A DNA stretch of 39,329 nucleotides from a virus (IMGVR_UViG_3300042907_000073:1-39329); one strand, 5' to 3'. Numbered from the stretch's first letter, positions 1 to 39,329 are shown. The notes: generated from the letters alone by a model not told the origin. Numbers and translations: made by a program.

Positions 1-405
1 CTCATATATCCCTAAACCATTATTGCAAGCAACGCATAATAATCCTCTATATTTTCCTGTATTATGGTCATGATCTACATGAGGTAGTTGCATTTCTTTA
101 TCACAAATTTTACATCTTCTTTGTTGGATTTCAAGTTCATGTAAATACTTGTTGTAAGTCATATCTACTATGCCTTTGGATAGCCAATGTTTTTCCATAA
201 GTATGGCTTTATTTTCTTCTCTGTATTTTCGGGCTTTTTCTTTATCGTATCTTTTTGACCAATATTCAGGATCTTCTTCTTTTTTCTTTTCTCTATATTT
301 TTTATAATACTTTTTATATTCTCCGCTTTCTTTAAGTTTTTCTCTATAAAGCCTATCATAATTAGGATCTGATCTTTTTGGTAAATCATGGTGTTTATAT
401 GACAT
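1..405 (-). CDS. Recombination endonuclease VII-like (gp49 family) protein, 3' end outside the window
   Basis: Read on the minus strand from ATG at 405, the frame stays open for 135 codons to the window edge, so the C-terminus is missing. The start follows a good ribosome site (AGGAG, 7 bases before ATG). The first 95 residues are very rich in Lys, Glu, Arg and Tyr and look helical. Residues 98-132 hold the endonuclease VII signature: C98xxC101, the HVDHDH core at 109-114, TGKYRGLLC at 116-124, then C127 and N128. This is the zinc-bound beta-beta-alpha nuclease of T4 gp49, which cuts Holliday and branched DNA and trims DNA before packaging. T4 gp49 has the motif much nearer its N-terminus, so this is a family member with a long basic leader. 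It could instead be a mobile HNH-type endonuclease. The family call is firm; equivalence to gene 49 is not. Confidence 0.85.
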   Translation of the reverse strand, partial: MSYKHHDLPKRSDPNYDRLYREKLKESGEYKKYYKKYREKKKEEDPEYWSKRYDKEKARKYREENKAILMEKHWLSKGIVDMTYNKYLHELEIQQRRCKICDKEMQLPHVDHDHNTGKYRGLLCVACNNGLGIYE

Positions 406-432
406 ATTTTCTCCTAAAATTCTTATATTTTT

Positions 433-439
433 TATTTAG
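433..439 (-). promoter_or_regulatory. Late-promoter-like box CTAAATA upstream of the endonuclease VII-like gene
   Basis: The minus strand reads ACTAAATA followed by an A/T-rich stretch, an AGGAG site and the ATG at 405; the gap from box to ATG is 27 bases. The same box at a similar distance precedes the genes starting at 21323 and 24875. It resembles the T4 late -10 element (TATAAATA) read by gp55. Assignment is by motif and position only. Confidence 0.5.
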
Positions 440-456
440 TAGAAAAATAATAATTT

Positions 457-2157
457 TCACTCTATAGTAGAAAAATTTTTTACTTTCTTAAACCGAATTG
501 TGTTATTAAATTTCTCATTCATATGTTCTTTGTGAGATATAATAACAATGTTATTGTCTTTGGCTATATCTCTAATGATATTCATAAGATAATCTGTAGC
601 GTTCTGATCAAGAGAAGAATCGAATACTTCGTCCATGATCAACAGATTGGTGCTTACAGAATTACGAAGCTTGGCTATGGCTCTCCAAGTAAACAGTAAT
701 GCTAGATCGATCTTCTGTTTCTCACCTTCAGAGAAGGAAGCGTAAGTAAAATTATCTCTATAACGAGACTTGATTGTTTCGTTAAAATTTTCATCAAGCT
801 CAAAAGAAACAAAGAAGTCCATTGAAGAAAGATACTTATTGATTAGTTTATTGATAACAGGAATATATTGTCTAATAATTTTAGACTTGATACCTGTATC
901 CTTCAATAAGATAGTTGCAGCAGCCAATACATCTTTTTCTTCACTTAATTGATTATACTTAGTTTCTAGAACTTCTAATTCTTTTTCATAATCTATGATC
1001 TTAACATCAACAACATCATTCTTGTTTTTTAGGTTTTCTATTTCATTTTTTAATTGTTCAATGTATTTTAATAGAGATGTGGTTGTAGTTCTATATTCAA
1101 CCCTTTCCATCTCATATTTTTGAATATCACTATTCATATTCATAATTTGTTTTAGACGATTATTAGCAGTGTCATATTCAACTGATAATAACTTCAAACC
1201 TTCTTCAGTTTCTTTAATCTGAGAAGTTTTTTCTTCAATCGTTTTGTCTCTAAAACTTTGTTCAATGTGTTGCTTACATGTAGGACAATTTTCGTGATTA
1301 TTAAAAAAGTCTACATCTTGATTTAAGATAGCCATCTTGGCTTCTATTTGATGTCTTAGTTTAGATAGCTTTTCTAGCTTCTTAGATACGCTTTCGTTAT
1401 CACCTATTTGACTACGACAATTTTCTATCTGCTCATCTATCTTTTTCATTTTACCAGATAGTTCTTTTATCTTTTTATCAGTTTCTTTTATAATCTTTTC
1501 TTTTTCTACAGCCAATTTATTATTATTGTTTTGCAATTCTTGCAAATGATTTTTAGTAAGTTCAATCTTGGAGTTTACTAATTTTTTATTGCTGGTAACT
1601 TCGTAAATGTTCTCGCTATTTGTAAGAACTTTATCTTTTAAAATAGAATTCATTACAGTAAAAATTTGCAGATCTAAAAGATCTTCAATAATCTCTCGGC
1701 GCTGACCAGATGATAGCTGCATAAACGGTTGGAACGTAGCCGAACCTAATACAACTACTTGACTAAACGACTTTTGATTTACTTTGATGATTTGCTTTTC
1801 GAGCAGTTCTTGATAATCTTTCATTTCAGCGTTCTGATTTAAAAGATTACCATTCAGATATACTTCGAAAACCGATGGCTTTATGCCACGAACAATCTTG
1901 TATTCCTTAGATCCTATAGAAAACTCTATCTCTACCACACAGTTTTTTTGCGTGATAGAGTTTACAAGCTGAGGCTTGTTTATTTTTCGGAAAGGTTTAC
2001 CAAAAAGACCAAAGGTTAACGCATCAAGAATGGTTGACTTACCAGCCCCATTCTGCCCAACAATAAGAGTAGTATCTTTACTGGCTAGATCTATCTCTGT
2101 GAATACGTTACCGGTCGAAAGAAAATTCTTCCATCGTAGTTTCTTAAAATAAATCAT
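457..2157 (-). CDS. 46: Recombination endonuclease subunit gp46 (Rad50/SbcC-like ATPase)
   Basis: This 566-aa protein is close to T4 gp46 (560 aa). It is the SMC-like ATPase of the gp46/gp47 complex that resects DNA ends for recombination-dependent replication and host DNA breakdown. Visible parts are Walker A GQNGAGKST (34-42), a long charged coiled coil (about 180-410) broken by a CPTC zinc hook at 291-294, the ABC signature FSEGEKQKIDLAL (475-487), Walker B LLIMDEVFD (505-513) and an H-loop ISHKE near 540. The ATG overlaps the gene 47 stop by four bases (ATGA), implying coupled translation of the two subunits. All family-defining residues are present, so the gene looks intact. Confidence 0.97.
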   Translation of the reverse strand: MIYFKKLRWKNFLSTGNVFTEIDLASKDTTLIVGQNGAGKSTILDALTFGLFGKPFRKINKPQLVNSITQKNCVVEIEFSIGSKEYKIVRGIKPSVFEVYLNGNLLNQNAEMKDYQELLEKQIIKVNQKSFSQVVVLGSATFQPFMQLSSGQRREIIEDLLDLQIFTVMNSILKDKVLTNSENIYEVTSNKKLVNSKIELTKNHLQELQNNNNKLAVEKEKIIKETDKKIKELSGKMKKIDEQIENCRSQIGDNESVSKKLEKLSKLRHQIEAKMAILNQDVDFFNNHENCPTCKQHIEQSFRDKTIEEKTSQIKETEEGLKLLSVEYDTANNRLKQIMNMNSDIQKYEMERVEYRTTTTSLLKYIEQLKNEIENLKNKNDVVDVKIIDYEKELEVLETKYNQLSEEKDVLAAATILLKDTGIKSKIIRQYIPVINKLINKYLSSMDFFVSFELDENFNETIKSRYRDNFTYASFSEGEKQKIDLALLFTWRAIAKLRNSVSTNLLIMDEVFDSSLDQNATDYLMNIIRDIAKDNNIVIISHKEHMNEKFNNTIRFKKVKNFSTIE

Positions 2158-3212
2158 TCAACTGTCAATGCCTCATTATATAATTCAACAATTTTATTTT
2201 CTAATTTAGTCTTATCAACGCCTTTAACTTCAGCGCCAGTAATATACTTTTTGAAAATATCAATTGTAGATTCAGCCTCATCAATAATCTCATCATCATC
2301 TTCGAGATTCAGATTAAGATGGTCCTCTACTATTTGGATATCGATAGGATTTTGTTTTTCTATGTTCTCAATAAATTTTTCGAACCAATAAGGGTTATTC
2401 TTTTCAGTAATAATAATTTTAATTATCTTATTAGCAAACTGTGTGTAATCAATATTACTATCAACAAACTTTGGATCACCATCATTATACCAAAACTTAT
2501 GAAACATCTTATAAGGATTTTCGATAAATTTTATTTCTCTCGTTTCTGTGTCAAAGATATGAAACCCTCGAGGATCATTATAATCAGACCAAGTATACTC
2601 TGCAGGAGAACCGAGATAATAAATATTACCACGGTTTGAACGATGATGAAAATGCCCAGAGCAGACAACATCAAAACGTCCAAACAAACTTGGATCGTCT
2701 CCGTGTGAAACAATTGATCCTTTAAACATTTCAAACCCTTGAAGTTCAAGATGTCCGAAAGCAATTTGCGCATCTGTATTCCTTATTAAGGTGAAGGAAT
2801 GTTCTCGATTATCATCGCAAATCCAAGGAATTAACAGAATCTTAGTATCACCGAACATTACTTCGGTTGTTTTATCATATATATTTATTTCATACTTTCT
2901 AAAAAGTTCGTTGAAAGAAGAGACTTCATTGGTATTCTTATGATACGTGTCATGATTACCTAGACACTGATGCCATTCTATACCACGAGAAATAGCAGGC
3001 TCAATTAGATCTTTCCGTAAACGATAAGCAGTATTAATGTTAATATACTTACGACGATCAACAATATCCCCACAATGAACGATAGTACGAATATTGTTGT
3101 CGTCGAGGTATTTAAAAAACACATCATCGTAAAATCTCTTCATATAATCATGAAATGCAAGGGAGTCATTTCTAACTCCTGCATGACTATCGGTTAAAAG
3201 TGCGATTTTCAT
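2154..3212 (-). CDS. 47: Recombination endonuclease subunit gp47 (Mre11/SbcD-like nuclease)
   Basis: This 352-aa protein (T4 gp47 is 339 aa) is a metallophosphoesterase-fold nuclease. The metal-binding motifs are in order: D8xH10, GDIVD at 48-52, GNHD at 85-88, H154 in FGHLE, and GHFHHR at 186-191. After residue 210 comes the capping and Rad50-binding region, ending in an acidic then helical tail. With gp46 it forms the Mre11/Rad50-type complex. Its ATG lies inside the end of the preceding 60-aa gene (26-base overlap), and its stop overlaps the gp46 ATG. Ribosome binding upstream is weak (AAAGG about 15 bases away), so coupling to the preceding gene may matter. Confidence 0.97.
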   Translation of the reverse strand: MKIALLTDSHAGVRNDSLAFHDYMKRFYDDVFFKYLDDNNIRTIVHCGDIVDRRKYININTAYRLRKDLIEPAISRGIEWHQCLGNHDTYHKNTNEVSSFNELFRKYEINIYDKTTEVMFGDTKILLIPWICDDNREHSFTLIRNTDAQIAFGHLELQGFEMFKGSIVSHGDDPSLFGRFDVVCSGHFHHRSNRGNIYYLGSPAEYTWSDYNDPRGFHIFDTETREIKFIENPYKMFHKFWYNDGDPKFVDSNIDYTQFANKIIKIIITEKNNPYWFEKFIENIEKQNPIDIQIVEDHLNLNLEDDDEIIDEAESTIDIFKKYITGAEVKGVDKTKLENKIVELYNEALTVE

Positions 3213-3369
3213 TCTTTGAATTTGCCTTTACAACAGCAGCTGTAACATAATCTCGAATAGCATCTAGACGCATCAAAAGATTCATTCTTTCGTTTTCTTT
3301 AATATTCTTATCGTTTAATCTATTAACAATATCTTGGATGTTAACAGGTACAAGATGATCATTCTTCAT
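3187..3369 (-). CDS. Small conserved-looking protein between genes 55 and 47, unknown function
   Basis: This 60-aa ORF starts with ATG at 3369, preceded by a strong GGAGG site that lies inside the last codons of gene 55. It overlaps gene 55 by 11 bases and gene 47 by 26 bases. The product is hydrophilic and helical, with an N-terminal LVPVNIQDIVNRL segment and no membrane segment, cysteine pair or enzyme motif. The tight overlaps and good ribosome site argue that it is real and part of the 55-47-46 operon. I do not recognise a function. Small genes in this position are, as I recall, seen in other exo-T-even phages. Confidence 0.7.
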   Translation of the reverse strand: MKNDHLVPVNIQDIVNRLNDKNIKENERMNLLMRLDAIRDYVTAAVVKANSKNENRTFNR

Positions 3370-3925
3370 TCTCTTCTACCTCCTCTTCTAATTCAGAAAA
3401 AATCTCTACTCCGGTAAGTTTACTCTGTTTTTTAGTTTTAGTCAACTTATCTTCAAACGAGCGAACAATGTCGGAAGAGTAATCATTAGATTTTAAATGT
3501 GTAGCGTGATTAGAGTCTTCTATTATTTCGCTGAACAAATGAGAGTTCTCGAAATTTTTATGTTTGATATAAGTCTGTTTCTTTTCTTTTTGTATTCTTC
3601 TTAAAAAAGCATTCCATGCAATCTGCGTAAAATAAGCGAAGGGATTATTCGTTTTATCCGGGTTAAAGTTATCGACTGCTGCAATGCAGTCCATAATACC
3701 GTCGCTAATCATATCTTGTTTATATGTATATCCTGAGAAGTTTGGTTTCTTAGCAAGGTTATTACAAATTAAAAGAATAGACTCACCAATATATTTTGGA
3801 ACGATAGGTTTTTCTTGACCTTTACTCAATGCATCTTTTAAATCGTTTTTGTAATGGATCATTGCTCCATAAAGAGTTTTGTTGTTGATATAATTTACTT
3901 TTCTTTTTGGTTTCTTTTCTTCCAT
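3359..3925 (-). CDS. 55: RNA polymerase sigma factor for late transcription, gp55
   Basis: The product is 188 aa (T4 gp55 is 185 aa). gp55 is a minimal sigma-70 relative that directs host RNA polymerase to late promoters together with the sliding clamp. The segment around 60-115 carries the region 2-like core: YTYKQDMISDGIMDCI, then DNFNPDK...NPFAYFTQIAWNAFLRRI, which in this family binds core polymerase and reads the -10 box. The C-terminus GVEIFSELEEE followed by an acidic tail resembles the hydrophobic clamp-binding tail of gp55. The start has an AAGGGAT site 6 bases before ATG. A weak minus-strand promoter (TTTCAA-N17-TATACT, -10 at 3956-3961) lies upstream. The family call is confident. 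Confidence 0.93.
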   Translation of the reverse strand: MEEKKPKRKVNYINNKTLYGAMIHYKNDLKDALSKGQEKPIVPKYIGESILLICNNLAKKPNFSGYTYKQDMISDGIMDCIAAVDNFNPDKTNNPFAYFTQIAWNAFLRRIQKEKKQTYIKHKNFENSHLFSEIIEDSNHATHLKSNDYSSDIVRSFEDKLTKTKKQSKLTGVEIFSELEEEVEENEE

Positions 3926-3935
3926 AATATATCCC

Positions 3936-3963
3936 TTGACTTTTTTCGCAGCACGAGTATAAT
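3936..3963 (+). promoter_or_regulatory. Sigma70-type promoter on the plus strand, antisense to uvsW
   Basis: The plus strand carries TTGACT at 3936-3941 (5 of 6 to consensus), a 16-base spacer, and a perfect TATAAT at 3958-3963. It lies in the 58-base gap between uvsW and gene 55 and points right, into the 3' end of uvsW on the opposite strand. No plus-strand gene follows. It may make an antisense RNA, or be fortuitous in AT-rich DNA. Confidence 0.5.
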
Positions 3964-3983
3964 CACTAGTGCCCCAGTTGAAA

Positions 3984-5429
3984 TTAATATTCTAAATTCA
4001 CTTTATAGATTTTATATTCAAACTTCTCTTCGTTATATATCTTAACTCTTTCCATGAAGTGTAACAATGTATAATTCTTCTTTGATTTCCAACTCAAGTC
4101 GTCGGCGATGTCATAAAGTGTCGAAGAAGTTTTAGTGTTCGATTTACGTAGCCCTCGACCAATTGACTGAAGGTTTCTAATTCTTGACTTGGAAGGAGAA
4201 GCAAATATAATATTATGAAGGTTCTTAATATTGACTCCGGTACTAAAAGTGCCAAAAGAAGCCACAATAATCGAATTATTTTCATTCTCAACAACCTTTC
4301 TTATTTCTTCTCTTTGTTCTCCAGAAACTTCTCCGGAAACCCAGTATACTGATCGATCGTTATTCTGTAGCATATTTGCTAGATGAATACCATGCTTCTC
4401 AACGAATTGGTATAATATCAAAGTATTACCTTCAAGAGAAAGAGCAAGGTTCTTAATGAATTTGTTTCTTGCTTCTAACTTGACCAGATAATCCATTTCT
4501 GCTTGATAATCATTGGCTCGAGCAATCATCTTTTTAGCTTCATCCGGATGATTTAATACTATCGCTTTGATTCTAAAATCAGCAAGGTGCTTTTGATCAA
4601 TCAACTCCTTTGTTGATATTACTTTTCTGACGGCTCCAAAGAGTCCTTCAAGAACGAGCTTGTGGGTTTGAGTACCATCCAATGTTCCGGTAAATCCAAA
4701 ACGGTAACGTGCAGCGGGTATCTTAGTAAGTATAGAAGTAAGAGATTTTGCTTTGAAGAGATGAGCTTCGTCTCCGATGACAACATCAAAGTTGTCAAAG
4801 AATTTGCTAGGTAGTTTGTATATGCTTTGCCAAGTTGTGATTGTGATTGGTTTTGTTGATCCCTTATCCTGTCCAGCGAACACACGATGAACAAAAGTAT
4901 CGGAGTCAAAACCATAGTCAGCAAAATCACTGGCAAGCTGGCTAACAAGAGAAGTAGTTGGTACAATAATAAGAGTGCGTTTTGCATAATACCTCACAAG
5001 TAGATAGATAATAAATGATTTACCAGATGCAGTTGGTGATAACAAAAGAGCTCTACGTTCTCTAACTGCATGAACGAATGCATCAATTTGATAGTCTCTA
5101 GGTTCCATTGTTGGTTTTAATTTAGCAATGAAATCTTTTGCTTCCTTTACAGAAAAATTTTCTGCAGAGAAATCTGTTAGATACTCTAATTCGTATTCTC
5201 TTGATTTACAGAATTCTTCTACGTATTTCGTAAGGCCAGCATATAAAAGCCCAGTCATTACATTAAGGAGTCTTATTTTACCATCCCAGAACTTAGATCG
5301 ATAAGCAGGCATGAAGCTGGCGCCAGGAACAGTGAATGTAAAAAATTCACTCATTTCCATCATGATGCTGGGTTCGGCTTTGATCTTTACATATATTTCG
5401 TCGAACTTTTCAATCTGAACTTTATCCAT
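3984..5429 (-). CDS. uvsW: UvsW-type RNA-DNA/branched-DNA helicase
   Basis: Taking the ATG at 5429 gives 481 aa (T4 UvsW is 503 aa). That start is chosen because it overlaps the uvsY stop as TAATG, is preceded by GGGAG, and begins with the UvsW-like MDKVQIEKFDEIYVKI; an in-frame ATG at 5456 would add nine residues with no clear site. UvsW is an SF2 helicase that unwinds R-loops, Holliday junctions and stalled forks and shuts off origin-dependent replication. Motifs: N-terminal DNA-binding domain (1-100), Q-type motif EPRDYQ (109-114), Walker A SPTASGKS (131-138), DEAH (220-223), FTGTLD (246-251), and motif VI QSIGRGLR (421-428). All helicase motifs are intact. Confidence 0.96.
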   Translation of the reverse strand: MDKVQIEKFDEIYVKIKAEPSIMMEMSEFFTFTVPGASFMPAYRSKFWDGKIRLLNVMTGLLYAGLTKYVEEFCKSREYELEYLTDFSAENFSVKEAKDFIAKLKPTMEPRDYQIDAFVHAVRERRALLLSPTASGKSFIIYLLVRYYAKRTLIIVPTTSLVSQLASDFADYGFDSDTFVHRVFAGQDKGSTKPITITTWQSIYKLPSKFFDNFDVVIGDEAHLFKAKSLTSILTKIPAARYRFGFTGTLDGTQTHKLVLEGLFGAVRKVISTKELIDQKHLADFRIKAIVLNHPDEAKKMIARANDYQAEMDYLVKLEARNKFIKNLALSLEGNTLILYQFVEKHGIHLANMLQNNDRSVYWVSGEVSGEQREEIRKVVENENNSIIVASFGTFSTGVNIKNLHNIIFASPSKSRIRNLQSIGRGLRKSNTKTSSTLYDIADDLSWKSKKNYTLLHFMERVKIYNEEKFEYKIYKVNLEY

Positions 5430-5863
5430 TATGCTCCCATGGTGAACTTCTGCCAATCAATAGCATTACGAATAATAAAATTTCTATTCATAACAGTTTT
5501 AATGATTGAATCTAACAGTTCTATCTTTTCTTGTTGATAACCAATTTTAAGAGATTGATTTATTATTTCCTGATCAGAATCCAAATACATAGGAATATCG
5601 CTTTTGAGGATCATACCTTTAGGCGGAAGCTTCCAACCTCTATCTTTAGTTTCTTCGTTTGGACCCTGAGTTAAAAATTCATACTTATCAAGCTTGAGTT
5701 GTTTCATCTCTGACTCTTGCTTACGCAGAATCATTTTTTCCTTGACATAAATTTGATAATATTTATGATGGAGTTTAGGGATTTTAAGGGCTTCTTCGCC
5801 TAGCTCTGTTTTGTCAATCTGAGAATCGACGTTCCAATTTTCTAAAATTTCATCAATAGTCAT
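5429..5863 (-). CDS. uvsY: UvsY recombination mediator
   Basis: The product is 144 aa (T4 UvsY is 137 aa). UvsY loads the UvsX recombinase onto single-stranded DNA covered by gp32. The sequence is mostly helical and charged. It opens with an acidic MTIDEILENWN segment, has a central Lys/Glu-rich helix with KLHHKYYQIYVKEK, and ends in RNFIIRNAIDWQKF, matching the UvsY C-terminal pattern of a helix with I-x-x-[AM]-x-x-[WF]. Its place directly before uvsW, with a TAATG overlap, supports the call. A good AAGGTGA site stands before the ATG. An own promoter with a perfect TATAAT lies just upstream, which fits early or middle expression separate from the late head genes. Confidence 0.87.
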   Translation of the reverse strand: MTIDEILENWNVDSQIDKTELGEEALKIPKLHHKYYQIYVKEKMILRKQESEMKQLKLDKYEFLTQGPNEETKDRGWKLPPKGMILKSDIPMYLDSDQEIINQSLKIGYQQEKIELLDSIIKTVMNRNFIIRNAIDWQKFTMGA

Positions 5864-5889
5864 AGATCACCTTTTTCAATTAATATTAT

Positions 5890-5918
5890 ATTATATAATA
5901 CTTTTCGAAAAAAGTAAA
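5890..5918 (-). promoter_or_regulatory. Sigma70-type promoter for uvsY-uvsW
   Basis: On the minus strand, TTTACT (5918-5913; 4 of 6 to the -35 consensus) is followed by 17 bases and a perfect TATAAT (5895-5890). The predicted start of transcription is near 5883, about 20 bases before the uvsY ATG. A short hairpin with TTCG loop (ACTTTT/AAAAGT) lies within the spacer. No T4 MotA box is evident. This suggests host-type early or middle transcription of the recombination genes. Confidence 0.55.
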
Positions 5919-5919
5919 G

Positions 5920-6441
5920 TTAAATCTTCTCTATATTATACAAAGTATATTTGAAAGTTGCTGAAGCTTCAACATAATTGACATCTTCATCGGTTGTTCC
6001 AAAGGTTAAACCAGACAGAGATATAGGATGAGCATCTGTATATACTACTTCGTAGTTTGCTGCTTTTGTAGATGAAAGAATCATTACAGAAATATCAGAA
6101 TATATACCATCGCCAGTCCATGATTTCTTTTGTTCTATTTCTCTATACTGATCAAAGTTATCTGGCTTACCAAGAGCCTTAATCCAGTTATGAATTTCTA
6201 GATAGTTTTTAAGGTCTTCATCAACTTTGAACGTAATTTGTAATTCAGAATAATCTATGTGATCGCCAGGGACTGGATACTTTACAAATGGTGTAGGGAC
6301 GTTTGGTGCTGCTAAAGATATTTGAGGAACATTAATTTTCTGTATAAAAAAGTTGACATGTGGCGCCTTCTTAATTGTGAACTTGAAATTAAGAGGACTA
6401 AGAAAGTTTTTGTTTATAGGTGTGTTATCTATAGCAGTCAT
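5920..6441 (-). CDS. gp3-like tail completion / tail-tube-fold virion protein
   Basis: This 173-aa protein has no transmembrane segment and is rich in beta-strand-forming stretches. The pattern FLSPLNFKFTIKKAPHVNFF, then INVPQISL...NVPTPFVKYPVPGD, then LQITFKVDEDLKNYLEIHNWI and a closing ATFKYTLYNI is typical of the T4 gp19 tube-fold family. Its length equals T4 gp3 (176 aa), and its place right after gene 23 and before uvsY matches the gene annotated as gene 3 (tail completion and sheath stabiliser) in marine T4-like phages. Which of the two names applies cannot be settled by eye. It has its own late box TATAAATA at 6460-6467 and a GGAGT ribosome site, so it would be made late. Confidence 0.7.
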   Translation of the reverse strand: MTAIDNTPINKNFLSPLNFKFTIKKAPHVNFFIQKINVPQISLAAPNVPTPFVKYPVPGDHIDYSELQITFKVDEDLKNYLEIHNWIKALGKPDNFDQYREIEQKKSWTGDGIYSDISVMILSSTKAANYEVVYTDAHPISLSGLTFGTTDEDVNYVEASATFKYTLYNIEKI

Positions 6442-6459
6442 ATCAACTCCTTTTCATAC

Positions 6460-6467
6460 TATTTATA
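6460..6467 (-). promoter_or_regulatory. Late promoter TATAAATA for the gp3-like gene
   Basis: There is an exact match to the T4 late -10 consensus on the minus strand, 18 bases before the ATG at 6441. It begins two bases after the T-run of the gene 23 terminator, so one unit ends and the next begins within about 40 bases. Confidence 0.75.
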
Positions 6468-6469
6468 TG

Positions 6470-6495
6470 AAAAAAGGGGCGACCGAAGCCGCCCC
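6470..6495 (-). terminator. Rho-independent terminator after the major capsid gene
   Basis: On the minus strand an eight-pair GC-rich stem (one G-U pair) closes on a UUCG tetraloop (6495-6476) and is followed directly by six T residues (6475-6470). It stands 35 bases past the gene 23 stop. C(UUCG)G loops are unusually stable and common in T4 terminators. This is the strongest terminator in the window. Confidence 0.93.
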
Positions 6496-6530
6496 AGTTT
6501 CTAGATATCGGATCTTCGTCCGAAACCAAA

Positions 6531-7904
6531 TTACATAAGGTTATTAACAATAACTCTACGATAGTACTTGTTAGTGTTGATAGTAAGAGCACCAAGACCC
6601 TGAGTAAGACCCTGAGCGAATGGGTTTGCTACCATGCCGTAACGAGTCTTAAAGCCGATCTTTGGCTGGAAGCTTGACTGATCAACTGCACGAACCATCT
6701 GTAGTGGAACGTATGGGCAATAGAATAGACCAGCGTCGAAAGCTGATGAACCCTTATAGCCAACAGTTAGATAGTTACCGCCTAGAGCGTATGGATCGAT
6801 ATAAACACGTAGACGACCATTTAGGATACCAGCGAAGGTATTGCCTGTATCGTCAACCTGTAGGTTGTTTGAGTTAAGAGCAGGAGCGTAGTCAAGAACA
6901 CCAGCCATCTGTAGTGCAGAAGCAACGTCTGAAGAACAGATAACGATGTTACCCTTACCACGACGAGTCTGCTTGGCGATCTGGTTAGCTTCACGCTCTA
7001 GCTGGAACATTAGACCCTTGAACTTTTCAACTGACCAACGACCGTTTGAGTCAGTATCAAGATCGAAGACACCAGCTGTAGTTGTGTTTTCCTGAGCGCC
7101 AGCTTCAGCAGTGATGTTGATAGTACGAACAACTTCACGGTTGATTTCGGCTAGGATTTCAGCTGATAGAATGTTAGCTAGTTCTGTTTCAGCGTCTAGA
7201 CCATGGATAGCCTTAAGATCCTGGGCTAGTTCCATAGTATACTCTGCCTTTAGAGCACGAGTGTTAGCTGTAACAGTAACCTTCTCAATTGAGAATGCCA
7301 TCTGTGGGAAAGCAGTGTTTGAGTCGGTTCCAAGAGCTTCAGCCTGGAATGTACCCATAGCAGCACCAGTGTTATAGGTGTTAACTGCTGTTAGTGGTGA
7401 AGTGTTAGTTGCACCTGGAATAGTTCCAACATGCTTCTGACCGAAGGTGTTAGCACCTGAAGTAACAGAAGAGAACTGAGTGTTAACTTCGTTATAGAAT
7501 GTTTCTGCGCCAGCGTTGTTATAGCTAGTTGTGTTAGCATAACGTGAACGCATTGCGAAGATGAGGCCAGTTGGGCCAGTCATTGGCTGAACGCCGCAGA
7601 TGTCGTATGCCATTAGATTTGGCATTGCACGACGAACTAGAGAAATAAGAACTGGATCGAAAGTATCGATACCACCAGTACCCTGAGTTGAGCTTGAAGC
7701 GCCCATTAGGTTAGCTGGAACTAGTGAATCAGTCTCAGTTAGAGTCTGATAAGAACCATGAGCAGCAGACTCAGCTAGAGCCTTCTCAGTGTTCTCAAGC
7801 ATAACTGCTGTTACTGAACGGCGGTGCTGGTCCTTAATGGCGCCAAGAGCGTCATGGTCTAGGACTGGTGCCCACTTATTTTGAATTTCCTCAGCTAGAT
7901 ACAT
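6531..7904 (-). CDS. 23: Major capsid protein gp23
   Basis: The product is 457 aa, shorter than T4 gp23 (521 aa) but typical of exo-T-even gp23. It is the HK97-fold hexamer subunit of the head shell. The N-terminus contains NKWAPVLDHDALGAI and then RRSVTAVMLENTEKAL, a pattern shared by gp23 of marine T4-like phages, followed by FDPVLISLVRRAMPNLMAYD, a gp23 hallmark. gp21 would remove the propeptide after an L/I-x-E site: LAE (43-45) or LTE (55-57) are candidates. Base composition is less AT-rich than the neighbours, as expected for a highly expressed gene. A late box at 7940-7947 precedes it and a strong hairpin terminator follows. Confidence 0.97.
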   Translation of the reverse strand: MYLAEEIQNKWAPVLDHDALGAIKDQHRRSVTAVMLENTEKALAESAAHGSYQTLTETDSLVPANLMGASSSTQGTGGIDTFDPVLISLVRRAMPNLMAYDICGVQPMTGPTGLIFAMRSRYANTTSYNNAGAETFYNEVNTQFSSVTSGANTFGQKHVGTIPGATNTSPLTAVNTYNTGAAMGTFQAEALGTDSNTAFPQMAFSIEKVTVTANTRALKAEYTMELAQDLKAIHGLDAETELANILSAEILAEINREVVRTINITAEAGAQENTTTAGVFDLDTDSNGRWSVEKFKGLMFQLEREANQIAKQTRRGKGNIVICSSDVASALQMAGVLDYAPALNSNNLQVDDTGNTFAGILNGRLRVYIDPYALGGNYLTVGYKGSSAFDAGLFYCPYVPLQMVRAVDQSSFQPKIGFKTRYGMVANPFAQGLTQGLGALTINTNKYYRRVIVNNLM

Positions 7905-7939
7905 TTAGGTTTTCCTTTCTTAGAAAATACACTTTATTT

Positions 7940-7947
7940 TATTTATA
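7940..7947 (-). promoter_or_regulatory. Late promoter TATAAATA for gene 23
   Basis: The minus-strand octamer exactly matches the T4 late consensus. It lies in the 48-base gap between genes 22 and 23, 35 bases before the gene 23 ATG, and is followed by an AAGGAA ribosome site. It would let capsid protein be made in excess over the scaffold. Confidence 0.75.
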
Positions 7948-7952
7948 ATATA

Positions 7953-9113
7953 TTACTTTTTAACTGTTCTGGAGATAGCGGCTAGATAACGACCAACACT
8001 TGGGTCGATGTTTCTAGTTTCACTGATTTCTCCTTCAAATGTTTCTTCTTCAATTGAAGAACTCGAAGTTGCTTCATTTCTGAAATAGTTTTCTTTAACG
8101 ATCATTAGCTTCTTAGCATAAACGTCAAGATCACCGTCGAATTCAATTCCTTCAACTAGAGCAGAGAACTTATCCTGCTGTGTCAATGCAAGATCAGAAG
8201 CAAGTTCAGAAACGATTTCAAGTCTCTGACCTTCAACAAAATAGTTCTTTAGCTCAACGTTTTCTGAAATTGTTTCGTCAAGTCTTGATTCTAGAGCTTC
8301 AACCTTTTCAGCCATTGCTTCTAGAACATCAACCTTCTCCTCTGGAACACTGATGTAGTGCTCAGCGAATAGGTTCTTCAATCCTTCAATAAACTCTTCA
8401 GCGAGTTCATTGCGTAGGGTTGATTCGATAGCTACTTCGTTTTCTTTCATCCAATTCTCAACAACATAATCAAGATATGTGTCAAGCTTTGATGTCATTT
8501 CTTCGGCAATTGAAGAAACTTCTTCCTGTAGCTTTGTTTCATATTCTTCTTCTAGACGTGTCTGCTCAGCAATAACTCTTGCTGAAACTGCTGCTTCAAA
8601 TAGTGTAGCAACGTTGTCTTTAAATTCTTCTGAGAGATCCTGACCATTGAACATTTCTTCAATGTCTTCCTTTACATTAAGCTTTGGCATTGGATATGCA
8701 GTCTTTGGACCAACATTACCACCAGTAGCATGTGAAGGCTTCATATCAATAGTTGACTGATTATGTGCTGACTTGTCACCAACACCCCAATCCTTACCTG
8801 GGCCGAACTGAGCCTGGACCTGATTGAAGAAGTCGATAAGTTCTGACTTGCCCATACCAGCCATAACGTTCATTACTGAAGTCATTGCCTTTAGTTTTGG
8901 CATTGGGTCTGAAGGACGTGCAGCTGGATGAAGTGATGAAGCAGCAAGAGTTTCCTCATCAACTGATTCCTCTTCCATCTTCTTGCAAGAAGATTCATAT
9001 TCTTTATCTTCTTCCTCTTCCTCTTCTTCCTTGTGATGCTTCTTCTTGCCCTTTACCTTGGCTTCCTCAAGAGCATTTAGAGCTTCAAGATCGAATTCTT
9101 CGTTATTAGCCAT
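7953..9113 (-). CDS. 22: Prohead core scaffolding protein gp22
   Basis: This 386-aa acidic, strongly helical protein lies between the protease and the major capsid gene, exactly where T4 gp22 (269 aa) lies. gp22 forms the internal core around which gp23 assembles and is later cut to peptides by gp21. The first 50 residues hold a basic KGKKKHHK patch and a run of seven Glu. Residues 60-150 are Pro/Gly-rich, with PMPKL occurring twice. From about 150 onward comes a long Glu-rich helical region with many L/I-x-E sites suitable for gp21 cleavage. It is longer than T4 gp22, mainly through the N-terminal extension. Family assignment rests mostly on position and composition. Confidence 0.9.
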   Translation of the reverse strand: MANNEEFDLEALNALEEAKVKGKKKHHKEEEEEEEDKEYESSCKKMEEESVDEETLAASSLHPAARPSDPMPKLKAMTSVMNVMAGMGKSELIDFFNQVQAQFGPGKDWGVGDKSAHNQSTIDMKPSHATGGNVGPKTAYPMPKLNVKEDIEEMFNGQDLSEEFKDNVATLFEAAVSARVIAEQTRLEEEYETKLQEEVSSIAEEMTSKLDTYLDYVVENWMKENEVAIESTLRNELAEEFIEGLKNLFAEHYISVPEEKVDVLEAMAEKVEALESRLDETISENVELKNYFVEGQRLEIVSELASDLALTQQDKFSALVEGIEFDGDLDVYAKKLMIVKENYFRNEATSSSSIEEETFEGEISETRNIDPSVGRYLAAISRTVKK

Positions 9114-9145
9114 TTAAATAGTCTCCTATTAAAGAAATTTAGAAT

Positions 9146-9153
9146 TATTTATA
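9146..9153 (-). promoter_or_regulatory. Late promoter TATAAATA for gene 22
   Basis: An exact T4-type late octamer on the minus strand overlaps the stop codon region of gene 21 and stands 32 bases before the gene 22 ATG at 9113. An AGGAG site lies between. Genes 22 and 23 therefore appear to have separate late starts. Confidence 0.7.
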
Positions 9154-9820
9154 ATTTTTTGTTTTTTACTATTAGAGAAGTTAGATAGTTCTCAAATATG
9201 TTTAATCTCTGTTCTTCAAGTTTTGACTTACTTAAAGAATGGACATTTTTCTTTATTTCATGAAGTCTTTCTTCATGCCATGAACCCTTGACTGGATCGT
9301 AAATCCACTCAACGTTTTCCATAATACCGTTTACGAAACATCCAGGTCCGCTTGGGTCGGAAACAATATCAACTGTTGAAAGTTTGAAATCTGGTTGAAC
9401 AACCATAACACCATTTGATTCTTTCAAAGAACCCATACCACGTGTAGAAACACCAAGCTGACCGCCTGATTCTAGGAGACCTCTAGCAATTTCGCCCATA
9501 GGTGTTGAAGTAATCTTTGCTTTACCGTTAACAAAATTACCATCCCACTTTAATTCAGTGATGATATGTGATACACGGTCAAGATTAATAGTTGGTCCTG
9601 ATGGATGATTTAGTTCGCCGAATGCTCTTTTAGCATTAACTACTTCACGAATGTATCTTGCTACTTCATTTTCTAGAATGTCTTTTTTATACATTCTACC
9701 GTTTTTGTTCTTTTCTTCAGCAGTCATAAAACGGCCAATGATATAATGTTGCCTTTTACCGTCTTCAGTTCTTTCGGTAATATATTGAGTTTCTTCGTTT
9801 AATTCGGCGATGAGTTTCAT
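9149..9820 (-). CDS. 21: Prohead core protease gp21
   Basis: This 223-aa serine protease (T4 gp21 is 212 aa) belongs to the herpesvirus-assemblin-like family. It is activated inside the prohead and cleaves gp22, gp67, gp23 and itself. The family motifs are NKNGRMY at 38-44, the catalytic His72 in GELNHPSG, and the catalytic Ser125 in LGVSTRGMG. TVDIVSDPSGPG around 155-165 is also typical. The ATG has a GAGGAT site and starts three bases after the stop of the small gene before it. The C-terminal part after about 185 is charged and helical, and is probably the propeptide. Confidence 0.96.
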   Translation of the reverse strand: MKLIAELNEETQYITERTEDGKRQHYIIGRFMTAEEKNKNGRMYKKDILENEVARYIREVVNAKRAFGELNHPSGPTINLDRVSHIITELKWDGNFVNGKAKITSTPMGEIARGLLESGGQLGVSTRGMGSLKESNGVMVVQPDFKLSTVDIVSDPSGPGCFVNGIMENVEWIYDPVKGSWHEERLHEIKKNVHSLSKSKLEEQRLNIFENYLTSLIVKNKKL

Positions 9821-9823
9821 CTG

Positions 9824-10066
9824 TTATCCTCTGTATTCTACTGGAGCGGCTTTCATATTTGCTCCTGTTACTGTATCTGTTGGTCCTTTTGGAATAACAA
9901 TTGACTCAGTATTTGATACTGTAGTGTTCGCATAAACCACACCATTAGCATAAGCTAAATTAAGAACAGCGGCAGCGCCAGTATTAACAATACGAATAGT
10001 TGTAGCTCCTGCAACATTATTGGCCGATGCAATTGATACTTCTGCGCCTTTTAATTTAATAAACAT
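9824..10066 (-). CDS. Small virion-block protein, unknown function
   Basis: This 80-aa product is rich in Ala, Val, Thr and Asn and looks all-beta: an opening MFIKLKGAEVSIASAN, alternating hydrophobic strands, then IVIPKGPTDTV. It starts by a TAATG overlap with the gene before it, so it is translationally coupled, and gene 21 begins right after it. The head-gene setting suggests a minor head or head-decoration protein, but no domain is recognised. Genes of similar size and look occur before gene 21 in other marine T4-like phages, as far as I recall. Confidence 0.7.
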   Translation of the reverse strand: MFIKLKGAEVSIASANNVAGATTIRIVNTGAAAVLNLAYANGVVYANTTVSNTESIVIPKGPTDTVTGANMKAAPVEYRG

Positions 10067-10926
10067 TATAGAGTCCCCACATCAAGTCTACCAGTTGAAC
10101 CTAAAGTGCCACCAGTATATTCAGTATTAGTAGCGGCGCCTGACTCAGACTGTCCGTGCATTTTCCATGCCTTAGCATAAAGAACCTGCATGCCTTTTTC
10201 TTTACCATATTCTTTTACGAAACGTTCTTTGTTTGACTTAATCCACTTTTCAATCTTTGGATTTGGTGGAGCTACTTCATTAACTACTTCAGTTTCTTCT
10301 GCCATTTTCTTGCCAGTAACTTTTGCTCTGCCAACTGATGAACCATGTTCGCCGCCTTCAATCTCACGCTTTGATAAACCAGCAGCAAATTTACGTGCAC
10401 CACCAAACATAGCACCAGTGCTCTTTAACTGATTATACTGTTTCTTACCTGGCTTTAATTTAGTCACTGGAACGTTTGACGACTTAGCAATATCAGAAAG
10501 CTTTTTTGCTGCTTTTCTCTGAGCATCGTCTTCAATACGTCCTTCTGAAACATGTTTTTTGTCAGTTAACATTTTCTTGCCCTTATATCTTGGCTCTTGA
10601 TCTGAACCAGTTGGACAAGCAGACTCACCATGAACTTCGCACATCACACCTTCATTAGTGCGATTACATGCAGCTTCATAAACATCGTCTTTCTGAAACT
10701 TATACTTTGTAGTCTTGCTACCGCCACCCTTTTTACCCTTGAAGGCAGCTTCTGCATCATATGGATAATCATGAGTTTCAACGTCATGCTTCTTTACAAA
10801 AGCAACACCGTCTTTGGCGTTCCACTGATATAGGTTTTTATCATCAATGTCTGGCGGAGCAACTGAAGTTTTGCTTACTCCGGCGAACTGACCTTTGCCA
10901 GTAATATCTCTAAGTTTCTTCGCCAT
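10066..10926 (-). CDS. Lys-rich head-block protein with a Cys/His cluster, at the gene 68 position
   Basis: This 286-aa basic protein lies between gene 67 and gene 21, where T4 has gene 68 (141 aa). It overlaps the gene 67 end by 17 bases. Residues 87-104 form a CNRTNEGVMCEVHGESAC cluster (C87, C96, H99, C104), which could bind a metal. Residues 222-258 hold a helical IEKWIKSNKERFVKEYGK...LYAKAWKMHG segment, a motif I recall from prohead-associated proteins of other large phages. The rest is low-complexity and Lys/Gly/Ser-rich. It may be an internal head or core protein processed by gp21. I cannot confirm homology to gp68. Confidence 0.75.
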   Translation of the reverse strand: MAKKLRDITGKGQFAGVSKTSVAPPDIDDKNLYQWNAKDGVAFVKKHDVETHDYPYDAEAAFKGKKGGGSKTTKYKFQKDDVYEAACNRTNEGVMCEVHGESACPTGSDQEPRYKGKKMLTDKKHVSEGRIEDDAQRKAAKKLSDIAKSSNVPVTKLKPGKKQYNQLKSTGAMFGGARKFAAGLSKREIEGGEHGSSVGRAKVTGKKMAEETEVVNEVAPPNPKIEKWIKSNKERFVKEYGKEKGMQVLYAKAWKMHGQSESGAATNTEYTGGTLGSTGRLDVGTL

Positions 10927-11155
10927 AATCCTCTTCCTCTGAGTTATCTATGTCTTGATCTTCAGCATCTTCTTCATAATCTGCTTCTGGTTCGTATCCA
11001 TACATCTGTTGAGCAAATTCAATTTTCTTATTTTCTATTGCATTAGAAATACGATCAACAATCAAATCATTAAATGCTGCTTCGAAATCTGTTGGTCTCT
11101 GCTCTATTGCAGAAATAACTAAATCATCCAAACCATATTTATTAGCTTCAGTCAT
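10910..11155 (-). CDS. 67: Prohead core protein gp67 (PIP)
   Basis: The product is 81 aa; T4 gp67 is 80 aa. The N-terminal half is helical (LDDLVISAIEQR, then IVDRISNAIENKKIEFAQQMYG) and the C-terminal 28 residues are almost wholly Asp, Glu and Ser/Tyr, as in T4 gp67. That protein is part of the prohead core, is cut by gp21, and leaves small acidic internal peptides in the head. Its place directly after gene 20 is the T4 arrangement. It has a GAGGATG ribosome site. Composition and position carry the call more than sequence identity. Confidence 0.83.
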   Translation of the reverse strand: MTEANKYGLDDLVISAIEQRPTDFEAAFNDLIVDRISNAIENKKIEFAQQMYGYEPEADYEEDAEDQDIDNSEEEDYGEET

Positions 11156-11171
11156 TTGTGTTCATCCTCTA

Positions 11172-12971
11172 CTATTGCTGTTGTGCGTTTCTAACAGAAC
11201 CTCTTTGAACTAAATCTGGGTTCTTTGCTAGAATTTGAACAGCTGCTTTATATTTTGCTTCGTCTGCCATAGTTCTATTAGCCTTTGGCATCTTTTTCAT
11301 TTGATCAACTATAACTTCAGCGTTTCTGACTTCTTGCATTTTTTGAGTTAATTCTGGGTCTTGACCCATAGAACCTTCAACTCCCGGCTGCAACATTTGA
11401 TCTTGTTGCTGTTGATCTGCCATTTGTTGTTGCTGAAGCATTTGTTCGTTTTGTAATATAGCTGGATTAACCCATCTATATTCGCCTTGATCTGCTAATT
11501 TGGTTTCATTGACAATTTGCTTATCATTCTTTTCGATATCATCATCTGATTGATGAAGGACATTTTTACGAACCCATTCATGGCTGTAATACTTACCAAG
11601 CATATCCTGAATATTTCTTGCTTGAGTAATTCTACCTTCAAGAATTTCAGCATCTTTTAGTTCTGTAAAGTAATTATCCTTAGCAAAGTCAAAACGAATG
11701 TCGTCAACTATTGCATTCCAATCATCAATAGTTGTAACACCCTTGAGGATTAGCTGCTTCTTTAACATTTCAAGGAATAGATTTGAGAACCTTCCTCTTA
11801 AACGAATACAGAAACGATTAAACTTTAGTTCGTCTCTTGTAATTTCTGTTGCTCTACCAACTGAGAATAGAGCATCTGAATTAAGTCTTGACACCGGAAC
11901 ATTAAGCGCCTGTAAAAACTTCTTTTGGAAGTATAGGACGTCGTCCATCTGTCCCAGTGTCTGGCCACCTGGTAGGGTAGTAACCTCCGTACCTCTACCA
12001 CCTTCACGGCGTGGTAGCCAATAGTCTTCAAGCATTGTCATAAACTTACGATCGTCACGAATGTCACCAGTCTGTGCGTCGTAAATTAGACGGTTCTTAT
12101 GCTTAACCATAATGTCACGAACATACTGCTCTGCCTTCATCTTAGGAAGATTACCAACGTCAATATACCAAATACGACGTTCTGGTGCACGAGCAAGACG
12201 ATAGATGACTAGAGCGTCTTCCAATGTTCTTAACTGGTTAAGTGGCTTGATTGCTTTATGTAGATATGAGAGAACCATTGTTCCCTGATTGTCAGTAAGA
12301 CCTGACACAATATGTAAAACTGAATCCTTAGCAATCTTTAGTCCTGTAGTAGATGGACCGACTGCTTTATTTCCGAAGTTGAAACCTTTGTCATTGAAAA
12401 TGAAATATTCATTTACTGTTTTGGTAACAACTGCATCGCCTGGATTATTGGCTTGAATTTTTTTCTTTTGAACCTCACGGACTTTACGAATCTTACGTGG
12501 GTCAACGTAACGTATTTCTTTGATACCTGCTTTTGGGTCGTTATCATCAATGATAACATGATAATACAAACGACCGTCAATATACCAACGACGGTAAATT
12601 TCATAAGCGTATTTGTTAAACCCTAAAAGGTTCAAACAATGTTGGAACTCATCACGAATAATCTTTTTGATATTTTCATTGACTTTTAGCTGTTCAAGAT
12701 TAATCTGAACAATATGTTCCTCATCAATTGAAATTGATTCATTAACGATTTCATCAACAGCAGCATCGCATTCTGGCTGTAATGACATCTCACGGTATTT
12801 TGTAACTAGCTCTGCTTCAGAACGTACTGTACCATCAAGATCAACATAGGTGCCAAAAGCACCACCTGCTGATACGACTACTGCACCGTCATCCGAGTCC
12901 TTTGGGGGAGCGAAAGACGGTAGCTCTGGTTCTGGTATCTTTTTTCTAAATTCGAAACCGAATAAATCCAT
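11172..12971 (-). CDS. 20: Portal vertex protein gp20
   Basis: The product is 599 aa (T4 gp20 is 524 aa). It forms the dodecameric portal through which DNA is packaged, and nucleates head assembly. It shows family features: MDLFGFEF start, GGAFGTYVDLDG near 36-47, KYREMSLQPECDAAVDEIVNE near 60-80, YVDPRKIRKVRE, RTLEDALVIYRLARAPERR, LPGGQTLGQMDDVLYFQKKF and NVPVSRL. The C-terminal 90 residues are Gln/Met-rich (QQQQMADQQQQDQM) and extend past the T4 length. The ATG overlaps the stop of the upstream homing endonuclease gene (TAATG) and has a GGGAG site. It looks intact. Confidence 0.97.
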   Translation of the reverse strand: MDLFGFEFRKKIPEPELPSFAPPKDSDDGAVVVSAGGAFGTYVDLDGTVRSEAELVTKYREMSLQPECDAAVDEIVNESISIDEEHIVQINLEQLKVNENIKKIIRDEFQHCLNLLGFNKYAYEIYRRWYIDGRLYYHVIIDDNDPKAGIKEIRYVDPRKIRKVREVQKKKIQANNPGDAVVTKTVNEYFIFNDKGFNFGNKAVGPSTTGLKIAKDSVLHIVSGLTDNQGTMVLSYLHKAIKPLNQLRTLEDALVIYRLARAPERRIWYIDVGNLPKMKAEQYVRDIMVKHKNRLIYDAQTGDIRDDRKFMTMLEDYWLPRREGGRGTEVTTLPGGQTLGQMDDVLYFQKKFLQALNVPVSRLNSDALFSVGRATEITRDELKFNRFCIRLRGRFSNLFLEMLKKQLILKGVTTIDDWNAIVDDIRFDFAKDNYFTELKDAEILEGRITQARNIQDMLGKYYSHEWVRKNVLHQSDDDIEKNDKQIVNETKLADQGEYRWVNPAILQNEQMLQQQQMADQQQQDQMLQPGVEGSMGQDPELTQKMQEVRNAEVIVDQMKKMPKANRTMADEAKYKAAVQILAKNPDLVQRGSVRNAQQQ

Positions 12972-13582
12972 TATTTATGTCTCCCTTTCACCCAACCTTC
13001 TGGAACTTCATTAGGATTAAAAGCTCTGTTTATTAGACCATTATTATAAACGTTTTTACCATACATATTATTCAATTCGCCTTTTTGTGAAACTTTTTTA
13101 ATTTCAGACATTTTCTTTTTAACGTCTTCCCTCAAAGCTGGATTTGGATTTTTGTAACCACTTTCGAATAATTTTTTACGAGCGATTTTCATATTCAATT
13201 TATGTTGTTCTGATTTTGGACCACGTAATTTTTGTTTTGTTTTTTCAGAACGTTTTTTTCCAATATGAGTTAAAGTGCCTTTTAGTGCACATTCTGAATC
13301 GATTGATATGTTATCGGTTTTATTAATCCATTTATCATTTTTCACAACTTTCATTTTCTTTAAAACTTTTTCTTCCCAAAGACGAGCTTTATTTTCATCT
13401 CCAAAAGTTTTTCTTATTTGAATGATATCCGGATCGCCGTATAGATCAGCGAAAGTTTTTACATGTTTTGAAGAAGTAAAATATGTGACCCATAAATCTT
13501 CTGGACGACAGTTCTTACTAAATCGAACTCCGTAATAAAATTTATTAAATTTACTCCAGCCGATAAGATAGGTATATGCCAT
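12971..13582 (-). CDS. GIY-YIG homing endonuclease with NUMOD3-like DNA-binding repeats
   Basis: This 203-aa Lys-rich protein is not part of the T4 head/tail set. Residues 4-21 (YTYLIGW...KFYYGVRF) are the two halves of the GIY-YIG motif, R20 is the catalytic arginine and E70/E71 the likely metal-binding glutamate. Residues 108-140 (GKKRSEKTKQKLRG...) and 150-176 are NUMOD3-type nuclease-associated DNA-binding segments. The tail NGLINRAF...VPEGWVKGR is common to such enzymes. It sits between genes 19 and 20, is more AT-rich than its neighbours, and its stop forms TAATG with the gene 20 ATG. A hairpin lies just before its ribosome site. Mobile free-standing nucleases of this type are frequent in T4-like phages. 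Confidence 0.87.
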   Translation of the reverse strand: MAYTYLIGWSKFNKFYYGVRFSKNCRPEDLWVTYFTSSKHVKTFADLYGDPDIIQIRKTFGDENKARLWEEKVLKKMKVVKNDKWINKTDNISIDSECALKGTLTHIGKKRSEKTKQKLRGPKSEQHKLNMKIARKKLFESGYKNPNPALREDVKKKMSEIKKVSQKGELNNMYGKNVYNNGLINRAFNPNEVPEGWVKGRHK

Positions 13583-13599
13583 TTATTTCTCCAAAAGTT

Positions 13600-13621
13600 G
13601 GAGGGAGTTTTGACTCCCTCC
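13600..13621 (-). terminator. Hairpin between gene 19 and the homing endonuclease gene
   Basis: A perfect nine-base-pair inverted repeat (GGAGGGAGT/ACTCCCTCC) with a four-base loop lies 20 bases past the gene 19 stop. On the minus strand it is followed by AACTTTTGG, a short T-run, so termination would be partial. The endonuclease ATG at 13582 lies just beyond, so the stem may also limit access to its ribosome site. Confidence 0.6.
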
Positions 13622-13638
13622 ATTCACATAGTTTAGTT

Positions 13639-13645
13639 TATTTAG
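13639..13645 (-). promoter_or_regulatory. Possible late box CTAAATA before the homing endonuclease gene
   Basis: The box overlaps the gene 19 stop codon and lies 56 bases before the GIY-YIG ATG, upstream of the hairpin. The distance is longer than at other sites, and the match is partly explained by the stop codon. It is only a weak candidate. Confidence 0.25.
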
Positions 13646-14253
13646 ATTACCGGACCAATGTCGGTTTGAGCTAGATATGGTGTTACCTTACCAGCTGTCT
13701 TGACAGAAGCATCTTCAACCACTGGTAGCCAGTAGTCATAAGCAAAGTTAACAGTGAACTCTTCAATAGCATTCTGTGTATCCCATCCAAGAGTTACACC
13801 GCTAATCTGAGTTGGGAAAGCACCAACTAGCTGATAAACACGAAGAACTTCTCCGTCCTTAGCAAACTGGGTTACATCAACAGCAAATGCCTTATACTGC
13901 TCAAAAGAGGCTTCAGGTAGACGAATGTTAGTCTGCATAGTGTTGATAGCATTCTGCCATGCTTCAAACATTGAACGTACAGAGAAATCTTCATCGTTCA
14001 TTACTGTGATTGACCAATCAGCAAAAGATCTTTCACCAGCAACTTTAATCTTACGACCGAAGTATGGTACTTCAATCTGAGAAATTGTTGACTCAGGAAG
14101 TTCTGCTGCTCTACAAGTGAACACTAGCTTTTTGAATGCTTCTGGGTTCAAAGGTAGAGTAGGTGGTGGTGTTACTTGGACTTGGAAGAGGGAGGGGCGT
14201 GCGCCCCCCCATGGTAGTCCGTTTACTTTAAAAGAGTTAATATTAAAAGCCAT
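13642..14253 (-). CDS. 19: Tail tube protein gp19
   Basis: The product is 203 aa (T4 gp19 is 163 aa). gp19 hexamers stack to form the inner tail tube. The order 18-19-20 is as in T4. Sequence features of the tube fold include an N-terminal NINSFKVNGLPWGGARPSLF, FTCRAAELPESTISQIEVPYFGRKIKVAGE, then DWSITVMNDEDFSVRSMFEAWQNAI and a late VNFAYDYW strand. Codons 13-18 contain seven consecutive G residues and a strong hairpin (14194-14207), odd for this AT-rich genome. A late-type box AATAAATA lies at 14280-14287 and AGGAG 7 bases before the ATG. Confidence 0.93.
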   Translation of the reverse strand: MAFNINSFKVNGLPWGGARPSLFQVQVTPPPTLPLNPEAFKKLVFTCRAAELPESTISQIEVPYFGRKIKVAGERSFADWSITVMNDEDFSVRSMFEAWQNAINTMQTNIRLPEASFEQYKAFAVDVTQFAKDGEVLRVYQLVGAFPTQISGVTLGWDTQNAIEEFTVNFAYDYWLPVVEDASVKTAGKVTPYLAQTDIGPVI

Positions 14254-14279
14254 CTATTTTACTCCTAGAATATTTTATC

Positions 14280-14287
14280 TATTTATT
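14280..14287 (-). promoter_or_regulatory. Late-promoter-like box AATAAATA for gene 19
   Basis: The minus-strand octamer differs from TATAAATA only in the first base. It overlaps the gene 18 stop and lies 26 bases before the gene 19 ATG, in the range of the other late boxes. T4 late promoters tolerate change at the first position. Confidence 0.5.
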
Positions 14288-16892
14288 AAAACTTACCGAT
14301 AACTTCAGAGAACTGAACACCAGTTGGGACAGCAACGAAGTTAAGCTGGATAAAGTTAATGCTTCTAGCAGGTTTAATATAGATGTCTCCAACAAACTGA
14401 TTGGTGTCAATAATTTGTGGAGTGTTATTAGTGTCGTCACATACAACATAGAAGTCCGTAATACCACGACGTCCCTTGATGGTGCGTAGGTATGGTGTTA
14501 CAAGATTTCTAAACTGTGCTCTAGTGAAAGCATCATTGAACTCGAATAGCTGATATTTAGCAGCAGTAGCAATTGCCTTCTCAAGAACAATAAACAATCT
14601 GCGAACGTTAATACGATCGAATGCAGATGGCTTATCCTGAAGTGTCTTATCTCCATAAAGAACAGTTCCCTGTCCTGGGAATGTTACAACAGGGTTGATG
14701 CCGTTGCTATAGAGAACGTCACGTTCAGCCTTGCGTGGGTTAAATGCTAGTTTCACAAGGTTCTTGATATGACCACGGTTGAAACCAGCTGGTGACCACC
14801 AAGCGTCATTTGTAGTATCTGTTCTTGCGCAGATACCAGCAATGTCACCATTTAGTGGGACCCAACGATAAACGTCGTTGTAACGGTCATACTGATACTT
14901 ATAACCTGAATCCATGATAGCATAAGAAGAACTGTTTAGAGCGCCTCTCCATGCCTTTAGATCCACAGCTTCATCGCCGACGTTATTAAGAACAGTTGAT
15001 CTTTCTGGAGATACTAGAACAACACAATCTCTTCTAGTTTCTGCTAGATTATCAATCAAGTAATTAGCAAGCTGATAACCTGATACAGTTCTACCTCCAA
15101 CTGAAGTAGTTCCACCGACTGGCTTTCCTTGGATAACCAATGAGATGTCAATGTCTTCAGCTGACTGGAATAGGTCATATGCTGCACCTAGAATGCCAAT
15201 TGTAGCTGTTGATTCATTTAAACCATCAGCACCAAGCGCAAAAGTGATATTTGCAGGGGCAGAAGAGGAGGCCGATACAACGTTTAGAGCAGTTGCCGAT
15301 GGAGCGCTACTACGATCGTTTGCCCAACGGATATAATTAGAATTCTGGTTAATTATATCTTTGTAGTAGTTACCTGTACCGTCGTTGTTCTTACCATCAG
15401 TAGCACGTGATAGACCCTTATAAACTTCAAGAATTGTTCCTGGAGTTCCGGTAAACTTACCACCATCGTCAACAACTACAACGTGAAGTTCATCCTGTGC
15501 AGAAGTATTACCGTTATAAAGAACGTAATCTGACTGACCAGGAGCAACATCAACAACGTTAAAGAATTCCCAATAACGCTGAACAGTGTTAGTTGTGAAG
15601 TTAGTTCTTAGTCTATATGGATCTTCAAAATCAATCTCAACCACTGTAGTATTTGCAACTAGAGTTGCATTAGCTCCAGAAGTATAAGATATATCAATCT
15701 CTTCACCAAATGGTGTCAAAGATAGTTTTAGACCTGAAGAATTAGCCTGAATGACGTTATAGTTAATACCCTGAGTCAAACCAGTGATCTGGCTATTACC
15801 AGCAGTGTTAGAATAGTTAACAATATCACCGTTTGAATAAGGATTATTGGCAATAGTGATAAAGTTAGTATTGCTAGAAACGTCTAGACCGCTGAAACCA
15901 ATAGTTGAAGTGTTAATGTAAGTTGAATTGCTACCTACAGAAACATTTTTAACCATCAAATACTGCTGATTAATTGAACTATTACCAGCTAGGATCTGAT
16001 CGCCGGCAGCTACTTTAGCAGCAACAGCGTTTGCAGCAGCATTTGTAGTGCCAGCAAACTTAATTGTTGCAACGTTTGAACCGAGGCGGAATTCCAGTAG
16101 AGCGTTTGCGGAAACGCCACTACCAGCAACGTTTGCACCAACTAGAGCAACATTTGAATTGAAACTATCAGCGTTATCGCAGATACCAATTCTTAGAGAA
16201 TTGCCCATTTCTCCAGGGAATCTTGCAACGTAAATAACGTCTGGATCGAAGTTTCCGTCCTTATCAGCATAGTCGTTATCATTCTTTACAATCTGATTTA
16301 CCAGATTAGCTACGAAAGAATTAGCCCCAAAAGCTGAAGAATTTGGTTCCATAGCTACAGAGGTATAAACTGAAACTGGATCAGCAAAATAGAAACTTAC
16401 GCCGTTCTGAGTAGCAGTAACATTGCTTGAAAGAGTTACAGAGCTTGAGTTCTTTGAGACAACAGAAATAGTTGATAGAACGTTAGTGTTTACTGAACTG
16501 TTACCAAATGTAATGTTAGCGTTTGAACACTGAGTTAGATACATACCAACTGTGATTGCAGTTGTGCTAGAAAGCAATAGAACGTTGTTTGCGCCAGATG
16601 TATTACCTGAAACAACTGGAGTTGCACCAGTAACGTCAGCAGCACGTGAAACCCATAGACGGTTTGTATATGATAGAAAGTTTGCAGCTGTGAAAAATGT
16701 TTCTCCGTTGAAATTGGTTGGTTTACCAAATCTAGAAACCAGTGCATTTTCAGAGTCGATTAGAACTCTTTCTCCGATTGGACCCCAACGGAATACGCCA
16801 GCAAAGGCGCCATCAGTTGTGGCGACTGAAGGAACGACTGTTGTAAGGTCGATCTCAGATACATTTACTCCAGGTGATAGTTGGAAAGCCAT
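14286..16892 (-). CDS. 18: Tail sheath protein gp18, enlarged
   Basis: The product is 868 aa against 659 in T4. gp18 makes the contractile sheath. The N-terminus MAFQLSPGVNVSEIDLTTVVPSV with FAGVFRWGPIGERVLI, and the C-terminal third (VSPERSTVLN, LKAWRGAL...YAIMDSGYKYQYDRYND, PAGFNRGHIKNLVKLAFNP, GINPVVTFPGQGTVLYGDKTL, FDRINVRRLFIVLEKAIA) are characteristic. The extra length lies in the middle: Asn/Ser/Ala-rich beta-like stretches, including a segment near 330-410 with NNPYSNGDIVNY and LTQGINYNVIQANSSG that resembles beta modules in phage fibres. These probably form domains on the outer sheath surface. A late box (16938-16945) precedes the gene. Confidence 0.96.
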   Translation of the reverse strand: MAFQLSPGVNVSEIDLTTVVPSVATTDGAFAGVFRWGPIGERVLIDSENALVSRFGKPTNFNGETFFTAANFLSYTNRLWVSRAADVTGATPVVSGNTSGANNVLLLSSTTAITVGMYLTQCSNANITFGNSSVNTNVLSTISVVSKNSSSVTLSSNVTATQNGVSFYFADPVSVYTSVAMEPNSSAFGANSFVANLVNQIVKNDNDYADKDGNFDPDVIYVARFPGEMGNSLRIGICDNADSFNSNVALVGANVAGSGVSANALLEFRLGSNVATIKFAGTTNAAANAVAAKVAAGDQILAGNSSINQQYLMVKNVSVGSNSTYINTSTIGFSGLDVSSNTNFITIANNPYSNGDIVNYSNTAGNSQITGLTQGINYNVIQANSSGLKLSLTPFGEEIDISYTSGANATLVANTTVVEIDFEDPYRLRTNFTTNTVQRYWEFFNVVDVAPGQSDYVLYNGNTSAQDELHVVVVDDGGKFTGTPGTILEVYKGLSRATDGKNNDGTGNYYKDIINQNSNYIRWANDRSSAPSATALNVVSASSSAPANITFALGADGLNESTATIGILGAAYDLFQSAEDIDISLVIQGKPVGGTTSVGGRTVSGYQLANYLIDNLAETRRDCVVLVSPERSTVLNNVGDEAVDLKAWRGALNSSSYAIMDSGYKYQYDRYNDVYRWVPLNGDIAGICARTDTTNDAWWSPAGFNRGHIKNLVKLAFNPRKAERDVLYSNGINPVVTFPGQGTVLYGDKTLQDKPSAFDRINVRRLFIVLEKAIATAAKYQLFEFNDAFTRAQFRNLVTPYLRTIKGRRGITDFYVVCDDTNNTPQIIDTNQFVGDIYIKPARSINFIQLNFVAVPTGVQFSEVIGKF

Positions 16893-16937
16893 TTATTTTT
16901 CTCCCTTTTGCGAGAACTTACAATTATGAATTTTTTA

Positions 16938-16945
16938 TATTTATA
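16938..16945 (-). promoter_or_regulatory. Late promoter TATAAATA for gene 18
   Basis: An exact late octamer lies on the minus strand in the 65-base gap between genes 17 and 18, 45 bases before the gene 18 ATG. No hairpin terminator is seen in the gap, so gene 18 may also be reached by read-through from gene 17. Confidence 0.7.
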
Positions 16946-16957
16946 AAATGAGCTTTT

Positions 16958-18598
16958 TTAGAAGTCCTGCGGTTGGTTCCACATCCAAGAATCACCTACA
17001 AATCTTTCATATTCTTCTTCTACAAAATCATCCCTTCCGGAATCCACAAACCCAAACGGAGCAAGATCCTGCTCAATGTCATCCTCAGTTTTATCTCTAA
17101 GAGACATAAGAGTATTGATATTGGTATAGTCTTTAAAGTATTGTTGATCTGATAGCCAAGCAAAGAGAACTAAACACATTACTAAGTCATCGTGTTTACC
17201 AGACTCTGCTTCGTATGAAGTTCCCTTTTTAGAAAAGGTGCCTAATTCACTGATAGTGTTCACATCGTTTACTATCAGCTGGTTTTGCTCGACCAGTAGT
17301 TTTAAAATAGAACACCCAATAGATTTTACAATTTTGGTGGTCCTAATACCCTTATCAACACTACCGCCACCAAATCCAGTAGTGATTCTCTTACCAGATC
17401 TACCAGCGTTTTCGGTAAAGAGAACATTTTCATAACCAAAATCATAATTAAGAGAAGTTGAAACCTGTTCACCTATATCGTTCACCTCAACAAGAACTGA
17501 AGCGTTGTTATAAGCCTTAGCAGTTCGGTGAATAATATCGGCATAATCTAACGGGGTAATGGCATTATTTCTATAAACACCCACTTGTTGATAAGGCATA
17601 GAAGTAACATCTATCAACTGAAATGCTGAATAGTCCAACCCCTTACCACGAGAAACGTCACATACCATCATATAAACATGATTAGGTTCTACGGCTTTAA
17701 ATTGGGTCAACCCATCTTTTTGTAAGATTGGGTTTTCAGAAACTAACTCTTTAAGTTTCCAACCAGCAATCAAGGTACCAGAAGAACCTAAGAATTCGCA
17801 ATTATACTCCTGATCGAACTTCTCGAGATCAAAGTTCATACCAGCTAGAGTATCAGCCTTCCACTTTTCATCTCTGCCAGGAACCGCTTGCCAATTAACT
17901 AAAATCGGATGGTATCCATTAGTTCCCTTTTCGGCATTAGCCCAAGTAGCATGGAAATGGTTCAAACCGTTCGGAGTTGAAACCAGAATAATCTTTGATT
18001 CCGAGCCTGACGAAATAGTAGGATAAACCGAGGTAAAGAATTCATCCCAGTTATCAATGAACGCCGCTTCGTCGATGAATAGAAGGTTGATGGTATAACC
18101 ACGGATGGCGCTGGCGGAAGTAGCAGCAGCCAAAACACGGCTGTTATTTTCAAGGACGAATGAACCTTTGTTCCATTCAACAACACCCTGCTGAAGCCAT
18201 TTTGGTAAGTGCTGGTAAGCCAACTGAACACGACCAAGAATTTCTCGAGCCGTATCGCCCTTGTTGGCTAGTAGGGCTACGGTCTTATCAGGATGAAAAA
18301 TTATATACCAAAGAATAAACGCACAGGTAGTAGTTGACTTACCTGCCTGACGAGCGGTGGTAACAATTGTATAACGGTTGTCTTTAAATGATGTTACCAT
18401 TTCTTTCTGGTAACCATACAAATTGAAACTTGTAAGACCCTCATTAATTGAGATGATCTTCATATAGTTTTCAGTAAAATATATGGGATCGTTCTGACAT
18501 CTAACATACTCCTGAACAAGATCTGGAGTCCATTCAATGTTCTGATTAGTTTTCTTTAGAAGAACGTTACCCTTATAACCACCCACCAACTCATTCAT
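16958..18598 (-). CDS. 17: Terminase large subunit gp17
   Basis: This 546-aa DNA packaging motor (T4 gp17 is 610 aa) joins an N-terminal ATPase to a C-terminal RNase H-like nuclease. Visible motifs are Walker A TARQAGKST (81-89), Walker B LLFIDEAAF (172-180), coupling motif STPNG (207-211), and nuclease acids D314 (in VCDVSRG), E371 (in VEVNDIG) and D470/D471 (in GKHDDLVM). All match T4 D401, E458 and D542. The gene overlaps gene 16 by eight bases with the ATGAATGA pattern. It would assemble on the gp20 portal with gp16 and cut concatemers in headful packaging. Confidence 0.98.
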   Translation of the reverse strand: MNELVGGYKGNVLLKKTNQNIEWTPDLVQEYVRCQNDPIYFTENYMKIISINEGLTSFNLYGYQKEMVTSFKDNRYTIVTTARQAGKSTTTCAFILWYIIFHPDKTVALLANKGDTAREILGRVQLAYQHLPKWLQQGVVEWNKGSFVLENNSRVLAAATSASAIRGYTINLLFIDEAAFIDNWDEFFTSVYPTISSGSESKIILVSTPNGLNHFHATWANAEKGTNGYHPILVNWQAVPGRDEKWKADTLAGMNFDLEKFDQEYNCEFLGSSGTLIAGWKLKELVSENPILQKDGLTQFKAVEPNHVYMMVCDVSRGKGLDYSAFQLIDVTSMPYQQVGVYRNNAITPLDYADIIHRTAKAYNNASVLVEVNDIGEQVSTSLNYDFGYENVLFTENAGRSGKRITTGFGGGSVDKGIRTTKIVKSIGCSILKLLVEQNQLIVNDVNTISELGTFSKKGTSYEAESGKHDDLVMCLVLFAWLSDQQYFKDYTNINTLMSLRDKTEDDIEQDLAPFGFVDSGRDDFVEEEYERFVGDSWMWNQPQDF

Positions 18599-18998
18599 TA
18601 TTCTTCATATCCTTAAGAACTTTTTGTAATTCTGCTGTAGAACCTACGAATAGATTGTTATTGATAGTTTGCGCTTTCTCGCTAATTGGTGAGTCTTTTG
18701 CATCAATTTCACGGATCTTAGACTGAAGTTCTAACAACTCTTTATTAGTGCTTACCACTGTATCCATGAGTTTAGCTAGAACTTCGAATGCACGTGGGTG
18801 CTGCGATTGACCAGCTATTTCAGATAGCTTATCAATTGCTTCTTGACCTGTTTGGATAACTTCGTAAAGATTAGCTCGGGCTGCTTCAAAATCGTTTCTA
18901 GCAGAATCATCATGAGCTTTGGCTATCAAAGTATCAATTTGTTTTTCATATTGTAACGGAGTAAGAGACTTATCCGATTCATCATTTTTTTCTGTCAT
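18591..18998 (-). CDS. 16: Terminase small subunit gp16
   Basis: The product is 135 aa (T4 gp16 is 164 aa). It is almost wholly helical and charged, with a central EAARANLYEVIQTGQEAI...LSEIAGQSQHPRAFEVLAKLMDTVVSTNKELLELQ block that matches the coiled-coil oligomerisation core of gp16-type small terminases. It regulates gp17 ATPase and nuclease activity and recognises DNA for packaging. Its ATG overlaps the gene 15 stop (ATGA) and its 3' end overlaps gene 17, so 15-16-17 are translationally linked. Its own ribosome site is weak, fitting low-level coupled translation. Confidence 0.92.
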   Translation of the reverse strand: MTEKNDESDKSLTPLQYEKQIDTLIAKAHDDSARNDFEAARANLYEVIQTGQEAIDKLSEIAGQSQHPRAFEVLAKLMDTVVSTNKELLELQSKIREIDAKDSPISEKAQTINNNLFVGSTAELQKVLKDMKNNE

Positions 18999-19852
18999 TC
19001 TATCTCATCAGTGTTGTAGATTTGAGTTATGAAACCATAATCGTCATCAGAATTTACTTCAATATAAGGAACAGTTCCTGTATTGGCGTTTGGACCACCA
19101 AAGTAATTTATAGGGTTACCATTAGCGTCTAATCCAGGTTGAACTGTTATCTTTTCTGCCATTGGGGTAACACCCTTACCTTCAGCGGCAGTGTTTGTTG
19201 AAGGTATATAAAACTGTGTTCTAACAAATTTAATGATACCAGAAGATCTAATAGGACCATAAAGATAGCCTTTTAGAACAAAATCTAATTGCCAAATTAT
19301 AGCTCTTCTTTCACTATAAGCTCCATCATATGTGTCAGAATAGCTGATATTATTTAATATGATTGGAATATCCATTGTAACATTAACTTCTGGTATTAAG
19401 TTACATGTTGTTGTCCAATCAGGAGTAAAATAAGGAAGTATTTGTTCAACAATTTTTGTTCCATCTTCAGCGTTTTTAGCGTAAATGTAAACTTTGAAAT
19501 CTATATTATATGGAACAGGATTATACTGATATTTGAATTTATCAGCGTCAGTAGCATCCCTAACTGAAACTTTACCAACAGTGTTTAATTTTCTAGAACC
19601 GTCATAAACCATTTTACCCATTTCAAAGGAAATCATAGGTAAAGGCGCAACTGCACTTGGTTTATCTAATGCTGGATCTTGGATAATTCTAGCTAACATT
19701 TTATCTTTAGGAGCATATGTAATAGGAACTCTTACTAAAGATGTAACTGTGCCAGAAGAATCAGTTTTAGTTATACGAATCTGATTAAGTAAGGTTCCCA
19801 TAAGAATTACATATTTTCTTATAAGACCAAAATAAAACGGTGAACCAAACAT
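18995..19852 (-). CDS. 15: Tail sheath stabiliser / terminator gp15
   Basis: The product is 285 aa (T4 gp15 is 272 aa). gp15 forms a hexameric ring capping the finished tail, which joins it to the head. The N-terminus MFGSPFYFGLIRKYVILMGTLLNQIRI closely follows the T4 gp15 start pattern (MFG-Y-F..RYATLMG.L...I.I). The following VPITYAPKDKMLARI, LPMISFEM, RDATDADKFKYQYNPVPYNIDF and ILPYFTPDW segments are family features. The ATG overlaps the gene 14 stop as TAATG. The last 60 residues, including an acidic SDDDYGF stretch, extend the T4 pattern. Confidence 0.95.
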   Translation of the reverse strand: MFGSPFYFGLIRKYVILMGTLLNQIRITKTDSSGTVTSLVRVPITYAPKDKMLARIIQDPALDKPSAVAPLPMISFEMGKMVYDGSRKLNTVGKVSVRDATDADKFKYQYNPVPYNIDFKVYIYAKNAEDGTKIVEQILPYFTPDWTTTCNLIPEVNVTMDIPIILNNISYSDTYDGAYSERRAIIWQLDFVLKGYLYGPIRSSGIIKFVRTQFYIPSTNTAAEGKGVTPMAEKITVQPGLDANGNPINYFGGPNANTGTVPYIEVNSDDDYGFITQIYNTDEIE

Positions 19853-20580
19853 TAAATGTTACCTTCGCTAAATGGATCTAAAGAACTGAAGTCAACAAAC
19901 ATGTCAGACTCTGTTTGAATTTCGTCATTGTCTGAAGCTGGAACTAAATCTTCCAATGAGAATTTTTCTAATACTAGATAATCGCCCTCTTCAGTCATAA
20001 TAGAAATTTTATTAGAACTTTCTGTTCTTATTGTCCAATCCAGAATATTTGTATCGTTCTTTCTTTGAATAGAATCAATTTCTGGAATACCTGTATTGAA
20101 CAGTTCTCCGGAATATTCAAACACTTCACAAGTCATTTCCCATGTTTGAAGTGCACCTAGCTGATAAAACATTTCATATTTGTTAACATACTTAATCTGA
20201 AACGCTCTTTGATTCAAAGGAAAATAGATAATATCTCCTTCGTTTGGTCTTACCTGTGCGGTAAACTCACCAACTTCTTCATTAAAGATTCTACGGGCAA
20301 CAGAGAATACAACTTGATTGCGAATTTCAACGCCAAACTTAGATAGAAATTCTTGATCGCCACTAAACCCGTCAATGGATTTAATATACATTTCTATAGG
20401 ATAAGCTACTTCATAAGAAGATTGATCGTCCGCTCCATACACATCATCGTAATTGTTTAATTTACGAGGAACGTAATATATGTCATGTCCGTATATTTTT
20501 ATCGACTCAATTACCAAATTCTCAAGAAGTAGTTGTTCTTGAGATGCTTGGAAATTGTTGAAGAAAAAGTTAGTGGCCAT
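19852..20580 (-). CDS. 14: Neck protein gp14
   Basis: The product is 242 aa (T4 gp14 is 256 aa). With gp13 it forms the neck that closes the filled head and takes the tail. Segments matching the T4 family pattern are LVIESIKIYGHDIYYVPRKL near the N-terminus, MYIKSIDGFSGDQEFLSKFGVEI, GDIIYFPLNQRAFQIKYV, MFYQLGALQTWEM and FEYSGE. The C-terminal part ends in an acidic DEIQTESDMFVDFSSLDPF tail. It starts two bases past the gene 13 stop and overlaps gene 15, consistent with a 13-14-15-16-17 operon. Confidence 0.95.
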   Translation of the reverse strand: MATNFFFNNFQASQEQLLLENLVIESIKIYGHDIYYVPRKLNNYDDVYGADDQSSYEVAYPIEMYIKSIDGFSGDQEFLSKFGVEIRNQVVFSVARRIFNEEVGEFTAQVRPNEGDIIYFPLNQRAFQIKYVNKYEMFYQLGALQTWEMTCEVFEYSGELFNTGIPEIDSIQRKNDTNILDWTIRTESSNKISIMTEEGDYLVLEKFSLEDLVPASDNDEIQTESDMFVDFSSLDPFSEGNI

Positions 20581-20582
20581 GA

Positions 20583-21323
20583 TTATCCAATCATATCAGT
20601 TGCTGGCAAGCTGTATGTGTAAATCATTTCTCTTTCTAAGGCTTCTCTTTCTTGAGTGGCTTCATCGTATATTTTCTGACCATTGAAAGTTAAGCCTCCA
20701 GGCATTTTCATACCTTCAAACTTTTTAAGATTTTGACCCCACTGCTGTTTAATCAAACAAGAAGCATAACGCCCTAACCAACGATCGCCCCAAGCATCAG
20801 AATAAACTGCAGGGTCTACGATTTGATATGCTTCAACGATTAGATAATTACCAACAGCAACTTGATCCCAAGACATGTCAATGTAAAGTCTATTAATATG
20901 TCTATTATATCTAAGTGGTTGTTGTCCAACTAGCATTTGTTCTAGGAACTGAACATGATTCATGGCCATATAATATGGCACCATAGAAACTGATGTCAAA
21001 GTGTAAAGATCGTTTAGTGCAATCTGATAACGGATATTGAATAGGTTATTCAAACCAAGCGCAGAGCCAAGAGGGAAGATATTTACCGCTCCAATTATGT
21101 TCTCTGGGAGAGTAATATATTTGTTGGCAATATCAGTTGAGTCTATTTGTCTTTTATAATAGGTCTTTTCAGAACCATCAAAATGATAATCCCAATAATA
21201 TCTTAGAGCTTCGTCAATACGATCTGAAACCTGATCGTCGTCGACGTTGATTTCAACAACTGGTTTACCTAATTTTCTTAGGCAATATTCAGTAAATTCT
21301 GCTCTTGTTGTTGGCACTGCCAT
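20583..21323 (-). CDS. 13: Neck protein gp13
   Basis: The product is 246 aa (T4 gp13 is 309 aa). gp13 is the head completion protein that binds the portal after packaging. The N-terminal FTEYCLRKLGKPVVEINVDDDQVSDRIDEAL and YYWDYHFDGSEKTYYK are typical of this family, as is the later LQNDL-like region with YMAMNHVQFLEQMLVGQQPLRYNRH and the C-terminal GWLGRY-like DRWLGRYASCLIKQQWGQNLKKF. It opens the T4-order structural block. An ACTAAATA-like late box (GCTAAATA) lies 28 bases upstream of the ATG. Only two bases separate it from gene 14. Confidence 0.94.
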   Translation of the reverse strand: MAVPTTRAEFTEYCLRKLGKPVVEINVDDDQVSDRIDEALRYYWDYHFDGSEKTYYKRQIDSTDIANKYITLPENIIGAVNIFPLGSALGLNNLFNIRYQIALNDLYTLTSVSMVPYYMAMNHVQFLEQMLVGQQPLRYNRHINRLYIDMSWDQVAVGNYLIVEAYQIVDPAVYSDAWGDRWLGRYASCLIKQQWGQNLKKFEGMKMPGGLTFNGQKIYDEATQEREALEREMIYTYSLPATDMIG

Positions 21324-21350
21324 TTAATTACCTTTGAATTATGTTTATAA

Positions 21351-21815
21351 TTATTTAGCGGATTGTTCTTGTGAAGATTGTTTAGCAAGTTCTAATAATT
21401 TTTGAAATTCTTCCTCTGTTATCCATTTAATATTATTGTTATCCCAAAAATATTTTTTACCATCATCTGGATAAGGGAATGGAGGAATCCATTCAATTTT
21501 TGCTTCATCTAACGTCCATGTATCTTTAAATGGAAATATTTCTTTTGATATTCTAATTTTTTCTGCTTTTTCAGATGGAGTTAAATCTCTAATTATATGA
21601 ACATCTCTCCAGATATTATCAATTTTTTCATAATGGGTGCTATCATGAGTTTTTGATTGATCATATATTGGTAAAGGAACTCTTATAAATTTTTCAAATC
21701 CTTGAGGCGGATTATCAACGTCTAAATCGGGATAAAACTGCCTCAGATTCCATTCTGCGATTGGATGTTCAAAAGGTTTTCCTTCTACAACTCTAATAAA
21801 AAAATGTTCAGACAT
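21351..21815 (-). CDS. Unrecognised 154-aa protein between the adhesins and the neck genes
   Basis: The start is set at ATG 21815 rather than an in-frame ATG at 21887, because it follows a GGAG site 5 bases away and begins right at the stop of the glycine-rich gene; the longer form would overlap that gene by 71 bases. The product is soluble, rich in aromatic residues and proline (IPPFPYPDDGKKYFWDNNN), and helical at the end. The opening MSEHFFIRVVEGKPFEHPI and EWNLRQFYPDLDVDNPP give the impression of a compact domain. No motif is recognised. Its place after a fibre gene suggests a fibre assembly factor or minor tail part, which is inference only. Confidence 0.7.
   Translation of the reverse strand: MSEHFFIRVVEGKPFEHPIAEWNLRQFYPDLDVDNPPQGFEKFIRVPLPIYDQSKTHDSTHYEKIDNIWRDVHIIRDLTPSEKAEKIRISKEIFPFKDTWTLDEAKIEWIPPFPYPDDGKKYFWDNNNIKWITEEEFQKLLELAKQSSQEQSAK
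21352..21358 (-). promoter_or_regulatory. Late-promoter-like box CTAAATA for the gene 13-17 operon
   Basis: The minus strand reads GCTAAATA overlapping the stop codon of the 154-aa gene, 28 bases before the gene 13 ATG. A TATAAACA sequence lies a few bases downstream. Position matches that of the same box before 24875 and 405. No terminator separates it from the fibre genes. Confidence 0.45.
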
Positions 21816-21816
21816 T

Positions 21817-22527
21817 TTAACTCCAATTAATTGTGACCCAACCGTTAGCTCCATTGCCTGGGGTGCCGGCGTTATAACCTCCAACATTTACTCCGCCACC
21901 CCCTCCGACGGTTACAGGATAAGACCCTGCCCAGACAGGAAACCCAGAAGTTATTTGATGTGACCATTGTTGAGTAACTTTTCCTCCAGCGCCGCCATTA
22001 CCACCGCTATATGCTGGTTGGAAGGCATAATTGAAATATCCGCTACCACCACCTCCACCAGCTCCTCCGCCTCCGGTTGTTACAGATCCTCCTGATCCTC
22101 CACCATTAGTACCTGCACCACCGAAACTTGCAAATCCACCGCCACCACCACCTGTCCCAGCAGTAGCAGATAATCCATTAAAAGAACTGTTGGCGCCACT
22201 GTTTCCTCCAGATCCGCCTTCGGCTATAGCAAAATAATATAAAAAAGCATAATAAGCGCCTTCACCACCACCACCGCCACCTGCCGCAACATTAGCAAAA
22301 ACTGTCTGGTATGGATATACTAACCATGAATATGAACCAGGAGTGCTGTAAGTATTACTTCCTGCCGCTGGTTTCCCATAACCAGTACTTATGGATATCG
22401 ATCCAGAAGGAACACCAAAAAGATATCTAGTGTTAGCTTCTCCAATAGAAATTTCAGAAGTGGCATTTCCTTTTGTTATAGTTGCGATATCTGAAAATGA
22501 TATTTGTCCGCTAGATGGTAATGCCAT
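21817..22527 (-). CDS. Glycine-rich adhesin-like tail protein
   Basis: This 236-aa protein opens with MALPSSGQISFSDIATI, a start I recall from many phage tail-fibre-associated proteins, and then TYSTPGSYSWLVY. Residues about 80-215 contain repeated runs of five to six Gly split by short aromatic or Ala/Ser segments. Runs like these form the polyglycine II helix bundles of the T2/S16-type gp38 distal adhesin. The end, GNGANGWVTINWS, closes a beta domain. A role in receptor binding at a fibre tip is likely but inferred. It is coupled by TAATG to the S74 fibre gene before it, which may be its carrier. The Gly codons make this a GC-rich island in the AT-rich genome. Confidence 0.78.
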   Translation of the reverse strand: MALPSSGQISFSDIATITKGNATSEISIGEANTRYLFGVPSGSISISTGYGKPAAGSNTYSTPGSYSWLVYPYQTVFANVAAGGGGGGEGAYYAFLYYFAIAEGGSGGNSGANSSFNGLSATAGTGGGGGGFASFGGAGTNGGGSGGSVTTGGGGAGGGGGSGYFNYAFQPAYSGGNGGAGGKVTQQWSHQITSGFPVWAGSYPVTVGGGGGVNVGGYNAGTPGNGANGWVTINWS

Positions 22528-24875
22528 TATTTACCTCTTTTTAATTCGTCTACTTCATTTTTGAGGTCTTTGATTGCTTCAATTAACAAAGCCACAATTC
22601 TATCATATTTAACCGCCTTAGTGCCGTCTTCTTTAGTTGCAACTACTTCAGGCAAAACCTTTTCAATGTTTTGAGCAATAACGCCGACATCATGTCTACG
22701 GATAAAGTATCCATCTTCACCACCACGAGCATCCATGAATTCCTGGGTCCAATCAAATTCTACGCCGTCAACAGCCATAACTTTTTCAAGAGCGTTTTCA
22801 ATTGGTTTTACATTTTCTTTGAAGATGGCGTCTGAAGTATAATAAGCTGTGATGTTATTATTTGCTCTAATTTCGCCAGCAGTTCCGGAAGCAGCAGTAC
22901 CAACACCAATTGAATTAAATTGTGAGTTCTGCGAAGTAGAAGTGAATGTTGCAGCACTTCCATCAATCGAGACGCCTGTGAGAGTTTGAGACCCTGTTGT
23001 TCTATTAATTGTCAGTGAAGTAGTGCCAATAAACATTGTTTGGTTTGTTGCTGCAGCGCCGATCTCACCAAGAGTCCATGAAACAGCAGCAGATCCATCA
23101 ACAGATTTACCAGTTGATCCGATAGTAATAGTTCTTGACGTACCCCATGTAGCAGTTGTAATAGCAGCAGAACCATTGAAGGCGGAACCATTAATGTTTC
23201 TAGAAGTAGCCAATGTGGCTGCACTGTTGACGTTAAGATTTCCTTCAGTCTTACCATAAGCTGTAGTGGCATTATTGACGTTAAGATTTCCTTCAGTCTT
23301 ACCATAAGCTGTAGTGGCATTATTGACGTTTAGTGTAGCCTCAGTTTTACCATAAGGACCAGTACTATTACCAATTAAAGTCGTTCCTACGTAATATGAT
23401 ACTGCATTAACGACTGTAGCATTGGCAGTAAATGCAGTTCCAACGGTATGACTAGCAGCGTTCATAGTTCCAGTGTGATAAACACCAGTGGCATTGGCAA
23501 TAAGAGATGTTCCAACAGTATGTGACGAACCGTTAACTACACCAGCGTAAACTGGTAGATAAGCAGCGACATTGGCGTTTAAGGTAGAATTAAGCTGATA
23601 GGAAGCAGCAGCTGTTCCTCCTAGATTTGTGGAGTTATTAGCTGTTAATGCGCTATTTACGTTTAGAGTGCCTTCAGTTTTACCGTAAGCTGTTGTGGCA
23701 TTATTAACGTTCAGATTGCCTTCAGTTTTACCATAAGCTGTTGTGGCATTATTGACGTTTAGTGTAGCCTCAGTTTTACCATAAGCATACGTAGCATTAT
23801 TAACGTTAAGATTGCCTTCGGATTTACCGCTAACAAATGACGTATTATTAGCAGATAAAGTTCCAATATATGTTGCATTAACATGAACGCCAGTGGCATT
23901 TACTACAGTACCAGTTCCTGGAGTAACAAACAATCCTAAAGAATTGGCAGTAATACCATTATTAGCTAGAACAGAAACCGTTCCGGATGTCGTGAATGGA
24001 CCGCCAGTTAGACCGTTACCAGTGCCAACAGAAGTTACAGTTCCTGCATTAACGTCATCAGCAGCCCAATAAGTGGCTGTACCATTAGAGTGAAGAACTT
24101 GGCCAGCGGTTCCGTAAGTGCCATTAGCAGAAAGGCCAGAACCTAATATTAGGTTAGCATTATACGTATAAACACCAGATATTGTAAATGCCGCAGTGGT
24201 ATTAACAACATTAGCTGGCATTCGAGCGTATGGAAGAACGCCTGTGGTTATATTAGTAGCATTGGTGTAATATGTTCCATGCTGACCATCCAAATAATCG
24301 GAGTTATTGGCGTTTACTGCACTATTAACATTTAGAGTGGCTTCTGTCTTGCCATAAGGTCCAGTAGCATTACCAATTAATGTTGCGCCAACATAATATG
24401 AAACGGCGTTGACGACTGTAGAATTGGCAGTAAATGCAGTTCCAACGGTATGACTAGCAGCATTAACAGAAGTAGCATTAACGATACCAGTATAAACACC
24501 AGTTCCATTAGAAACAGTTGCTGTGCCAATAGTTATTGAAGAACCATTGACAATACCAGTATAAACGCCAGTAGAGTTGGCAATTGTAGAAGTGCCAACT
24601 GTATGACTAGCAGCGTTCATAATACCCGTATGATAGACACCAGTAGTATTGGCGATAAAAGTCGTTCCGACAGAAACACTAGTGCTGGTATTAGCGAAAC
24701 CAACAATCGTTGTATTCCCGAGATAAACATCCCCTACAGTAGAAAGACGATGGGTGGGAGCCGAATTATTGATACCCACATTACCTGTAGCGGTAACAGT
24801 AACTGCTGTTCCTAGTAAGGTGGTGTTTGCGCCTGTTTCAAGACCGTTCTTTACGACGAAATTTTTATCTGCCAT
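22527..24875 (-). CDS. Tail fibre with C-terminal S74 intramolecular chaperone
   Basis: This 782-aa fibre begins MADKNFVVKNGLETGAN, a common anchor-type start. Residues about 60-600 are low-complexity repeats of Asn/Thr/Ala/Val units (SHTVGTA, YGKTEATLNVN, NNATTAYGKTEGNLNV) that resemble a long trimeric beta shaft. The last 102 residues form a peptidase S74-type domain: Ser681 and Lys686 in SDAIFKENV are five apart like the catalytic dyad of the endosialidase chaperone. Then come DGVEFDW, a GVIAQNIEKVLPEVV helix and a terminal coiled coil. Such domains fold the trimer and then cut themselves off. A late box lies at 24907-24913. The RBS is AGGGA. Confidence 0.9.
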   Translation of the reverse strand: MADKNFVVKNGLETGANTTLLGTAVTVTATGNVGINNSAPTHRLSTVGDVYLGNTTIVGFANTSTSVSVGTTFIANTTGVYHTGIMNAASHTVGTSTIANSTGVYTGIVNGSSITIGTATVSNGTGVYTGIVNATSVNAASHTVGTAFTANSTVVNAVSYYVGATLIGNATGPYGKTEATLNVNSAVNANNSDYLDGQHGTYYTNATNITTGVLPYARMPANVVNTTAAFTISGVYTYNANLILGSGLSANGTYGTAGQVLHSNGTATYWAADDVNAGTVTSVGTGNGLTGGPFTTSGTVSVLANNGITANSLGLFVTPGTGTVVNATGVHVNATYIGTLSANNTSFVSGKSEGNLNVNNATYAYGKTEATLNVNNATTAYGKTEGNLNVNNATTAYGKTEGTLNVNSALTANNSTNLGGTAAASYQLNSTLNANVAAYLPVYAGVVNGSSHTVGTSLIANATGVYHTGTMNAASHTVGTAFTANATVVNAVSYYVGTTLIGNSTGPYGKTEATLNVNNATTAYGKTEGNLNVNNATTAYGKTEGNLNVNSAATLATSRNINGSAFNGSAAITTATWGTSRTITIGSTGKSVDGSAAVSWTLGEIGAAATNQTMFIGTTSLTINRTTGSQTLTGVSIDGSAATFTSTSQNSQFNSIGVGTAASGTAGEIRANNNITAYYTSDAIFKENVKPIENALEKVMAVDGVEFDWTQEFMDARGGEDGYFIRRHDVGVIAQNIEKVLPEVVATKEDGTKAVKYDRIVALLIEAIKDLKNEVDELKRGK
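23228..23323 (-). repeat. 48-bp tandem direct repeat in the S74 fibre gene
   Basis: Two adjacent, essentially identical 48-base units begin at 23228 and 23276 and encode the 16-residue unit NNATTAYGKTEGNLNV. Related copies occur near 23685-23780 in the same gene. The unit length is a multiple of three, so gain or loss keeps the frame. Confidence 0.85.
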
Positions 24876-24906
24876 GGTTCCCTGTCCCCTATGGTGTTGT
24901 TTTTAT

Positions 24907-24913
24907 TATTTAG
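24907..24913 (-). promoter_or_regulatory. Late-promoter-like box CTAAATA for the S74 fibre gene
   Basis: ACTAAATA on the minus strand lies 31 bases before the ATG at 24875, inside the 50-base gap after the second RCC1 gene. This is the longest clear intergenic gap in the fibre block apart from the edges, in line with a new transcription start. Confidence 0.5.
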
Positions 24914-24925
24914 TAAAAAGATATA

Positions 24926-26566
24926 TTATCCACCGAAAGCAGGTCTGATTTCGATTGGTGATAGAACGTTAGTCGTGCTTTCCCATGTCACCATGTTATG
25001 AGCATTATATCCTGTCATGAACATACGACCATCTGTGCCGAAGAATATGTAACCGAATCCAGCACTTGTCGTCGAATATGTTCCGATGCTATTACAAACA
25101 AAATCTGCTGGTAATTTAACTGAGGTCCAGGATGTGATTGGATTTGTAGTATTACCTAATCCACATTGACCATGCTCATTATAACCCACTGAATATAATA
25201 TACCACCCTTTCTATAAAACGAAGTTCTTCTATAGCCATATGATGCAGAATCGTGTCCATCACAGAATATTTTTTCGACGCCTGTTGTTACTAATGTTGG
25301 CGTGCCATTATTTGTAGTAGTACCGTTACCAACTTGACCGTTACCATTATGACCCCAAATATAAAGATTACCATCGGCAAACAGAACCATTATTGTTCCT
25401 GGTCCTCCACCATATCCAGAAACGTCAGATATTCTCGCTGCTGGTAAGACAGGAGTTTGTGGTGTTGAATAATTCGTGTCTGTGACTGTACCCAATCCTA
25501 AGGATCCGTAACCATTATTTCCTGCAATTCTAAAATAGGTAGTTGTTCCGTCGTCAAGTAACATACCAATCCAAGAACGAGTATTATATGCAGTATCTGC
25601 AAATCCTAATCCACATATTAGTTTAACCAATCTTCTACCGCTGTTTACCACACCGCCCCAGTTTGTTGTAACGTCTGTAAGAACAGGACGGTTTGTGGTG
25701 TCGCCAGTTCCTAACTGCCCGTGTCCGTTATATCCGCAAGCCCAAATTTTATATTCAGCAGTCTGAATAACTATTCCGCCAGTGGATCCGCCTATGTTCC
25801 AAACGCTAATAGCCCCAAAGGAAAAAGGAATTACTGTAAATGATGATCTATTAGTAGTATCACCAACGCCTAATTGACCGCTGCCATTATAACCAGCAGC
25901 ATATAGATAACCGTCTCTTTTTTTGATAACCATCTTGGATGATGCATCAAATCCATTCAATGTTGGATGATGATATACTGCAACAACATTAGTTGCAGCA
26001 AGAGTGGGTATACTGGTTGCTGTGGTATTACCTAAACCACATTGACCATGAGCGTTATTACCCCATGTGTAGAGATTGCCATTGGCATATAAAGCAAAAC
26101 AAAACTGAGCATACATACCATAGTCAATAGGTTCTGTTGTTTCGGCAGGATTATTGAAATGTGTAAATCTATCTGCGCTTTCTATTGATGATGTGCCAGA
26201 AGCGCCTCTACCAGTATAAACGCTCCAACCACCGCCAGTAGATGATGCTATAAAAGGTCTGCTGCCTGACCATATTGCAACGCTTCCGAGTCCGCTTTCG
26301 CTGGCCATTCTGGTCAAACTCATACCAAGGCTATTAACCTTTGGGTAGTTCAAAACACTAGTTCCTGCTGGGTCAAACCAAAATGATGCATTAGCAGAAT
26401 CAACGAATCCGGAAGCTGACGCCATACTACCAGTGTTAGTAGTTTGAAACCTATTAGCAACGACAACATTGTTAGTTGTTATCGCTATGGTAGATGTGTT
26501 GGTGCCTTCAATATTGACGCTACCATTGGATAGGAAGTTTATTTTGTCCAGTTTTACTGTTGACAT
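24926..26566 (-). CDS. Tail fibre with seven RCC1-type beta-propeller repeats (copy 2)
   Basis: In this 546-aa protein, residues 1-75 look like a fibre attachment segment, including SANASFWFDPAGTSVLNY, a degenerate form of the Y-D-x-x-N-T-x-[FY]-Y-[IV]-D-P motif common in phage fibres. From about 160 to the end are seven RCC1-like repeats with the W/A-G-Y/N-N-x-x-G-Q-x-G core, such as LYTWGNNAHGQCG, LYAAGYNGSGQLG, IWACGYNGHGQLG, YFRIAGNNGYGSLG, LYIWGHNGNGQVG, LYSVGYNEHGQCG and a degenerate MFMTGYNAHNMV. Seven repeats would close one seven-bladed propeller. A receptor-binding head is the likely role, by inference. It is a paralogue of the gene at 26917-28548. Confidence 0.88.
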   Translation of the reverse strand: MSTVKLDKINFLSNGSVNIEGTNTSTIAITTNNVVVANRFQTTNTGSMASASGFVDSANASFWFDPAGTSVLNYPKVNSLGMSLTRMASESGLGSVAIWSGSRPFIASSTGGGWSVYTGRGASGTSSIESADRFTHFNNPAETTEPIDYGMYAQFCFALYANGNLYTWGNNAHGQCGLGNTTATSIPTLAATNVVAVYHHPTLNGFDASSKMVIKKRDGYLYAAGYNGSGQLGVGDTTNRSSFTVIPFSFGAISVWNIGGSTGGIVIQTAEYKIWACGYNGHGQLGTGDTTNRPVLTDVTTNWGGVVNSGRRLVKLICGLGFADTAYNTRSWIGMLLDDGTTTYFRIAGNNGYGSLGLGTVTDTNYSTPQTPVLPAARISDVSGYGGGPGTIMVLFADGNLYIWGHNGNGQVGNGTTTNNGTPTLVTTGVEKIFCDGHDSASYGYRRTSFYRKGGILYSVGYNEHGQCGLGNTTNPITSWTSVKLPADFVCNSIGTYSTTSAGFGYIFFGTDGRMFMTGYNAHNMVTWESTTNVLSPIEIRPAFGG

Positions 26567-26569
26567 GAC

Positions 26570-26914
26570 TTAGATCGGCAATCCTGGATTATAAGTTGCT
26601 TCATATTCACGACAAAATGCTCTGGCGATCGCTCGTTCGGTTTTAATCGCTTCAAGATCTTCTCCTGGCTTTGGAGTATAATCTATGAACATCTTATGAT
26701 CTGTTTTATCTAGATAGATCTTATAATCAATATATTTTTCATACTCTGTCTTTTCAGGAACGAAAGCAACTAATTCACCATCGATCAATTTAAAATGTTG
26801 ACCTTCTGGAACAACACCATCGTATTCAAACCAACCATCTTCAAGCATAGCTTCTGTTGCTACTTGACCACCAAGTTGAACAATATTTTCGCTGATATAT
26901 TTAATATAAGTCAT
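26570..26914 (-). CDS. Small unrecognised protein between the two RCC1 fibre genes
   Basis: This 114-aa hydrophilic protein, MTYIKYISENIVQL..., has a central WFEYDGVVPEGQHFKLIDGELVAF beta part and a C-terminal helical part rich in Lys, Asp and Glu (KIYLDKTDHKMFIDY, AIKTERAIARAFCREYEAT). It has no signal peptide or membrane segment. It is packed with two to three base gaps between the two RCC1 fibre genes. Position and size suggest a fibre assembly chaperone or capping protein, but no known family signature is visible, so the function stays open. Confidence 0.7.
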   Translation of the reverse strand: MTYIKYISENIVQLGGQVATEAMLEDGWFEYDGVVPEGQHFKLIDGELVAFVPEKTEYEKYIDYKIYLDKTDHKMFIDYTPKPGEDLEAIKTERAIARAFCREYEATYNPGLPI

Positions 26915-26916
26915 TA

Positions 26917-28548
26917 CTATGCTCCGAGTGGTAACGTTATTTGAATAGGCGCTAGACAGTTTGTTGTTGTTTCTGCTGTTACATTTTGTTGAGCATTATA
27001 ACCCCAAGCATACATTCTACCATCTGTTCCGACTGCTAGATATGTAGCGACTGGGTATGTAGAATGAAAACTTCCAAGATCGGCTACAGTAAAATCTCCA
27101 GGAAGTAATACTCTAGTAAATGATGTTCTCTGGGTTGTATCACCAACCCCTAGTTGTCCATAACCATTATAACCAGATGAGTATAGTCCATCAGCCTTTT
27201 TATAAAAAGTAGCAGAAACGTAACTTTGAACATATTCTGTATAGTCATAATATATACCAGTAACGGCACTCGCTCTCAATGTTGGCGTACCATTATCTGT
27301 AGTTGTTCCATTTCCTAATTGTCCATAAGCGTTATAGCCCCAATTATACATATCACCATTTGCCATTAGACACATAACAGTTCCTGGACTTCCTCCGCCT
27401 CCAGAAATAGTTGAGATACGACCAGCGCCAACAGTAGGAGTAATAGGAGTTGTAATGTTGGCTGCTGCCACAGCACCATTGCCAATGGTTCCCCAGTTAT
27501 TTGCTCCAGCCGATCTTAAATAAGTTGTGGTGTTATCATCAAGTAACATAATAGCCCAGCATTGTGCGGAAACACCAGAACCATTATGATATGCAGCCCC
27601 TCCAATAATTTTTTTGATAACACGAGCAGAACCTGTCACACCACCCCATGCGGTTGTAACATCTACAGGAGTAGATTGGTTTACTGTGCCTCCATTACCA
27701 AGATTGCCATAACCATTATAACCACAAGCCCAGATAGAGTTATCAGCTTTTTGAAAGAACGTGAAACCATACTGCGCACCAATAGGCCAGACGTTGGTTA
27801 CAGTTGTTCCAAGACCTGTTAACTGATAAAACGAGTTTCTTTGTGTTACAGTTGTATCACCTAGCTGTCCATAACCATTATATCCTGCAGCATAGATGTA
27901 GTTATCGGTTTTCTTAATAAACAATCTACCGTAATATGTATCAACATCACTTTGTGATGGATGATCAAAAACATTAGTAACACCAACTTGACTTAGAAAC
28001 GGAACTACTCTATTGGTTGTATCACCGGCTCCTAATTGACCATAACCATTATAACCCCATGTGTATAGATTACCTGTAGAAAATAATGCATATGCAGAGG
28101 ATCCATATACACCAGCCTTTGTAAGCGTTCCTGTTTCACCTGGAAAATTTACTGCTCTAAAACTGTTCATTCCAAATACTGCTGACGTTCCTGTCGCACC
28201 TCGGCCGGTTGTATGATTTGCCCATGTGGCTGAAGTTCCGCTTGTAGTAAACACTCTACCATTAATAACTAACATCATGGAATTCGTACCGTTTTTTGAT
28301 ACATATGTGATGTTATTAAGACCCATCTGCGTAACTCTAAGGTTATGTATAACTGAGTTAGCAGCAGGATCAATGTAAAAAGATGTATTACTGGAATCAT
28401 AATATAATGGACAATAAACAGCGTTCGCAGTGAGGCGACCTGTGATATTAACGTTAGCAGAAGTAACGTTTAGGTTGGCTCCATCATAATAAATCTTATT
28501 GGTGCCAACTGCGTCGAATTGAACGTTAGAAACTAATAGTGTAGACAT
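26917..28548 (-). CDS. Tail fibre with seven RCC1-type beta-propeller repeats (copy 1)
   Basis: This 543-aa protein is similar in plan and length to the 546-aa gene downstream. Residues 1-80 form the fibre part: NVTSANVNITGRLTANAVY and then YYDSSNTSFYIDPAANSVI, a widespread phage fibre motif. RCC1-like repeats begin near 159: LYTWGYNGYGQLG, IYAAGYNGYGQLG, IWACGYNGYGNLG, YLRSAGANNWGTIG, MYNWGYNAYGQLG, LYSSGYNGYGQLG, and MYAWGYNAQQNV. The blade cores are nearly constant while the linking loops differ from those in copy 2. RCC1 propellers bind proteins or ligands on loop faces, so variable loops fit receptor recognition. The ATG overlaps the previous stop as TAATG. Confidence 0.88.
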   Translation of the reverse strand: MSTLLVSNVQFDAVGTNKIYYDGANLNVTSANVNITGRLTANAVYCPLYYDSSNTSFYIDPAANSVIHNLRVTQMGLNNITYVSKNGTNSMMLVINGRVFTTSGTSATWANHTTGRGATGTSAVFGMNSFRAVNFPGETGTLTKAGVYGSSAYALFSTGNLYTWGYNGYGQLGAGDTTNRVVPFLSQVGVTNVFDHPSQSDVDTYYGRLFIKKTDNYIYAAGYNGYGQLGDTTVTQRNSFYQLTGLGTTVTNVWPIGAQYGFTFFQKADNSIWACGYNGYGNLGNGGTVNQSTPVDVTTAWGGVTGSARVIKKIIGGAAYHNGSGVSAQCWAIMLLDDNTTTYLRSAGANNWGTIGNGAVAAANITTPITPTVGAGRISTISGGGGSPGTVMCLMANGDMYNWGYNAYGQLGNGTTTDNGTPTLRASAVTGIYYDYTEYVQSYVSATFYKKADGLYSSGYNGYGQLGVGDTTQRTSFTRVLLPGDFTVADLGSFHSTYPVATYLAVGTDGRMYAWGYNAQQNVTAETTTNCLAPIQITLPLGA

Positions 28549-29117
28549 TATGCTGGTCTCGCTAAAAATCCAGACAATCTAGTACCAGTAGCAAATATAG
28601 TGCTAGATGTATATCCAAATAATTCTATATAATCTGTTGTGCCATTCATATAAATCAATGCTGTTGCAAACGAGTTAAAACTTGCCGATGCTACGTCAGC
28701 CCTGCTGCCTTGAGAGTATACGGCTCCGTTCTTATAGATATAAGCAAGAAGGGTAGTAACGCCAGCTGCTACAGATAATACAGCATTTATCTGATAATAA
28801 CCAGCAACAGTTGGGGTAAATCTATAGTTTGTCACGTTATCAAAACAAGTATTGGTATCAAATTCTTCGGAACTTAATGCACATTTTGTTGGAGTTGCAG
28901 CGACCACTGTTTGGTTTGCTGCCAATGTTGCGGAAAACGCAGGCCCATAACCACCATAGAAAGTTGTAGCAGCCATTGACTGTGTCAACGTTGCTGTGTC
29001 TGCACTAGTGATGATGTTACCAGTTCTTGCTGGCGCTGTTAGGGTAAAGTTTGAAGCAGTAGAAGGGACATCAACCGTGACTGATCCGCCACCAGCAGAA
29101 TTAAGTTTTAATGGCAT
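28548..29117 (-). CDS. Fibre tip protein with C1q/TNF-like fold
   Basis: In this 189-aa protein, residues 1-50 (MPLKLNSAGGGSVTVDVPSTASNFTLTAP) are a common fibre connector. Residues about 55-189 follow the C1q-like phage pattern: PAFSATLAANQTV, EEFDTNTCFDNVTNYRFTPTVAGYYQINAVLSV, AYIYKNGAVYSQGS, ALIYMNGTTDYIELFGYTSS and a final LSGFLARPA. C1q/TNF domains make tight trimers at fibre ends. It likely caps a fibre and may contact the host surface. It is coupled to the gene before and after, with a TAATG overlap downstream. Confidence 0.82.
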   Translation of the reverse strand: MPLKLNSAGGGSVTVDVPSTASNFTLTAPARTGNIITSADTATLTQSMAATTFYGGYGPAFSATLAANQTVVAATPTKCALSSEEFDTNTCFDNVTNYRFTPTVAGYYQINAVLSVAAGVTTLLAYIYKNGAVYSQGSRADVASASFNSFATALIYMNGTTDYIELFGYTSSTIFATGTRLSGFLARPA

Positions 29118-29118
29118 A

Positions 29119-29658
29119 TTATACTCCTAAAGCCATCCAATAAAATGTTGAAGTGCCGTCAGCACCGTGAGCAATCGTGAAACCAGTAGTGCTAGAAACA
29201 GAGATGGAATCAATACCGCTTGAGCCAGTATTGATAGCTTGTCTATTTGTTATAGTTATTGAATAAAGAGTTGTAAATGCTATAGGAAATGTTACAGCTA
29301 CCGAACTGTCCTGTGCAACGCTTGCTGATGTTCCCCACTGTATTAACAAACCATTCGGTAATCTAGAATAACCATTAGCAGCAATAGAAGAAGTGCCTAT
29401 ATTTACTGTGTTTGAAGAGAATGTTGACACCCCAGTGCTGGTAACATTAAGCAACACTGCACTTGTTTGCATATTATATAATCTAAAATCTGGAGTTGTT
29501 GTTGAACCAAAGGTGTCAATAGCATAAACATTAGCGTTATCGGATGATCTTCTGAAACTCAATTGACCACCTTCACTGGCGGTATCAACCCTATCTAATA
29601 TAAGATCAGGAGTTGAATGAGCTGTTATAGATCCAGATCCATTAATAATTACTGGCAT
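29119..29658 (-). CDS. Fibre tip protein with gp53-like C-terminal domain
   Basis: In this 179-aa protein the N-terminal MPVIINGSGSITAHSTPDLILDRV segment is a frequent phage fibre start. The C-terminal 85 residues hold GYSRLPNGLLIQWGTSASV, then VAVTFPIAFTTLYSITIT, and the end FYWMALGV; this is the gp53-like tail fibre tip pattern (G-[YW]-x-[KR]-L-P-[SN]-G-L-[IL]-[IL]-Q-W-G). Between them lies a short beta region with SFRRSSDNANVYAID. It is one of a run of short fibre proteins with different tip folds. An AAGGAT site lies before the ATG. Confidence 0.85.
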   Translation of the reverse strand: MPVIINGSGSITAHSTPDLILDRVDTASEGGQLSFRRSSDNANVYAIDTFGSTTTPDFRLYNMQTSAVLLNVTSTGVSTFSSNTVNIGTSSIAANGYSRLPNGLLIQWGTSASVAQDSSVAVTFPIAFTTLYSITITNRQAINTGSSGIDSISVSSTTGFTIAHGADGTSTFYWMALGV

Positions 29659-29667
29659 AGTTTATCC

Positions 29668-32600
29668 TTATACGATTGTCCAAGTCGATCCTGATGGAAC
29701 GGTTATTGTAACACCACTATTTATAGAGATAGGTCCAGCTGACATAGCATTTTTACCAGTGGTTATTGTATAGCTTGTTGCTACGTTCTGTGAGCACTCA
29801 ACGAAAGCATCAACGCCCATGTTACCAGCAACTTGAAGTTTAATCAGTGGAGCAGTAGTGCCTATACCAACGTTACCGTCCTGTTTAATATACATCAAGT
29901 CTCTATAGGTTGAAGCAGTTAACTGCTGCATAAACCTAAAGCCAGTATTAGCATAAGTCGTTGGATTCATAGGATTCCAAATATTCACTTCCGCATGTCC
30001 GGCAGAGAAGTTCCAACTGAACGCTGTACCTATAGTTCCAAGAGTAGGATATGTTGCAGTGTTAAATCCTCCAACATACGTATAACCGCCACCAAGATAA
30101 GCAGAACCGTTTACTGATAATTTATCGGCTGGTGCTGAGTTACCTATACCAAAGTTACCATTGGCAACATGATAAGCAGCTGTTCCAAATGTAGCAGTAT
30201 TAGTAGAAACTACCAACGAAACCGTATTGGTCATGGTAGCATTAGCAGTAAAGGCAGTTCCTACTGTATGACTAGCAGCGTTCATCGTTCCTGTATGATA
30301 AACGCCAGTGGCATTGGCAACAAGAGATGTTCCTACTGTATGACTAGCAGCGTTCATCGTTCCTGTATGATAAACACCAGTAGCATTGGCAACAAGAGAT
30401 GTTCCTACTGTATGACTAGCAGCGTTCATCGTTCCTGTATGATAAACACCAGTAGCATTAGCAATGAACGATGTACTAACAGTGTGAGATGATCCATTAA
30501 CAACGCCAGTATATACCGGAAGATAAGCAGCGATATTCGCATTTAACGTAGAATTAAGCTGGTATGAAGCAGCTGCGGTGCCACCAAGATTAGTTGAGTT
30601 ATTGGCTGTTAATGCGCTGTTGACATTGAGTGTAGCTTCTGTCTTACCATAAGGGCCAGTAGTGTTACCGATTAAAGTAGTGCCGGCATAGAATGCAGTA
30701 GAAGTATTAGTAATGCCGGTTATAGTAGCACCGCCAGCACCAGTGATCAATCCTGATGCATTAATCGTGTTAGCGGAAACAACCCAACGAGAGGTTGCGT
30801 TACCTAATAATAGAGTGTTGGAGTTAGGATATACAGAACCAGTAAACACACCGCCGCCGCCATCAATGTTGTAACTCCAAGACATAGCAGTGGTTCCAAG
30901 AGTATCGGTGGTCTTGAAATCATTATCAAATAATCTTCCACCATTCACAGTTCCTGCATCAATGGCAACTATTGAAGAAGCAATTCTAGAAGAACTATTT
31001 GCATCGGTTGCTCTTGTTAGCGTCCAAGCATATGCGGCAGCAGAACCAGTATTTGAAACATAGAAAATACCGTTTTGCGCTGTATTAGATTGATCTTTAA
31101 CAAGCAGTCTATCGTTCAAAACAAGAGTGACACCATCCTGTGCTGGAAGCGCAACAAGACCACCAGTAAGAACTTGAGCAGTTGCAGAAGCAGCGGAAAG
31201 GTCAGCAGTAGTTGCTGCACGACATGATTTCTTGAAAGTGGCCTCTGGTAGATACGCCATATCAATTTGCGTAAATACTGGCACAGTTCCATTGGAAGCA
31301 AGAACGAATGTATTTGTACCAGCAGCAGTAATAGCCATACCAGTGGCATTAGAATAAACAACGCCGCCAGAAACCGGAGTCAATGAAGAGTTTGTACCAC
31401 CTCTGGCAGCAGAAAGTGTTCCTGTTGATATATTGGTGGCGTTGGTGTAATAAGCGCCGTGTTGGCCGTCTAGATAATCAGCGTTATTCGCTGTTAGAGT
31501 AGCGACGTTTGCCGAAAGGCCAGCTGTTGTTTGATAACCGGAAGCAGCAGTGCCACCAAGATACGCAGCGTTATTGGCCGTGATATTCCAAGTACCAGAA
31601 GCGCCAGTTCCTGTTAATGTTGGTGCATAACTGTTATAATTCTGACTAGTTAATGGTTTAGCTGCAATGATTGGCCCTGATTCAACGGTATCAAACGCAG
31701 TAACAAACGAAATAGCCCAACCTGATGACCAGTTAGCTTCATTGTATCCAGCATAGCCGCATTGAACTTCGGTAATGAATACTTGTGGATAAGCCCATGC
31801 AGTAGCAAGTTCGCCAATCCAAATACAGTTACCAGTGCCATCAGAACCAAATCTAACGTTAATATCACCACCGCCCATAGTGCTTTGCGTGGCGAATATA
31901 TGATTTCCGAAAACGCCAGCGCCATAATTATAAGCACCCATTTCGAGCGTTCTGGCTGTACCTGCGTTAGTACCGGCATATTCATAAATCTTAACCGTAA
32001 TTCTCATCATGGTATTGCTATCATTAACTGCTGTAGGCAATTTGATCTTAATAGCACCAGTCACAGAAGCGGTAGACGATACAGAAGCACCGCCACCAGG
32101 ATTTGTTATTCTGTATCCGCTAGGTTCAGTTAGACCATTGGTGGATTTAGCAATGTTTGTAAAGGTAGCATTGCTTGCCGTTATCGTTCCTGTGAAAGTA
32201 GGAGAAGCCAATAAAGCATAAGAGGCAGCAGCCGTTCCACCTAGATTGGTTGAGTTATTAGCAGTTAATGCACTATTGACGTTGAGAGTGGCCTCTGTTT
32301 TACCGTATGGACCAGTAGTATTACCGATAAGAGTTGTGCCGGCATAGTAAGAAACCGCATTAACAACCGTGGCATTAGCTGTAAATGCCGTGCCTACTGT
32401 ATGAGACGATCCATTGACTACACCAGTGTAAACACCAGTGGAGTTGGCAATAGTAGATGTACCAACAGTATGAGAAGATCCATTAACTATACCAGTGTAT
32501 GTTGGTAAATAAGCTGCAATATTAGCATTTAATGTAGAGTTCAACTGATAAGAAGAAGCTATTGTACCACCTAGATATGAGGCATTATTAGCTGTACCAG

Positions 32601-33375
32601 AAGTGTTGATACTCCAAGTTCCTGTAGAATTTGTACCATCGGTGAATGCAAGATCTTTATATGTTGTATATGCAGAAGTGTTGCCTGTAGTTAGATTTGT
32701 CCAAGCTGCTTGGTAAACACGAACACCAATAGCAGACTTATTAAACATTAAAAGGTTATCTGATCCCCCAGAAGAATCAGTATAACTTCTCATATGAAGG
32801 AAGTCGGCATATGGTGAAGTATTATTGTTATTAAAAGAAGTAAATCCAAAACGAAGAGTTTGTGAAGGAAAATCATTTGCTATGATAATTCTATCATCAA
32901 TTCTTAGAAGCAGATTAGCATAAAGAGAACTGTTGACGTTCAGATTACCTTCTGTCTTACCGTATGGACCTGTAGAGTTAGCAATAAGGGTAGATCCAAC
33001 ATAATATGTTACCGCATTAACTACAGTAGCGTTGGCAGTAAATGCCGTTCCTACTGTATGCGACGAACCATTAACAACGCCAGTGTATGTTGGTAGATAA
33101 GAAGCTATATTGGCATTTAATGTAGAGTTTAATTGATATGAAGCAGCAGCAGTTCCACCTAAATTGGTCGAATTGTTAGCAGTTAAAGCAGAATTGACGT
33201 TTAGTGTAGCCTCAGTCTTGCCATAAGGACCAGTAGAGTTAGCGACCAATGTAGAATTAGAATAAATGCCAGTGGCATTGGCTGTGAGTATGGTAAAGGT
33301 CGAATTCGCACCAATTTTGGCGTTTGTCGATTCAATATAACTATTGACTGTAGAATTACCTACAAATAAGGTCAT
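29668..33375 (-). CDS. Giant repetitive tail fibre protein (1235 aa)
   Basis: This Asn/Thr/Ala/Ser-rich protein is built from recurring units (NSSHTVGTA, NATGVYHTGTMNAA, YGKTEATLNVNSALTANNSTNLGGTAAASYQLNSTLNANIA) shared with the 1290-aa and 782-aa fibres. Near residues 715-845 lies a distinct module (LPEATFKKSCRAATTADL...GVTLVLNDRLLVKDQSN...NGIFYVSN) recognisable in many phage tail proteins. The C-terminus TSYTITTGKNAMSAGPISI...GVTITVPSGSTWTIV is a common fibre ending. Residues 968-1039 hold three 24-residue copies. The ATG overlaps the stop of the 1290-aa gene (ATGA). It is likely a trimeric long fibre or fibre-like appendage; its exact place on the virion is unknown. Confidence 0.85.
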   Translation of the reverse strand: MTLFVGNSTVNSYIESTNAKIGANSTFTILTANATGIYSNSTLVANSTGPYGKTEATLNVNSALTANNSTNLGGTAAASYQLNSTLNANIASYLPTYTGVVNGSSHTVGTAFTANATVVNAVTYYVGSTLIANSTGPYGKTEGNLNVNSSLYANLLLRIDDRIIIANDFPSQTLRFGFTSFNNNNTSPYADFLHMRSYTDSSGGSDNLLMFNKSAIGVRVYQAAWTNLTTGNTSAYTTYKDLAFTDGTNSTGTWSINTSGTANNASYLGGTIASSYQLNSTLNANIAAYLPTYTGIVNGSSHTVGTSTIANSTGVYTGVVNGSSHTVGTAFTANATVVNAVSYYAGTTLIGNTTGPYGKTEATLNVNSALTANNSTNLGGTAAASYALLASPTFTGTITASNATFTNIAKSTNGLTEPSGYRITNPGGGASVSSTASVTGAIKIKLPTAVNDSNTMMRITVKIYEYAGTNAGTARTLEMGAYNYGAGVFGNHIFATQSTMGGGDINVRFGSDGTGNCIWIGELATAWAYPQVFITEVQCGYAGYNEANWSSGWAISFVTAFDTVESGPIIAAKPLTSQNYNSYAPTLTGTGASGTWNITANNAAYLGGTAASGYQTTAGLSANVATLTANNADYLDGQHGAYYTNATNISTGTLSAARGGTNSSLTPVSGGVVYSNATGMAITAAGTNTFVLASNGTVPVFTQIDMAYLPEATFKKSCRAATTADLSAASATAQVLTGGLVALPAQDGVTLVLNDRLLVKDQSNTAQNGIFYVSNTGSAAAYAWTLTRATDANSSSRIASSIVAIDAGTVNGGRLFDNDFKTTDTLGTTAMSWSYNIDGGGGVFTGSVYPNSNTLLLGNATSRWVVSANTINASGLITGAGGATITGITNTSTAFYAGTTLIGNTTGPYGKTEATLNVNSALTANNSTNLGGTAAASYQLNSTLNANIAAYLPVYTGVVNGSSHTVSTSFIANATGVYHTGTMNAASHTVGTSLVANATGVYHTGTMNAASHTVGTSLVANATGVYHTGTMNAASHTVGTAFTANATMTNTVSLVVSTNTATFGTAAYHVANGNFGIGNSAPADKLSVNGSAYLGGGYTYVGGFNTATYPTLGTIGTAFSWNFSAGHAEVNIWNPMNPTTYANTGFRFMQQLTASTYRDLMYIKQDGNVGIGTTAPLIKLQVAGNMGVDAFVECSQNVATSYTITTGKNAMSAGPISINSGVTITVPSGSTWTIV
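30257..30472 (-). repeat. Three tandem copies of a 72-bp repeat in the 1235-aa fibre gene
   Basis: Near-identical 72-base units start at 30257, 30329 and 30401 and encode the 24-residue unit NATGVYHTGTMNAASHTVGT plus SLVA. Differences between copies are one or a few bases. A partly diverged copy of the unit occurs in the S74 fibre gene around 23410-23520. The units keep the reading frame. Confidence 0.93.
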
Positions 33376-36300
33376 TGCATTTCTTCCAATTTAAATTTGA
33401 ATTTTTTACCATTTTTATTATTTATAATGTATAACTCACTTTCACCCTCTTGGATAGTCCAGTTGCCAGTGGTTCCATCAATGTCATTACCTCTAGTTCT
33501 TTCGTTAGATAGATGTAAGTCGCCTGTATAAACGTTGGCCCAACGGAGTGATGCAGAACCAAGATTATAAGAGTTGTCACCTGATGGCATGATATTACCA
33601 GCAACGACAAGTTTATCTGCTGGTGTTGTGTTACCAACGCCTACGTTACCATTAGAAACAAAATAAGTTCCTGTTCCAATAGTAAATGTGTTACTAGAAG
33701 TATTAGTTGTAACAGTAACAGCGCTGTTAACATTTAGAGTGGCTTCAGTCTTACCATAAGGACCAGTAGAGTTACCGATAAGAGTAGAACCAGAATATAT
33801 AGAGCCAATAGTTCTAAAGTTACCAGTTGCAGAAGCTAACTCGGCAACAACCGAAGGAGTGGTTGATGTTGCTGTTCCGCTTTCCCAAGTCCAACCATAA
33901 AGCGCATTATTTTCAATAAATGATCTTCTTGCCCATGAGGTAACATAAGTTCCCGAAGGCGCTGTTACTGTCCCTGTCCAACCTTGGCTTGCTCCAGCAG
34001 GTGCCATGTAATCTTGCCAAGCTGTATATCCAGAGTTATACCAATTGATACCACGTGCTGCTGCAGCAGATCTATCTAAAAATAATACAGGGGTTTTTGT
34101 AGTAGTTGAGTTTGCAACAAAAGAAGAACCAACAGTGATAGATGAACCATTAACAACTCCGGTATAAAGACCACTAGAATTAGCGATAGTTGATGTACCA
34201 ACTGTATGACTAGCAGCATTAACCGTTCCGGTATGGTAAACGCCTGAAGTATTTGATACTAACCAATTTGTAGAAGTATTACCAAGATACAGAGTATTAG
34301 CTTGGAAATTAGCTATTTGGAAAGTAGTATTTGTTGTATCAATGTTAACATTAGCATCTGGTTCTGGCTTATAACCATCAAAGACTTTCCATGTTCCATC
34401 TGAAGCATCTCGGAAAATACCAGTATGGGCATAACCCAAAGAATTGCCTGTGCTATTATAATTAGCTACTATACCGGTATCTTCGTTATCTATTGAATTA
34501 TTAGAGTTTAGATAGATAAAGTTATCAACAACAGATAATGTGTTTGCGCCAACAACATTAACATTACCAGAAATATTCAAACTACCAGTAAGCGTTAATG
34601 TGCTGAAAGTAGGACTATCTGTAGTTCTAACATTCTGATCCATACGGTATGGAAGTCTAGCTTCTGCTAAAGTTCCAGTGTTGATATTAGTGGCATTGGA
34701 AGCAAATACAGTAGCATTAGAATAAGCTGTCGCCGCATTACCGGTAATAGCCGCATTGGCTGTAAGTATCTTACCATCAACATAAGAAACAGCGTTAGTG
34801 TAAGCTGTCGCCGCATTACCGGTAATAGCCGCATTGGCTGTAAGTATCTTACCATCGGTGTATGATACAGAGTTAGTATATGCTGTTGCTGCGTTACCTG
34901 TGATAGCTGCATTAGCGGTTAATATCTTACCATCAACATAAGACACTGCATTAGTGTAAGCAGTAGCAGCGTTACCTGTAATAGCTGCATTAGCGGTTAA
35001 TATCTTACCATCAGTGTAAGATACTGCGTTAGAATAAGCAGAAATAGCAGCTGACTGTGCAGATGCCGCTCTAGTGTTAGCGTCTATTGCTCTATCATAA
35101 GCATTTTTAACTGTATTGGCTACTGGAATGAATAATATAGAAGTATTAGTTACTGAATCTAATCTTAGGCCATTAGTGTAAGATACTGCATTAGTGTAAG
35201 CAGTGGCGGCGTTACCGGTTATTGCCGAATTAGCAGTTAGTATCTTGCCATCAGTGTATGATACAGCATTAGTATAAGCAGCCGCTGCAGCTGTTTGGGC
35301 TGAAGCAGCACGAGTGTTAGCGTCGATAGCTCTATCGTAAGCATTTTTGACGGTATTAGCTACTGGAATAAAGGTAATAGAAGTATTTGTTACAGAATCT
35401 AATTTCAAACCATCAACATAAGACACTGCATTAGTGTATGCAGTGGCGGCATTACCTGTAATAGCAGAGTTAGCTGTTGCTATTTTTGAATCCGTATATG
35501 ATACAGAGTTAGTATATGCTGTTGCTGCGTTACCTGTAATAGCCGCATTAGCAGTTAGTATCTTGCCATCAGTGTATGATACAGCATTAGTGTAAGCAGT
35601 AGCCGAATTGCCTGTAATCCAAGATACGAAGTTGGCCGTAGTTCCGGAAGAATTACCTAGATACGATGCAGTATTTGAAGTTATAGAGTTATTAACATTT
35701 AAGTTAATTTCTGTCTTACCATAAGGTCCAGTGGTATTACCTATTAATGTTGATCCGGCATAATAAGATACTGCATTAACTACTGTAGCATTAGCAGTAA
35801 ACGCTGTTCCAACAGTAAACGAAGAAGCGTTAACGATTGATGCGTCTAGCTTACCGGTGCTTGGAACATAATACAACTTAGTTGTAGAAACAACAGCGTT
35901 TGTCCAAGCGCCAGAAGAACCGTTTGCTAGACCAATGTAATAAGTTTGAGTATCTGTATTGTTAGCGTTTAGTGTAGCGCCAGCAGTGGCCCAATAAGTA
36001 GATGAACCATTAGAAAGTAAAGATTGACCAAAAGACCCATAAGAACCATTTGCGGATAATCCAGAAGAACCTAGTGTAACATCGCCGCCTAAGAATGTTG
36101 TACCATTAACCGATAGTTTATCGGTGGGATCCGTATTACCAATACCAATATTACCACCAAGAGGGTTAAGGATAATTGAATAATATACAGCACCACTTGC
36201 TGAATAACCAGACTGAATCCATTGATGAAAATTTGATTGTTGACCAAATGCTAGATAATTTCCGCCAAAACCGCCCAAATAAGCATAAGCATTAGATTTA

Positions 36301-37244
36301 AAATCACCAGCAGAAGCATTCGTTTGACCGTTAATATTTGTAAAGGTTGCTGTATTAGGAGAACTAATTGTTATACTATTTGTAATAATTGCTGATGAAT
36401 TGATAGTAGCATTAGATGTAGAACTTCCAACAACTAATCTATTAGCAACATATGTTCCAAGATAGCCAGTTTCGAAATAAGACGATTGACCATTTAGACC
36501 AATAGCAAACCCTTCGCCAGAAGTATTAGCTGTAAGAATATCAATGGTGTTACCAGTATAAACCCATTTAGTAACATTATTGGTGTTTCTACCAATTCTC
36601 CAGTTAGCGTCCGCAACACCGTTGAAATAAAGAGAATTATTAGTAGCTAATCCGATTTCATCAGAGAATGAAACGTTGGCGCTAAATGTGTGCGTATTTG
36701 TCCAAACATATTGCGCTGCTGTGTTTGTAACTAGAGCAGCTAATGTTGACCAATATGTAGATGAACCATTAGATAATAGAGCTTGACCAGCAGTACCAGT
36801 AGTTCCGTTTGCTGTAAGAGCTCCAACATTAGCAGAGAAATTTACAGGTACAGAAAAGTTTAGATTGCTCGTAATACTATTAGCAAATATACTCCAAACC
36901 GCTCTTGAACCGCCAGCAGTATTAGTTGTATAAAATACAAAATTATCATCGTTCTGTTGTATGAAAGATACAACATTTCCATTAAGTGTTGAGAAATTTA
37001 ATTTGACGTTATTCTTGAAATGAACGCCTGAGTTGTTAGAAAATACAGTGTTAGCAACGCTAAGAGTGTTAGAAACATTTACATTTGTATTATTAGCGCC
37101 GATTTCCCAAGTATTAGAACCATCAGAAGAATAGAGTCTTCTATCAGTTAGGTTTAAAGCCAATTCACCGATAGTTATGTCAGATGTAGTGGGAACTTTC
37201 CCTGCGACCGATGAACGGCGCAGTTTAAAAACTGTATTTGCCAT
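33372..37244 (-). CDS. Giant repetitive tail fibre protein (1290 aa)
   Basis: The N-terminus MANTVFKLRRSSVAGKVPTTSDITIGELALNLTDRRLYSSDG is a widespread phage fibre/appendage start. Residues about 535-845 carry 26-residue repeats (TAYTNAVSYTDGKILTANAA) and two copies of a longer unit with SVTNTS, VANTVKNAYDRAIDANTRAA. Near 1065 is a module with INWYNSGYTAWQDYMAP, SGTYVTSWARRSFIEN and GWTWESG, shared by many fibres. The C-terminus (LHLSNERTRGNDIDGTTGNW, then EGESELYIINNKNGKKFKFKL) is a conserved fibre end. The protein is probably a long trimeric fibre. A perfect 16-base palindrome lies just before its GGAGA ribosome site. Confidence 0.87.
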   Translation of the reverse strand: MANTVFKLRRSSVAGKVPTTSDITIGELALNLTDRRLYSSDGSNTWEIGANNTNVNVSNTLSVANTVFSNNSGVHFKNNVKLNFSTLNGNVVSFIQQNDDNFVFYTTNTAGGSRAVWSIFANSITSNLNFSVPVNFSANVGALTANGTTGTAGQALLSNGSSTYWSTLAALVTNTAAQYVWTNTHTFSANVSFSDEIGLATNNSLYFNGVADANWRIGRNTNNVTKWVYTGNTIDILTANTSGEGFAIGLNGQSSYFETGYLGTYVANRLVVGSSTSNATINSSAIITNSITISSPNTATFTNINGQTNASAGDFKSNAYAYLGGFGGNYLAFGQQSNFHQWIQSGYSASGAVYYSIILNPLGGNIGIGNTDPTDKLSVNGTTFLGGDVTLGSSGLSANGSYGSFGQSLLSNGSSTYWATAGATLNANNTDTQTYYIGLANGSSGAWTNAVVSTTKLYYVPSTGKLDASIVNASSFTVGTAFTANATVVNAVSYYAGSTLIGNTTGPYGKTEINLNVNNSITSNTASYLGNSSGTTANFVSWITGNSATAYTNAVSYTDGKILTANAAITGNAATAYTNSVSYTDSKIATANSAITGNAATAYTNAVSYVDGLKLDSVTNTSITFIPVANTVKNAYDRAIDANTRAASAQTAAAAAYTNAVSYTDGKILTANSAITGNAATAYTNAVSYTNGLRLDSVTNTSILFIPVANTVKNAYDRAIDANTRAASAQSAAISAYSNAVSYTDGKILTANAAITGNAATAYTNAVSYVDGKILTANAAITGNAATAYTNSVSYTDGKILTANAAITGNAATAYTNAVSYVDGKILTANAAITGNAATAYSNATVFASNATNINTGTLAEARLPYRMDQNVRTTDSPTFSTLTLTGSLNISGNVNVVGANTLSVVDNFIYLNSNNSIDNEDTGIVANYNSTGNSLGYAHTGIFRDASDGTWKVFDGYKPEPDANVNIDTTNTTFQIANFQANTLYLGNTSTNWLVSNTSGVYHTGTVNAASHTVGTSTIANSSGLYTGVVNGSSITVGSSFVANSTTTKTPVLFLDRSAAAARGINWYNSGYTAWQDYMAPAGASQGWTGTVTAPSGTYVTSWARRSFIENNALYGWTWESGTATSTTPSVVAELASATGNFRTIGSIYSGSTLIGNSTGPYGKTEATLNVNSAVTVTTNTSSNTFTIGTGTYFVSNGNVGVGNTTPADKLVVAGNIMPSGDNSYNLGSASLRWANVYTGDLHLSNERTRGNDIDGTTGNWTIQEGESELYIINNKNGKKFKFKLEEMQ
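34723..35610 (-). repeat. 78-bp repeats and a higher-order duplication in the 1290-aa fibre gene
   Basis: A 78-base unit (26 residues) recurs in tandem from about 34723 to 35040, with two copies nearly identical (34723 and 34801 share more than 50 bases exactly). Further units lie near 35170-35270 and 35430-35610. Between them, a larger unit containing VANTVKNAYDRAIDANTRAA occurs twice (about 35050-35170 and 35290-35410). All keep frame. Confidence 0.88.
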
Positions 37245-37259
37245 ATGGCTCTCCTACAA

Positions 37260-37275
37260 CTCAGTATATACTGAG
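37260..37275. promoter_or_regulatory. Perfect 16-bp palindrome before the 1290-aa fibre gene
   Basis: CTCAGTATATACTGAG reads the same on both strands and lies in the 37-base gap between the coiled-coil gene and the giant fibre gene. As RNA it can form a six-pair stem with a UAUA-type loop five bases before the GTAGGAGA ribosome site. No T-run follows, so it is not a simple terminator; it could be a protein-binding site, an RNA processing site or a translation modulator. Confidence 0.55.
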
Positions 37276-37281
37276 GGTTAA

Positions 37282-37755
37282 CTACTTTTTAACAGACTTT
37301 TTATAGTTATCAAATTCTGTATTTAAAATATTTAGTTCTTCTCTTGTGTGTTCTAATTCTTTTCTAAAATCTTCTGAAGATTTTTTACAATCAACAAGAT
37401 CGTCTTTTAATTTTTTGTTTTCGATGTCAGAATTGTTTCTTTCGTCAATAAATTCATTTAGCTTAGATTCAAGTTGTTTTATTTTCTGTTTTAGTTCTTC
37501 TTCTTTTTCATCGAACAATTCTCGTTCATATGTAAGAGCTTCAATACCAGATTTAGCTTCTTGGCTTATTTTTTCTAGAATCTCAACTTGAGAAGTTAGT
37601 TCTTCAATCTTTTTGTTTGCTTCTGTCAAAGAAGCAGAAAGAACCTGGGATCTAATTTCTAAATCCAGGTTCTTCCTTATAAAATCAATTAATACAGATT
37701 CTTGTCTCTGTGTGTATAACTGAAAATATTTTGCTTGACCTTCTTCGTTTTCCAT
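37282..37755 (-). CDS. Coiled-coil protein of unknown function
   Basis: In this 157-aa product, residues about 35-157 form one long charged heptad-type coiled coil (Leu/Ile spaced with many Glu and Lys). The N-terminal part (QAKYFQLYTQRQESVLIDFIRK) is also helical. It has no glycine-rich, membrane or enzyme motif. It sits between two giant fibre genes, with 27- and 37-base gaps and an AAGGAAA ribosome site. Possible roles are a fibre trimerisation or assembly factor, or a whisker-like part, but the sequence gives no direct clue. Base composition matches the genome at large. Confidence 0.75.
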   Translation of the reverse strand: MENEEGQAKYFQLYTQRQESVLIDFIRKNLDLEIRSQVLSASLTEANKKIEELTSQVEILEKISQEAKSGIEALTYERELFDEKEEELKQKIKQLESKLNEFIDERNNSDIENKKLKDDLVDCKKSSEDFRKELEHTREELNILNTEFDNYKKSVKK

Positions 37756-37782
37756 AGTATAATTTCCTTGTCATGAATAATA

Positions 37783-39318
37783 TTAGAAAGATCCCCCATC
37801 AAGGATGTCGTAAAGTAATGCTGTTCCATTGGATTGAAGAACATAACCACTAGTACCAAGTCCTAGCTTACGGAATCCATTAGTAGAGTTAGCTACGATA
37901 ATATCTTCCTGAGTATACGTATTCAATCCAGTACCACCAGAATTTCCTAATAGTGGACTTGATAGAGTAAGAGTGTTAGCTGCTATAGCAACATTTAGAC
38001 TGCTATTAGCGGTAATTGTAATACTAGTAGCGTTAGATGTGAAACCAGCAGACTGAATATAAGTCTGAAGGATAGCAAGAGTCCAACCGTTAGCAGAAGT
38101 ATTAACGACGTTGTTACCAACTAGCTCTTGTTCTGAATTGGTAAAGAGTTTATATATACCGCCGTCAGATGCATCACGGAACAGACCAGTGTGTCTTGCG
38201 GTAACACCGTCAAAATAATTAGCAGCAAAACCAATATCCAGAAGATCACTAGCATAATTATTACCAGCCAAATAAATCATTGGATCGGAAACAACCAATG
38301 AATTTACGTTAGTAGTTACAACGTTACCAGAAATTATAAGGTCGCCAGAGATTTCAACTTTACCGTCGAAATAACCAGTTGTAGAATGCAAATTAGATGC
38401 GTGAATTTCGTTCCAACGTAGGGTGTTGTTACCTACGTTGTAAGTATTATTAGCAGATGGAATTAGGTTGCTGCTGACTAGAGCACCAACATTAAGTCTA
38501 TCTGAGGTACTATCACCGATAACTGTATTACCATTAAGAGTTGTATTGCTTGTTACAACTAGATTGGTATTAACTGTCATATTATTGACAGTAGCCGAAG
38601 CGTTAACAGCGGTAATAGTTGGTCCGTTAAACACAATATGAGTAGTGTTTACGGTGAAATTAGCAGCCGTTCCAATAGTTGCTGATAGAGCGTTTACTGT
38701 TCCGGAAGTGTAGAAACCAGTATTGTTTGCAATAGACTGACCATTAACATTCAAACCAGCTGATGTAATTCTGGTATTGATGGTGTTATTACCAACAGTG
38801 ATTATTGTAGAGTTAGATAGAACACCACCTGTGCCGGTAGTTGTATTGCCAGTATTAATAGAAGTTGCATTAATATTGGTAACTAAAAGAGTGTTACCGA
38901 TGAATAATGTATTAGTAGTCTTGTTAAATGTAAATCCAGCAACACCATTAGCAACGCCAGAATCATTAAACTGAACGTAAGTGTTAGTTCCAGATGTACC
39001 TGTTCCCCAATATACTGCAGTACCATTGGTTACAAGAACTTGACCATTAGAACCAGGAGAACCATTTGCGACAAGAGATGTTATTACTGCATTAGCGACA
39101 ATAACTTTATCAATTTCACCAGTAGCATTAGCAACTAGAGCATGACTATTGGTTAGAACACCTGGATACTGAGCGCCACCAATTCTAAGAACACCAGAAC
39201 CATCTGGGAGACCAATGTGAAGCGTATTAGAGGCTTGAGTAAAGGCTAATTCGCCGTTTGAAAGACCTGAAACTGTAGCATTAGCTACAGATCTTTTAAT
39301 TTGAATCTTGTTGGCCAT
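37783..39318 (-). CDS. Repetitive tail fibre / appendage protein (511 aa)
   Basis: The ATG at 39318 opens MANKIQIKRSVANATVSGLSNGELAFTQASNTLHIGLPDGSG, an appendage N-terminus like that of the 1290-aa protein. The rest is Asn/Thr/Ser/Val-rich with beta-type repeats (NTTHIVFNGPTIT, NNTYNVGNNTLRWNEIHASNLHSTTGYFDGKVEISGDLIISGNV). The block GLFRDASDGG with preceding NSLVVSDPMIYLAGNN and FAANYFDG also occurs, in slightly different form, in the 1290-aa fibre, so the two share a module. It ends with LGLGTSGYVLQSNGTALLYD. The ribosome site cannot be judged, as only 11 bases remain before the window edge; an upstream start outside the window is not excluded. Confidence 0.82.
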   Translation of the reverse strand: MANKIQIKRSVANATVSGLSNGELAFTQASNTLHIGLPDGSGVLRIGGAQYPGVLTNSHALVANATGEIDKVIVANAVITSLVANGSPGSNGQVLVTNGTAVYWGTGTSGTNTYVQFNDSGVANGVAGFTFNKTTNTLFIGNTLLVTNINATSINTGNTTTGTGGVLSNSTIITVGNNTINTRITSAGLNVNGQSIANNTGFYTSGTVNALSATIGTAANFTVNTTHIVFNGPTITAVNASATVNNMTVNTNLVVTSNTTLNGNTVIGDSTSDRLNVGALVSSNLIPSANNTYNVGNNTLRWNEIHASNLHSTTGYFDGKVEISGDLIISGNVVTTNVNSLVVSDPMIYLAGNNYASDLLDIGFAANYFDGVTARHTGLFRDASDGGIYKLFTNSEQELVGNNVVNTSANGWTLAILQTYIQSAGFTSNATSITITANSSLNVAIAANTLTLSSPLLGNSGGTGLNTYTQEDIIVANSTNGFRKLGLGTSGYVLQSNGTALLYDILDGGSF

Positions 39319-39329
39319 ATTAAATGGTG

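Follow-up and report, generated by a model that had tools for sequence, protein, structure and literature searches.

Why would a tailed phage carry, almost side by side, two genes for proteins with RCC1-type repeats, and what is the role of the small gene that lies between them? The question is raised by a virus record of 39,329 bases (the window hereafter, meaning the whole stretch that was analysed), whose main genes are all on the minus strand. The phage is T4-like, as indicated by gp13-gp23, UvsY, a UvsW-type helicase, the gp55 late sigma factor and a gp46/47 pair, and its structural set in the window comprises the major head protein, scaffold, protease, portal, sheath, tube, terminases and neck proteins. 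The head protein is nearest to that of Stenotrophomonas phage DLP6 (72%), then to that of Sinorhizobium phage phiM12 (65%).

A tail-fibre operon with two RCC1-type genes

The two genes, referred to as A and B, and a 114-aa gene follow one another in the order A, 114-aa gene, B with gaps of 2-3 bases, the 114-aa gene starting 2 nt past the stop of A and ending 3 nt before B. They belong to the tail-fibre operon of the phage, with fibre-type genes on both flanks (Table 1). The coordinates, strand and lengths (543, 114 and 546 aa) given in the initial annotation were exact. The 3,623 bases of this region show zero differences from one near-identical contig, and a B-specific search of viral contigs returned this contig only. 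A gene equivalent to that of the neighbouring 189-aa virion-type protein precedes the RCC1 gene in a related locus (L010), so that synteny is kept between the window and this relative.

The RCC1-like repeats already proposed for both genes are borne out by PF00415, matched with E-values of 2e-30 (A) and 2e-33 (B); the two proteins score 114.9 and 105.3 bits against a gathering cut-off of 21.7. Furthermore, RCC1-type PDB chains match protein A with E-values down to 1e-23, and the best phage family for both proteins is PHROG_20500 'tail protein' (E 7e-59 for A and 1e-51 for B). By Pfam score and predicted fold, A and B thus belong to the RCC1/BLIP-II beta-propeller superfamily. Their suspected paralogy holds, since they align end to end with 42% identity (E 1e-122).

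Upstream of the repeats, both proteins have N-terminal segments of about 76-83 residues, in which YYDSSNTSFYIDP and FVDSANASFWFDP are variants of the phage tail-fibre motif YDxxNTGYYxDP. This motif is present in more than 100 viral stretches, and 9 of 10 sampled proteins that carry it match PHROG tail-fibre families. Among the fetched RCC1 loci, it occurs in A, B and the near-identical contig only and is therefore not family-wide. No homologue of the N-terminus of A was returned by tblastn from 50,697 phage records, and a PDB search with either N-terminus gave no significant hit, so that the assignment of these segments as stems rests on the motif and on the position in the operon. As monomers, both segments were modelled by AlphaFold2 with low confidence.

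Table 1. Features of the RCC1-type fibre region, in positions of the window
Feature	Position	Strand	Remark
Gene A, 543 aa, fibre-type N-terminus and predicted eight-bladed RCC1 propeller	26917..28548	(-)	
Gene B, 546 aa, paralogue of A, fibre-type N-terminus and predicted eight-bladed RCC1 propeller	24926..26566	(-)	
114-aa gene, accessory of clade-I RCC1 fibres, putatively assembly-chaperone-like	26570..26914	(-)	Context and one Pfam-positive relative
Fibre-type gene with S74	22527-24875		Same operon as A and B
Fibre-type gene with gp53-like C-terminal domain	29119-29658		Same operon as A and B
Fibre-type gene	29668-33375		Same operon as A and B
Neighbouring virion-type protein, 189 aa	28548..29117	(-)	Overlaps the start of gene A
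Gene A residues 1-76, candidate stem/attachment segment	28321..28548	(-)	No confident monomer fold, pLDDT < 50
Fibre-stem motif YYDSSNTSFYIDPAANSVI, A residues 49-67	28348..28404	(-)	Variant of YDxxNTGYYxDP
Fibre-stem motif FVDSANASFWFDPAGTSVLN, B residues 54-73	26348..26407	(-)	
A residues 77-540, predicted eight-bladed RCC1-type propeller, 32 strands	26929..28320	(-)	AlphaFold2, anchors
B residues 84-543 (about), predicted eight-bladed RCC1-type propeller, 32 strands	24938..26317	(-)	AlphaFold2, anchors

Blade number, framework and loops

The seven repeats, and hence seven blades, counted in the initial annotation have to be replaced by eight per protein. Indeed, alignment of the units on their anchor glycine places the eight anchors of A at residues 104, 165, 222, 276, 348, 404, 459 and 516, and those of B at 169, 225, 278, 349, 405, 461 and 519 in addition to position 110. 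The units are spaced by 53-72 residues, and a tail of 27 residues extends beyond the last anchor. Unit 1 is degenerate in A, in B, where it is without its glycine, and in the rest of the window clade; it is plain in the lake-phage group (TDGSVRxWGRG), and seven blades are thereby ruled out. The eight anchor columns are occupied, weakly at some columns, in all 29 of the 29 propellers compared.

AlphaFold2 models built with 19 relatives predict a propeller for both proteins, as the initial annotation had anticipated, with eight A-B-C-D sets of four strands, 32 in total (pTM 0.81 for A and 0.75 for B; propellers mostly at pLDDT 80-97). With eight units and 32 strands, neither protein is a canonical seven-bladed RCC1 of the Ran exchange factor type. 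The predicted chain of protein A starts with strands A and B and ends with strands C and D, an order that agrees with the 2+2 strands by which RCC1-like domains close (PMC8458387), and the propeller of A would thus form a closed ring.

UVR8, RCC1 and BLIP-II have the RCC1-type blade and fold in common with protein A (Z of 29, 21 and 14.6, respectively), and so have the HERC2 RLD and RPGR. Superposition of the predicted models on UVR8 gives VIA Z scores of 29.6 for A (rmsd 4.2, 348 aligned) and 28.4 for B (rmsd 4.5, 347 aligned). The fit to RCC1-fold chains with seven blades is poorer (TMq about 0.5, rmsd 4-5 A), and the top PDB matches included no chain of this fold recognisable as eight-bladed. 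Human RCC1 itself is described as seven-bladed (via PMC8458387), whereas the window proteins have a predicted eight blades, on a candidate fibre stem and in a phage tail context. The best viral structural matches include the 'tail fiber protein' of Littlefix and the 'T7 tail fibre protein-like N-terminal' protein of PollyC (TMq 0.74-0.78), whose rings match the window heads at 2.5-3.1 A; over the ring, the model of B (TMq 0.76) lies at 3.1 A from Littlefix and 2.5 A from PollyC (489 columns).

Nearly constant blade cores and strongly differing loops had been described for the two proteins, and this description stands in part. Between genes A and B, identity is highest in strand C (0.71), followed by the C-D connection (0.53), the B-C connection (0.52), the D-A loops (0.46), strand D (0.45), strand B (0.40) and strand A (0.33), and it is lowest in the loops joining strands A and B (0.24), a value as low as this being reached in 8 of 453 circular shifts. 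The constant framework consists of strand C and the long C-D segment (GYNGYGQLG and following). Variability is concentrated in the strand A-B loops, not confined to them: the loop-biased variation expected among homologues is seen in the wider sets (23/458 and 33/458 circular shifts), but the bias is modest and strands A and B vary as well.

Where core residues are identical between genes A and B, the codon is shared in 51 of 111 cases (0.459, against 0.43 expected); blades within each gene give 0.527 and 0.465, against 0.44 and 0.42 expected. This match at chance level rules out a recent duplication or gene conversion, and it indicates that the duplication is old, that the copies are not being homogenised and that conservation is due to selection on the protein. 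A maximum-likelihood tree groups A, B and L010 (97/93), the branching order among the three being unresolved.

Relatives in other phages and the small partner gene

A scan of IMG/VR yielded 78 loci, or 79 when the near-identical contig is counted a second time. In 34 of the 79 loci with matches, which are not independent since many contigs are close relatives, two or three RCC1 genes stand next to one another, with gaps of mostly 0-42 bases. In the tree, the three RCC1 copies of one locus (L011) are each other's closest kin and form a clade of their own, so copies have been made repeatedly; in a second large group, the two tandem copies fall in two old and separate orthologous clades, and pairs thus stay distinct.

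The window clade (12 sequences, support 100/99) brings together T4-like, T7-like and other phages. The heads of the Pseudomonas phages PollyC, Ppr_SeaP1-4 and Littlefix (PHROG_20500 type), with about 30-39% identity to those of the window, belong to this clade (100/99) and have eight anchors. PollyC and the SeaP phages each yielded a single head gene, versus two in the window. The PollyC/SeaP/L095 group also differs from the window in having a T7-type N-terminal stem, PF03906 (L095, 32.8 bits versus 25.2; PollyC and SeaP4 just under the cut-off). Other relatives carry the stem of a P2-type collar fibre (PF12571, Phage_tail_fib; L013) or a collagen-like one (L012). Exchange of a C-terminal domain between unrelated stems looks like the behaviour of a receptor-binding head and points to a transferable receptor-binding cassette. 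Together with the tail-fibre operon and the stem motif variants, these fusions agree with the earlier view that RCC1-type propellers form heads on fibre stems.

The occurrence of RCC1 in phage tails is less unusual than first implied, RCC1 fibres being already known in Littlefix, PollyC and SeaP1-4. Propellers of this type are also reported in multicopy arrays in jumbo and other coliphages (W70, GAP32, 121Q, PBECO4 and phAPEC6). According to the accounts of these virions, three tandem RCC1 proteins of W70 (W70_237-239) were detected by mass spectrometry (PMC11370258), as was GAP32 gp1, an RCC1 structural protein (PMC5259590); 13 homologues are listed for 121Q in the same article. The GAP32- and PBECO4-type proteins (360-400 aa) match the window heads more poorly (TMq about 0.5). 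The coliphage proteins are usually annotated as DNA-condensing, and the portions of these articles that deal with them report no partner gene. In the open-access literature, we found no paper on RCC1 phage proteins as receptor-binding heads, on the count of eight blades or on the partner gene.

The 114-aa gene was initially described as separating the two fibre genes, and comparison with relatives shows it to be more than that. Homologues lie directly 3' of related RCC1 genes in T4-like, T7-like and other phages, namely in L010, L011 (third copy), L012, L095, PollyC and the SeaP phages, as in the window, and stop/start overlaps of four bases occur among the RCC1 gene-partner pairs of relatives. 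Among 2.9 million viral contigs scanned with a profile, four partner loci were confirmed, all of them adjoining RCC1 genes on the 3' side. Likewise, in the phage collection, the six records with a partner match all have it behind RCC1 genes, a location that lends credit to their weak E-values (0.008-0.09). Leave-one-out profiles recover the partner members with E-values of 5e-7 to 4e-28, the exception being L013 (0.46), and no other ORF scored better than E 0.01 among 13,745 ORFs from 215 loci, a set that also took in the second RCC1 group and control loci with the fibre motif. In bacterial and archaeal genomes, the profile scan gave no confirmed relative and hence no prophage copies at this sensitivity. 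The 114-aa gene is thus a conserved and dedicated partner, not a spacer.

The shared part of the partner family is N-terminal, spans about 55 residues and falls outside Pfam at the thresholds used; the PollyC/SeaP partner is a 55-aa version without the C-terminal half. The longer L011 homologue matches PF16778, Phage_tail_APC, with 49.6 bits (cut-off 26.6), whereas the 114-aa protein of the window has no Pfam match up to E 5, PF16778 included. T4 gp37/gp38 and Mu/lambda Tfa are pairs of a tail-fibre tip and its dedicated helper, in which a small gene lies directly behind the fibre-tip gene, as in the window. Most likely, the 114-aa product is an assembly chaperone or a tip cofactor for this type of head, serving both A and B.

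Function of the RCC1 heads

It is likely, in our judgement, that A and B are adhesin subunits at the distal end of the tail fibre with RCC1 receptor-binding heads, in which a constant framework carries variable loops, served by a dedicated small partner and descended from an old tandem duplication. Their N-termini would attach to the fibre stem or form it, perhaps as trimers, and the C-terminal eight-bladed propeller would be the head that binds the receptor. Strand C and the GYNGYGQLG/C-D segment may hold the propeller ring together, while the face rich in variable strand A-B loops would be the one that touches a molecule on the cell surface. The small gene product, whether as assembly chaperone or as tip cofactor, would act on these heads. 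Divergence of the strand A-B loops fits differing specificities of A and B, and the duplication has probably left the phage with two heads of different preferences.

The annotation usually attached to such genes, 'regulator of chromosome condensation' or 'DNA condensation protein', suggests instead that RCC1 proteins organise DNA within the capsid or act on chromatin-like structures of the host. PHROG_4219, 7220 and 16766 are classed as DNA metabolism, and the phAPEC6 article, where it turns to its eleven RCC1-like proteins, offers the guess that they order DNA (PMC7247149). However, the DNA-condensing label is inherited with the fold, and UVR8, HERC2 and RPGR, seven-bladed proteins of this fold with quite other roles, are closer in structure than human RCC1 is. 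The placement of A and B among tail-fibre genes and the relatives in which the propeller is joined to a T7, P2 or collagen fibre stem also speak against a DNA role, to which we attach only a very slight probability. Many phage genes are labelled as regulators of chromosome condensation and filed as DNA metabolism; on present evidence, those of this group probably encode tail-fibre adhesin heads, which host-range predictions would thus overlook at present. A reservoir for recombination, in which blades or loops are shuffled between A and B, had also been put forward for the second copy. Tandem copies are common and the L011 trio forms its own clade, but the chance-level codon match between A and B leaves no room for recent conversion, the blades within each gene hardly differ from expectation, and the tandem copies of the second large group keep to separate orthologous clades; we regard this reading as very improbable.

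Two further readings give the propeller another task. Function cannot be deduced from the fold alone, and some phage tail-tip propellers are enzymes (sialidase-type tailspikes, e.g. K1F). A glycan depolymerase is nevertheless improbable here, the RCC1/BLIP-II propellers of known function being binding proteins (PMC9218822). Alternatively, the propellers could be virion adhesins of low specificity, for mucus, polysaccharide, particles or decoration, and the primary receptor binder could then be the product of another gene of the operon, which holds the other fibre-type genes listed in Table 1. The many RCC1 copies of jumbo coliphages, such as the set listed for 121Q (PMC5259590), would suit a multi-copy accessory adhesin. 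In relatives, however, the propeller occupies the C-terminus of T7- and P2-type fibres, the usual site of the main receptor-binding tip, and we consider the low-specificity reading rather unlikely.

Returning to receptor-binding heads as the preferred reading, the eight-bladed RCC1 scaffold, with its conserved framework and variable strand A-B loops, would suit study as a binding scaffold, and the partner gene offers a handle for producing soluble heads. We give an even chance to the broader proposition that eight-bladed RCC1 heads and their small partner gene make up a mobile receptor-binding cassette, which would have moved among tailed phages of T4-like, T7-like and other types whose stems are unrelated, and would have been repeatedly duplicated in tandem, giving one phage several grips.

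Repeat number in the S74 fibre shaft

The S74 fibre encoded by the window is 782 aa long versus 766 aa in the near-identical contig IMGVR_UViG_3300042337_000047, the latter having one 16-residue repeat fewer, namely one NNATTAYGKTEGNLNV unit (48 bases) around window positions 23269-23356. The repeat count of this fibre shaft thus varies in-frame, and no difference is found between the same two contigs across A-114-B, that is, the two paralogous fibre genes with predicted eight-bladed RCC1 propellers and the 114-aa gene lying between them.

Other structural genes of the window

Family scans run on the window returned a significant match for neither of the two giant fibre-type genes, both of which carry large in-frame tandem repeats. 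The tail sheath protein reaches 868 aa, compared with a length of 496 for its matching phage family profile, PHROG_23, and its sequence likely harbors a long insertion separating the two ends that match this profile.

Further features of the window
Feature	Position	Remarks
Homing/HNH endonuclease-like gene	12971-13582	flanked by portal gene and tail-tube gene
Tail-tube-type gene	5920-6441	one of two
Tail-tube-type gene	13642-14253	one of two
Tail sheath gene	14286-16892	
S74 fibre gene	22527-24875	
Giant fibre-type gene, 1235 aa	29668-33375	tandem repeats of 72 bases at 30257-30464
Giant fibre-type gene, 1290 aa	33372-37244	tandem repeats of 78, 156 and 240 bases at 34713-35618

RCC1 proteins in other viruses and their public annotation

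Four other virus loci (L019, L022, L059, and L025) contain single ORFs of 1059-3183 aa with 16 to 24 copies of the RCC1 motif, which is more than one propeller holds. The phage RCC1 families PHROG_4219, 7220, and 16766 are publicly categorized under DNA metabolism, a label that looks inherited from the fold. In contrast with this filing, virions contain RCC1 family members, and there are fusions of related heads to fibre stems.
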